This document shows, piece by piece, positions 1-45,192 of a stretch of 45,192 bases of DNA (its first letter is position 1; the number at the start of each line of letters is the position of its first letter). This DNA is from Acidobacteriaceae bacterium (GTDB lineage Bacteria > Acidobacteriota > Terriglobia > Terriglobales > Acidobacteriaceae): contig PKXU01000088.1 of the NCBI GenBank assembly GCA_003132445.1, forward strand, positions 44,118-89,309. The letters are read 5' to 3'. The notes under the pieces were generated by a model that was not told the origin of the DNA, ran no database searches, and saw only the letters and a list, made by a program, of their open reading frames with translations. The position numbers and the translations under genes are program-made.

Positions 1-797
1 ACCTGGTAGGGACGGAATATTTCGGCCCGCCTCGCAGCCTCGTGTTCCTGGCCCATGCTGGCCCACGCGTCGGTGTAAACGGCGTCCGCACCATCGACTG
101 CCGCATGCGGATCGGTCAGCAGTTCGATGCGAGCGCCGGTTTCTTTTGCGATCTTGCGTGCATCGGCAACAATCTGCGCATTCGGCGAATATCCCTTCGG
201 CGTGGCAATGCGAATCGACGAACCCAGGCACGCGCAAGTCAGTAAAAGCGAATGCGCCACGTTGTTGCCGTCGCCCACATAGGCCAGCGTAATCTTCTTG
301 AGATCGGCGAAACGCTCCTGCAGCGTATAGTAGTCGGCCAGCGCCTGGCAGGGATGCTCCAGATCGCTGAGCGCGTTGATGACCGGAATCGACGCATAAC
401 CGGCCATGCCTTCGATGGTTTCCTGCGCGAACGTGCGCAGCACAATCACATCTACCCAGCGTTCCAGGTTGTGGGCAATGTCGCTCAGAGTCTCGCGCGC
501 ATCCAGCCGGCTCTGCGATTGATCGACGAACATGGCCGTGCCGCCCAGGCTCGTCATTCCTGCTTCAAACGTGAGCCGCGTTCGCAGCGACGGCTTCTCA
601 AAAAACATCACCATTTGTTTTCCCGCCAGCGACCGTTGAAATACCGAGGGCCGAGACTTCATCAGTTCGGCCAGATGCAGCACCGCCTGTACACCCTGCG
701 GTCCGAGGTCGCGCGTGGAAACCAGGTCTGGGCACCAGAACACGCCGGGAAAAGTTGCCGGCGCAGCCGCCGCTCTGTTTTGCAATGGACTATTCAA
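1..797 (-). CDS. argF: Ornithine carbamoyltransferase, partial (C-terminus beyond left edge)
   Basis: Transfers the carbamoyl group of carbamoyl phosphate to ornithine to give citrulline in cytosolic arginine synthesis. The reverse strand reads an unbroken frame with the carbamoyl-phosphate loop FEKPSLRTRLTFE near residue 60, the segment around HPCQALAD, and the ornithine-domain stretch VGDGNNVAHS. I place the start at a TTG at 797 because an AGGAG lies six bases upstream (804-808 on the plus strand) and the frame has no better start nearby; the upstream ATG at 821 is in the wrong frame and stops at once. It follows argB by 44 bases and is the last visible gene of the argRCBF operon. About 265 codons are visible of the roughly 310 usual for the family. 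An aspartate carbamoyltransferase is less likely given the arg neighbours. Confidence 0.93.
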   Translation of the reverse strand, partial: MNSPLQNRAAAAPATFPGVFWCPDLVSTRDLGPQGVQAVLHLAELMKSRPSVFQRSLAGKQMVMFFEKPSLRTRLTFEAGMTSLGGTAMFVDQSQSRLDARETLSDIAHNLERWVDVIVLRTFAQETIEGMAGYASIPVINALSDLEHPCQALADYYTLQERFADLKKITLAYVGDGNNVAHSLLLTCACLGSSIRIATPKGYSPNAQIVADARKIAKETGARIELLTDPHAAVDGADAVYTDAWASMGQEHEAARRAEIFRPYQ

Positions 798-841
798 TTC
801 TCACTCCTGTCTCGAATCATTCTTGACACTTGGCCCCGCAC

Positions 842-1627
842 TCATGCGCAGGTGACTTCGGTCCCACAATTTAATTTCGTGAGATAAAACTGCGGCAACG
901 CTTCAGCTTCTGCCGCAGGCAATATCCGCACGCGTCCCACGCCGTCTTTTAGCGCGCGCCGGCACGCATCCAGCTTGGGCAACATCCCTCCACTCACTAC
1001 CGAACCCTCGACCATTTCCTGCGCCTGTTTGGTGCTTAACCACGGAATCACGGCTCCTTCTGCGTCCTTCACTCCCGGCACATCGGTCAGGAAGATCAGC
1101 GCATTCGCGTGGCACGCCGCCGCGCAAGCCGCGGCCATTTCATCGGCATTCACGTTGTAGTACTCGCCGTCAGCTCCCAGAGCCAGGGATGCGAGCACAG
1201 GGATTCCTCCCTGCTGCCAGAGTGCTTCGATCCAGCATGGTTCGGCAAAGCAAATTTCGCCGACAAATCCCAGGTCGTTCCCGGGAATATGTTTCCGCCG
1301 CGCCCGAAATGACATGCCATCGCCGCCGCAGAATCCGACCGCTGGCATCCCCGCCGCCTGAATCGCCGCCACTACCTTCTTGTTGACCATCCCGCCCAGT
1401 ACCATCAACGCGACATCGCGCGTTTCCGCGTCGGTCACTCGCAACCCACTGATGAACTCGCTCTTCTTGCCCAGTTGCTTGAGAACGCGGGTCAGCGCTC
1501 CTCCGCCGCCATGCACCACGGCCACGCGATGTCCATCCTGGGCCAGTTCCGCAATCGCTCGAGCACACTTACGTAACGTTGCCGCATCCTCGAGCGCCGC
1601 TCCTCCAATTTTGATTACGATTGTCAC
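842..1627 (-). CDS. argB: Acetylglutamate kinase
   Basis: Phosphorylates N-acetyl-L-glutamate, the second step of arginine synthesis. The 261-residue protein begins VTIVIKIGGAAL, the glycine loop of the amino-acid kinase fold, followed by VHGGGG (nucleotide/substrate loop), SGLRVTD, NVNADEMA and LTDVPGV, all in the order expected. The open frame extends further upstream, but the GTG at 1627 is chosen because it overlaps the argC stop as GTGA (four bases), a normal coupling arrangement, and because the kinase fold starts right there. The N-terminal helix that makes the hexameric, arginine-inhibited form of the enzyme is absent, so feedback inhibition by arginine through that helix is not expected (inference); control may rest more on ArgR. 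Confidence 0.95.
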   Translation of the reverse strand: MTIVIKIGGAALEDAATLRKCARAIAELAQDGHRVAVVHGGGGALTRVLKQLGKKSEFISGLRVTDAETRDVALMVLGGMVNKKVVAAIQAAGMPAVGFCGGDGMSFRARRKHIPGNDLGFVGEICFAEPCWIEALWQQGGIPVLASLALGADGEYYNVNADEMAAACAAACHANALIFLTDVPGVKDAEGAVIPWLSTKQAQEMVEGSVVSGGMLPKLDACRRALKDGVGRVRILPAAEAEALPQFYLTKLNCGTEVTCA

Positions 1628-2670
1628 TGCAGTCCCTCGTCTTCCTGCCATCCATACATCAGATTCATGTTCTGCACCGCCTGTCCTGCCGCACCTTTCA
1701 GCAGATTGTCGATGCACGAAATCAACACCAGCCGCCGGCCGTCTTCCGCCAGGCAAAATCCCAGATCGCAGTAGTTGGTCTGCAACGAAAATTGCACCTG
1801 CGGAAGCTTCGGTGTGTGAAAAATCCGCACCCAGCGTTTGCCTGAATAAAAATTAGTGAAGCACGATTCCACTTCCAGAGGCGTCATCTCACGATTGAGA
1901 TGCAAATAGATCGTCGACAAAATGCCCCGCGGAATGGGAAGCAGGTGCGGCGTAAAGATCAACTCATCGGCGCCGAGTTGGAGCTGTTCCACAATCTCTC
2001 CCACGTGCCGATGGTTGAAAACCGAATAGGCCGACAGGTTGTCAGCCACCGAAACAAAATGCGTCTTCGCAGTCGGTTCCTTGCCTGCTCCCGATACGCC
2101 GGATTTCGAATCGGAGACAATGCCGCGGCTGCGATCGACCACTCCAGCCTTCAGCAGCGGCGCCAGCGCGAGAATTACCGAGGTTGCATAACATCCGGGA
2201 TTGGCCACCAGCGTGGCATTCGCCAGGCGATCGCCGTTCAATTCGGGCAGCCCGTAAACTGCTCTTTCGGTCAATTCCGCCGCCGTCGCCGCATCCGCGT
2301 CTTGAAAGTTATAAATGGCGCGATGTTGCTCCTGCTTCAATCGCCAGGCTCCGCTCAGATCGATGACGCGAAGGCCCTGAGATAACGCCTGCGGCACCAA
2401 CGAGCGCGATGCCTCATGCGGAGTCGCTAGAAACAACAACTCCACTCCCTGCTGCTTCAACGAGGGCCACGAGAGCGAATGCAGCGGGTAACCGCCATTT
2501 CCGGAAAGAGCCGGAAAGACATCCGCCAGATCGGTCGCGCTCCCATTGTCGGCAGAGCGCCGCAGCAGAAACGGTTTTTCCAGACGTGGATGGCGCAGAA
2601 GAATCCGCGTCAACTCCAGCCCGGAGTAGCCGGTCGCGCCCAACACTGCGGTTTTGAGTTTCGCGGTCAT
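1624..2670 (-). CDS. argC: N-acetyl-gamma-glutamyl-phosphate reductase
   Basis: Reduces N-acetylglutamyl phosphate to the semialdehyde with NADPH, third step of arginine synthesis. The 348-residue protein opens with a Rossmann fingerprint, AVLGATGYSGLELTRILL, and carries the catalytic cysteine in VANPGCYATS near residue 160; the conserved histidine region FTPHLLPIPRGILST follows. Length fits the family. The gene sits 83 bases after argR and overlaps argB by four bases, so argR-argC-argB-argF is read as one operon. The 83-base gap is unusually T-rich on the plus strand with imperfect repeats of TAGTTTCTT and holds no gene. Confidence 0.96.
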   Translation of the reverse strand: MTAKLKTAVLGATGYSGLELTRILLRHPRLEKPFLLRRSADNGSATDLADVFPALSGNGGYPLHSLSWPSLKQQGVELLFLATPHEASRSLVPQALSQGLRVIDLSGAWRLKQEQHRAIYNFQDADAATAAELTERAVYGLPELNGDRLANATLVANPGCYATSVILALAPLLKAGVVDRSRGIVSDSKSGVSGAGKEPTAKTHFVSVADNLSAYSVFNHRHVGEIVEQLQLGADELIFTPHLLPIPRGILSTIYLHLNREMTPLEVESCFTNFYSGKRWVRIFHTPKLPQVQFSLQTNYCDLGFCLAEDGRRLVLISCIDNLLKGAAGQAVQNMNLMYGWQEDEGLQ

Positions 2671-2753
2671 TTCTAGTTCAGTTTCTTTATGCTTGCTAGT
2701 TTCTTGATGCTCGTTTTTATCCGTTAGTTTCTCTCTTTTGCTCTTCTGCTCCG

Positions 2754-3197
2754 CTAACTCAGCATTTCTTCAATCCGGCTCGCGAGTTTCCGGGCCTCAT
2801 CCTTGTCTGGACAAACAATCAAAATGGTGTCGTCACCCGCAATCGTACCCACAACTTCGGTCCAATCCGTCTCGTCGAAAGCCGCCGCTACCGGCTGCGC
2901 GCTGCCCACAATGGTTTTGATGACGAGCAAATTTTGCGCCGAGCGGATATCGAGCACGAACTCGCGCACCAGGCGCGAAACCGGCGGCAGCGCAATGCCC
3001 GCGCCGTCGCCGTGCGGCAGGGAATAACCGTGTGAAGTCTTGCTCAGATTCAAATCGCGAATGTCGCGCGAGAGAGTGGCCTGGCCAACTTTGAATCCCC
3101 GCTTGCGCAGAAGCCGCTGAAGGTCCTCCTGGCTGGCGATCGTTCCGTGCTTTAGAACGTCGAGGACCGCCCGTTGTCTCAGTGTTTTATTCATCAT
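2754..3197 (-). CDS. argR: Arginine repressor
   Basis: Hexameric arginine-dependent DNA-binding regulator. The N-terminal winged helix-turn-helix is visible (TIASQEDLQRLLRKRGF, then QATLSRDIRDLNL, recognition helix with conserved S-R-D), and the C-terminal arginine-binding and oligomerisation domain carries VGTIAGDDTILIVC, the GT-AGDDT signature. 147 residues is normal. Two adjacent ATGs (3197 and 3194) can start it; neither has a strong ribosome site because the preceding bases are an ARG-box palindrome, so binding would touch the initiation region itself. First gene of the arg operon, which it probably represses together with itself. Leading a biosynthetic operon is common outside enterobacteria. 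Confidence 0.95.
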   Translation of the reverse strand: MMNKTLRQRAVLDVLKHGTIASQEDLQRLLRKRGFKVGQATLSRDIRDLNLSKTSHGYSLPHGDGAGIALPPVSRLVREFVLDIRSAQNLLVIKTIVGSAQPVAAAFDETDWTEVVGTIAGDDTILIVCPDKDEARKLASRIEEMLS

Positions 3198-3230
3198 GAA
3201 TAAGTATTCACTCTAATGCATAAATATGTT
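3197..3230. promoter_or_regulatory. ARG box (ArgR operator) over the argR start
   Basis: Bases 3197-3210 read TGAATAAGTATTCA, an exact fit to the E. coli-type ARG box core TGAAT-N4-ATTCA, with six-base arms that are perfect inverted repeats. A second, weak half-like box (TGCATAAATATGTT, 3217-3230) begins 20 bases further, the spacing of paired ARG boxes. The first box ends on the A of the first argR ATG. It lies between argR (minus) and glpF (plus). Confidence 0.85.
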
Positions 3231-3402
3231 TCTATCTTACGGTCCTGAGCCGGGATGTCAATAGGAAATGTCCCTATTGGTTGACGTCCGTAAGTCCGAG
3301 TTCGGCAACCTTGGGATGACCTTCAGCGAAAAGCGAGCCGGGAGTTCTGCCCCTTGATAGACTACTTCGCGGCCAGCAGCGTTCCTCGCGTCGCGGAGAC
3401 GA

Positions 3403-4176
3403 ATGAAAACGAAGCCCACTTTGACGGCAGAGTTGATTGCGGAGTTTCTAGGCACGTTTGTGCTCATCCTGCTGGGCAATGGCGTGGTCGCCATGGTCGT
3501 TTTGTTTCCCGCGAAAAATTCCGGAGAAACCGTTCACGGAGGTTTCACGAACATCACGCTTGGATGGGGGCTGGCGGTGACGATGGGAATTTATATCGCC
3601 GGCAAAATCTCAGGCGCGCATCTGAATCCCGCGGTGACTCTGGCTCTCGCCGTTTTTCGCGGCTTCTCTTGGCGTAAAGTTGTGCCTTACTCCATCGTGC
3701 AGACCGCCGGCGCATTCGTTGCGTCGGCAGTGGTCTACTGGAATTACTTGCCCGCTTTCCACCAGGCCGATCCGCAGCTTGAACACACCGCTGGCGTCTT
3801 CACCACTTTTCCTGCTTTCCCCGCTGTGCCGCAGGCAGGATTTCTCGATCAGTTCATTGGCACCGGATTGCTTCTCCTTCTTATTTTCGCCATCGTCGAC
3901 GAGTTCAATGTGCCGCCGGGAGCCAATCTCGCCCCGCTTTTAATCGGCCTGGTCGTGGTGGCTATTGGCATGAGTTTCGGAGGAATGCACGGTTATGCAA
4001 TCAATCCCGCGCGCGATTTCGGGCCGCGCCTTTTTACAGTGTTTGCAGGATTCCATAACAACGGTCTTAGCGATGGAACTCGCGTGTGGTGGGTTCCGGT
4101 GGTTGCGCCACTGCTTGGCGGAGTGGCCGGAGCGGGCCTTTATGATTTCGCAATCCGGCGCTTCTTGCGTTCTTAA
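3403..4176 (+). CDS. glpF: Glycerol facilitator / aquaglyceroporin (MIP family)
   Basis: Inner-membrane channel for passive uptake of glycerol and small polyols. The 257-residue protein has the six-helix, two-half-helix MIP pattern with both signature loops: SGAHLNPAVTLAL near residue 70 and YAINPARDFGPRLF near residue 205. The aspartate after the second NPA (NPARD) is typical of glycerol-conducting members rather than strict water channels. The start has GGAGACG just upstream. glpK begins 110 bases downstream in the same direction, which supports glycerol as substrate; no glpD dehydrogenase is in the window. Aquaporin activity as well cannot be excluded. Confidence 0.93.
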   Translation: MKTKPTLTAELIAEFLGTFVLILLGNGVVAMVVLFPAKNSGETVHGGFTNITLGWGLAVTMGIYIAGKISGAHLNPAVTLALAVFRGFSWRKVVPYSIVQTAGAFVASAVVYWNYLPAFHQADPQLEHTAGVFTTFPAFPAVPQAGFLDQFIGTGLLLLLIFAIVDEFNVPPGANLAPLLIGLVVVAIGMSFGGMHGYAINPARDFGPRLFTVFAGFHNNGLSDGTRVWWVPVVAPLLGGVAGAGLYDFAIRRFLRS

Positions 4177-4286
4177 GTTTTTTGTAAAGAGATCGCTTGC
4201 ATCTCGCATGGGAAGTCGGCCAGCGACTTCGCAAGCGGGCTTTCTGCGGCAACTGTGTTTCCTGCTTATGGTTTAAAGGGGAGATT

Positions 4287-5771
4287 GTGAAATATCTTCT
4301 AGCCCTCGATCAGGGCACAACAAGTTCGCGCGCCTTGCTGTTCGATCGGGAAGGAAAAATCTGCTCGCTCGCGCAACGCGAATTTGATCAACTCTTTCCT
4401 CAGCCTGGCTGGGTCGAACACAATCCGGCGCAGATTTTTTCTTCCCAGATCGCAGTAGCTCGCGAAGCCCTGACTCAGGCCGATGCCCGGCCTCGCGATG
4501 TGGCTGCGATCGGAATCGCCAATCAGCGCGAGACGACCATCGTGTGGGATCGCGACAGTGGGGAACCTGTCTACAACGCGATTGTTTGGCAGGATCGCCG
4601 CACCGCAGATTTCTGCGAGCGCCTCAGAAGCGAAGGTCACGGTCCGCTGATCCAGCAGCGCACGGGCCTCCTGATTGATTCCTATTTTTCTGCGAGCAAA
4701 GTCTCGTGGATCTTACAAAACGTTCCCGGCGTGCGCGGTCGAGCGGAAGCGGGCAAGCTCGCATTTGGCACGGTGGACAGCTGGCTGCTTTGGAAGCTGA
4801 CCGGCGGCCGAGTTCATGCGACGGACGCCAGCAACGCCTCGCGCACAATGCTCTTCAACATTCACACCGGCGACTGGGATCGCGAACTTCTCGATCTGTT
4901 TCAAGTCCCGCTCTCCATGATGCCCGCCGTCAGAGGTTCCAGCGGAGTCTACGGTGAAGTTACCGGCATAAAAGAATTGGAAACTATTTCTCTGGCGGGC
5001 GTCGGTGGAGATCAACAGGCAGCGCTGTTCGGTCAGCGATGCATTCGCCCCGGCCTTACGAAAAACACCTACGGCACCGGATGTTTCATGTTGCAGAATA
5101 CCGGCACGCGCGCAGTGCCATCTTCGAATCGTCTGCTTACCACCGTCGCGTGGAAAATAAAAGAGACCACCGAATATGCGCTCGAGGGCAGCGTCTTTGT
5201 CGGCGGGGCGGTTGTGCAATGGCTGCGGGACGGTCTGGGCTTAGTTCGCAAATCGGAAGACATCGAGGCCCTGGCACAATCGGTCCCCGACAATGGTGGC
5301 GTTTATTTTGTTCCCGCCTTTGTGGGATTGGGCGCGCCCCATTGGGACTCTTACGCGCGTGGTTCCATGTTCGGACTTACCCGTGGTACCAACGCTGGGC
5401 ACTTAGCCCGCGCCGCGTTGGAGAGCATTGCTTACCAGGTTGCCGATTTGCTCGACGCCATGCGCCTCGATTCCGCAGCGTCGGTGCCCGAGCTCCGCGT
5501 AGACGGCGGAGCCGCCGCCAATAACAGCCTAATGCAATTTCAATCCGATATTCTTGGTGTTCCTGTCATTCGTCCCGCCGTCACGGAGACGACGGCGCTG
5601 GGCGCAGCATACCTGGCGGGCCTTGCCGTGGACTTCTGGAAAGATGGTATCGAGGATTCTGCGGCAGCGAATGAGCGTCGATTTGAGCCGAAAATGCCCG
5701 CATCGCAGGCGCGCTCGCTGCGCAACCGTTGGAACGAAGCCGTCTCGCGATCCAAGAATTGGGCGGAGTAA
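4287..5771 (+). CDS. glpK: Glycerol kinase
   Basis: ATP-dependent phosphorylation of glycerol to glycerol 3-phosphate, trapping it in the cytosol. FGGY-family landmarks are in order: [18 protein letters not shown] (phosphate-binding loop), [37 protein letters not shown] in the middle and [17 protein letters not shown] and [13 protein letters not shown] near the C-terminus. The start is set at the GTG at 4287: it has GGGGAG a few bases upstream, and the protein then begins [10 protein letters not shown] exactly as the family does, whereas the 30 codons upstream look like non-coding sequence. Length 494 residues is normal. Co-oriented with glpF, probably one transcript. Confidence 0.96.
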
Positions 5772-5903
5772 AACGTGTCTGCGAAAATTGGTAGCAGCCT
5801 TGACTCCAAGCCATTCCGGCAGGGTCATCCTGAACGGAGCCGTTCTTCAGGCGGAGGGAAGGATCTCCGACGCAGGGGGCATCCATAGCGCGCAGAATTA
5901 ATG

Positions 5904-5917
5904 ATTAACGATTAACG
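5904..5917. repeat. Short tandem GATTAAC repeat upstream of the glycosidase gene
   Basis: GATTAAC occurs twice back to back, with degraded AT-rich copies running on to the start codon at 5928. The rest of the 156-base gap (5772-5927) includes a segment around 5823-5875 beginning GTCATCCTGAACGGAG, which resembles the dispersed TCAGGATGAC repeat seen inverted near 40393-40403. No gene seen in the gap. Confidence 0.5.
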
Positions 5918-5927
5918 ATAAAGATAA

Positions 5928-7991
5928 ATGAAGACAGGAAAACGAAAAATGTCGGGTCATCATCCAAGTGCGCTCACGTTGGTTCTTGTCGCTACTTCTT
6001 TCGCGCTCATTCAATCTGCGGCCGCCACAGTACAGGCCGTTCGCGACGCCGACAGCATTACTCTGTCCAATGAAGCGATCGCGGCGACATGGTCGGTCCG
6101 CGGAGCATCATTACAGTGGCAAGGCGCGACCAATAAGCTCACTCGAACCAATTTGCCTCTGACTGGCAATGTGTTTGTGTTGGTGCCTAAAGAAGGTGCG
6201 GTTTTATCTTCATCGGATTTCAAAATTGTCGGCGCGCCTCTCATCGAGGACGCATCCGTTTCGCGAGATTCGCCCACAGCAGCTGATCGCTTGTCGGGCC
6301 GTCAGGTGCGCGTCGAACTTCAAGATACTTCGACTCAGTTGCGTATTACCTGGAAAGCGGTCCTGCGCGAAGGCGCGAATTATATTCGTCAAGAAGTGAC
6401 CATCCATACCGGGCAAAAACCGTTTGCACTCGCGCAAATTGTTCTCATTGACGCGGTCGTTCCCGGGTCGATCATTCCCGGTGCGGTCGTGTCGGGCAAT
6501 GTGAAAGGATCGCCCGTCACTGCTGGCACGTGGTTTCTGGGTTTCGAGCATCCCTTGTCGGAGTGCCGCGTAACCGTAATTCGCGTAACCGTAACCCCTC
6601 TAACCAATGATCGCGCCTCCTGCTGGCTCTCTCGCGAACTTCCAGTGCAAGCTGGCCAAAGCGTTACGTACTCGTCGGTCATCGGCGTGAGTCATGCGGC
6701 ACAATTGCGTCGTGACTTCTTGAAATATATTGAGCTCGAGCGCGCGCACCCTTATCGAACTTTTCTGCACTACAACTCCTGGTATGACTTAGGATACTTT
6801 GACCGCTACGACGAGCGTAGCGCGATCGATGTGGTGCAGACGTTCGGCAACGAACTCACGAAACAACGTGGAGTCAAACTCGACAGCTTTCTTTTCGACG
6901 ATGGCTGGGATGATCCCGCGACGCTATGGAAGTTCAATCCGGGCTTTCCCGATGGCTTGACGAAGGTTGCGCAAACTGCGGCGGAATTCGTCGCTGCGCC
7001 CGGCATCTGGCTGTCTCCGTGGGGCGGCTATGACAAGCCAAAGCAACAGCGTTTGGCTTCCGCTCATGCCCAGGGATTCGAAACCAATGAGGGCGGCCTC
7101 GCTCTCTCCGGACCGAAATACTATCGCTACTTTCGCGACACCTGTCTTGAGATGATCGAAAAATACGGCGTAAATCAGTTCAAGTTTGACGGCACGGGCA
7201 ATGCCGATGAGGTCATTAAGGGCAGCGAATTCGACAGTGACTTTGACGCCGCGATTCATCTCATCGGCGAACTGCGCGCGAAAAAACCAGACCTGTATGT
7301 CAACCTCACCACTGGAACATATCCTTCGCCCTTCTGGTTGCTCTATGCCGATTCCATTTGGCGCGGTGGTGACGATCATAGCTTTGCCGGAGTCGGCAGC
7401 AATCGCCAGCGCTGGATCACCTATCGCGACTCTCAAATTTATCGCTGGGTGGTCGAAGAGGGTCCGCTGTTCCCGATGAATTCGCTCATGCTGCATGGCA
7501 TAATTTTCGCGCGCTACGCGGAGCGGCTGGGCAGCGATCCCGGCCACGATTTTCCTGATGAAGTTCATTCTTACTTTGGCACCGGAACGCAGCTGCAAGA
7601 GATGTACATCACGCCGTCCTTGCTCTCTGCGGACGACTGGGACGTTCTTGCCGAGGCGGCGAAATGGTCACGCGGCAATGCGCAGACGCTCAAAGATTCG
7701 CATTGGATTGGAGGCGATCCGGCGCGGCTTGAAGTGTATGGCTGGGCATCGTGGTCGTCGGAGAAGGCGATCGTAACGCTGCGCAATCCAAGCGACAAGC
7801 CACAGAATTTCACGGCACGTCTGGCGACGCTCCTGGAATTGCCAGTCGGTTCTGTTCCGGTTTACACCGCGCGCAGCCCTTGGAAAAGCGAGAGTGCTCA
7901 AGCACCGCTCACACTTCCCGCACAGCAAGCGCACCCGTTTCACTTGCAACCGTTTCAAGTGCTGACCTTGGAACTGTTACCATCGTCTTAG
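5928..7991 (+). CDS. Secreted clan GH-D glycoside hydrolase (alpha-galactosidase/melibiase-like)
   Basis: Probably hydrolyses alpha-linked galactosides or a related glycan outside the cytoplasm. A hydrophobic signal segment ends near residue 33 (SALTLVLVATSFALIQSAAA). An N-terminal beta-sandwich (about 40-260) is followed by a TIM barrel from YNSWYDLGYF (about 283). SFLFDDGWDD (320s) matches the GH27/GH36 DDGW element, and NQFKFDG near residue 420 supplies the likely nucleophile Asp421, followed by a conserved-looking RGGDD segment as acid/base candidate. A C-terminal beta domain ends the 687 residues. The first ATG lacks a clear ribosome site; the second in-frame ATG (MSGHHPS, 5949) is a fair alternative. 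A 13-base direct repeat inside the gene adds VTVIRVTVT near residue 215. Exact substrate is not readable from sequence. Confidence 0.75.
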   Translation: MKTGKRKMSGHHPSALTLVLVATSFALIQSAAATVQAVRDADSITLSNEAIAATWSVRGASLQWQGATNKLTRTNLPLTGNVFVLVPKEGAVLSSSDFKIVGAPLIEDASVSRDSPTAADRLSGRQVRVELQDTSTQLRITWKAVLREGANYIRQEVTIHTGQKPFALAQIVLIDAVVPGSIIPGAVVSGNVKGSPVTAGTWFLGFEHPLSECRVTVIRVTVTPLTNDRASCWLSRELPVQAGQSVTYSSVIGVSHAAQLRRDFLKYIELERAHPYRTFLHYNSWYDLGYFDRYDERSAIDVVQTFGNELTKQRGVKLDSFLFDDGWDDPATLWKFNPGFPDGLTKVAQTAAEFVAAPGIWLSPWGGYDKPKQQRLASAHAQGFETNEGGLALSGPKYYRYFRDTCLEMIEKYGVNQFKFDGTGNADEVIKGSEFDSDFDAAIHLIGELRAKKPDLYVNLTTGTYPSPFWLLYADSIWRGGDDHSFAGVGSNRQRWITYRDSQIYRWVVEEGPLFPMNSLMLHGIIFARYAERLGSDPGHDFPDEVHSYFGTGTQLQEMYITPSLLSADDWDVLAEAAKWSRGNAQTLKDSHWIGGDPARLEVYGWASWSSEKAIVTLRNPSDKPQNFTARLATLLELPVGSVPVYTARSPWKSESAQAPLTLPAQQAHPFHLQPFQVLTLELLPSS
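6567..6594 (+). repeat. In-frame tandem repeat inside the glycosidase gene
   Basis: CGCGTAACCGTAA occurs at 6567-6579 and again at 6582-6594, a 15-base period that keeps the reading frame and gives the repeated peptide RVTVI/RVTVT. The GTAACC-rich wording resembles dispersed low-complexity DNA near 41070 in kdsC. Confidence 0.7.
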
Positions 7992-8003
7992 CTCGGTCAT
8001 GTA

Positions 8004-8026
8004 GGGACAGCCGCCCTCGGCTGTCC
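8004..8026. repeat. Palindromic REP-like element, GGACAGCC family
   Basis: GGACAGCC and GGCTGTCC form eight-base arms around a six-base loop, directly after the glycosidase stop. The same arms recur twice in inverted pair inside lhr (44652-44779) and a fragment sits at the right edge of the window, so this is a dispersed family rather than a dedicated terminator; there is no T-run after it. Confidence 0.7.
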
Positions 8027-8077
8027 GCCGGGCGCAATCCGGCTATTGCCGAAGCCGTCGGCATACTTTCGTGAATC

Positions 8078-9070
8078 ATGAAAGCCGCTATCTTAACTTC
8101 ACCGCAGCCGATCTCGCAACGTCCGCTGCGAATGACTGATGTCGAGAATCCTGAGCTCACATCCGGACATGTTCTTCTCCGCGTGCGGGCATGCGGTGTT
8201 TGCCGCACTGACCTTCACATCGTGGAAGGCGAACTCCCGCTGATACAGCCGGGCATGATTCCCGGTCACCAAATTGTCGGTGAGGTTATCGGCGGCGCCA
8301 CTAAGGAAATTACCCTCGGATCGCGCGTCGGTGTCTCATGGCTCGGCGGGACCGACGGCACCTGCTCTTACTGCAAACGAGGGCTGGAAAATCTTTGCGA
8401 CTCGCCGACCTTCACCGGATACAGCATTCACGGCGGCTATGCGGAATACACTCTTGCTCGCGCCGACTTCGTCTTCCCGCTCCCCGCGGCACTCGACGAT
8501 CTGCACGCAGCACCACTTCTTTGCGCCGGCATCATCGGCTTCCGCAGCCTGCGCGTTGCCGGTGTCGAACCGGGCGAGCGCGTCGGTTTGTTCGGCTTTG
8601 GAGCGTCCGCTCATCTCGCGATCGCTGTCTTACGCGAGTGGAATTGCGAGGTCTATGTTTCTACGCGCGGGAAATCTCATCGCGAGTTGGCGGCGTCGCT
8701 GGGAGCGCACTGGGTGGGAACAGAAACCGAGAAGCCTCCCGCGGAACTCGACCGTGCCATTACCTTCGCGCCCAGCGGAGATGTAGTGATCGCTGCCTTG
8801 GCAAGCTTGCGCAAAGGCGGAGTGGTGGCGATCAATGCAATCCATTTGGATCGTATCCCTCAGTTTGACTACGACCGCCTTCTGTGGGGCGAACGCCAAC
8901 TGCGCAGCGTCGCTAACATGACTCGCGCGGATGCCCGAGATTTTCTTACGTTGGCCGCACAGATCGGCCTGAAGCCGAAAGTAACTGTGTTTCCCCTCGA
9001 TCAGGCGAATGAAGCGTTGATGGCGGTTAAGAACGACGCGGTGGATGGTGCTGCGGTGATTGTGCCGTAG
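8078..9070 (+). CDS. Zinc-dependent alcohol dehydrogenase (MDR family)
   Basis: NAD(P)-dependent medium-chain dehydrogenase, 330 residues, cytosolic. The catalytic-zinc region is visible: ACGVCRTDLH near residue 40 and PGHQIVGEV near 67 (the usual GHE is GHQ), plus the later cysteine in PLLCAGIIGFRSL. The structural-zinc lobe reads TDGTCSYCKRGLENLC: three cysteines are present, and the first of the usual four is replaced by aspartate. The cofactor fold is LFGFGASAHLAIAVL. It resembles the single-domain AdhA-like subgroup often called zinc-binding alcohol dehydrogenase family 2. The start lacks a clear ribosome site. No operon partner: the next gene is on the opposite strand. Substrate unknown. 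Confidence 0.85.
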   Translation: MKAAILTSPQPISQRPLRMTDVENPELTSGHVLLRVRACGVCRTDLHIVEGELPLIQPGMIPGHQIVGEVIGGATKEITLGSRVGVSWLGGTDGTCSYCKRGLENLCDSPTFTGYSIHGGYAEYTLARADFVFPLPAALDDLHAAPLLCAGIIGFRSLRVAGVEPGERVGLFGFGASAHLAIAVLREWNCEVYVSTRGKSHRELAASLGAHWVGTETEKPPAELDRAITFAPSGDVVIAALASLRKGGVVAINAIHLDRIPQFDYDRLLWGERQLRSVANMTRADARDFLTLAAQIGLKPKVTVFPLDQANEALMAVKNDAVDGAAVIVP

Positions 9071-9116
9071 ACGGAGCACTGAAAGTTTTCATTGAGGCAT
9101 AAGCTGCAAGAGGGCG

Positions 9117-10009
9117 CTACTTTGCCAGGACGAAGGCGGCGATGAAGAGCACACAGAACGCGACGGCCTGACTGAGTTCGCTCCAGCCAAGTTTCCGCAC
9201 GACTAACGGGGCTGGCCTCTTGATGAAATAAAACCATCCTCGAAACAGAAGCGGGGAAAACGCGATGGAAGCGATTGCGGGCATCAGGCGGAAAAGACAT
9301 GCGACCGTAAGTCCGGCTGTCATTACAAATTGTCCGGCTGCGAAGGACCAACCATGCTTGAGCTTGGCGCGAAAGCCCTCGACGCGCGCGGTGTGAATTC
9401 TGAGCTGCACATAGTGGATCTGGTCGCCGGCAAAGATCAGGTTCGCGATCCAGAGTACCCACGCGGTCGCACCAAACTTTCCTGTCACCACGTAATAAGC
9501 AGCCGGAGCGGACGCCGTCAGGCCGATAATCCCGACAATTTCGGAGAGCATTCGAGCCGGTCGTCCCAATTGTTTTAGCAGCGCCTGGCCCAGGAATGCC
9601 GCTCCAGCAGCGGCGCCGATCGGCCACAGCAGCGGATTCTGACCTGACCACAGCAATGCGGCCAGGGAAAGTGACGCTAGCGCGCCCAGCCCGAGGATAG
9701 TTATCGCGACAGCAACACGTTCGTCCCTGGTCTGTGCTTTCATCACAGAAGTATCCAGCAAACTCTCCAGCGGTGTTCTCAACCAGAACAAGGACAGGGC
9801 AGCGATCAGTAACAATACGACGGGCGGAATGTGGTTGCTTTCACGGAGCGCGACGCCCGCGCCTGTGACCATGGGCACGAGCAACAATCCCCACGCGCCA
9901 TGTTCCCGCGGGAGAAGCAGCGCGAGACGACGATACCGGCGCGCTTTCTCCTGCGCAGCTTCGTTTCCGCTGGGGCATGTCAGGCCGATGCTGTATCCCT
10001 TCGCTACCA

Positions 10010-10010
<1 letters not shown>
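9117..10010 (-). CDS. YwiC-like polytopic membrane protein
   Basis: Integral membrane protein of 297 residues with about eight hydrophobic segments. The segment LLLPREHGAWGLLLVPM near residue 33 is the hallmark of the YwiC-like family, whose function is not established; Bacillus ywiC sits by the fnr-nar region, a loose link to anaerobic respiration. The start ATG overlaps the stop of the upstream gene (TAATG), so it is the third gene of the nifJ operon, and the 18-residue spacing makes a shared transcript very likely. The first about 30 residues are polar and a later start is possible. Its place behind nifJ suggests a membrane role in redox metabolism, but this is inference only. Confidence 0.75.
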
Positions 10011-11026
<1,016 letters not shown>

Positions 11027-11044
11027 AATTTCCTCCTCGCGCGG

Positions 11045-14000
11045 TTAGTGCGCAGCCACTGTGGGCGCGGGTTTGACTGCGACGGGCGCGGTTTTTTCCG
11101 CGGCATCTTTGGCCGCGGCTGGCGCCTCAGTTTTGCGATTCGCCAGGTATTCGTACATGCGATAGCGATTTTCCACGTCCTGCTGCGCTAGCTTCCACAG
11201 GCGCTTGGCATCTTCCGGTTTGCTCTTGGTGAGCATTTTGAAGCGCGTCTGCTGCTGCATATATTCCTGCACCTTGCGGGTGGGAGCCCGCGAGTCGAGC
11301 ACCAGCGGATTTTCGCCCGCTGCGACGCGTTCGGGATTGTAGCGATAGAGCAGCCACTGGCCGGACTCAACCGCAACCTTCTGGTCGGTCATGGCCGTCG
11401 TCATGTCAATGCCGTGGGCGATGCAATGTGAGTAGGCAATGATGATGCTCGGTCCGTCATAAGCTTCTGCTTCCAGAAACGCTTTGAGGGTATGCTCATC
11501 TTTCGCGCCCATCGCCACGCTGGCGACATAGACGTTGCCATAGGTCATGGCCATCAGTCCGAGATCTTTCTTTGGACCCGGCTTTCCGCCCGCGGCAAAC
11601 TTCGCTACTGCGCCGCGTGGCGTAGACTTCGAGGCCTGACCGCCAGTGTTGGAATAAACTTCGGTGTCGAGCACCAACACGTTCACATTGCGGCCGCTGG
11701 CCAGGACGTGATCGAGGCCGCCGTAGCCGATGTCATAGGCCCAGCCGTCACCGCCAACGATCCACACGCTCTTTTTCACCAGCATGTCGACCACAGAGAG
11801 AAGTTGTTTCGCATCAGGCGAGTTCAGCGTTGCGAGTTTTTCTTTGAGAAGGTCAACGCGCTGGCGCTGCTCGTAGATGTCGGATTCGTCTTTTTGTTTT
11901 GCGTTGAGAATGGCTGTGACCAATTCCTCGCCTACGCTTCCCGCTACCCGGCGCAGCAACTCGTGCGCGAACTCGGTCTGCTTGTCGATGGAGACGCGGA
12001 AACCGAGGCCGAATTCCGCATTGTCTTCAAAAAGGGAATTGGACCAGGCCGGTCCGCGGCCGTCAGCGTTCTTGGACCACGGAGTCGTTGGCAGGTTTCC
12101 ACCGTAAATCGACGAGCAGCCGGTGGCGTTGGCCACAATGGCGCGGTCGCCGAATAGTTGTGAAACCAGCTTCAAGTAAGGAGTTTCGCCGCATCCGGCA
12201 CACGCGCCGGAAAACTCGAAGAGCGGCTCCTGTACTTGCTGCTGACGGATCGTGCCTGTTTTGATCTTTCTGCGATCCATTTCTGGAATCTTCAGGAAGA
12301 AGTCCCAGTTTTCGCTCTCCGGAGCGCGCAACGGAGGCTGCGCGACCATGTTGATCGCCTTCAGCCGCACTTCACTCTTGTTTTTTACAGGACAAACATC
12401 GACGCAGATGCCGCAGCCAGTGCAGTCTTCGGGCGCGACCTGAATCGTGTACTTCATGCCAGCCCATTCTTTGTCGCGAGCATCACAGGCCTTGAAAGTT
12501 GTCGGGGCGTGCTCCAATTCTTTACTGTCGTAGACCTTGATCCGGATCACCGCATGCGGGCAAACCATGGCGCACTTGCCGCACTGGATGCAGATCTTCG
12601 AATCCCAGGCGGGAATTTCCGGAGCCAGGTTGCGCTTCTCCCATTTCGCGGTGCCGGTGGGGAAAGTACCGTCACAGGAGAAGGCGCTGACGGGAAGTTC
12701 GTCGCCGCGGCCGGCATAAATTGTGCCGAGAACGTCGTGCTCGAACTTCGGCGCGCCAGGAAACGCGGCTGGAATTTCGCTCTTGCTGCTAACACTGTCT
12801 GGAATCTTCACTTCAAAAAGATGAGCCAGCGTGGCGTCGACGGCCTGCATGTTTTTCTGCACCACGTCTTCGCCCTTGCGGCCATAGGTGTGACGAATGG
12901 ATTCGCGAATTGCTTCGATGGCTTCGTCGCGCGGCAGAACTTTCGAGATCGCGAAGAAGCATACCTGCATGATGGTGTTGGTGCGCGAACCCATGCCGGC
13001 GTCCTGTGCGACTTTGTAGGCGTCGATGGCGTAGAGCTTTGCCTTCTTGGCGATCAGTTGCGATTGCACCTCGCGGGCCAGGTGCTCCCAGACTTTTTCT
13101 TTATCGAAGGGGCTGTTGACCAGGAAGACGCCTCCCGGAACCAACGCGCTCAGCATGTCGTAGCGCTCGAGAAAAATCCATTGGTGGCAGGCGATGAAGT
13201 TTGCTTTGGAAACGAGATAGCTGGAATGAATCGGTTGCGGCCCGAAGCGCAGGTGCGACACCGTCATCGCGCCGGACTTTTTAGAGTCGTAAACAAAATA
13301 TCCCTGACCGTAGTTGTCGGTGTTTTCGCCGATGATCTTGATGGAATTTTTGTTGGCGCCGACCGTGCCATCCGCGCCCAGACCGTAGAACAGTGCGCGG
13401 ACTACGCTGTCAGGTTCAGTGGAGAACGCGGCATCGTAGTCCAGGCTGGTGTGGCCGATGTCGTCGTGAATGCCAATGGTGAAATGATCTTTCGGCTTGC
13501 TCTGCTTCAAATTGTCATAGACGGCTTTGACCATCGCAGGCGTGAATTCCTTGGAGGACAGGCCGTACCGGCCGCCGACAATCACGTAGGGCGCCGCGCT
13601 TTCATCCGCGCCCGAGACTTGACCTTTCCCCCGGACGAATGCGTCCGGGACTACATAACCCTTGCTGAGTCCTTCGTGCAGAGCGTTCACTACGTCGAGG
13701 TAGAGAGGCTCGCCGATGGCTCCGGATTCTTTGGTGCGATCAAGAACGGAGATCTTGCGAACGGTGGTGGGGAGGGCTTCCAGAAAAGCCTTGACGCAAA
13801 ACGGGCGATACAAACGGACTTTCAGCAGTCCGACTTTTTCTCCGCGAGCATTCAGGTATTCAACGGTTTCGTGCGCGGCTTCGGCTCCGGAGCCCATCAT
13901 GACAATCACCCGGTCGGCGTCAGGGGCTCCGACGTAATCAAACAGATGATAGGAGCGGCCCACGATTTCGGCGAACTGGTTCATGGTCGCCTGGACCTTA

Positions 14001-14722
14001 CCCGGGCAAGCATCGTAGTAGGCATTGGCGCTTTCGCGAATCTGGAAGAACACGTCGGGATTCTGCGCCGTACCGCGCAGCACCGGATGATCGGGCGAGA
14101 GAGCCCGTTGGCGGTGCTCGATGATGCGGTTCATGTTGAGCATGGCGCGCATATCGTCTTCATTCAACATTTCGATTTTGTTGACTTCGTGAGAAGTGCG
14201 GAAGCCGTCGAAGAAATGCATGAAAGGGATGCGAGTCTCGAGCGACGCGGCATGGGCGATCAGTGCCAGGTCCATCGCTTCCTGCACAGAGTTCGAACAG
14301 AGCATGGCCCAGCCGGTCGCGCGGCAGAACATCACGTCAGAGTGGTCACCAAAAATCGATAGCGCATGCGTGGCTAGCGTGCGGGCGGTGACATGAAACG
14401 TGCAGGGAGTCAGTTCGCCGGCAATCTTGTTCATATTCGGGATCATCAGCAGCAATCCCTGGGACGCAGTAAACGTAGTGGAAAGCGATCCCGTCTGCAG
14501 GGCGCCGTGAACCGCCCCGGCAGCGCCACCTTCACTCTGCATCTCGATGACATGGGGCACGCTGCCCCACGCGTTAGGAACGTTCTCAGAGGCCCATTGG
14601 TCCGCCCACTCGCCCATGGGCGAGGAAGGAGTGATTGGGTAAATGGCAATCACTTCGCTCGCACGGTAGGCCACATTGGCTACGGCTTCGTTGGCATCCA
14701 TGGTCTTGAATTTGCGTTTCAT
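11045..14722 (-). CDS. nifJ: Pyruvate:ferredoxin (flavodoxin) oxidoreductase, single-chain
   Basis: Oxidises pyruvate and CoA to acetyl-CoA and CO2, passing electrons to ferredoxin or flavodoxin. All domains of the homodimeric enzyme are fused in 1225 residues: N-terminal pyrimidine-binding part (IAIYPITPSSPMGEWAD, residues 26-42), CoA-related middle domains, a two-cluster ferredoxin domain (CIQCGKCAMVCP from 711 and CTGCGICVDVCP from 767), and the C-terminal thiamine diphosphate part with the proximal cluster cysteines in CAGCGE (841-846) and GGDGWAYDIGYGG near 990. The last about 35 residues are an Ala/Pro/Lys tail not needed for the fold. GGGAGA precedes the ATG. It heads the nifJ/PyrD-like/YwiC-like operon, and a perfect TGTGA-N6-TCACA dyad lies 114 bases upstream of the start, pointing to Crp/Fnr control. 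Confidence 0.97.
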   Translation of the reverse strand: MKRKFKTMDANEAVANVAYRASEVIAIYPITPSSPMGEWADQWASENVPNAWGSVPHVIEMQSEGGAAGAVHGALQTGSLSTTFTASQGLLLMIPNMNKIAGELTPCTFHVTARTLATHALSIFGDHSDVMFCRATGWAMLCSNSVQEAMDLALIAHAASLETRIPFMHFFDGFRTSHEVNKIEMLNEDDMRAMLNMNRIIEHRQRALSPDHPVLRGTAQNPDVFFQIRESANAYYDACPGKVQATMNQFAEIVGRSYHLFDYVGAPDADRVIVMMGSGAEAAHETVEYLNARGEKVGLLKVRLYRPFCVKAFLEALPTTVRKISVLDRTKESGAIGEPLYLDVVNALHEGLSKGYVVPDAFVRGKGQVSGADESAAPYVIVGGRYGLSSKEFTPAMVKAVYDNLKQSKPKDHFTIGIHDDIGHTSLDYDAAFSTEPDSVVRALFYGLGADGTVGANKNSIKIIGENTDNYGQGYFVYDSKKSGAMTVSHLRFGPQPIHSSYLVSKANFIACHQWIFLERYDMLSALVPGGVFLVNSPFDKEKVWEHLAREVQSQLIAKKAKLYAIDAYKVAQDAGMGSRTNTIMQVCFFAISKVLPRDEAIEAIRESIRHTYGRKGEDVVQKNMQAVDATLAHLFEVKIPDSVSSKSEIPAAFPGAPKFEHDVLGTIYAGRGDELPVSAFSCDGTFPTGTAKWEKRNLAPEIPAWDSKICIQCGKCAMVCPHAVIRIKVYDSKELEHAPTTFKACDARDKEWAGMKYTIQVAPEDCTGCGICVDVCPVKNKSEVRLKAINMVAQPPLRAPESENWDFFLKIPEMDRRKIKTGTIRQQQVQEPLFEFSGACAGCGETPYLKLVSQLFGDRAIVANATGCSSIYGGNLPTTPWSKNADGRGPAWSNSLFEDNAEFGLGFRVSIDKQTEFAHELLRRVAGSVGEELVTAILNAKQKDESDIYEQRQRVDLLKEKLATLNSPDAKQLLSVVDMLVKKSVWIVGGDGWAYDIGYGGLDHVLASGRNVNVLVLDTEVYSNTGGQASKSTPRGAVAKFAAGGKPGPKKDLGLMAMTYGNVYVASVAMGAKDEHTLKAFLEAEAYDGPSIIIAYSHCIAHGIDMTTAMTDQKVAVESGQWLLYRYNPERVAAGENPLVLDSRAPTRKVQEYMQQQTRFKMLTKSKPEDAKRLWKLAQQDVENRYRMYEYLANRKTEAPAAAKDAAEKTAPVAVKPAPTVAAH

Positions 14723-14828
14723 TCACGTCTCCCATTCCCACTATTGTGTTCCGGCCACCGGGTGACCGGTACAACTTCAGGATGCAGGAATAGGGCTGAG
14801 TATGTCGGGACGCAGGTTCACACCGAGG

Positions 14829-14844
14829 TGTGATTAGGATCACA
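14829..14844. promoter_or_regulatory. Crp/Fnr-type operator upstream of nifJ (perfect dyad)
   Basis: TGTGATTAGGATCACA fits TGTGA-N6-TCACA at all ten arm positions. It is in the 240-base gap between nifJ and the haem cytochrome gene, where only nifJ can be driven, centred about 114 bases before its ATG. Confidence 0.75.
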
Positions 14845-14962
14845 TTTTCCCGGACAGGGAAGGGAATTAGGAAGAGTTAACGTGTGAGCACGCTGAACTC
14901 TGCTGGCTCGTTCAGGCAAGGCAACCAACGCGCAACATCAAGGTCCTTTATTAATCAGTCGG

Positions 14963-16486
14963 TTACGGTCCCGTGCCGCCGGTGTGGCAGTCCGAGCAAG
15001 TCACTTGGGTCAGATCTCCGATATCAATAGGATGCTTGAAAGTTTGCGATGCCATCGCGGCGATGCTGGTCGCGCCCTCGGTTTCCGACATGAGCGTGTG
15101 GCACTGATTGCAATCTTTGCTGATGATCTTGCCGTCGGCGCTAACGTGCTGGCCATCGTGGCAGCGGAAGCAGCCGTTGAAGTAGTAGTGGCCAAGATTG
15201 TTGGGATGAGTCTCCCAGTTCAATTTCATTTCAGGAAATGTGGTGCGGCGGAAGATCTCCTGTATCTCGGTCACGGCGTTGCGAATTTCCAGCTGTTTGT
15301 TCCTGGCCGCGTCGGGGTACTTGCTCTCGTAAAAACTTTGTACGCCGCTGGCAATGCCGTGCATCGCTTCGTCCGTGGTCGCATAGGTGCCAGTGAGAAC
15401 CGTTACCGCTTCTTGCTTGATGAAGGGGAGGGTGATGTCCAGACGGTGCGCCAGCAAAGATTGATCGACGGACTGATCGGGTGGAACATAAATGTGGGTT
15501 GGGCGATTGTGGCAGTCCACGCAGTCCATGTGATGGCGGGAAGATTTTGCAATCTGGTCCTTGCTGAGAGTGGAGTCTTTAGCGTAGTACTCCGTGACCC
15601 GGCCCTGCAGATCTTCCACGTGAATGTAGGGAATGATCTGGCGCTTCTCATCGGCCGCCACATAGTCAATTTTGTTGCCGATGTTCATGTGCCAGTGAAT
15701 GCCTTCAGGTGCGCCGGTGGCCGGGTCTCCGCCGCCGGTCTTGATGATCAGGCGGATCTGACGCATGGTGTTTTGTTCGTCGTTGGCGTAGTGCGTGAAG
15801 ACTTTGAGCTGGCCGCCATAGAACTTCTTAGGCCAATGGCACTGTTCACAGGTGTCTTGCGCGGGGCGCAGATTATGCACCGGGGTCGGGATGGGTCTGG
15901 GAAAGGTATTAAAAGTTGCGGCATAGACCTGGCGTGCTCCCGACAACTTTGATTTCACGTACCAGGTGGCGCCCGAACCAACGTGGCAGTCGACGCAAGC
16001 CACACGCGCGTGCGGAGAAAGCTTGTAGGCGGTGTACTCGGGATTCATCACCGTGTGGCATAACTGCCCGCAGAACTGCACCGAATCGGTATATTCATAC
16101 GCCTTGTAGCTGCCCGCCGCGCTGACGGCGACAAACACGGTCAGAAAAGTCATGAACGAGATCACGGCACTGCGCTGGACGCGGTCATTGAGATCGATGC
16201 GAGGATAGAACTCGGTCGGCGCGATTTTCTTCCGCCGCTCGAGCACCACGCCCCCCAACATCAGCAGCAAGGCGAGAGCAAAAAATGCCGGCGCCACCAT
16301 GTAAGCGAGGATCCCGATGTAGGGATTTGGCCGATCCGCGATGAGATCAAGCAGTACGAAGAGGAAAATATTGGCCAGACTGACGATGGCCAGCGCCACT
16401 CCGGCGAGGCTAATGGGATTGCGCAGCAACAGGCGCAAGCGGCGGCGGGGCTCTGGTGCAGGCGGCGGAGTTGGCTCAGTGCTCAT
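14963..16486 (-). CDS. Seven-haem NapC/NirT-family inner-membrane cytochrome c (ImcH-like)
   Basis: Probable quinol-oxidising membrane cytochrome that hands electrons to periplasmic carriers. The 507-residue protein has three N-terminal hydrophobic segments, then FCGQLCHTVMNPEYTAY, a first haem site of C-X3-C-H form, followed by six CXXCH motifs (CVDCH, CEQCH, CVDCH, CFRCH, CNQCH, CSDCH), so about seven haems. The opening signature LSPHARVACVDCHVGSGATWYVKSKLSG is shared by the NapC/NirT group that includes Geobacter ImcH, as I recall that family. The start is the ATG at 16486, which lies inside the last codons of the upstream gene (ATGAGCACTGA, 11-base overlap); longer upstream starts would read through a lysine-rich stretch inside the neighbour. 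Last gene of the cytochrome operon. Confidence 0.88.
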   Translation of the reverse strand: MSTEPTPPPAPEPRRRLRLLLRNPISLAGVALAIVSLANIFLFVLLDLIADRPNPYIGILAYMVAPAFFALALLLMLGGVVLERRKKIAPTEFYPRIDLNDRVQRSAVISFMTFLTVFVAVSAAGSYKAYEYTDSVQFCGQLCHTVMNPEYTAYKLSPHARVACVDCHVGSGATWYVKSKLSGARQVYAATFNTFPRPIPTPVHNLRPAQDTCEQCHWPKKFYGGQLKVFTHYANDEQNTMRQIRLIIKTGGGDPATGAPEGIHWHMNIGNKIDYVAADEKRQIIPYIHVEDLQGRVTEYYAKDSTLSKDQIAKSSRHHMDCVDCHNRPTHIYVPPDQSVDQSLLAHRLDITLPFIKQEAVTVLTGTYATTDEAMHGIASGVQSFYESKYPDAARNKQLEIRNAVTEIQEIFRRTTFPEMKLNWETHPNNLGHYYFNGCFRCHDGQHVSADGKIISKDCNQCHTLMSETEGATSIAAMASQTFKHPIDIGDLTQVTCSDCHTGGTGP

Positions 16487-18518
16487 GTTTTGTTTGGGAA
16501 ACGACAGGTTCGTCTCCTTCTTCCTCTTCAACTTCTTTTTCTCCAGACGTGGCACCATCGCCGGAATCATCAAATGCGTTGGCGATCACGGCGCTGTCGA
16601 GTCCATGCTCGTCCTGATAGTGGTGTAGTGTCATTTTTCCATCCCACCACGCCCAATTCATCGGATAAACATCCGGGTCGAGGAACACCTGGTAGAAGTG
16701 CCATACGACGATTGCCAGCGTCGCCAGCACCGCTTCGTAGAAGTGAACGGCCGTCGCAACATCCAGCCACCAGCGGGGCAGGTGATTGCCGACGAGAACC
16801 TTGGCCCACAGCATGATTCCGGTCACAGCCATCACGATCATGCCCCAGACCAGAGCCCAGTATTCAGCTTTTTCCGCGTAATTAAAGCGGTCAAAGACGG
16901 GCTTGCGTGACGTGAAGCCCAGATAATAGCAAAGATTCTGCCATGCGCCCCGGACATCGTCGAGGGTGGGAAATAAATCACGGACCAATTTTCGTCCCTC
17001 GCCACTGAAAGTGATATCGAAAATGTGATAGACACTCACTCCAATGAGGGCGATGGCCGCGATGCGATGCACCAGTTGTCGGCGGTGCTCTCCGAGAGAG
17101 AGAGCGGCGGCAAACCACGAGTCAGGAAATTTCAACGCGAAGCCGGTGAGCACCAACACAATAAAACTGAGCAGCAGAATGGCGTGCTGGAGGCGGAAGC
17201 GCAGCGGCATACGCATCACGAAATTGTGCTGCAGTTTGCGGCGCGCAACGACTTTAGAGCGCCAGATGATGAAATTGTGCAGCAGCATGCCGCCAATCAC
17301 CGCGAAGATCATGCCCAGATAGAAGCGACGAATCCAGCGTACCGCTTTACTGCCGACGTCGGCGGAAAGGGGCGCGTCCACGTGAACTTTCGCAGCCGTA
17401 AATTTTTCCGTAACTCCCGGGTGGCACTGGCCGCAGGTGCGCGCCAGATTGGCATGGTTGATGGTCGAACGCGGATCGCTGGAGGGAAGAATATTGTGCA
17501 CTCCGTGGCAGCTTGCGCAATTCGCGACCACCTGTGATCCTCCGCGCGCGGCCAGGCCGTGATAGCTGGCCAGGTACGTGGTCTCGCGACGGCCTTCCAC
17601 GCCGAACTCTTGCGTGAGTCGCATGCCTTCATGGCAGCGCGCGCAGGTGGCTGCGGCGAGATTCTGCGCGGCGACCGCGGAAGTGGGGTCGAGATGCGAT
17701 TTGATGGAGTGGATACCGTGGCAATCGGTGCACACCGGCGCCTGCCAGTTACCCTTCGCAATGGCTTGTCCGTGGATGCTCTGGTTGAATTCCTTTGCGA
17801 TTGCCCCGTGGCACTGGCCGCACGTCGAGGGCACATTAAATTTGAAGATGGGCGACTTCGCATCCTTGGCGTCAAGAATTTCGTGCGTGCCGTGGCAGTC
17901 GGTGCACACCGCGGCTTTTTCCGAGCCCGCCGCAGTGGCGTGTCCATGGATGCTCTGCGTGTACGAAGCCACCATCTGTTCGCTTTGTCCGCCGTCGTGC
18001 ATCACAAATCTCTGGCTGTGACATGCGCCGCAAGTGGCAGGAATGTTGGTGTGATGTACGCGGGATTTGGGATCGCTGGCGGGCAACAGTTCATGCGGGC
18101 CGCCGTGGCAGTCGATGCAAGTGGCCGCCCGACTGTTTCCTCCCGCGACCGCCTTTCCGTGGAAGCTGCGATCGTACGCTGCCTGCTCGTCGGCATGGCA
18201 GGTCGCACAGTTGATCTTTAGAGGAAGGGTTTCATGTGCAGCAGTTTTTACGTCGGTGTGGCAGTCCACACAGGTGAACATGCTGCCGTGAATGGAATCT
18301 TTGAAATGTTGAGGATCGACATGCAAGCTGACCGGCTTGCCATTGACGTCATGGGTCAGCGAAGAGTCGCCGTGGCAAGCCAGGCATTCATCCGCGGTAG
18401 GTTTTGGAGGCTCCTTGCTCGCTGGCTGCTTGCCCGAGGCCTGCGCGATTCCGGCAGCAGAAAATAGGGTGAGGGCTACTCCAAGCGCAAAAATACTTCG
18501 TATTGTTCGCGTGGACAT
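16476..18518 (-). CDS. Undecahaem cytochrome c fused to cytochrome b561-type membrane domain (CbcL-like)
   Basis: Predicted membrane-anchored quinol:cytochrome oxidoreductase, 680 residues. A signal segment (about 5-27) is followed by eleven CXXCH haem motifs in roughly the first 390 residues, arranged in repeats of the type SIHGxAxAxGxxxAxxCxDCHGxH. The last third has five or so membrane helices with paired histidines (LLHNFIIW, LQHAILLLSF, VHRIAAIALIGVSVYHIF, VHFYEAVLATLAIVVWHF), like the di-haem b subunits of formate dehydrogenase and hydrogenase. The C-terminus is an acidic tail ending with KHEH. This c+b fusion is the layout of Geobacter CbcL (nine c haems there). ATG 18518 is preferred over a GTG at 18530 because GGTGGG precedes it. 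Lies 84 bases after the small cytochrome c gene. Confidence 0.88.
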   Translation of the reverse strand: MSTRTIRSIFALGVALTLFSAAGIAQASGKQPASKEPPKPTADECLACHGDSSLTHDVNGKPVSLHVDPQHFKDSIHGSMFTCVDCHTDVKTAAHETLPLKINCATCHADEQAAYDRSFHGKAVAGGNSRAATCIDCHGGPHELLPASDPKSRVHHTNIPATCGACHSQRFVMHDGGQSEQMVASYTQSIHGHATAAGSEKAAVCTDCHGTHEILDAKDAKSPIFKFNVPSTCGQCHGAIAKEFNQSIHGQAIAKGNWQAPVCTDCHGIHSIKSHLDPTSAVAAQNLAAATCARCHEGMRLTQEFGVEGRRETTYLASYHGLAARGGSQVVANCASCHGVHNILPSSDPRSTINHANLARTCGQCHPGVTEKFTAAKVHVDAPLSADVGSKAVRWIRRFYLGMIFAVIGGMLLHNFIIWRSKVVARRKLQHNFVMRMPLRFRLQHAILLLSFIVLVLTGFALKFPDSWFAAALSLGEHRRQLVHRIAAIALIGVSVYHIFDITFSGEGRKLVRDLFPTLDDVRGAWQNLCYYLGFTSRKPVFDRFNYAEKAEYWALVWGMIVMAVTGIMLWAKVLVGNHLPRWWLDVATAVHFYEAVLATLAIVVWHFYQVFLDPDVYPMNWAWWDGKMTLHHYQDEHGLDSAVIANAFDDSGDGATSGEKEVEEEEGDEPVVSQTKHEH

Positions 18519-18602
18519 GCTCCCACCCACCGTTTCTTACGAATAACGATCTCCGAGCAGCGGCATCGCGGCCGCGTTCGACTACTTATTACTGGCCCAT
18601 TA

Positions 18603-18929
18603 TTACTTCAAGGTGCGAATGTAGGCGACCAGCCCCGCGATATCCGAGTCCTTCAGCTTGCCGCTGTAGGCTGGCATTTTGCCTTTGCCGTTGGTAATAA
18701 TGGCGGTCAACTGAGCGTCGCTTTGCTTCTGCACGTCGGCAGAGGTGAAATCGTGCGCGCCCATTTTCACGCCCATGGTTGAACCCTTGCCGTCTGGACC
18801 GTGGCACATGGCGCACTTTGCTTTATAGGTTGCAGCCGCGTCCTGCGCCATTGCCGTCGACGAGCAGATTGCAATGACTCCGCTGGCCAAAAGGCTCACC
18901 AGGACGACACGAACCGAGAGATGTTTCAT
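18603..18929 (-). CDS. Small class I cytochrome c, periplasmic
   Basis: Soluble mono-haem electron carrier of 108 residues. A cleavable signal peptide (MKHLSVRVVL to ...AMAQ, about 29 residues) is followed by CAMCH at 39-43 and the sixth-ligand methionine in GKMPAYSGKL, the standard c-553/c6-like pattern, ending with DIAGLVAYIRTLK. The ATG at 18929 has AGGAGG ten or so bases upstream; an open frame continues upstream but is not protein-like. It leads the operon with the 11-haem and 7-haem membrane cytochromes and is the natural periplasmic electron acceptor for them (inference). Two Crp/Fnr-type sites lie about 200 and 235 bases upstream. Confidence 0.92.
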   Translation of the reverse strand: MKHLSVRVVLVSLLASGVIAICSSTAMAQDAAATYKAKCAMCHGPDGKGSTMGVKMGAHDFTSADVQKQSDAQLTAIITNGKGKMPAYSGKLKDSDIAGLVAYIRTLK

Positions 18930-19120
18930 TGTTTTGCTTCCTCCTGAGGAAGTTTGATTCCGCACGATATCACGGAGCAAGGGCGGCACGGTATCGGGAT
19001 TGCCCTTTTCGGAATGCACTTTCCGCAATTGGGTCTTCCGTTTCGCATCCTGAGAACTCGCTTGCAGGCCTAGGATCACATGCCTGCAAAAGTGAACCTA
19101 TGGCAGAAGTCACGCCGCCG

Positions 19121-19136
19121 CGTGATGAGCCTCACA
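19121..19136. promoter_or_regulatory. Crp/Fnr-type operator, 9/10 match
   Basis: CGTGATGAGCCTCACA matches TGTGA-N6-TCACA with one change. Centred about 200 bases upstream of the cytochrome c ATG and about 159 upstream of the VOC gene. Its centre is 35 bases from that of the next site. Confidence 0.6.
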
Positions 19137-19155
19137 GTGACTTTTCCAGATCGAC

Positions 19156-19171
19156 TGTGACCTTCATCACG
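19156..19171. promoter_or_regulatory. Crp/Fnr-type operator, 9/10 match
   Basis: TGTGACCTTCATCACG matches the dyad with one change. Paired with the site at 19121-19136; about 124 bases upstream of the VOC gene start and about 235 upstream of the cytochrome c start. Confidence 0.6.
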
Positions 19172-19287
19172 GCACATCCGGTTCGGCGTGCAGTTTTGAA
19201 GGCTCGCAATCGAACGTTCTAATCTGTTGTTTCCCGAAGGTTCTTTATATCTGCTCGCCAAAACAGGAGTCTGTTAGGGTAGGTGCA

Positions 19288-19725
19288 ATGCGCCCCCAGC
19301 CTCTCATCTGTGTCACGGATGTCGAAGCCAGCAGCCGGTGGTACCAGCGCCTGCTAGGCTGCCGTGGGGCTCACGGCGGCAGGCAATATGAGCAACTGGT
19401 GAAGGATGGCTGGCTCATCCTGCAATTGCACAGCTTTGAAGTTGAACATCATCACAGCCCGATCGGCAATCGCGCCGACGGACCCTACGGCAATGGTGTG
19501 CTGCTCTGGTTCGAGGTGGTTGACTTCGACGCGGTAATGCAGCGCGCTGCCGAAATGGGCGTCGAGATCGTGCTGCCCCGCCATCGCAACCCTCCCGATG
19601 GCGAAGGCGGACCCAACCATTGGGAGTGTTGGATGCGCGACCCGGATGGCTACACTGTTGTGGTAGCCAGCCCTTATGGAACCGCCGACGGTGCCTGGCG
19701 CCCGGGCCCTGATCTATTCACCTAG
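19288..19725 (+). CDS. VOC (glyoxalase/bleomycin-resistance/dioxygenase) superfamily protein
   Basis: Single-chain protein of 145 residues with the paired beta-alpha-beta-beta-beta modules of the vicinal oxygen chelate fold. It opens PLICVTDVEASSRWYQRLLG, the usual first-module signature, and ends with WECWMRDPDGYTVVVASPYG, carrying the typical second-module glutamate/DPDG element. Family members bind a metal and act as lyases, dioxygenases or antibiotic-binding proteins; the substrate cannot be read here. GGGTAGG precedes the ATG. It is divergent from the cytochrome operon and shares its regulatory gap with two Crp/Fnr-type sites, so it may belong to the same regulon. Confidence 0.85.
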   Translation: MRPQPLICVTDVEASSRWYQRLLGCRGAHGGRQYEQLVKDGWLILQLHSFEVEHHHSPIGNRADGPYGNGVLLWFEVVDFDAVMQRAAEMGVEIVLPRHRNPPDGEGGPNHWECWMRDPDGYTVVVASPYGTADGAWRPGPDLFT

Positions 19726-19786
19726 TCCCCCTGGCCGAACTCCAAGGTGTGTTTACAGCTTATGCTTGTTTCGGCTCACACAGGCT

Positions 19787-19802
19787 TGTGATTGTGATCA
19801 CA
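19787..19802. promoter_or_regulatory. Crp/Fnr-type operator (perfect dyad)
   Basis: TGTGATTGTGATCACA fits all ten arm positions of TGTGA-N6-TCACA. It lies 62 bases after the VOC gene stop and about 163 bases before the start of the cysteine-rich 128-residue gene. Confidence 0.75.
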
Positions 19803-19871
19803 CGATCTATTCCCAGAAATTTCTAATATTGGGCAGTTCGCAAGACACGGGCGTAAACGTTGCCGACTCAG

Positions 19872-19887
19872 TGTGAGCTTAATCACT
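19872..19887. promoter_or_regulatory. Crp/Fnr-type operator, 9/10 match
   Basis: TGTGAGCTTAATCACT matches with one change. Centred about 78 bases upstream of the ATG at 19958 and 85 bases, close to eight helical turns, from the perfect site at 19787-19802. Confidence 0.65.
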
Positions 19888-19957
19888 AATCCTCGTGACC
19901 CCATGCACGGCCCTCCGCAGCAGTCTCTGGCATTCTCGTTTCTTATTGAGGTGCCTT

Positions 19958-20344
19958 ATGGCTCAAGACAATCGTGATGTTCTGGATGTACTCCGGTTCG
20001 AACTGAGCTTTCTGCAGGATGGAGGATACGGGCGATCTCCGCACGCGACGTGGCGAGCGCCGTCTATTTTTGAGGATTCTCCAACTTGCCCGAATTTCTG
20101 CGATCCCGCTCGGCCGCACCCTTGCGAGAATTGCCTGTTAGAGCAATTTGTTCCCCAGGATCGCCGCGACGAGGCCGTGCCCTGCCGCTTCATTGAATTG
20201 ACGGCAGACGGTCAATCGTTGCAGGACTTCTATCGCACAGCGACGCAGGCTGATATGGAAGCGGCGCTGGCGGGCTGGCTGCGGAAACAAATTCAGAAGA
20301 TTGAAGAAGAGCGTGGTCTCGTGCCAAAGCAGGGCGCAGCGTAG
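19958..20344 (+). CDS. Unknown cysteine-rich cytosolic protein
   Basis: I do not recognise this 128-residue protein. It has no signal peptide or membrane segment. A compact cysteine cluster in the middle reads CPNFCDPARPHPCENC (C-X3-C-X7-C-X2-C, residues about 48-63), with one more cysteine in AVPCRF; four closely set cysteines suggest a zinc or iron-sulfur site. The N-terminal part (DVLRFELSFLQDGGYGRSP) and the helical C-terminus (ADMEAALAGWLRKQIQKIEEE) are soluble. The ATG at 19958 is preceded by GAGGTG with five bases of spacing; upstream in-frame codons lie over a regulatory dyad and are unlikely to be translated. Two Crp/Fnr-type sites upstream and OsmC downstream (about 105 bases) suggest a redox or stress function, which is inference. 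Confidence 0.7.
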   Translation: MAQDNRDVLDVLRFELSFLQDGGYGRSPHATWRAPSIFEDSPTCPNFCDPARPHPCENCLLEQFVPQDRRDEAVPCRFIELTADGQSLQDFYRTATQADMEAALAGWLRKQIQKIEEERGLVPKQGAA

Positions 20345-20448
20345 GGGAAAGCGCACTGGCGACGACGGTGTTCGGCGGATTCGAGTGACGCAACCGCTGA
20401 GAGTGAAGGATCTCTCGCGGCCAACCTAAGGTCAGGAGAGCTAAGATT

Positions 20449-20901
20449 ATGAGCGAAGAACATGCATATCGAGTAGCAGCGTGGTGGACTTCCGGCCGCA
20501 CCGGTTTAGCTAAATCGGATTCCGCGCCCAACGCCATCCACTTCACGGCTCCAGCTGAATTCGGCGGCATGGAAGGCCGTTGGACGCCGGAAGAACTTTT
20601 GCTCGCTTCCGTCGCAAGTTGCTATACCACGACCCTGCGAGCGATAGCGGGCACTGCGCACTTCGACTTCACCGATTTGCAGGTCGAGGCCAGTGGCACA
20701 GTGCGTAAGGTCGACCTTGGCTACAGCTTTGCCGAAATCATCGTTCGTCCAAATCTCAAGATCGCCTCCGCGACCGAACGAGACCGGGCGCTGGACTTGC
20801 TGAGACGCGCAGAAAAGCTGTGCCTGGTTTTGCGCGCGTTAGGAACGAACGTGAAGTTTGAACCGCAACTAGAAATCGTAACCACCGAAGCTACGGTGTA
20901 A
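20449..20901 (+). CDS. OsmC/Ohr-family protein
   Basis: Likely thiol-dependent hydroperoxide reductase, cytosolic, 150 residues. The two redox cysteines of the family are visible: one in LLASVASCYTTTLRAIA (near residue 62) and one in AEKLCLVLRAL (near 125). The segment GRWTPEELLLASVASC is the usual N-terminal active-site helix. The sequence is closer to the general OsmC-like branch (SACOL1771 type) than to Ohr by its overall wording, though this is a judgement by eye. AGGAG lies about eleven bases before the ATG. It follows the cysteine-rich unknown gene in the same direction and converges with the synthetase gene 23 bases away. Confidence 0.85.
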   Translation: MSEEHAYRVAAWWTSGRTGLAKSDSAPNAIHFTAPAEFGGMEGRWTPEELLLASVASCYTTTLRAIAGTAHFDFTDLQVEASGTVRKVDLGYSFAEIIVRPNLKIASATERDRALDLLRRAEKLCLVLRALGTNVKFEPQLEIVTTEATV

Positions 20902-20924
20902 ATGAAGCGATAGCCTGGTCGAGC

Positions 20925-23678
20925 TCAGAGTTGCAGCGACGCTGAAACTGACCCGGGATCGTTCATCCAGCGCAGCCGAAACCCTACTTTTTTGAAGATA
21001 GCCTGAGTGGCTAAGTTGTCGCGCAAGATTTCGCCGGAAAGTTTCTGGAACTTTTCTTCGCGCGCCACCCGAACCACGGTGGCAAGTAGTTCTGTTCCCA
21101 ATCCCAGTCCCTGCCAGCGATCGGAGACCAGCACGGCAGCTTCGGCTTCCACGCGGCTGATCGCGCTAAATCTGCCCACGCCTAGTATTTCGCGTTGAGA
21201 CGTTTCTGGATTGCTGCGATCGGCAACCATCGCGAATCCACGGTCATAGCTGCCAAAACAAATGCGCACCAGCCGTTCATGTTCCACCCGCGTGCTCAGA
21301 CTCAAGGAACAAAAATAGCGCAGGTACACGCTGCGCTCGGAAAGTGTGGAGTGAAACTGCACCATGAGCGGCTCGTCTTCCGGACGAATCGGCCGAATGG
21401 TCACAGCGGTGCCATCTTTCAGCCGATGCTCCGAGACATACTGCATGGGATAGGGTCGAATGGTGGCGCGCGGCAGTTGCGCCGCCGTCATGGTGGAATC
21501 GTGCACTACGACGCGCGCATCCAGCGCCAACAGATTCTCTGCGGTCGCCAGCAGCGGATTGATATCGATTTCCTTAATCCAGGGCTGCTCCATCACCAAC
21601 TGGCTGAAGCGCACCAGCAGCCCTTCAAGAGCGATAATATTCACGGGTTTGCGACCGCGCACGCCCAGCAGAGCCGAATAGATTCTCGTCTGTTCCATTA
21701 ACCGCTGAGCCAGAGTTGTGTTTAGCGGAGGCAGGGCGAGCGCGTGATCCCGGTAAATCTCGACCATCACGCCGCCGGAGCCGAATAGAATGACCGGCCC
21801 GAATTGCGGATCGAGGGTGCTGCCCAGAATCAACTCGTATCCGTCGCGACTGATCATCGGCTGCACAGTGACTCCGGCAAAATGTTCGGCGCCGGCTTTT
21901 TCTGTGACCGAAGATTGAATCGCCCGATAGGCGTGGCGAACCTGGTCTGGTTTCTGCAAGTTCAGGCGCACTCCGTCGACGTCAGTTTTGTGCGCGATGG
22001 TATGAGAAAGAAGTTTCAGCACTACCGGATACCCGATTTCCGCGGCGCAAACAACCGCTTGTTCTTCGTCTTGTGCCGTGCGCGTTTCCACAACCGGAAT
22101 TCCGTAGTCGGCGAGGAGTTGTTTGGCCTCAAATTCGTTGAGCATGGTCCTGCCGCTCTGTCGCGCGCGTTGCACCGTTTCCGTCACTTTTGTGCGCGCT
22201 TCGGAGGAGACTGCCGAACCTTCCAGCAGCGCCGGTGTTTCGTACAGTCCGCGCAAGTTGTAGGTGTAGCGCCACATGTAGGTGAAGGCCCGCGCAGCCG
22301 TGTCAGGATAAGAGAACGTAGGAATTCCGGCGGCATTGAGAATCGCAGTCCCTTCGGCCACACCGGCGCCGCCCATCCAGCTGGCCAGCAGTGGTTTGGC
22401 GGAGGAGTGCGAGAGTGCACGCATTTTTTCCGCCACCTGCGTCGGATGTGCCAGCCCCTGGGGCGCTACGATGGCCAGCAATCCGTCGCTCGCTGGATCT
22501 TTCGACGCAACCTCGACTGCTTTCACGAAGTGCTCAGCATCCGCGTCCGCCAACACATCCACGGGATTGCTGTGGCTCCAGTGTGCCGAAAGAAAACTAT
22601 CCAGCTCCTTCAGAGATGCGGAAGAAAGAACGGTGAGCTCTCCTCCGGTCGCCATGAGCGAGTCCGTCGCCAGCACTCCGGGACCGCCTGCATTGGTCAC
22701 GATGGTGAGGTGAGGACCGCGCGGCCGAGGCTGCTTGCTCAACACCTCCGCCATGTAAAAAAGGTCCGCAATATTCTGCACCCGCAGCACACCGCAGCGC
22801 CGAAATGCCGCGTCCAGCACTTCATCGCTTCCCGTCAACGCTCCCGTATGCGAGGCAGCCGCCCGCGACGCTGATTCCGAACGTCCTGCTTTGATAACGA
22901 TAATGGGCTTGCTCAGCGCGGTTTCCCGCGCCGCCGAAAGGAACGCTCGCGCGTCACCCACCGATTCCATGTAAAGCAGGATGCTCTTGGTGTGGGGATC
23001 GTCTCCGAAGTGATAAATGAGATCTCCCCACCCGACGTCGAGCATGGAGCCAGTCGAAACCACGGCGCTAAATCCAACCTGTTCGCTCAGGCTCCAATCC
23101 AGAATCGAAGTCAGCAGCGCGCCGCTCTGACTCAAAAATGCGACACTGCCTTTTTGCGGCATTGACTTCGCAAAGGTGGCGTTCAACCCAATAGTCGGAT
23201 TCATAAAGCCCATGCAGTTGGGACCGACCAGGCGCAGGCCTCCGCGCTGCAGGTGTTTCTGAATTTCTTCTTCCAGGCGCGCGCCTTCGCTGCCCTGTTC
23301 GCGAAATCCGGCAGAGATCACGACCGCCGACTTCACTCCTGCGTCAACGCACTCGCCGATAATGCCGGGCACGGTTTGCGCCGGCGTCACGATCAGTGCA
23401 AGATCGACTCCTCCAGTGATTTCGCCGATACTTTTGTGGGTTTTGATTCCCAGTACTTCCCCGTGCGTGGGACTCACAGCATAAACCTGGATGGGGAACT
23501 TGCTTTCCAGCAAATTCGAGACGACGCTTCGCCCGACCGTGCCGGCGCGATCGGTCGCTCCGATCACAGCCACCGAACGCGGGCAAAAGAGCGAATCGAG
23601 ACCTCCGCGAGCCGGAGTGGCGGCGGTGTAAAGCTTGCCAGCGGGCGATAGTGCGGTGGCGCTCGTTACGTCACTCAA
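20925..23678 (-). CDS. ADP-forming acyl-CoA synthetase (alpha+beta) fused to GNAT acetyltransferase
   Basis: 917-residue three-part protein. Residues about 25-480 are the CoA-binding and ligase (alpha) part, with [18 protein letters not shown] and the phosphohistidine region [11 protein letters not shown] (His277). Residues about 510-730 are the ATP-grasp (beta) part ([52 protein letters not shown]). Residues about 745-917 are a GNAT domain ([33 protein letters not shown]). This is the layout of the Pat/PatZ lysine acetyltransferases, whose synthetase part is thought to be inactive; here the catalytic-type His is kept, so ATP formation from acetyl-CoA remains possible. The start is a TTG at 23678 with AGAGGAA upstream. 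Divergent from the Crp/Fnr gene across a 264-base gap with a perfect dyad. Confidence 0.88.
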
Positions 23679-23882
23679 AGAGTTCCTCTCGCTAACCTGG
23701 ATGGGGACATTTTTTCACAACTTGAACGAACCAACTTAAACGAATCAAGGCGAAATAGGGTTGGCGGACAATATGCGCCGTAAGCCCCAGGTCTCGTTTC
23801 GCGAGACCTGGGCGGAATCTGCCATGCTTTCACCATTTTCGGCGGGCCCGTGAGACACACTATGCGGAGAATCACGCGGGCT

Positions 23883-23898
23883 TGTGACAGCGATCACA
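23883..23898. promoter_or_regulatory. Crp/Fnr-type operator (perfect dyad) before the regulator gene
   Basis: TGTGACAGCGATCACA fits all ten arm positions. It is centred about 52 bases before the GTG start of the Crp/Fnr gene and about 213 bases before the start of the divergent synthetase, so autoregulation is likely and joint control of the synthetase possible. Confidence 0.75.
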
Positions 23899-23942
23899 GT
23901 CAGAAATGGGGACAGCAATTCGAATTCAAAGGGAGGTGCACA

Positions 23943-24674
23943 GTGCGCGCCCCTTATGGTCTAAATATTCTCGATAACTGCCTTACCTGTCCGGTAAGGG
24001 AAGAACATCTTTTTTGTAATCTTTCCGTTCAAGCCGGACAACGACTCAACGAAATAAAATCCACTGCTGTCTATCCGAAAGGAGCGACGCTCTTTATCGA
24101 AGGGCAGCAATCTCGAGGCGTGTTTGTACTGTGCGCCGGAAAAGCAAAACTTTCTACCTCTTCCCGCGAAGGCAAAACCATCATCACCAAACTTTCCGGG
24201 GCAGGCGATGTTCTGGGACTGAATTCGGTCGTTTCCAATCGACCCTACGAAGTTACCGCTGAAATGATGGAACCCGGCCAGGCCAATTTCATTCCCCGCG
24301 ATTCTTTACTGCAATTCCTGAAAGACAACGGAGAAGTAGCCTTGCGGGTCGCTGAACAATTGAGCCGCAATTACTACACCGCGTTCGAAGAGATTCGCAC
24401 TCTCGGTCTCAGTACCTCGCCCTCGGAGAAGTTTGCCAAGTTGCTTCTGTCATGGTCGAGCCAGTCCCCGTCGAACCAGGCCCCGCAAACCGACGGGCCG
24501 TTGCAGATAAAGCTCACCCTCACGCACGAGGAAATTGCCGAAATGATCGGCACCACCCGGGAAACCGTCAGCCGCCTATTTTCTGATTTCAAGAAGAGGC
24601 AGTTGCTTCAGCTCAAAGGGTCGAACCTGCTGATCCGCAATCGATCGGCGCTGGAAAAAATTGTGCAGTCCTGA
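23943..24674 (+). CDS. Crp/Fnr-family transcription regulator with N-terminal cysteines
   Basis: DNA-binding regulator of 243 residues. The N-terminus has C13-X2-C16-X8-C25 (NCLTCPVREEHLFC), reminiscent of the FNR iron-sulfur ligands; a fourth cysteine, Cys64 (FVLCAGKAK), is not at the FNR Cys122 position. Residues about 35-135 form the cyclic-nucleotide-type beta roll (YPKGATLFIEGQ, GDVLGLNSVV), without the cAMP-binding RSAR pattern. A long dimer helix leads to a winged helix-turn-helix LTHEEIAEMIGTTRETVSRLF (194-213). R206-E207-x-x-S210-R211 matches the CRP recognition helix RETVGR closely, predicting TGTGA half-sites. The GTG at 23943 is chosen because GGGAGG lies six bases upstream; an upstream in-frame ATG would put the operator inside the gene. 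Fnr-like oxygen sensing is a fair inference. Confidence 0.9.
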   Translation: MRAPYGLNILDNCLTCPVREEHLFCNLSVQAGQRLNEIKSTAVYPKGATLFIEGQQSRGVFVLCAGKAKLSTSSREGKTIITKLSGAGDVLGLNSVVSNRPYEVTAEMMEPGQANFIPRDSLLQFLKDNGEVALRVAEQLSRNYYTAFEEIRTLGLSTSPSEKFAKLLLSWSSQSPSNQAPQTDGPLQIKLTLTHEEIAEMIGTTRETVSRLFSDFKKRQLLQLKGSNLLIRNRSALEKIVQS

Positions 24675-24816
24675 ACGCCGGGAACCCGGCTGGCCGTGGG
24701 TTTCGTGCGGTTGAAGGCCTCTTCCGGTTGCAGGATCGGCCATTGGTTGATGGGGAACTGGGGCGTCGCCAAAGGTTGTCGAAAGAACTGTCCCTCCCCG
24801 CGCGACGCCCTCCCTT

Positions 24817-25791
24817 TTATCCCGCGACTGTCAACACCGGGCACGTGGCTTCCCGAATGACTTCGTGGACAGTAGTCCACGGGATGTGGGCGGCCATCCT
24901 CGGCGATGTGGTCTGGTTCGCTCCCATCACGATCAAATCAACGTTGAACTTAACACTTGCCCTCAGCACTCCCTCTGCCAGGAAATCGGTTCCTACGATA
25001 TAGCGGGGCTCTTGCTCCAGGCCCGTTTCCGCAGGCAAACATTTCTTTAACTGCTCGAGGGCTCGTGCGCGGGACGTTCCCTCCCACTCCTGCACCGTGT
25101 CAGCGGCCGCCGTCGCCGGTGCATAAGAGCACATATTCGCAGAGGTCGATGGGATCGGAGGGATCATGTGCAACAGAATCAGTTTTGCTTGCTGGGCTCT
25201 GGCCAGCGCCAAGGTCACCGGCATAGCTTTCGCGGACCCCTTGCCGAAGTCGGTCGCAAATAGAATCGTGTGAAATCCCGCTTTACGAGTGAACGCTGCA
25301 ATCTCTACCTGCGGACCGATTGTCATCACCGGGCAGGTCGCGACACGCAGGAGTTCCTCGGCTACGGAACCGAGAGCCAGCTTATGAACACTTCCGCGCC
25401 CTCGCGTGCCGATGACCAGAAGATCAATCGCTTTCTCTTCAATTACCGACTCAACCTGTGACTCAACGTGTCCGTGCCTTACGAAAACTTCGATTTTCCG
25501 CTCGGGTTTCAATTCATCCAGCAGCGCCGTGATCTGCTTTTCGGCGGCAATGCGCTCCAAGTCAAGTTCTGGCGGATTGTCCAGCGCCGCATACTTGCGA
25601 TTCGCGTGCAATACATGAACCACGGATAACTGTGCATTGTTTTCTTCCGCCAGCGTGAGCGCCTCGCATAGAGCTCGGCGGGAAGGTTCCGAGAAATCCG
25701 TTGCCACCAGAATGTTTCGGAAAGCCACACTGCTCACTGACGGTTTTAATGCGAACGGTTTTAATGCGGTATTCATTTCGGCGACGGTCAT
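24817..25791 (-). CDS. Tandem universal stress protein (two UspA domains)
   Basis: 324 residues made of two UspA folds in tandem. Domain one (about 23-155) starts FRNILVATDFSEPSRRAL and carries the ATP-binding signature GTRGRGSVHKLALGSVAEELL, the G-2X-G-9X-G-S/T pattern. Domain two (about 170-324) starts FHTILFATDFGKGSAKAM, but its nucleotide loop is changed (MGANQTTSPRMAAHIPWTT), so it probably does not bind ATP. AGGAGG precedes the ATG. Usp proteins act in energy limitation and stress survival in the cytosol. It follows the zinc-ribbon gene by 24 bases, so both probably answer to the dyad at 26205-26220; in other bacteria many usp genes are under Fnr-type control. Confidence 0.92.
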   Translation of the reverse strand: MTVAEMNTALKPFALKPSVSSVAFRNILVATDFSEPSRRALCEALTLAEENNAQLSVVHVLHANRKYAALDNPPELDLERIAAEKQITALLDELKPERKIEVFVRHGHVESQVESVIEEKAIDLLVIGTRGRGSVHKLALGSVAEELLRVATCPVMTIGPQVEIAAFTRKAGFHTILFATDFGKGSAKAMPVTLALARAQQAKLILLHMIPPIPSTSANMCSYAPATAAADTVQEWEGTSRARALEQLKKCLPAETGLEQEPRYIVGTDFLAEGVLRASVKFNVDLIVMGANQTTSPRMAAHIPWTTVHEVIREATCPVLTVAG

Positions 25792-25815
25792 AAAACCTCC
25801 TTTACCGCACCCACT

Positions 25816-26127
25816 TCAAACGTCCTCGCGGCCAACACTTGCGGCTCGTGTGCGCCATCTTCTTCCTTCGGTCTCACCTTTCGACGCAGTCGGCGCGGGT
25901 GGCGCCTTCTGGACGGCCAGGCTTACCACTTTCACCGTGGAACCCGCCCAGATTACCGTCATCTCTTGGGCACAACGGGGGCAAAGCCAGAATCGCTCAT
26001 GCAGTCCCGGATACAACATTCCCACGGCAATTTGTACGTCGGGGGTTGGCGCGAGGTAGAAAATTCGTCCCTCGTGCAGATAACGAAAGGTGTTAGAACA
26101 GTCGGGATTGACGCACTTCGACAGCAT
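25816..26127 (-). CDS. Small zinc-ribbon protein of unknown function
   Basis: 103-residue cytosolic protein with two cysteine pairs: C5-X4-C10 in SKCVNPDCSNTF at the N-terminus and C-X2-C in FWLCPRCAQEM near residue 50, a likely four-cysteine zinc ribbon. The segment RYLHEGRIFYL is familiar from small hypothetical proteins of Acidobacteriota (recollection, not a search). The C-terminal third is basic and low-complexity. AGGAGTG precedes the ATG. It is the first gene of a two-gene unit with the tandem Usp gene, and a Crp/Fnr-type dyad is centred about 85 bases before its start. Confidence 0.75.
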   Translation of the reverse strand: MLSKCVNPDCSNTFRYLHEGRIFYLAPTPDVQIAVGMLYPGLHERFWLCPRCAQEMTVIWAGSTVKVVSLAVQKAPPAPTASKGETEGRRWRTRAASVGREDV

Positions 26128-26204
26128 GGCGCACTCCTGCCAGCCGCATGCTCAAAGAGTATTTCATTTCCGGCAGGAATGAGGTGATAGTCGATACGAA
26201 ACTA

Positions 26205-26220
26205 TGTGATATCCATCACC
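26205..26220. promoter_or_regulatory. Crp/Fnr-type operator, 9/10 match
   Basis: TGTGATATCCATCACC matches TGTGA-N6-TCACA with one change. Centred about 85 bases upstream of the zinc-ribbon/Usp unit and about 262 upstream of the HAD gene in the other direction. Confidence 0.65.
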
Positions 26221-26429
26221 TGTTTCGGCACTCGCGAAGGGCCTTCCCAGATTGAACTCCTTGCTGGTTTACAATCGCTTGCTCGGTGGCGAAGCAGCCG
26301 CAGAGTGGTGAAGATAAACAAAAAGTGTCGACCGCAGGCTCGGTTCAGCACCGATTGGCAGACGGCTTGCGCGCATTTCTAAAAGATAATATAAGCGCCT
26401 TCCATTGGTCACAGAAACGATGGGCAGAG

Positions 26430-26473
26430 AAACGCGAGCAGAGAGATGATGAGCAGGGAAACGCGAGCAGAGA
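26430..26473 (+). repeat. Direct repeat in the HAD gene leader
   Basis: AAACGCGAGCAGAGA occurs at 26430-26444 and 26459-26473, period 29, ending just before the HAD start codon. The AGCAGAGA parts also give the only AG-rich stretch near that start. Confidence 0.6.
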
Positions 26474-26474
26474 A

Positions 26475-27182
26475 ATGACTCAAATCCGTTGCTCCGCTCT
26501 TCTCTTCGACCTGGACGGTGTTCTCATTAACTCAACTCCGGCGGTCGCACGTGTCTGGCGACGCTGGGCCAGCGAGCATGGCTTCGATCCGGAAGAGGTC
26601 CTCGGTCGCGCTCATGGGCGCCCCAGTCTCTCCACGGTTCGCGAATATCTTCCCAACGCCAATCATGAACTCGAGAACCGCGAGGTCGAACGGCGCGAAA
26701 TCGCAGACCTCGAAGGAGTCATTCCATTGCCCGGCGCACTCGAATTGCTGGCCAGCCTTCCCCAGGACCGCTGGACCATTGTCACCTCCTGTACGCGTCC
26801 ACTCGCGGAAGTGCGCATTCGAGCGGCCGGCCTTCCGCTGCCCAAAAATCTTATTACCTCCAACGACATCACACACGGAAAGCCGCACCCCGAGCCATAT
26901 TTAAAGGGTGCATCTTTGCTCGGATTTCCCCCGTCGGAGTGCGTCGTGCTGGAAGATGTTCCGGCCGGCGTACGCGCCGGAAAAGCTGCCGATGCGAAAG
27001 TGATCGCATTCAAGACCACGGTACAGGAATCTGCATTACGCGAGGCGGGCGCCGATTGGATCTTGAACAACTGCGCCGATATTCGCCTGCTCGATCATAG
27101 CCTGCTAGATCATGGCCCGCTCGATCGTGGCAACGAATTGAAATTGGCCTTGAGGGAAACTCAAGAATCGAACTCGGGATAG
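26475..27182 (+). CDS. HAD-superfamily sugar/polyol phosphatase
   Basis: Cytosolic phosphatase of 235 residues. HAD motif I is LLFDLDGVLINSTPAV (DxD with the second Asp as acid/base), motif II is in TIVTSCT, motif III lysine in NDITHGKPHPEPYLKGA, and motif IV in CVVLEDVPAGVRAGKAA. The wording is that of the subfamily acting on small phosphorylated sugars or glycerol phosphate (YfbT/GPP-like). The ATG at 26475 is used because the protein then starts MTQIRCSALLFDLDGV as the family does; an open frame runs 63 codons further upstream through repeat DNA and has a lysine/arginine-rich, non-conserved look. Substrate unknown. Confidence 0.88.
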   Translation: MTQIRCSALLFDLDGVLINSTPAVARVWRRWASEHGFDPEEVLGRAHGRPSLSTVREYLPNANHELENREVERREIADLEGVIPLPGALELLASLPQDRWTIVTSCTRPLAEVRIRAAGLPLPKNLITSNDITHGKPHPEPYLKGASLLGFPPSECVVLEDVPAGVRAGKAADAKVIAFKTTVQESALREAGADWILNNCADIRLLDHSLLDHGPLDRGNELKLALRETQESNSG

Positions 27183-27335
27183 GCGTTTTTTTCTACGTAT
27201 TGTTCTCTGCTAGCGCCTTATTCTTACCGTTTGATGTAGCCAGCTCTACCCCATTCTCCGTATCGTGAATGAACTAGCCCCGGCGGTAGACTGTCGGGTT
27301 GTTACTCTGAGAATATTCGAAAGTGAGATCACCCC

Positions 27336-27872
27336 ATGAAACAGAAGCTCGTGATTTTGTTCGCCGGTTTGCTCGCGCTTACCACTCTTGGCATCGCCCA
27401 AGACACTCAACCTTCCTCGAAGGCCCAGGAGCGAATTATCAAAGAAGTCCGCCATGAGTTGCTGATGCTGCCCTACTTCGGCGTCTTCGACTTCATCGCA
27501 TTTAAGGTGGATGGAAGCACCGTCACCCTGCTCGGCGAGGTCGTACGGCCCGTCCTGAAATCTGACGCTCAGAATGCGGTGAAGCACATTGAGGGTGTTG
27601 AAAACGTCGTGAACCAGATCGAAGTTCTTCCGCCGTCTTCCATGGACGATCGCCTTCGACTGCAGCTTTTCCGCGCGATCTACCAATATCCGGCGCTGCA
27701 AAGGTACGAACTGGGCGTGCAGAAGCCGATCCGTATTATCGTCAAGAATGGCCGCGTGACTCTTGAGGGAGTGGTCGACAGCGAGGGCGATAAAAATCTC
27801 GCCGGCGTCCGCGCCAACGGCGTTCCCGGCATCTTCTCGGTCACCAACAATCTGCAAGTGGCGACTCAGTAA
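27336..27872 (+). CDS. Exported BON-domain protein
   Basis: 178-residue protein with a signal peptide (MKQKLVILFAGLLALTTLGIAQ). Two BON domains follow: one around residues 35-100 (VRHELLMLPYFGVFDFIAF, DGSTVTLLGEVVRP, IEGVENVVNQIEVLP) and one around 105-175 (IRIIVKNGRVTLEGVVDSEGDK, SVTNNLQV). BON domains are thought to bind membranes or cell-envelope ligands; OsmY is the best known example. It probably acts in the periplasm in envelope stress. No strong ribosome site before the ATG. It converges on the PP2C gene with a strong hairpin between them. Confidence 0.88.
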   Translation: MKQKLVILFAGLLALTTLGIAQDTQPSSKAQERIIKEVRHELLMLPYFGVFDFIAFKVDGSTVTLLGEVVRPVLKSDAQNAVKHIEGVENVVNQIEVLPPSSMDDRLRLQLFRAIYQYPALQRYELGVQKPIRIIVKNGRVTLEGVVDSEGDKNLAGVRANGVPGIFSVTNNLQVATQ

Positions 27873-27889
27873 GGGGAGAATGCGCTTGC

Positions 27890-27915
27890 GAGAGGACGCC
27901 TTCCGGCGTCCTCTC
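27890..27915. terminator. Bidirectional hairpin terminator between convergent genes
   Basis: GAGAGGACGCC and GGCGTCCTCTC pair perfectly over eleven bases around a TTCC loop, followed on the plus strand by a T-rich tract (TTCTATTCTT). It sits 17 bases after the BON stop and 31 bases from the end of the opposing PP2C gene. Confidence 0.85.
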
Positions 27916-27946
27916 TTCTATTCTTCAAGCTGGTAGCGGAACTCGG

Positions 27947-29221
27947 TTAGCCCTTCACCAGGATGACGCTGGCGTCATCGTGCAGCCCACTACCGTCGGC
28001 AAACGACAGCACGTCATTGAGAAGGCTCTCGGCGGAGGCGTTGGATCGCGAAAAGTGTTCCTGAAGACGCGCCAATCCATACTCTTCGTCCCTTTGATTT
28101 TCCGCCTCGGTAATGCCGTCGCTGTAAAAGACCAGGCGAGAACCCATGGGAAGCTTCACTTCCACCTCCGAGAAATCACCTCGTCCCAGTCCCAAGGGGA
28201 TTCCTCGCTCCACGTCGAGAAACTGGGCCGACGTACCCGTCATCAAGAGTGGCTGGGGGTGGCCGGCATTAGCGAAGGTCAGAGTCCGCTGAACAGGATC
28301 AAGCACGCCGTACACCATGGTCACAAAGCGACCAGCCGGGAAGTCCTCGACCAGAAGGCGATTCAGCTTCGCCAGCACCTCGCCCGGAGTGCACGCGGCC
28401 TCGACCAGGGATCGCAAGATGCCACGAGTGGCCGACATGAGCAGCGCGGCCGCGGTTCCCTTGCCGGAAACGTCGGCCAGCACTAGACCCCAACGGCCTT
28501 TGTCCATGGGAATGAAGTCATACCAGTCGCCGCCCACAGCGCCGACGGGAATGGAAAGCCCGGATACATTGAAACCAGGAATGGAGGGAGATGTCTTTGG
28601 GAGAAGCGCTTGTTGAATGATGCGGGCCTCCCGAGCCTCATGCGTCATCTGCTCCCTTTGCCGCTGCTCCTGTTGAAATCGCCGAGCGTTGTGAACGGCC
28701 ACGGCCACATCGCTGCACAGCGCTTGCAGCAGCCGCAGCTGGCAGGGAGTGAAGGCATCCAGTTCGTGGTGGGAGGCGGTGAACACGCCCACCAATTGAC
28801 CCTCTACATGGAGGGGGATCGCAACTTCTGAGAGCGTGGAGTCTTCACAGCCAATGTAATACGGGTCCTGACGCACATCAGGCGCGTAATGCATCTGACC
28901 GGTGGATGCGACGAATCCAACCATGCCTTTGCCAATTTTCAGGCTGTGGCCGGGGCCGTGCATTTCGCAGCCTGCACAGCCATGGGCGCACGCAAGCGAC
29001 AATTCGCCACGCTCTTCGTTGTGCAGGTAGATGTCAGAATCCACACATCCGAACGATCGGGCTATCTCGTTCACAACCTTATCCACGAGCTGGTCGAGGT
29101 CAAGAATAGAGCTGATTTTCTGAGCGGCCTTCTGCACCTTGAGAAGATCTTCCACCTGATCCAGGTTAAGATCGCGGGGGATTGAAGGAGGCGGCGCTGT
29201 GAAGTTTGGACTGGCTGCCAT
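27947..29221 (-). CDS. GAF-domain PP2C-type serine phosphatase (RsbU/SpoIIE family)
   Basis: Signal-responsive Ser/Thr phosphatase of 424 residues. A GAF sensor domain (about 30-185) is introduced by a helix, LDLDQLVDKVVNEIARSFG, and includes a cysteine-rich loop ACAHGCAGCEMHG that could hold a ligand. After a coiled-coil linker (QQEQRQREQMTHEAREARI) comes the PP2C domain with GGDWYDFIPM, LVLADVSGKGTAAALLMS, FANAGHPQPLL and LVFYSDGITEAEN, supplying the metal-binding aspartates. The ATG at 29221 has GGAG upstream. Such proteins usually dephosphorylate an anti-sigma antagonist; no partner kinase or antagonist is in the window. Confidence 0.92.
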   Translation of the reverse strand: MAASPNFTAPPPSIPRDLNLDQVEDLLKVQKAAQKISSILDLDQLVDKVVNEIARSFGCVDSDIYLHNEERGELSLACAHGCAGCEMHGPGHSLKIGKGMVGFVASTGQMHYAPDVRQDPYYIGCEDSTLSEVAIPLHVEGQLVGVFTASHHELDAFTPCQLRLLQALCSDVAVAVHNARRFQQEQRQREQMTHEAREARIIQQALLPKTSPSIPGFNVSGLSIPVGAVGGDWYDFIPMDKGRWGLVLADVSGKGTAAALLMSATRGILRSLVEAACTPGEVLAKLNRLLVEDFPAGRFVTMVYGVLDPVQRTLTFANAGHPQPLLMTGTSAQFLDVERGIPLGLGRGDFSEVEVKLPMGSRLVFYSDGITEAENQRDEEYGLARLQEHFSRSNASAESLLNDVLSFADGSGLHDDASVILVKG

Positions 29222-29497
29222 GGGTCTGCTCCAAAGAAATAACTTACAACCGCAACTTATAACCAAAGATGATCGATTCGATGGTTAGGACTCTTTTCTT
29301 GCCAGACCACGGCGCGCTTTTTGCCAACCATTCTGGGCGAGTGAACGGCAAACCAGAAGTGATTCTTAAGTTAGCGCTTATGAGTTAGGACAATCCCCGG
29401 CTGTTCGGTCGGGCAAAGCTCGACCGGCTCCTTCCCGCGTATAATGCTCCCGGATTCGACTTCCGCCTCGACGCGGAGCCCTCGGAGGAACGCCATC

Positions 29498-30388
29498 ATG
29501 AGTTTTCATGCTATGAACCGCCGTAAGTTTCTTGAAACCGCAAGCACCGTTACAGCCGCCACGCTGCTGAGCAGCCGCCTGGGCTGGGCTGCCGGCGAAC
29601 ACAAAATTGAAAAGATTGGAGTTCAGCTCTACACGGTGCGCGATCTGATGAAAACTGATTTTGACGCGACCCTCGCCAAAGTTGCGCAGATCGGCTACAA
29701 AGAAGTTGAGTTCGCCGGCTATTTCGGCCGCACTGGCGAGCAAGTCCGCGCCGCGGTCGAGAAGAACGGTCTTTTGCCGGTTGGCACTCACGTCCAGTAC
29801 GACGAACTCGACGAGAAGTTTCCCTCTGTCATCGAGACCGCTAAGACTATCGGCATAAAATACATTGTCTGCCCCTGGATTCCCGAGGAACTGCGAAAAA
29901 ATCCTGACATCTGGAAACAGGCGGCCGCGAAATTCAATCACTGCGGTGAACAGAGCAAGAAAGCCGGGCTGCAGTTCGCCTATCACAATCACTGGTTCGA
30001 ATTTCTTCCCGTCAACGGCAAGTTGCCCTACGACGAACTTCTCAAAGAGTGCGACGCCAACCTGGTGAAGATGGAAATGGATCTCTGCTGGATTACCGCA
30101 GCGGGAGGCGATCCGCTCAAATATTTCAATCTCTATCCCGGACGATTTCCACTGGTTCACGTCAAGGATTTGAAAAAACTTCCTAAGATCACGGAGGGCG
30201 GTTCGCAGAACTTCGGCGACACCGTGGACCTGACCGCAGTCGGCAGCGGCATCATCGACTGGAAGAGGATTTTCGTACACTCCGAGAAAGCTGGGATCAA
30301 GCACTACATCGTCGAGCACGACAAGCCCACCGATGCCTATGCCAGCATCACTGAAAGTTACGAATACTTGAACAAGCTGCGCTGGTAG
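29498..30388 (+). CDS. Tat-exported sugar phosphate isomerase/epimerase-like protein (AP-endonuclease-2 fold)
   Basis: TIM-barrel protein of 296 residues. The start MSFHAMNRRKFLETAS carries a twin-arginine signal (RRKF) with a hydrophobic run ending at LGWA; GGAGGAA lies seven bases before the ATG at 29498. The mature part has xylose-isomerase-like landmarks: KIGVQLYTVRDLM, EVEFAGYFG, YHNHWFEF, MEMDLCWITAAGGD, HVKDL, giving His/Glu/Asp metal ligands. In many bacteria exported proteins of this fold sit with GMC oxidoreductases and act on oxidised (3-keto) sugars. The GMC gene follows in the same direction after 122 bases and a gluconate-dehydrogenase small subunit comes next, so a sugar oxidation pathway is likely; the exact reaction is unknown. 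Confidence 0.85.
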   Translation: MSFHAMNRRKFLETASTVTAATLLSSRLGWAAGEHKIEKIGVQLYTVRDLMKTDFDATLAKVAQIGYKEVEFAGYFGRTGEQVRAAVEKNGLLPVGTHVQYDELDEKFPSVIETAKTIGIKYIVCPWIPEELRKNPDIWKQAAAKFNHCGEQSKKAGLQFAYHNHWFEFLPVNGKLPYDELLKECDANLVKMEMDLCWITAAGGDPLKYFNLYPGRFPLVHVKDLKKLPKITEGGSQNFGDTVDLTAVGSGIIDWKRIFVHSEKAGIKHYIVEHDKPTDAYASITESYEYLNKLRW

Positions 30389-30510
30389 TGGGCCGCAGAA
30401 AGAAATCTACCTGTGGCTAATTTTTGAAAGGGCGTGGCTTCCCGCCGCGCCCGAAGTTCCACACAATTGCCGCGGCTCTAGCCGCCGGGGTCGAATTACA
30501 ATGGGGAGAA

Positions 30511-32214
30511 ATGCAGGTCCGGCGTACTCCCAAAACTTATGATGTTTGCATTATCGGCTCCGGTGCCTCCGGCGGGACCGCTGCCAAGGTGCTCACCGAG
30601 GGCGGTCTGAGTGTCGCACTGCTCGAAGCGGGGCCTCCGCTCGTTCCCGAGACCGACTTCAAAGAACATGTCTGGCCTTACGACTTGCCGCATCGCGGCG
30701 CGGGCGTGGGCGGCAGAGCAAACCAAGGGCTCAATGATGAATTCCTCGCCCCCAACGGCGCTTGGGAAATCGAAGGTGAACCGTACGTCTCCGCTCCCGG
30801 CTCAACTTTCCGCTGGTTTCGTTCGCGCATTGTCGGCGGACGCACCAACCATTGGGGACGCATTGCCTTGCGCATGGCTCCGGTGGATTTCAAAGTCCGC
30901 TCCCACGACGGCATGGGCGACGACTGGCCGATCAGCTACAACGACGTTGCTCCGTACTACGACAAAGTCGAGTCGTATATCGGAGTCTTCGGGACAAAAG
31001 AAAATATTCCCAGCGCTCCCGATGGAATTTTTCTGCCGCCGCCCAAGCCCCGCTGCACTGAAACCATCATCAAGAAGGCCTGCGACAAGCTCAACATCCT
31101 GTGCGTTCCTTCGCGCCTGGCAATCCTGACCCAGCCCCACAATGGCCGCGCAGCCTGCCATTACTGCGCCCAATGTGGTCGAGGATGCCTCACTGCTTCC
31201 AACTTCAGTTCGAGCCAGGTCATGATTCCTCCCGCGGAAAAGACCGGACGGTTCACTCTGATCACCGGTGCCATGGCGCGAGAACTGGTCGTAAACAAAG
31301 AAGGGAAAGTGGAATCGGTTTCCTACGTCGATAAAGCCACGCGCGAAGAGCGCCGTGTGCATGCGCGGGCTTTCGTCGTAGCTGCCAGCGCCTGCGAATC
31401 TGCACGCTTGCTATTGAATTCCAAATCAACACTTTTTCCCGACGGCCTGGCCAATTCCTCTGGAGTTGTCGGCCGCTATCTGATGGATACCGTCGGCAGC
31501 AGTGGCGGAGGATATTTTCCCGCGCTCGAACGCATGCCGGCGCACAATCACGATGGCGTGGGCGGCATGCACCTGTATATGCCATGGTGGAAATTCGATC
31601 GCAAGAACGATTTCCTGCGCGGCTATCACACCGAGTTCGGGGGCGGACGCGGCATGCCCGGTGTGGGCAACTATCATGACCTGTGCGATCAGTTTGAAGG
31701 TTATGGTTCCGCTCTGAAGCAGGAGTGCAAGAAGAAATACGGGACATACATTGGATTTGCCGGCCGTGGCGAAATGATTCCCAACGAGAATTGCTATTGC
31801 GAAATTGATCCTGCGGCAGTCGATCAGTGGGGCATTCCCGTGCTTCGCTTTCACTGGAAGTGGAGCGACAACGAGATCAAAATGGCGAAAGACATGCAGG
31901 AAACCTATCGCGAAATCGTTGAAGCCGCCGGCGGAATGTACATCACGCCAAAGCTTGCCCACGAAACCAATCCTTACGGGATTGAAGCGGGCGGCATGAT
32001 CATTCACGAAGTGGGCGTCGTGCGCATGGGCGAACACCCCGCCACCTCTGCCTTGAACCAGTACTGCCAGGCGCATGACGTGAAGAATTTATTTGTGACC
32101 GATGGAGCCTGCTTCGTTACCAACGCCGATAAGAATCCCACGCTGACCATCATGGCGCTGACCTGGCGAGCTTCCGATTATTTGCTGGATCAGGCGAAGA
32201 AAGGAAATCTGTAG
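30511..32214 (+). CDS. GMC-family FAD oxidoreductase (sugar dehydrogenase catalytic subunit)
   Basis: 567-residue FAD enzyme of the glucose-methanol-choline family. The dinucleotide fold is YDVCIIGSGASGGTAAKVL near the N-terminus; RIVGGRTNHWGRIALRM is the second FAD element; HEVGVVRMGEHPATS and the end segment FVTDGACFVTNADKNPTLT contain the catalytic His/Asn region. A cluster CHYCAQCGRGC (C-X2-C-X2-C-X3-C, about residue 215-225) resembles the iron-sulfur site of three-subunit FAD glucose dehydrogenases. The ATG at 30511 has GGGGAG upstream. No own signal peptide: it probably rides through Tat with the next gene product, whose start is 12 bases away. Likely substrate is a sugar or glycoside. 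Confidence 0.9.
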   Translation: MQVRRTPKTYDVCIIGSGASGGTAAKVLTEGGLSVALLEAGPPLVPETDFKEHVWPYDLPHRGAGVGGRANQGLNDEFLAPNGAWEIEGEPYVSAPGSTFRWFRSRIVGGRTNHWGRIALRMAPVDFKVRSHDGMGDDWPISYNDVAPYYDKVESYIGVFGTKENIPSAPDGIFLPPPKPRCTETIIKKACDKLNILCVPSRLAILTQPHNGRAACHYCAQCGRGCLTASNFSSSQVMIPPAEKTGRFTLITGAMARELVVNKEGKVESVSYVDKATREERRVHARAFVVAASACESARLLLNSKSTLFPDGLANSSGVVGRYLMDTVGSSGGGYFPALERMPAHNHDGVGGMHLYMPWWKFDRKNDFLRGYHTEFGGGRGMPGVGNYHDLCDQFEGYGSALKQECKKKYGTYIGFAGRGEMIPNENCYCEIDPAAVDQWGIPVLRFHWKWSDNEIKMAKDMQETYREIVEAAGGMYITPKLAHETNPYGIEAGGMIIHEVGVVRMGEHPATSALNQYCQAHDVKNLFVTDGACFVTNADKNPTLTIMALTWRASDYLLDQAKKGNL

Positions 32215-32226
32215 CCGGAGCCGTCT

Positions 32227-32817
32227 ATGTCCCTTTCACGACGCGACATTCTCAAATCGCTCACTATGACAGCCGTGACCGGCTCCGTATTGCGAGTGAT
32301 TCCGCTGGAGGCGGCCGCGTACGCGCATCGCATGGTGCAGGCGGAAAAAGCCGCGGCGGAAGATCAGGTCTATGCGCCGAAGTATTTTTCTCCTCATGCG
32401 TACAAGACGCTGCAAGCTCTGTGCCAAAGCATCATTCCGTCGGATGACGACGCGAAGGGAGCGATCGAAGCGGGCGCGCCTGAGTTTATCGACCTGATCA
32501 CTAGCGAAAACCAGGACTACCAACTCGCCCTCGGCGGCGGCCTGATGTGGCTCGACAACACTTGTGTCGATCGCTACGGCAAAGTTTATCTAGATTGCAC
32601 TCCAGCCCAGCAGAAAGAAATTCTCGATCTCGTCGCCTACCGCAAGAACGCGAAGCAGGATCCCAGCCTCGGCCAGGGCGTGGAATTCTTTGCACTCTTG
32701 CGCAAGCTCACAGCCGACGGATATTTCACCAGCGAAATAGGCATCGCGTATCTGGGCTACATCGGCAACACGTTTGTGAAAGAGTTTCCCGGTTGCCCAC
32801 CCGTTCCCGGTCTGTAA
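32227..32817 (+). CDS. Gluconate 2-dehydrogenase subunit 3-family protein (Tat carrier subunit)
   Basis: Small subunit of the GMC sugar dehydrogenase, 196 residues. The start MSLSRRDILKSLTMTA is a Tat signal (SRRDIL) followed by a hydrophobic run. The mature part begins with the family's YKTLQALCQSIIPSDDDAKG and contains IDLITSENQDYQ and EILDLVAYRKNA. In characterised three-subunit enzymes this protein is needed for folding and export of the flavoprotein. GGAG precedes the ATG; spacing to the GMC gene is 12 bases. The expected cytochrome c subunit is not in the window, so electrons may go to another carrier such as the small cytochrome c at 18603-18929 (inference). Confidence 0.9.
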   Translation: MSLSRRDILKSLTMTAVTGSVLRVIPLEAAAYAHRMVQAEKAAAEDQVYAPKYFSPHAYKTLQALCQSIIPSDDDAKGAIEAGAPEFIDLITSENQDYQLALGGGLMWLDNTCVDRYGKVYLDCTPAQQKEILDLVAYRKNAKQDPSLGQGVEFFALLRKLTADGYFTSEIGIAYLGYIGNTFVKEFPGCPPVPGL

Positions 32818-32836
32818 AACAATGTGTGAAGGGATT

Positions 32837-32861
32837 GTGTGGAGCGGGCGCCCCCGCCCGC
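32837..32861. repeat. Palindromic element of the GCGGGCGGGGGCGCCCGC family
   Basis: GTGTGGAGCGGGCGCCCCCGCCCGC is the reverse complement, with small changes, of the element read in frame twice inside lhr (43093-43118 and 45139-45164). It lies 20 bases after the gluconate-dehydrogenase subunit stop, in the 180-base gap before the HNH-like gene. Confidence 0.7.
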
Positions 32862-32997
32862 TGCCTTTGACTTTGGTTTTCGTTCGCTGAGGGAGTGGGG
32901 ATTATGAGTGTAATCGGGATGTTTCGCCAGTTATGCGCTGCTTCCGTTCAACCGGCGAACCCATCTGAAAACGGCAGACGGTGAGACAATTAGGGTA

Positions 32998-33783
32998 ATG
33001 ATTGAAGGCACGTGCAAACTTTGCCTTGAGACGAAACCATTACGGGAGAGTCATTTCATTCCGGCCGCGCTTTATCCGAGGACGCGCAAGCCGAGCTTTG
33101 CAAGTCGGAATCGCCGACTTGTGGCTCTCGACTCCAAAGACAAGCACATCAAGGATTATGTACTTTGCTCCGACTGTGAGCAACGGTTCGACCGCAACGG
33201 AGAATCGGAGGTTTTGTATTGGGTGAGTCCAAAGAGTAAGACCTTTCGCCTCGGTGAACGGTTGAAGGTTGCCTTACCTCGCGATTACGACCCAAGCGAT
33301 CCCGACCAGTCCATTAATCGTTACTCGGGCACTGATATTGGGGTGGACATGGATAAATTCGCCTACTTCGTAATCAGCGTCATTTGGCGAGGCACTGCAC
33401 ACGACTGGGTGTTGCCGGATGGTAGCGTGCGACCACACGATGCCTTAGGCGCTTTTGTCGAGCCGATGCGTTTGTATTTACTGGGACAGGCCCCGTTCCC
33501 AACGGACACTTCCGTTATTGTCATCGTCGGCAGCGATGATGAATCTCGCAAGGTCTGGACCATTCCGACAGTGCATGTAGAAGCGAATTGTCTTAACTTC
33601 CGTTTTCACACTTTCGGTGTTTTGTTCAGAGTCCTTATAGGCTATCGGCAGTGGGACTACCTCCGCGATCAAAGCTGTACATCTCCCCGAAAGTGTATCT
33701 TCCTCGGAAGCATGAAGCACAGGATGCCGGAGATCATGCAGATATTCGAAGATGCTGTCAGCAAAGCCGAACAGCCAGACTGA
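32998..33783 (+). CDS. HNH-nuclease-like zinc protein, unknown
   Basis: 261-residue protein. The N-terminus reads CKLCLETKPLRESHFIPAAL, then CSDCEQRF about 40 residues later: two CXXC pairs around a histidine, a layout found in HNH-type nucleases and related zinc folds (C-X2-C ... SH-IP ... C-X2-C). The other four-fifths (WVSPKSKTFRLGERL, DIGVDMDKFAYFVISVIWRG) is not recognised. I do not see a full H-N-H catalytic triad, so nuclease activity is uncertain. The gene stands alone, with codon use less GC-biased than its neighbours by eye and next to a toxin-antitoxin pair, suggesting transfer. AGGG lies just before the ATG. Confidence 0.6.
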   Translation: MIEGTCKLCLETKPLRESHFIPAALYPRTRKPSFASRNRRLVALDSKDKHIKDYVLCSDCEQRFDRNGESEVLYWVSPKSKTFRLGERLKVALPRDYDPSDPDQSINRYSGTDIGVDMDKFAYFVISVIWRGTAHDWVLPDGSVRPHDALGAFVEPMRLYLLGQAPFPTDTSVIVIVGSDDESRKVWTIPTVHVEANCLNFRFHTFGVLFRVLIGYRQWDYLRDQSCTSPRKCIFLGSMKHRMPEIMQIFEDAVSKAEQPD

Positions 33784-33951
33784 TTCTCTCGCCTCACGTG
33801 CCAAAATTGTGCGTAGCGCTCATTGAACCCGTCAGCAGTGGTAATGGGCGGTCACACTCAAGACCCGGTTTAGCGCAGTGCGGGCTCTCCTGATGTCTAT
33901 CTCCCACAAAACAAGCCATATCCATCCCTAGGGAGTTAGTTCGAATTAGGA

Positions 33952-33969
33952 TATAATTTAATCCATTAA
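33952..33969 (+). promoter_or_regulatory. Promoter -10 and palindrome before the antitoxin gene
   Basis: A perfect TATAAT at 33952-33957 in an AT-rich island is followed by the palindrome TTAATCCATTAA (33958-33969) and a GGAG ribosome site (33971-33974), with the ATG at 33982. No convincing -35. The palindrome could be the antitoxin's own operator. Confidence 0.5.
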
Positions 33970-33981
33970 TGGAGTCTCAAG

Positions 33982-34419
33982 ATGTATGCTCTGGCTGCAG
34001 TACCCGATATCGGCCTCGACCTTCGAAAGTTGCCCGACCTGGCCGATGCAGCCACGCGTGCGCGCCTCAGCCCTTCGGCCATCTCCGCATTCTTCGCCAT
34101 TGTCGAGAAGTGGGAACTGCGCAACGAAGATGCGATGGCACTTCTCGGCGGCACATCTCACGGGCGCTACTACGAACTGAAGAAGAATCGCAAAGGACTG
34201 CTCTCGCAGGATGAGCTGACGCGCATCTCGCTGCTGATCGGAATCTTTAAGGCGCTGAACATTCTCTTCAGCCGGCGGCTCGCGAACCAATGGACCACAC
34301 GCCCGAACTCAAATCCGATGTTCAACAATGCCCCGCCATTGGAATTGCTGGCTCGCGGCGGAGTGCCCGGCATGATCGGCGTTCGCCGACTGCTCGATCA
34401 TCGTCGCGGCGGCAAGTAA
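33982..34419 (+). CDS. MbcA/ParS/Xre-family antitoxin
   Basis: Antitoxin of 145 residues to the RES-domain toxin. The N-terminal half is helical with an Xre-like helix-turn-helix (NEDAMALLGGTSHGRYYELKK); the C-terminal half is the toxin-binding MbcA/ParS domain, with PMFNNAPPLELLARGGVPGM and VRRLLDHRR matching the family's conserved end. GGAG lies seven bases before the ATG. It precedes the toxin gene closely, the usual order for this type II system. It should neutralise the toxin and repress the operon through the palindrome over its promoter (inference). Confidence 0.85.
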   Translation: MYALAAVPDIGLDLRKLPDLADAATRARLSPSAISAFFAIVEKWELRNEDAMALLGGTSHGRYYELKKNRKGLLSQDELTRISLLIGIFKALNILFSRRLANQWTTRPNSNPMFNNAPPLELLARGGVPGMIGVRRLLDHRRGGK

Positions 34420-34436
34420 TTCTGCGAACGAATCTT

Positions 34437-35192
34437 GTGCTCGGAACTTCTTTCATCGATCAGCGCGACACCCATCGCCTGATTCCTGCTCAGTTTGCCG
34501 ATGACGGCGCGTCCGTGCTCACTCGCCTCAGCGAGGATCCCAAAATTCTGGAGGGCATCTTCGAACTCGACAATGCCACCAACGACCGCCTGCTGGCCGA
34601 ATCGCGACTTTCGCCGGGAATTGACGAAAGGGAACTGGTCTTCGGCATTCCTTCTTATCGAATTATCAATGCGGCCTTTTGCCATCCATCGCCGTTCGGA
34701 TCGCGCTTCAACTCGGGCGAGCGCGGCGCGTTGTACGCGTCGTTCGAACTGGAAACATCGCAGGCCGAAGTCTCTTATCACCGTCAGCTATGGCTGCAAG
34801 AGACCGCGTGGGATGAGGAAGACGAGGCTGACTACCAGGACTATCTTGCGGACTTCCGCGCGGAGTTTCACGAGCTGCGTAATACAGATCTCCGCAGTAA
34901 AGATCATCGCAATAAAGATCGTCGCAGCAAAGACCGTCCCAGTAAAGATCTGCGCGCTGAAAACGACTACGCCGAATGTCTTTCGCCGACAAGTTATGTG
35001 GCTTCGCAGGCGCTCGCGAGCCAGTTGCTCGAATCAGGCTCCGCGGGCATTGTCTATCCGTGCGTACGGCGAGCAGGAGGAACCTGCATCGCATGTTTTC
35101 GCCCCGTGCTGGTCACGAATGTGCGCAAGCGCAGCGTCCTCACATTCATCTTCCGCGACTCGCACACTCCCCCGACCATTCGCAGAGTGTAA
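34437..35192 (+). CDS. RES-domain toxin (NAD+-degrading family)
   Basis: Toxin partner of the upstream antitoxin; characterised RES toxins break down NAD+. About 251 residues. Family marks: THRLIPAQF (conserved Arg) near the N-terminus, GSRFNSGERGALYASFELETSQAEVSYHR (core strand with Glu), and SGSAGIVYPCVRR at the end, where the usual family Ser of YPSVR reads Cys. Between the core and the end is an insert of five 15-base repeats coding a charged KDxRx pentapeptide run (34887-34961). The start is uncertain: the GTG at 34437 gives a family-like N-terminus but has no clear ribosome site, so translation may be coupled to the antitoxin stop at 34419. Confidence 0.85.
   Translation: MLGTSFIDQRDTHRLIPAQFADDGASVLTRLSEDPKILEGIFELDNATNDRLLAESRLSPGIDERELVFGIPSYRIINAAFCHPSPFGSRFNSGERGALYASFELETSQAEVSYHRQLWLQETAWDEEDEADYQDYLADFRAEFHELRNTDLRSKDHRNKDRRSKDRPSKDLRAENDYAECLSPTSYVASQALASQLLESGSAGIVYPCVRRAGGTCIACFRPVLVTNVRKRSVLTFIFRDSHTPPTIRRV
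34887..34961 (+). repeat. Five tandem 15-base repeats inside the RES toxin gene
   Basis: Units at 34887, 34902, 34917, 34932 and 34947 follow GATCxxCGCAxxAAA with few changes (GATCTCCGCAGTAAA is the first). Each adds five residues without breaking frame, giving runs such as RSKDHRNKDRRSKD. Confidence 0.9.
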
Positions 35193-35246
35193 AGGCGCAA
35201 AGCTGACAGCTCATAACTAGTAGCTCACAGCTCGGAGCTCAAAGCC

Positions 35247-36542
35247 TCACGCCTTCCCAAACGGATCTTCCAGCGACAACGGCTTCGGCGTGAACAACTC
35301 TGCGCCGTTCTCGGTGACGTGCATGTCGTCTTCAATCCGAACGCCGAACTCCCCGCGAATATAAATTCCCGGTTCGTTGCTCGTGGTCATATTCGCCTGC
35401 AGCTTGGTGGGATTGCCGCGAACCAGGTAAGGCCATTCGTGGCCATCCACACCCATGCCGTGGCCAAGGCGGTGAGTGAAATATTTGTAGTCAGGGCCAT
35501 ATCCTCCGTCCGTAACCACTTTGCGGGCCGCGGCATCTACCGAGCCACATTCCGCTCCCGGCCGCGCCGCAGCCAGTGCAGCCGACTGCGCACGCAGCAC
35601 AATATCGAACACGCGATTCATTTTGTCGGAAGCCTTGCCGAGAACGAACGTCCGCGTGATGTCAGATTGGTAGCCTTCAACGGTGCAGCCATCGTCGAGC
35701 ATGATGATCGAACCTTCGCGGATCACCTGTGGCGCAGCCAATCCGTGCGGATACGCAGTGGCTTCGTCGACCATCACACTGGCCTCGCCTGGAAATCCCA
35801 GCTGGCGATAAGCTGCATCGATCAGATTGGAGACATCCCGCTGCGCCATGCCCGGATGCAGCGAACGAAACACCGCCTCATAGGCCGCGAGCGTCACCTG
35901 CGCGGCCAGCCGCATCAATGCGACTTCGTGAGCGCTCTTGATCATGCGGCATCCGGCGGTCACAGGGGTCGCGCTGGCGATTGTGGTTTGTGGCGCGGCT
36001 TTGCGGATGCCGTCGGCAAACACGAAGCGCACCGTCTCCTCGATCCCAAGTTTGCCGGTGGAAATGCCGCGATCTTTTAATCCCTGCGCAACGCGTTGGT
36101 ATGGGCTCTCATCTTCTTGCCAAACTCGAATGTCGGGTTGCTCGCCACCGGGTGTGTTGGCCATCTGTTCGCGTGCCCGTCCCTCTTCAAAAGTCGGACA
36201 CACATAGAAACCCTCGCCTATAGCTGGCATGACGAGCGCGAACAAGCGCTCACCACCCCACCAGCGAATGCCGGTGAAGTATCGCAGTGATGTGCCTTCC
36301 ATCAGCAACATGGCGTCCAACGCGTTTTCGCGCATGAGCTGGCGTGCGCGATCCTGGCGGGCTTGCCGCTCTTCTTTCGAAATTGGTGTGGCTTCGCTTT
36401 TGCGCGATTGCAATTTCGCCAGCGACGGCGGCAGGGACGCACCTGTTTCCTGAGCTGCGGCTTTGCTAACCAGAGAATGGGATGCCATCGCCACGCCAGC
36501 CGTTACACCGCCAGCTTCCAGAAATCGTCGCCGCGAGATCAT
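35247..36542 (-). CDS. Tat-exported M24 metallopeptidase (Xaa-Pro aminopeptidase-like)
   Basis: 431-residue exported peptidase releasing N-terminal residues next to proline (family inference). The Tat signal MISRRRFLEAGGVTAG is at the N-terminus; the ATG at 36542 is chosen because GGAGG lies five bases upstream and it places the twin arginines at residues 4-6. A creatinase-type N-terminal domain (about 60-200) precedes the pita-bread fold with all five metal ligands: MLDDGCTVEGYQSDITRTF (two Asp), HRLGHGMGVDGHEWP (His), TSNEPGIY (Glu) and VRIEDDMHVTENG (Glu). Standalone gene, convergent with the RES toxin. Confidence 0.92.
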   Translation of the reverse strand: MISRRRFLEAGGVTAGVAMASHSLVSKAAAQETGASLPPSLAKLQSRKSEATPISKEERQARQDRARQLMRENALDAMLLMEGTSLRYFTGIRWWGGERLFALVMPAIGEGFYVCPTFEEGRAREQMANTPGGEQPDIRVWQEDESPYQRVAQGLKDRGISTGKLGIEETVRFVFADGIRKAAPQTTIASATPVTAGCRMIKSAHEVALMRLAAQVTLAAYEAVFRSLHPGMAQRDVSNLIDAAYRQLGFPGEASVMVDEATAYPHGLAAPQVIREGSIIMLDDGCTVEGYQSDITRTFVLGKASDKMNRVFDIVLRAQSAALAAARPGAECGSVDAAARKVVTDGGYGPDYKYFTHRLGHGMGVDGHEWPYLVRGNPTKLQANMTTSNEPGIYIRGEFGVRIEDDMHVTENGAELFTPKPLSLEDPFGKA

Positions 36543-37045
36543 GAATCCTCCGAAGATTGGAAATAAAGTCGGGCCATTATAGGGGAATTGCAATCTGCGA
36601 GTTCAGATCGCAGATTAATGCGCAAACCTGATTATGCGCAGAGCTGAAAGAGAAATGCCGGAAGAAGGACTCGTTTCGCTTCGAGAGATGGGCAAGTGCA
36701 TTCTTTTAATACGTTTACCCAGTTATAAGTATATATATGTACATACAATATGGTATTTCTAGTCGGGACCATCAAATCGATAGCGCCTAGTCGCGCAGGA
36801 TGCCCTTTGCGGGGCCGGAAACGGTCCTGGCATCGACGATCGATGGCGGAGCCAGGGAAACAAAGTCCTCCGCATCAAAACTACGCTTCCTGTAGGCGGT
36901 ACGAAGCCCTCTACGACTTTTCAACCACTTAGACGAAGACTCAACAACTTAGGAAAAATTCGGAGAGAGCCTCGACCGCATCGGTGAATGTAAACGTCGC
37001 GATATCACGCCTTGAGCTGAAAGAATCCATGTTCGATGAGTCGTA
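36543..37045. other. 503-base gap without a recognised gene
   Basis: Contains an AT-rich patch (36721-36760) with the ten-base palindrome TATGTACATA at 36736-36745, unlike the GC-richer surroundings. No protein-like frame, RNA gene or clear terminator was found. Confidence 0.5.
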
Positions 37046-38605
37046 TCAGTGCGACGTACGAATGTATTGCCCTGGCGTATACATTTGCGAGCCGGAAGGG
37101 GCGACGACTCGCTTCTTGACCCCATCCTCCACTAAAACCAATCCTTCCCGCGTGTCTACGGCACAGCCGCCTCCGGCTGTGGCCATATTGATCTTAATTT
37201 CAGAAGCTCCCGAATCCCATCGCCATACTTCGCGCCCGTCTTCTACGCTAAACGCGATCAGCACACCGCCCCGGGTTGCGAAACCTAAACTGTTATCGCC
37301 CAGCACCATTTCATCGTGGAGAGGCCCAGCATACTTCGGCAATGGGAATTTGTACGCGACCTCACCATCTTCCGTAATTCGATAGACGAATTCGTCAGGG
37401 GAGCTTATTACCTTTCGTGGTATGTCCGTGTGCGACCACCGAACCGAAAGGAGGACACCGCCAAAACCGTCAGGGATAATGTCGCCCGTTGGCGACATAA
37501 CTGTTACCGGTGCGGCGAATGACGCACGCTCTTGCCTGGATTCGTCGACCATCGTTGCCTTCTGCGATCCTTCAGAATGAATCTGCCAGAGCACTAACCT
37601 GTCGTCGCGGGAGAAATAGACCTTTGCGGGATCGATCACAGAACCAGCGGCACACTTGTCAGTTCCGACCCTCCAATCGTTCTCGGTGAAGGCTGCATAA
37701 GCAAAACCGTCGGTATTCACAAAAAGACCACTGGTGAGAATGCGCAGGCCATGGGTAACCGAACGGCCTGGAGCGCAGATAATCTTGTCTCCAGACCGCG
37801 TAATGTTAATTTCACTTTCTTCGGAGGCTGGAATCTTCAAGCTGAAATCCTCGGCTCCGGTGGCTCCGTCGAGCGCAGTGATCGTGGCCCAGGTTCCATC
37901 CACGGCTTGATTCAGCACGTGTAGCGTGTTGCTGTAGTTGAGCGCGTGCCCTTTCCGAACCCCTGCAAACTTGCGGTGCCAAAGAGCTTTTCCGTCCTTG
38001 CCAACCACGTACAACGTGTAGGAATCAGGGCGTATGGCGGCTAAAATCGCACCTCCCAGGTCGTCACCGCAAACAAACTCGACCTTACCAGGTGCTTCCG
38101 GCAGTCTCCATAGCCAAAGCTGCAGGCCGTCGTGTGTAAACGCGCGAACATAAGTAGCTTGATCAGTCTGATCAAGAAAGAACAGGTCGGGACCATCACC
38201 GGTTGGTACGGCCTGCAAGGGTCCAGTTTCCCGGCCGATGGGCGGAACGCTCCATTGAACGCCCCTAAACTTCGACGCCTCCGGCCAGATTGTGATTTTT
38301 CTGGTTCGCGTCGTACCGTCAAGCGATGCTGAGACGTTGACGACTCCTGGAGCTTTAGGGTAGAGAACTGCGCGGCCACCTTCTTCGGTAATCTGGGCCA
38401 GATCGGTATCGTCGACCGACCAGTCTTCCGTGTGATACTCGTTGCCCTGAGCATCGAGAAGTTGCAAGGGTCGAGGCTCGCCAACCTGGATATTCATCTC
38501 GGTAGGAGAAATGTGCCATCCGGAATCGTCTTGGGCAGCAGTGCGAACAGGAACAGCCAGGGCCAGGAAAACAGTCAGGCTGAGGAAGGTTGAGTATGAA
38601 CGCAT
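37046..38605 (-). CDS. Secreted Ig-like/PQQ-type beta-propeller protein
   Basis: 519-residue exported protein of unknown function. A signal peptide (MRSYSTFLSLTVFLALAVPVRTAA) is followed by a bacterial Ig-like domain (ISPTEMNIQVGEPRPLQL ... APGVVNVSASLDGTTR, about 30-105, Big2 type) and then beta-propeller-like repeats with PQQ/WD wording (AFTHDGLQLWLWRLPEA, VVGKDGKALWHRKF, ITALDGATGAEDF, FSVEDGREVWRWDSG). GGAGG lies seven bases before the ATG. Probably binds or presents something at the cell surface; no catalytic residue can be named. The propeller repeats could equally be YVTN-like. Confidence 0.75.
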   Translation of the reverse strand: MRSYSTFLSLTVFLALAVPVRTAAQDDSGWHISPTEMNIQVGEPRPLQLLDAQGNEYHTEDWSVDDTDLAQITEEGGRAVLYPKAPGVVNVSASLDGTTRTRKITIWPEASKFRGVQWSVPPIGRETGPLQAVPTGDGPDLFFLDQTDQATYVRAFTHDGLQLWLWRLPEAPGKVEFVCGDDLGGAILAAIRPDSYTLYVVGKDGKALWHRKFAGVRKGHALNYSNTLHVLNQAVDGTWATITALDGATGAEDFSLKIPASEESEINITRSGDKIICAPGRSVTHGLRILTSGLFVNTDGFAYAAFTENDWRVGTDKCAAGSVIDPAKVYFSRDDRLVLWQIHSEGSQKATMVDESRQERASFAAPVTVMSPTGDIIPDGFGGVLLSVRWSHTDIPRKVISSPDEFVYRITEDGEVAYKFPLPKYAGPLHDEMVLGDNSLGFATRGGVLIAFSVEDGREVWRWDSGASEIKINMATAGGGCAVDTREGLVLVEDGVKKRVVAPSGSQMYTPGQYIRTSH

Positions 38606-38723
38606 GGCGGAACCTCCGCTCTAGACTAGGAAGGCGGACAGGCTCCGACAAATTACAAACGTAACGCGTCTTAAGCAGCGCAAATTCGAGATTCCACTCG
38701 TTGAGGTATGCTCTCCTTTATCT

Positions 38724-38903
38724 TTGGAATCCGAATTCCAATGCGCGGCCTGCGGGGAATGGAACTCAACTTCCGTGGACGAGTCCGCCGGGCGACGGCA
38801 GAGCTACGTTGAGGACTGCCAGGTCTGCTGCAAGCCCAATATGCTTCGCGTGGAATACGACAATGCGTCGCAGGAATTCTTTATTACCGCGGAATTGGAA
38901 TGA
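38724..38903 (+). CDS. CPXCG-motif cysteine-rich mini-protein
   Basis: 59-residue protein from a TTG start that is easily missed. It reads FQCAACGEWNSTSVDES near the start and QSYVEDCQVCCKPN in the middle, the two cysteine knuckles of the Cys_rich_CPXG family (here CAACG instead of CPxCG), then LRVEYDN and an acidic end. Two CXXC pairs suggest zinc or iron binding; function of the family is unknown. The TTG at 38724 is used because family members begin a few residues before the first cysteine; no good ribosome site is seen and other non-ATG starts upstream are possible. An overlapping frame with an ATG at 38708 looks non-protein. Confidence 0.7.
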   Translation: MESEFQCAACGEWNSTSVDESAGRRQSYVEDCQVCCKPNMLRVEYDNASQEFFITAELE

Positions 38904-38926
38904 AACTGAGACCGACGCAATGAACC

Positions 38927-39005
38927 GGCGTCAGGCGTCAGACCTCGGACCTCAGACATCAGGCGTCGGACCTTGCACTCGGACCTTGTACTTCGACCTG
39001 ACGCC
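38927..39005. repeat. Low-complexity GGCGTCAG/GGACCT repeat block
   Basis: GGCGTCAGG at 38927-38935 and CCTGACGCC at 38997-39005 are inverted ends around repeated CGGACCT and CAGAC words. It lies just before the TPR gene. Confidence 0.6.
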
Positions 39006-39078
39006 CGCATAGCCTCACAAAAACCTTCGCCGATGGCCCAAAACTGTGCCAGAATGGGGCACTAGCTGGGGGTGGCCT

Positions 39079-39906
39079 ATGTCGTCCTGCCCGAGATTCT
39101 TGCTGGTTCCCGTCTCGTTTCTCATCCTTTGCGTCTTTGCCCTGAGTAGCGCGTCGCGGGCGCAGGCTTCTCACTCCGAACAAGTTCAAATCAAGCCACC
39201 GCTGCTGCGGTCGATCGACCCGCCGGCGCCGGATGCAACCGCGAACGATCTGGAGAACCGGGCCGATCAATTGCGTTCGGGAAAACTTTATCTGGACGCG
39301 CTGGATTACTATCGCGCGGCGATGGCCAAGCGGCCGAACTCCGCCAGTTTGCTGAATAAAATCGGCATCACTGAGCTGATGATGCAGCGCTATCGGGAAG
39401 CCAGGAAATCGTTCGATCAGTCGATCAAAGTCGACCGCAAGTTTGCCGATGCCTACAACAATCGCGGGGTGGTGTTGTACGAAGAGAAGAAATACGGGAG
39501 TGCGGTTAAGGAGTACCGGAGGGCCATCGCTTTGGACAGCGCTTCGGCGTCTTTCTTCAGCAACCTGGGAGCGGCGCTCTTCGCGAAGAGAGAGTTTGAG
39601 CCAGCGGTGGTCGCCTACCAGCGCGCAGTGGAACTCGATCCCGATGTATTTGAACGGACTTCGCGCGGCGGCGTACAGGCGCAGTTGCCCAGTCCCGGGG
39701 ATCGCGCCCACTACGACTATACGGTCGCGAAACTCTACGCCAAAATGGGTTACTCCGACCGTTCGCTCGAATATCTGAGGAAGGCGTTAGAGGAGGGGTA
39801 TAAAGACTTCAATAACGTGTACAAGGACGCCGAGTTCGCCGGCTTGAGAAAAGATAAACGCTTTACGGAGCTGATGGCGGCAAAACCGGCGGCACTGCCG
39901 GAATAA
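39079..39906 (+). CDS. Exported TPR-repeat protein
   Basis: 275-residue protein. The N-terminus (MSSCPRFLLVPVSFLILCVFALSSASRAQA) is a signal peptide; the LCVFALSSA region is not a clean lipobox. Three to four tetratricopeptide repeats follow between about 60 and 200 (NRADQLRSGKLYLDALDYYR, NKIGITELMMQRYREARKSF, NNRGVVLYEEKKYGSAVKEY, SNLGAALFAKREFEPAVVAY), then a related C-terminal helical unit (DYTVAKLYAKMGYSDRSLEY). It should scaffold protein contacts in the periplasm; partner unknown. ATG 39079 has GGGGGTGG a few bases upstream and begins directly at the signal peptide. Confidence 0.85.
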   Translation: MSSCPRFLLVPVSFLILCVFALSSASRAQASHSEQVQIKPPLLRSIDPPAPDATANDLENRADQLRSGKLYLDALDYYRAAMAKRPNSASLLNKIGITELMMQRYREARKSFDQSIKVDRKFADAYNNRGVVLYEEKKYGSAVKEYRRAIALDSASASFFSNLGAALFAKREFEPAVVAYQRAVELDPDVFERTSRGGVQAQLPSPGDRAHYDYTVAKLYAKMGYSDRSLEYLRKALEEGYKDFNNVYKDAEFAGLRKDKRFTELMAAKPAALPE

Positions 39907-39957
39907 TCCCGCTGAGTGTCACGGAGATGTTCTGAAAATTTAGTTTCGTCCGACGAG

Positions 39958-40011
39958 TTTCGTGATCCAGATTTTTCATGTTCGAGAATTTCATGATCAG
40001 GATTTTTCGTG
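39958..40011 (+). repeat. Imperfect direct repeat, TTTCRTGATC type
   Basis: TTTCGTGATCCAGATTTTTC begins at 39958 and a near copy with ATGATCAGG begins at 39989, period 31. Part of a run of similar TTTCxTGA words to about 40045. Confidence 0.7.
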
Positions 40012-40139
40012 AATCAGAAGTTTCCGTGAGTCAGAGTTTTACAAAGGTTTACAAAATTAGACGGAGCGCCAGCGGATTGTGGTGTTTAATTTCGTTACAG
40101 ACTCCTGAAAACAACAGGGTGAGTAAGGAGAAACGGTAG

Positions 40140-40192
40140 CCCATCGGATGCTGACCCGAGCACGCCCCAAGCAAGCATCCGGTGGGTTTTTT
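40140..40192 (+). terminator. Strong hairpin with T6, possible end of a small RNA
   Basis: CCCATCGGATGCT (40140-40152) pairs with AGCATCCGGTGGG (40174-40186) over 13 bases with one G-T pair, followed by six T. The 21-base loop is GC-rich. It lies 234 bases past the TPR stop, too far for an ordinary terminator of that gene, so it may end a long 3' region or an independent RNA starting in 39907-40139. Confidence 0.6.
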
Positions 40193-40447
40193 ATTTGCAG
40201 GCGTCGGGCTAAAACAGTTGTCAGCTTTCGGCTCTCAGCTTTCAGTAAAAGCAGCTTCGCAGTATTTCTCGCAGCAGCCCGCGAAGAGCAGCGAGAGTTT
40301 CGTGAGAATTTCCTGATGGGCGGGTTTGCGGTTGAGAGAGTAGGGATCCTTCGACTGCGGCTTTGCTTCGCATTCGCGAAGCAAAATCCTCGCTCAGGAT
40401 GACAAAATTTCGCCGCAACATTTTCTGTTCGGACCGGCAAAGCTCTG

Positions 40448-40495
40448 AATACTCTTTCGCTCTGGGAATCTAAATACTCTTTCGCTCTGGGAATC
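40448..40495 (+). repeat. Tandem 25-base direct repeat
   Basis: The 23-base word starting AATACTCTTTCGCTCTGGG occurs exactly at 40448-40470 and 40473-40495, two bases apart. Confidence 0.9.
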
Positions 40496-40561
40496 GTGAT
40501 GATCGAGTCAGCATCGGGCAAGTAAGCATAGGTCAATTCTGTACGGTCAGGTCAGCACAGT

Positions 40562-40619
40562 CAGCTCTCAGCGGGATTTTGATCTTCGCTGATGGCTGAC
40601 GGCTGATCGCTGAGAGCTG
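40562..40619. repeat. Inverted repeat spanning the kdsC 3' end
   Basis: CAGCTCTCAGCG (40562-40573) and CGCTGAGAGCTG (40608-40619) are perfect 12-base inverted ends of a TGATGGCTGACGGCTGAT-type low-complexity element. The last fifteen or so kdsC codons and its stop lie in it. Confidence 0.85.
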
Positions 40620-41209
40620 CCTTTCGCAACTTTCTCTCCAATGTATTCCTCCACTACTCGCTCCCATTTTCCTTGCGCGTTCAGAATCAACTCAACGGCA
40701 TCGCGCAGAGCGCCCCCGCCGCCGGCGTGGGGCGTAATGTAGTGCGCATCCTGCTTCACTTCGGCGCGGGCATTTTGTACAGCGATGGCGAGGCCACCGG
40801 CGCGCATGGCCGGAAGATCGATGACATCGTCGCCAACAAAAGCGGCTTCATCTAGTTGCAAGCCCTCCTGCTTTACGACTGCTTCGAAGCAGGCGCGCTT
40901 GTCTTTGACGCCTTGATGGATGTGATCGAGCTTCAAGTCGCGCGCGCGCAGAGCGACGGTTTCCGACGCGCGGTTGGTGATGAGGCCGGTCTTGAGGCCG
41001 CCGAGGCGCGCCAGCGATATGGCAGCCCCATCATGAGCGTGAAATCCTTTCATTTCAATCTGGCCTTGAGCGCTCTGACCCGTAACCCGCGATTCCTGGC
41101 GAGAATCTTCGGGCAAAAAGAAAAGCTTGCCGTCGGTGAGTACGCCATCGACGTCGAACAGGAGAAGTTTGATCTTGCGAGCGCGGGCCTGGGCGGAGAG
41201 TTTGGGCAT
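40568..41209 (-). CDS. kdsC: KdsC-type 3-deoxy-D-manno-octulosonate 8-phosphate phosphatase
   Basis: Hydrolyses KDO 8-phosphate to KDO for lipopolysaccharide inner core. HAD motif I is LLLFDVDGVLTDGKLFF; the KdsC-specific FHAHDGAAI, motif II LITNRAS, motif III region and GDDVIDLPAMRAGG (motif IV) follow, with ITPHAGGGGALRDAVELI at the end as in the family. Residues about 34-50 hold an odd insert (SRQESRVTGQSAQGQ) and the C-terminal tail SSQRSAVSHQRRSKSR comes from a dispersed inverted repeat. ATG 41209 starts the family-like MPKLSAQARARKIKLLLFD; the frame stays open for 114 more codons upstream. No ribosome site is clear for either. Length 213 is above the family's usual 170-190 because of insert and tail. 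Confidence 0.85.
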   Translation of the reverse strand: MPKLSAQARARKIKLLLFDVDGVLTDGKLFFLPEDSRQESRVTGQSAQGQIEMKGFHAHDGAAISLARLGGLKTGLITNRASETVALRARDLKLDHIHQGVKDKRACFEAVVKQEGLQLDEAAFVGDDVIDLPAMRAGGLAIAVQNARAEVKQDAHYITPHAGGGGALRDAVELILNAQGKWERVVEEYIGEKVAKGSSQRSAVSHQRRSKSR

Positions 41210-41672
41210 TGGCGGGATTCTAGCATCTGGATTTCGCTCTCGGTCTAGGGCCATAAACTTTCGGGTCTTGGCTCGGTCGTCCCTCCTGCGTTCATGTCTA
41301 AGGGCGGCTACGAGCGATGGCTTGTCCGGCAAAGATCCGCGGAGCGCTTTGATCAACGCAACGCCGGACAAGCTGTCTAACAAAGGATTTCTCGGCTTGC
41401 CCGCCGAAGATTTGGCTCTTTGCTTCTGCCCAGGGGCGACGCGGCGGGTTTGGATCTGTTGTTGGCTAGTCGACTTGGGCTTCATGGCCCATCCCTTCTG
41501 CATGCGCTGGTCTATCGATCGGGTTCTACGGCACTGCTCAATCATCGGCAAGTTTGCTATTAGCCAAGCGACGACGAGGGAATCTGTTCCGCGGCCGGAT
41601 TGGACAAGTACTGATTAGCTGTCAATAAGCGAACAATTTACGAAACTGCGGGGTTCGGTCTACAATACCCAG
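41210..41672. other. Gap between kdsC and lhr; possible kdsC N-terminal extension
   Basis: On the minus strand an open frame continuous with kdsC runs to 41551. Its part LRGSLPDKPSLVAALRHERR resembles tails of AbrB/MazE-type antitoxins, but no full domain is seen. GCTTGTCCGGC (41320-41330) and GCCGGACAAGC (41363-41373) form an inverted repeat inside it. No other gene found. Confidence 0.45.
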
Positions 41673-44600
41673 ATGCCGTCCCTTCCTCAATCCCTGGCGT
41701 GGGCGCATCCCCTGGTGGCGGAGTGGTTTGTGTCGAAGTTTGGCACGCCTACTGAGCCGCAGGAGCAGGGTTGGCCGCACATTCTGGCTGGGCGGACGAC
41801 ACTGATTTCAGCGCCCACTGGCTCAGGCAAGACGCTGGCGGCATTCCTGGCTTGTATTGACCGCCTGGTGCGCAAAGCGCTGGCGGGAGAATTGAGCGAT
41901 CGCACAGAAGTGCTTTACGTTTCGCCGCTCAAGGCGCTGGGCAACGACATCCAGAAAAATCTCGAAGGGCCCCTCGGCGAAATTCTCGCGCTCGCCGGCG
42001 AACGTGGATTGCTCATGCCGGAAATTCGCACGGCGGTGCGAACCGGTGACACACTGGCGCACGAACGACGAAGTATGTTGAAGCGCCCACCGCACATTCT
42101 GGTGACGACGCCGGAGTCGCTCTACATTCTTCTGACTGCGGACAAGAGCCGCGCGATCCTGCGCGATGTCGAGACCGTGATTGTCGATGAAATTCACGCT
42201 GTCGCCGATGACAAGCGCGGGGCGCACCTCACGTTGTCGCTGGAGCGGCTGGAGGCGCTGTCTCACAAGCCGCCGGTTCGTATTGGGTTGTCGGCAACGC
42301 AGAAGCCGATTGAAGAGGTCGCGCATTTTCTTACGGGCAGCTCTGAAAGAAATAAGATGCGGCCTGATCCGGTGATCATCGACATCGGGCATAAGAGGAA
42401 GTTGGATTTGGCGATTGAAGTGTCGCCCATGCCGCTGGGGCCGGTTGCTTCGAATGAGTTGTGGGATACGGTGTACGACCGACTGGTGGCGCTGGTGGCC
42501 GAACATCGGTCGACGTTGGTGTTTGTGAACACGCGGCGAATGGCGGAGCGATTGTGTCATGAGCTGGGCGCGCGCATCGGGGAAGAAAATGTGGCGGCGC
42601 ATCACGGCAGTTTGTCGCGCAAACTGCGGCTGGCGGCGGAGAAAAAGTTGAAAGAGGGCCAGGTGCGGGTGCTGGTCGCGACCGCTTCGCTGGAGCTGGG
42701 AATCGATGTGGGTACGGTGGATCTGGCGGTACAGATCAATTCGCCGCGCGCCATCGCAGTGGCGTTGCAGCGGGTAGGGCGGTCGGGACACTGGCGGGGC
42801 GCGGTTCCGAAAGGAAGATTCTTTGCGACCACGCGCGACGATCTGATGGAGTGTGCGGCGCTGGTGCGAGCAATAAAGCAGGGGGATCTGGACCGGCTGA
42901 TCATTCCGGAATCTCCTCTGGATGTGCTGGCACAACAGATTGTGGCGATTTGTGCTTCTGCGGGCACTGATGTGGCGCGGGCACCTCGCCTTCGTGTCTC
43001 CGAAAATGATGATGCTGGTCTTGGAAGTACGAGTAATGTTTCCACGCTGGCGACGTATCAAGATGTCGACGGCGAGATCGGCCGCACGCATTCGCGGGCG
43101 GGGACGCCCGCGCCACACGGGGAGCCACACGGCGAGGGATGGGACGAGGATGAGCTGTTTAGTCTGGTGCGGCGGGCTTATCCGTATCGAGGGCTGAAGC
43201 GGGAAACATTCGAAGCGATCCTGGAAATGCTGTCGGAGGGGATTGCTGCGCGGCGGGGGCGCTATGGAGCGTATGTGCATCGCGATCGGGTGAACCGCAG
43301 GTTGCGGGCGCGGCGTGGAGCACGGCTGGCTGCGATCACGAGCGGGGGGGCGATTCCTGACAATTCTTTGTATACCGTGGTCGCCGAGCCCGAAGGCGTG
43401 GTCGTGGGCACTGTGGATGAAGATTTTGCGGTAGAAAGCAATCGCGGCGACATCATGTTGCTGGGAAATACGTCGTGGATGATCCACCGCATCGAGACCA
43501 ACGCGGGGCGGATGCTGGTGCAGGATGCGCATGGGGCGCCTCCGAGCGTGCCGTTCTGGCGCGGCGAGGCCCCGGCGCGCACACAGGAATTGTCGGCGCA
43601 TGTGGGTGAACTGCGGCAGAAAATCAGCGAGATGCTGCCCAGTACCTCGCCTGCGGGATTTTCGGCGACGCAGCCGGAAGTAGCGGCGGCTGTGAGTTGG
43701 CTGAAGGCGGAATGCGGCCTCGACGACTCCGGCGCGGAGCAGATGATTGAGTACGTGCTGCAAGGCCGCGCCGTGCTGGGAGCGGTTCCGACGCAGACGA
43801 CCGTAATCGCTGAGCGGTTTTTCGATGAAGCTGGAGGCATGCAGTTGGTGATCCATGCGCCATTCGGGGGTCGGATCAACAAGGCATGGGGACTTTCGCT
43901 GCGCAAACGTTTCTGTGTGGGGTTTAATTTTGAGTTGCAGGCGGCGGCGACCGATAACGGGCTGAACATCGCGCTGGCCGAGCAGCACAGTTTTCCGCTG
44001 GGGGATGTGTTTCATTTCCTGCAGGCGGATACGGTGCAGCCGATTCTGGAGCAGGCGGCTTTGGATTCTCCGATCTTTGCCACGCGCTGGCGCTGGGATG
44101 CGAACCGGGCGCTGGCGCTATTGCGTTTTCAGAATGGCAAGAAAGTGCCTCCGCAGATTCAGCGCATGCGGTCGGAGGATCTGCTGGCGTCGGTGTTTCC
44201 CGACGCGGCTGCTTGTTTTGAAAATATCGAGGGCGAGCGAAAAATTCCGGATCATCCGCTGGTGGGCGAAGTAATGAAAGACGTGCTCACCGAAGCCATG
44301 GACGTGGAGGGATTGAAATCTCTGTTGCGCGGAATGGCTTCGGGACAGATTCGCGTGATCGCGGTGGATACGCCGGTGCCGTCGCAGTTTTCGCATGAGA
44401 TTCTGAATGCGAATCCGTATGCGTATCTGGACGATGCGCCGCTGGAGGAGCGGCGGGCGCGCGCCGTCAACATGCGGCGCGTGCTGCCGGAATCAGTCCT
44501 CGAAGAAGTGGGTGGATTGGACGCGGGTGCGATTGCGCAGGTACGCGAAGAAGCCTGGCCGGATGTGCGCGATGCCGACGAGCTGCATGATGTGTTGCAC

Positions 44601-45192
44601 ACGCTGGTGGCGCTGCCGGAAGAGCTTTCACTCGTCATGGGAGGACAGAATATGTGGGGACAGCCCTCGGCTGTCCGGTCGAGCGAAGCTCGACTTGTTG
44701 ATTCGGGCACGGCTACAGTCTTTGAGGAGACCGGCTCAGCTGCGCTGAGCTGGACAGCCGAGGGCGGCTGTCCCCACATGAATCTTTCTGATAGCCAGTG
44801 GTCTGGATATTTCGAGCGGCTCGTAAGCGAAGGACGGGCCGGAATCGCTTCGGCGGACGGACGGCGCTATTGGGTCGCGGCGGAGCGGGCGCGCAGCTTC
44901 GCTGCATTGTTTCCATCCGCTCGGTTTGAGCAAACTTTGGCGGATGTGGAGAGTGGGCAAAGCTCGCGGGACGATGCTTTGCTCATGTTGGTGACCGGAT
45001 GGATGTCGCACCTGGGGCCAGTGACAGCTTCGCAGCTCGCGGATGAACTGGGATTGGCTGCAGCCGATGTAGAGAAGGCGCTGCTGCGGATGGAGGCTAG
45101 CGGGACTGTTCTGCGAGGAAACTTTAGTGGCGCCGGCTCGCGGGCGGGGGCGCCCGCGCCACACGTCGAGCTGCGCTCGACTGGACAGCCGG
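41673..45192 (+). CDS. lhr: Lhr-type ATP-dependent helicase, partial (C-terminus beyond right edge)
   Basis: Large superfamily 2 DNA/RNA helicase of the Lhr family involved in nucleic-acid repair. 1173 codons are visible; the family usually has about 1400-1500. Motifs in order: PTEPQEQGWPHI (Q region), SAPTGSGKTLAAF (Walker A), VSPLKALGNDI, TTPESLYILL, VDEIHAV (DEIH box), LSATQ, VFVNTRRMAERL, AHHGSLSRKLRLAAE and ATASLELGIDVGTVD with QRVGRSGH (motif VI). The Lhr-specific winged-helix and barrel parts follow (WDEDELFSLVRRAYPYRGL, KAWGLSLRKRF). The start ATG 41673 gives the usual N-terminus but has no clear ribosome site. Three palindromic repeats are read in frame within the C-terminal half. 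Minus-strand open frames opposite are shadows. Confidence 0.93.
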   Translation, partial: MPSLPQSLAWAHPLVAEWFVSKFGTPTEPQEQGWPHILAGRTTLISAPTGSGKTLAAFLACIDRLVRKALAGELSDRTEVLYVSPLKALGNDIQKNLEGPLGEILALAGERGLLMPEIRTAVRTGDTLAHERRSMLKRPPHILVTTPESLYILLTADKSRAILRDVETVIVDEIHAVADDKRGAHLTLSLERLEALSHKPPVRIGLSATQKPIEEVAHFLTGSSERNKMRPDPVIIDIGHKRKLDLAIEVSPMPLGPVASNELWDTVYDRLVALVAEHRSTLVFVNTRRMAERLCHELGARIGEENVAAHHGSLSRKLRLAAEKKLKEGQVRVLVATASLELGIDVGTVDLAVQINSPRAIAVALQRVGRSGHWRGAVPKGRFFATTRDDLMECAALVRAIKQGDLDRLIIPESPLDVLAQQIVAICASAGTDVARAPRLRVSENDDAGLGSTSNVSTLATYQDVDGEIGRTHSRAGTPAPHGEPHGEGWDEDELFSLVRRAYPYRGLKRETFEAILEMLSEGIAARRGRYGAYVHRDRVNRRLRARRGARLAAITSGGAIPDNSLYTVVAEPEGVVVGTVDEDFAVESNRGDIMLLGNTSWMIHRIETNAGRMLVQDAHGAPPSVPFWRGEAPARTQELSAHVGELRQKISEMLPSTSPAGFSATQPEVAAAVSWLKAECGLDDSGAEQMIEYVLQGRAVLGAVPTQTTVIAERFFDEAGGMQLVIHAPFGGRINKAWGLSLRKRFCVGFNFELQAAATDNGLNIALAEQHSFPLGDVFHFLQADTVQPILEQAALDSPIFATRWRWDANRALALLRFQNGKKVPPQIQRMRSEDLLASVFPDAAACFENIEGERKIPDHPLVGEVMKDVLTEAMDVEGLKSLLRGMASGQIRVIAVDTPVPSQFSHEILNANPYAYLDDAPLEERRARAVNMRRVLPESVLEEVGGLDAGAIAQVREEAWPDVRDADELHDVLHTLVALPEELSLVMGGQNMWGQPSAVRSSEARLVDSGTATVFEETGSAALSWTAEGGCPHMNLSDSQWSGYFERLVSEGRAGIASADGRRYWVAAERARSFAALFPSARFEQTLADVESGQSSRDDALLMLVTGWMSHLGPVTASQLADELGLAAADVEKALLRMEASGTVLRGNFSGAGSRAGAPAPHVELRSTGQP
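43093..43118 (+). repeat. Palindromic repeat read in frame in lhr (copy 1)
   Basis: CGCGGGCGGGGACGCCCGCG followed by CCACAC: the GC arms are complementary. It codes SRAGTPAPH in a loop just before the conserved WDEDELF segment. Confidence 0.85.
44652..44779. mobile_element. REPIN-like 128-bp inverted repeat read in frame in lhr
   Basis: The ends ATGTGGGGACAGCC (44652-44665) and GGCTGTCCCCACAT (44766-44779) are perfect 14-base inverted repeats. Each end also forms its own hairpin (GGACAGCC/GGCTGTCC), so the element is two REP palindromes facing each other. It starts on a codon boundary, has no stop in the lhr frame and codes MWGQPSAVRSSEARL ... AEGGCPHM. A single copy of the same palindrome is at 8004-8026. 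Confidence 0.85.
45139..45164 (+). repeat. Palindromic repeat read in frame in lhr (copy 2)
   Basis: Same 26-base element as 43093-43118 with one difference (G for A), in the same reading frame, coding SRAGAPAPH. It is followed directly by CGTCGAGC...GGACAGCCGG at the window end, part of the other palindrome family. Confidence 0.85.

Follow-up and report, generated by a model that had tools for sequence, protein, structure and literature searches.

Comparison with described CRP/FNR systems

The closest described systems are CRP and FNR of Escherichia coli, Fnr of Bacillus and FnrN of α-proteobacteria. Tandem CRP or FNR promoters of E. coli bind two dimers per promoter, one of them near -41.5, at separate full sites lying further apart; residues E72, R82 and S83 of E. 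coli CRP have cAMP-binding roles. Terriglobia of the Candidatus Sulfotelmatobacter group, to which the uncultured soil bacterium studied here belongs, live in peat and soil with oxygen coming and going. Class I and class II positions of E. coli CRP are given as -61.5 and -41.5 (PMC5957442); Bacillus Fnr uses TGTGAN6TCACA (PMC8151001, Table 1) and holds its [4Fe-4S] cluster by C-terminal ligands and an aspartate (PMC3520743); FnrN has N-terminal cysteines, the third of them shifted, and acts at about -41.5 on targets such as uspA and oxidase genes (PMC7713065).

The locus analysed here lies in a window of 45,192 nt (the whole stretch of DNA examined), and contains seven TGTGA-N6-TCACA dyads and a regulator of the CRP/FNR superfamily (Table 1). 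With E. coli FNR this regulator shares the fold, an N-terminal Cx2C with a third cysteine, a likely low-oxygen role and a predicted class II spacing; it differs in the CRP-type TGTGA target and RETVxR helix (TTGAT and ETxSR in E. coli FNR), in its fourth conserved cysteine, which corresponds to FNR R72 instead of C122, and in operators of three half-sites, unlike those of the E. coli FNR regulon. The dyad and the recognition residues R, E, T, V and R are those of E. coli CRP, whereas the N-terminal cysteines and the missing cAMP-pocket residues are not. Compared with the E. coli tandems, the dyads of the three-half-site elements (tri-sites) would abut at 22 bp, one being only a half-dyad. The N-terminal position of the cysteines contrasts with the C-terminal cluster ligands of Bacillus Fnr (PMC3520743), and the sites differ from the FnrN box TTGAc/t-N4-g/aTCAA given in PMC7713065, which in the part considered makes no mention of a three-half-site arrangement. 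Our literature search found no regulator of anaerobic genes in Sulfotelmatobacter-group Terriglobia. It also found no description of a third CRP/FNR half-site, which is weak evidence of absence as subscription journals lay largely outside the search; the three-half-site extension of the dyad is a new observation here.

Dyads and genes of the window

The window scan found all seven dyads of the original prediction at their positions, three perfect and four with a single mismatch, which is always the outermost base; no further dyad with 0–1 mismatch was found elsewhere in the 45,192 nt. With up to two mismatches the window has 23 dyads; 100 dinucleotide shuffles average 14.3, and two of them reach 23. 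As this excess is modest, the signal of the window is confined to the 0–1 mismatch class. The claim that the dyads are intergenic also holds by our own gene calls (7/7), while each of the 16 matches with two mismatches falls within a called gene. For the dyad at 23883 the placement needs qualifying: it is upstream of the regulator start at 23943 but inside the longest ORF (23850–24674), and is counted as upstream because orthologues support the start at 23943. From the 69 sites found genome-wide, 0.15 dyads are expected per 11.4 kb; seven are seen (Poisson P = 3e-10, before any correction for choice of region), and the window is an exceptional, unusually dense knot of a genome-wide regulon.

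Table 1. Dyads, half-sites, promoter elements and genes of the window.
Feature	Position	Strand	Remarks
nifJ promoter dyad, perfect	14829..14844	-	predicted class I position, about -63.5
Third half-site, TCACA (5/5)	14818..14822	-	N6 from dyad, nifJ side
-10-like hexamer, CATCCT	14779..14784	-	nifJ; promoter alignment
nifJ, pyruvate:ferredoxin oxidoreductase	11045..14722	-	TIGR02176, 1865.8 bits
Cytochrome promoter dyad, one outer change	19121..19136	-	window scan, promoter alignment
Third half-site, TCACG (4/5)	19110..19114	-	cytochrome side of dyad 19121
-10-like hexamer, GATCCT	19072..19077	-	cytochrome promoter; promoter alignment
Additional upstream dyad, one outer change	19156..19171	.	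strand unassigned; without third half-site
Cytochrome c and multihaem cytochrome with cytochrome b561-like region	16476..18929	-	18603-18929 and 16476-18530
NapC/NirT-type multihaem cytochrome	14963..16573	-	domain match
Perfect dyad, upstream member of pair	19787..19802	+	before cysteine-rich protein
Third half-site, TCACA (5/5)	19776..19780	+	of 19787; gene-distal
Dyad, one outer change, gene-near member of pair	19872..19887	+	predicted about -63.5
Third half-site, CGTGA (4/5)	19894..19898	+	of 19872; gene-proximal; predicted half-dyad about -41.5
-10-like hexamer, CATTCT	19931..19936	+	after TGG (extended -10); downstream of dyad 19872
Cysteine-rich protein	19958..20344	+	first gene after the pair; start from gene caller
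Regulator promoter dyad, perfect	23883..23898	+	45 bp before regulator start
Third half-site, TCACG (4/5)	23872..23876	+	of 23883; gene-distal
FNR-like regulator with CRP-type recognition helix	23943..24674	+	candidate reader of the sites
Acyl-CoA synthetase, ADP-forming type, C-terminal acetyltransferase-like region	20925..23678	-	divergent from regulator
Dyad before zinc-ribbon/Usp unit, one outer change	26205..26220	-	without third half-site
Small zinc-ribbon-like protein and Usp	24817..26127	-	25816-26127 and 24817-25791

The cysteine-rich protein has no family match in Pfam or NCBIfam, and the label of the zinc-ribbon-like protein is that of the original prediction, a Pfam search giving no match. 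The divergent synthetase is of the ADP-forming acyl-CoA synthetase type; since it has a C-terminal acetyltransferase-like region, its role in energy conversion is that of a candidate only. The -10-like hexamer of the cytochrome promoter would place the start of cytochrome c at the ATG ending at 18929, not 19079.

Distribution of the sites in the genome and the genus

Scanning 57 stretches of the own genome (two of them, L185 and L186, included for the sake of the paralogues and without sites of the counted kinds), we found 69 sites, 26 perfect and 43 with an outer-base change; the reversed pattern has no perfect match. In 36 congeners of the Candidatus Sulfotelmatobacter group there are 864 perfect sites against 53 of the reversed pattern. 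The regulon is thus not local, as had been suggested, but spread across the whole genome and the genus. Instead of being equally frequent inside genes, 45 of 62 perfect or outer-change sites are intergenic, in stretches that are 85% coding; some of the 17 inside called genes are probably there by chance.

The sites are conserved upstream of orthologues as well. Of the 19 distinct upstream regions of nifJ in relatives, 18 have a perfect dyad, and the promoter of an acetyl-CoA hydrolase-family gene has it in 9/9. Close orthologues of the regulator keep the dyad in their own promoter in 17 of 18 cases; in the group of 70–82% identity, 22 of 45 upstreams are without a site within 200 bp, some of these belonging to the second paralogue, whose site lies further out (about -226 to -230 in L050 and L068). 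Upstream of cydA the dyad is found in 13/28; of the 12 homologues at 86% identity or above 10 have it, and 13 of the 16 more distant ones lack it. It is absent from all 22 upstreams of the control gene prs. The dyad at 26205 appeared unconserved in a search with 0–1 mismatch, which a search with two mismatches overturned: its GTGA-N6-TCAC core is kept in 8/9 relatives. We take the repeated motif to be a genuine control site with genome-wide use. That the seven dyads are a chance cluster or a repeat artefact, to which the modest excess at up to two mismatches would lend itself, is already refuted by the 26 perfect sites against none, the intergenic position and the conservation with varying spacers.

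Third and fourth half-sites

Five of the seven window dyads have a third half-site that the original prediction did not contain. Across the genome, a third, outward half-site is found at exactly N6 in 29/69 sites and in 0–4 at each of 40 other gaps; 40/69 sites have none of 4/5 or better. Counted over 37 genomes, tri-sites number 846 against 11 reversed. The outer base of the third half-site is relaxed (A, C, G and T in 6, 6, 7 and 3 of 22 own tri-sites). A fourth, degenerate half-site likewise scores highest at gap 6 among 40 gaps, both in the 22 own tri-sites and in the 148 of relatives, its match being weak at 2.27 of 5 bases.

Promoter alignments include only upstreams in which a site was found (42 of the 63 distinct upstreams for the regulator). 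Within them, the five bases of the nifJ third half-site are kept in 18–19 of 19 promoters while the spacers vary; GTGA is kept in 10/10 cytochrome promoters and 15/15 promoters of the 19872 type, and TCAC of the 23883 type in 37–39 of 42 per base.

We consider it likely that the dyads are operators of FNR-like regulators (the window protein and very probably its paralogues) and that tri-sites seat two tandem dimers. Alternatively, each dyad would bind one dimer only, and the third half-site would either serve some other protein or be a remnant of site turnover. Often just the TCAC of the third half-site is kept, the fourth is weak, and the full array of four is rare (a 4/5 arm at the 22-bp place in 9/69 sites, both members of a pair counted); even so, a single dimer appears improbable. 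Turnover does not predict the base-for-base conservation at nifJ, the peak of the fourth half-site at the exact 22-bp register in both tri-site sets, or the 22-bp move of the -10 element described below, and is therefore disfavoured.

Promoter geometry

By eye, third half-sites look randomly oriented towards the gene; the order becomes apparent from the -10 profiles. The distance from the dyad to the peak of a -10-like hexamer grows by exactly 22 bp if the third half-site is turned to the gene. Counted by promoter family, the peak lies at index 59 for proximal third half-sites (23 families, z 3.5), and at index 37 for distal ones (18 families, z 4.2) and for sites without a third half-site (33 families, z 3.9). 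In the own genome alone, 7 sites make up the peak for proximal third half-sites, and index 79 reaches the same height. The profiles leave aside three kinds of site: those flanked by a divergent pair of candidate genes, those for which no downstream gene is called within 300 bp, and 7 that have a third half-site at either end. The -10 and -35 elements are assigned on the assumption that the promoters are of sigma-70 type.

With a third half-site facing the gene, the dyad would therefore come to lie at -63.5, with its half-dyad at -41.5. At nifJ the third half-site is the predicted class II half-dyad at about -41.5, the -10-like hexamer lying one base further out than in most relatives. The predicted class I position of -63.5 is set by the 22-bp tandem and differs from the -61.5 given for CRP (PMC5957442). 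Without a gene-facing third half-site, the hexamer at index 37–42 suggests that the dyad itself lies at -41.5, counted from predicted starts.

Our reading is that two tandem dimers occupy the class I and class II positions. The third half-site in the 11-bp register and the degenerate fourth would allow two dimers, centred 22 bp from each other, to sit on one face of the DNA at about -63.5 and -41.5, one on the full dyad and the other on the half-dyad, held by its neighbour. A gene-facing half-dyad would fill the class II position, its outer arm yielding to the -35 region; with a gene-distal half-dyad, the full dyad would lie at -41.5. Anaerobic genes for pyruvate and acetyl-CoA conversion, cytochromes and stress proteins would then be activated through class I and class II contacts jointly. 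Repression is expected at the regulator's own gene because the dyad is too close to the -10 element; the dyad at 23883 is predicted to overlap the -35 element, which would mean negative autoregulation. Binding, oxygen sensing, start sites, cooperativity and the direction of control are what we infer from these patterns.

The chances seem about even that this is a grammar specific to Acidobacteriota, in which a 27-bp unit of three half-sites docks dimers at -63.5 and -41.5, one always via a half-dyad that has surrendered its outer arm, and the fourth cysteine of the regulator is relocated. If true, a single 27-bp element would carry both class I and class II activation and could make the oxygen response sharper. 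A half-dyad that shifts the promoter by two helical turns makes it testable how two CRP/FNR dimers share a promoter, and the regulator, the regulon members listed and the rule for the sites can be tested without culturing the host.

The regulator and its paralogues

The product of 23943–24674 belongs to the CRP/FNR superfamily, with PF00027 and PF13545 above cut-off; it scores 58.7 bits against PRK11161 (FNR, cut-off 228) and 51.2 bits against PRK11753 (CRP, cut-off 266). The AlphaFold model (pLDDT 80.5) matches MtbCRP, GlxR and A. fischeri FNR with TM 0.80–0.83 by query length. C13, C16 and C25, spaced Cx2Cx8C, form an N-terminal cysteine triad as in FNR and are invariant in 38 aligned homologues. 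C64 is also invariant, unlike the place equivalent to C122 of E. coli FNR, which is a glycine in the window protein and a cysteine in 4 of 7 acidobacterial rows compared (L018, L123, L258, L266). The recognition helix TTRETVSR agrees with CSRETVGR of CRP at R, E, T, V and R and does not match the FNR type without arginine before the glutamate (LTVETISR in E. coli); both CRP features, the RETVxR helix and the TGTGA-N6-TCACA site, are present. TTGAT-N4-ATCAA occurs perfectly in none of the 78 upstreams tested and with one mismatch in one. The regulator thus appears to combine FNR-like sensing with CRP-like sites, its helix presumably reading TGTGA-N6-TCACA.

The motif is probably read by this putative oxygen-sensing regulator encoded beside it. 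The proposal of an own candidate regulator stands in so far as an FNR-like protein with its own site is present; it is not the sole candidate. Paralogues in the same genome (the C97 copy at 80%, the C87 copy at 45%) have the same recognition helix, so the sites are not assignable to one protein, and the C97 copy has a tri-site (C97:80638-80663) some 220 bp ahead of it. That one of these paralogues or a true cAMP-CRP is the main reader and the window gene only a target is nevertheless rather unlikely. The number of homologues of at least 50% identity (a count that includes a few contig-edge fragments) rises with that of perfect sites per Mb (Spearman 0.78, 37 genomes, uncorrected for phylogeny); the fewest sites per Mb are found in the seven genus members without such a homologue, most of which keep the 45% type. 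E72, R82 and S83 are absent from the regulator in the alignment with E. coli CRP, which disfavours cAMP-CRP. Across the phylum, 27 genomes with the regulator have 233 tri-sites and 190 without it have 64. Three genomes have few sites despite a close homologue (G014, G035 and G002, with 11, 11 and 14 perfect sites and 3, 7 and 5 tri-sites), and G246 and G111 have 7 and 4 tri-sites without a homologue at E 1e-40. One genome of another family (G058) has 12 perfect dyads and no tri-site.

When oxygen is low, the dimer would be able to bind by virtue of an iron-sulphur cluster held by C13, C16, C25 and perhaps C64. The downstream genes (nifJ, cydA, acetyl-CoA enzymes, multihaem cytochromes and Usp) fit low oxygen by gene content, in line with the original prediction. 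A regulon that is not strictly anaerobic and answers to nitric oxide, redox dyes or another ligand is also conceivable, as Cx2Cx8C with C64 differs from Cx2Cx5C with C122 (here replaced) of E. coli FNR and the stress proteins OsmC and Usp are among the targets; we regard it as the less probable signal, since nifJ and cydA are usual targets of low-oxygen regulons. A shifted third cysteine is also seen in α-proteobacterial FnrN proteins (PMC7713065). A usp gene beside the regulator is a further trait shared with E. coli FNR (uspE-fnr in K-12).

Distribution and conservation of the dyads

A pattern search of the window found the seven TGTGA-N6-TCACA dyads at exactly the positions of the original prediction; all seven are intergenic, as it had stated, and every two-mismatch match lies inside a gene called by our own gene caller. 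Their density (seven in 11.4 kb) is far above the genome mean. Because the pattern is palindromic, each site was counted once. This genome (5.12 Mb in 203 contigs, 87% complete) contains 131 sites with up to one mismatch, against 50 for the reversed control pattern; among them are 26 vs 0 perfect dyads, 43 vs 11 sites with a changed outer base and 14 vs 9 with a changed innermost base. The dyad motif is therefore real and its tolerance falls on the outermost base. A comparison with gene interiors and one with relatives had been proposed originally, and both agree with regulator-type sites. Beyond the window, 45 of 62 perfect or outer-change sites are intergenic, in fetched sequence that is 85% coding (own caller). 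The regulator promoter has a site within 200 bp of the start in 17/18 orthologues of at least 83% identity, in 23/45 upstreams at 70–82% and in 12/15 at 45–69%; the reversed pattern occurs in one of 78. A perfect dyad is found in 18 of 19 distinct nifJ upstreams, and a site in 9/9 upstreams of the acetyl-CoA hydrolase-family gene (seven perfect) and 13/28 of cydA. The core GTGA-N6-TCAC of site 26205 is retained in eight of nine relatives, and the control gene prs has no site in 22 upstreams.

The nearest regulator homologues (88–90%) belong to genome bins of Candidatus Sulfotelmatobacter and Acidobacteriaceae. The 36 genomes of the same genus contain 3–67 perfect dyads each (864 in total vs 53 reversed), and 24 genomes outside it contain 49 vs 12. 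Perfect sites number 2.1–8.2 per Mb in the 30 genomes that have a homologue at 50% identity or more and 0.7–2.2 in the seven without; homologues and site density correlate across these 37 genomes (Spearman 0.78, uncorrected for phylogeny).

Features of the window and of the loci fetched from the same genome (G000)
Feature	Location	Third half-site	Remarks
Dyad	14829	present	
Dyad	19121	present	
Dyad	19156	absent	
Dyad	19787	present	
Dyad	19872	present	
Dyad	23883	present	regulator promoter
Dyad	26205	absent	
Span from predicted −10 of cytochrome promoter to likely ATG	18929-19077		
Acyl-CoA synthetase-type gene	20925-23678		
Regulator gene	23943-24674		GTG start at 23943, GGGAGG ahead; 243 residues
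Regulator with adjoining usp	23943-25791		
Duplicated promoter	L155 (G000:C27), sites 3001 and 6846		3.8 kb apart, flanks identical; followed by outer-membrane barrel protein and multihaem cytochrome genes
Four-half-site array	L163 (G000:C77), sites 3006 and 3028		dyads exactly 22 bp apart, ahead of ArsR-type regulator
Regulator fragment	L149 (G000:C181:4312-4455)		in-frame stop; perfect dyad at 8032 on same contig

Genes downstream of the sites

The window sites precede nifJ, cytochrome genes, a cysteine-rich unknown followed by OsmC, the regulator and a zinc-ribbon/Usp unit. Elsewhere in the genome, sites with a called downstream gene were assigned by Pfam: they precede cydA, acetyl-CoA hydrolase/transferase, GAPDH, acetyl-CoA synthetase, alanine dehydrogenase/transhydrogenase, Usp, c-type and multihaem cytochromes, a DHODB-type iron-sulphur protein, AsnA, ArsD and an ArsR-type regulator. 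Others have no anaerobic theme (TetR regulator, TonB-dependent receptors, IS200-type transposase, histidine kinase, Mg-chelatase-type protein). A ferredoxin and 2-oxoacid:ferredoxin oxidoreductase operon and a NapH-like protein also follow sites, their translations being judged by eye. The ADP-forming acyl-CoA synthetase-type product of the window has a C-terminal acetyltransferase-like region (weak match to mycobacterial Pat); it could be a protein acetyltransferase instead of an energy-conserving synthetase.

Third and fourth half-sites

The flanks of 69 sites of this genome were scanned at gaps 0 to 40 for outward half-sites (TCACA left or TGTGA right, at least 4/5 matching): 29 lie at gap 6 and 0–4 at each of the 40 other gaps. 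The 12-base core of the resulting tri-site, TCAC-N8-GTGA-N6-TCAC, occurs 26 times vs once reversed in this genome and 846 vs 11 times in 37 genus genomes, with 0–7 in each of the seven lacking a homologue of at least 50% and 3–62 in the other 30. Outside the genus there are 19 vs 2 in 24 genomes, 13 of the 19 in two genomes (G053 and G055) with regulator homologues of about 50%. In a phylum sample of 217 genomes, manual summation gave 233 tri-sites in the 27 where a homologue reached E 1e-40 and 64 in the remaining 190; one genome (G246) has seven tri-sites and no homologue at E 1e-40, possibly reflecting a different regulator with the same layout. The sole tri-site of the genome lies 30–43 bp downstream of the regulator gene's 3' end in six of eight regulator-bearing genomes of a distant genus (g56); at the two loci inspected (L258, L261) a c-type cytochrome-like gene lies a few hundred bases further, another perfect dyad immediately ahead of it.

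Beyond the third half-site, a TGTGA arm scores best at gap 6 among 40 gaps, with mean matches of 2.27 of 5 in 22 tri-sites of this genome and 2.60 in 148 of relatives, orthologues included (against a mean of 1.28 in both sets). Its central T and G are retained in 15/22 and 13/22, and in 98/148 and 99/148, respectively. The element thus consists of two dyads with their centres 22 bp apart, one of them worn at its outer arm.

Promoter geometry and proposed mechanism

The spacing of dyad, gene-side third half-site, −35-like GAC and CATnCT hexamer is fixed in 19 aligned nifJ promoters, with variable spacers; the window hexamer is one base farther out. The same layout is seen for the cysteine-rich unknown (15 promoters; TGG ahead of the hexamer) and the cytochrome (10), and the hexamer is about 22 bp closer in cydA (10) and the hydrolase (9). 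In a blind T1-A2-T6 profile of all oriented sites (one count per promoter family, index from the first dyad base), the −10-like peak is at 59 for sites with a proximal, gene-facing third half-site (23 families), and at 37 for those with a distal one (18) or none (33). Within this genome alone the corresponding peaks are 59 (n=7, a tie with 79), 37 (n=11) and, for sites without a third half-site, 38 (n=14). Taking the last hexamer base as −7, the dyad centre falls at −63.5 (proximal) or −41.5 (distal or none), and the half-dyad of proximal sites at −41.5. The predicted −10 of the cytochrome promoter would give a leader of over 100 nt ahead of the likely ATG, and this distance is long in 9/10 aligned relatives.

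We propose that two FNR-like sensor dimers would bind as neighbours on one face of the DNA, centred at −63.5 and −41.5, with the full dyad occupied by one and a half-dyad by the other, and would activate jointly; at the remaining promoters a single dimer would act from −41.5. The proposal draws on the observed sites, conservation, register, −10 offsets and co-occurrence, and its cluster, oxygen response, binding, cooperativity and direction of control are putative. As excerpted, PMC8151001 describes Bacillus Fnr using the same site, TGTGAN6TCACA, so FNR-type sensing with a CRP-type site was already known; no description of the operator layout with a third half-site was found in the literature searched.

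Of the 42 site-bearing regulator promoters that were aligned, 34 have a TACAAT hexamer closely following the dyad, usually at index 32 (13 promoters) or 26 (12); this hexamer is degraded in the window copy. The dyad centre would lie near −36.5 or −30.5; because it would cover the −35, the regulator is predicted to repress its own gene (negative autoregulation).

The regulator protein

The regulator contains CRP/FNR domains (Pfam), and the fold of its model resembles MtbCRP, GlxR and A. fischeri FNR. Across 38 homologues with identities as low as 43%, the invariant residues include C13, C16, C25 and C64, as well as R206, E207, T208, V209 and R211. These recognition-helix residues determine site specificity: TTRETVSR here matches CSRETVGR of E. 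coli CRP and differs from LTVETISR of E. coli FNR, in keeping with a TGTGA site. C64 aligns to R72 of E. coli FNR, and the place of C122 holds glycine here but cysteine in four other acidobacterial homologues; C64 may be a cluster ligand. This genome has further copies of 80% (C97) and 45% (C87), and a broken fragment (C181). At five loci (L265, L270, L271, L273, L274) a shorter second FNR-like gene (29–42% match) directly follows the regulator, so that two regulators stand in tandem. A usp gene adjoins the regulator in the window, at distant acidobacterial loci and in E. coli K-12 (uspE-fnr), the loci outside the window being L257, L258, L264 and L266.
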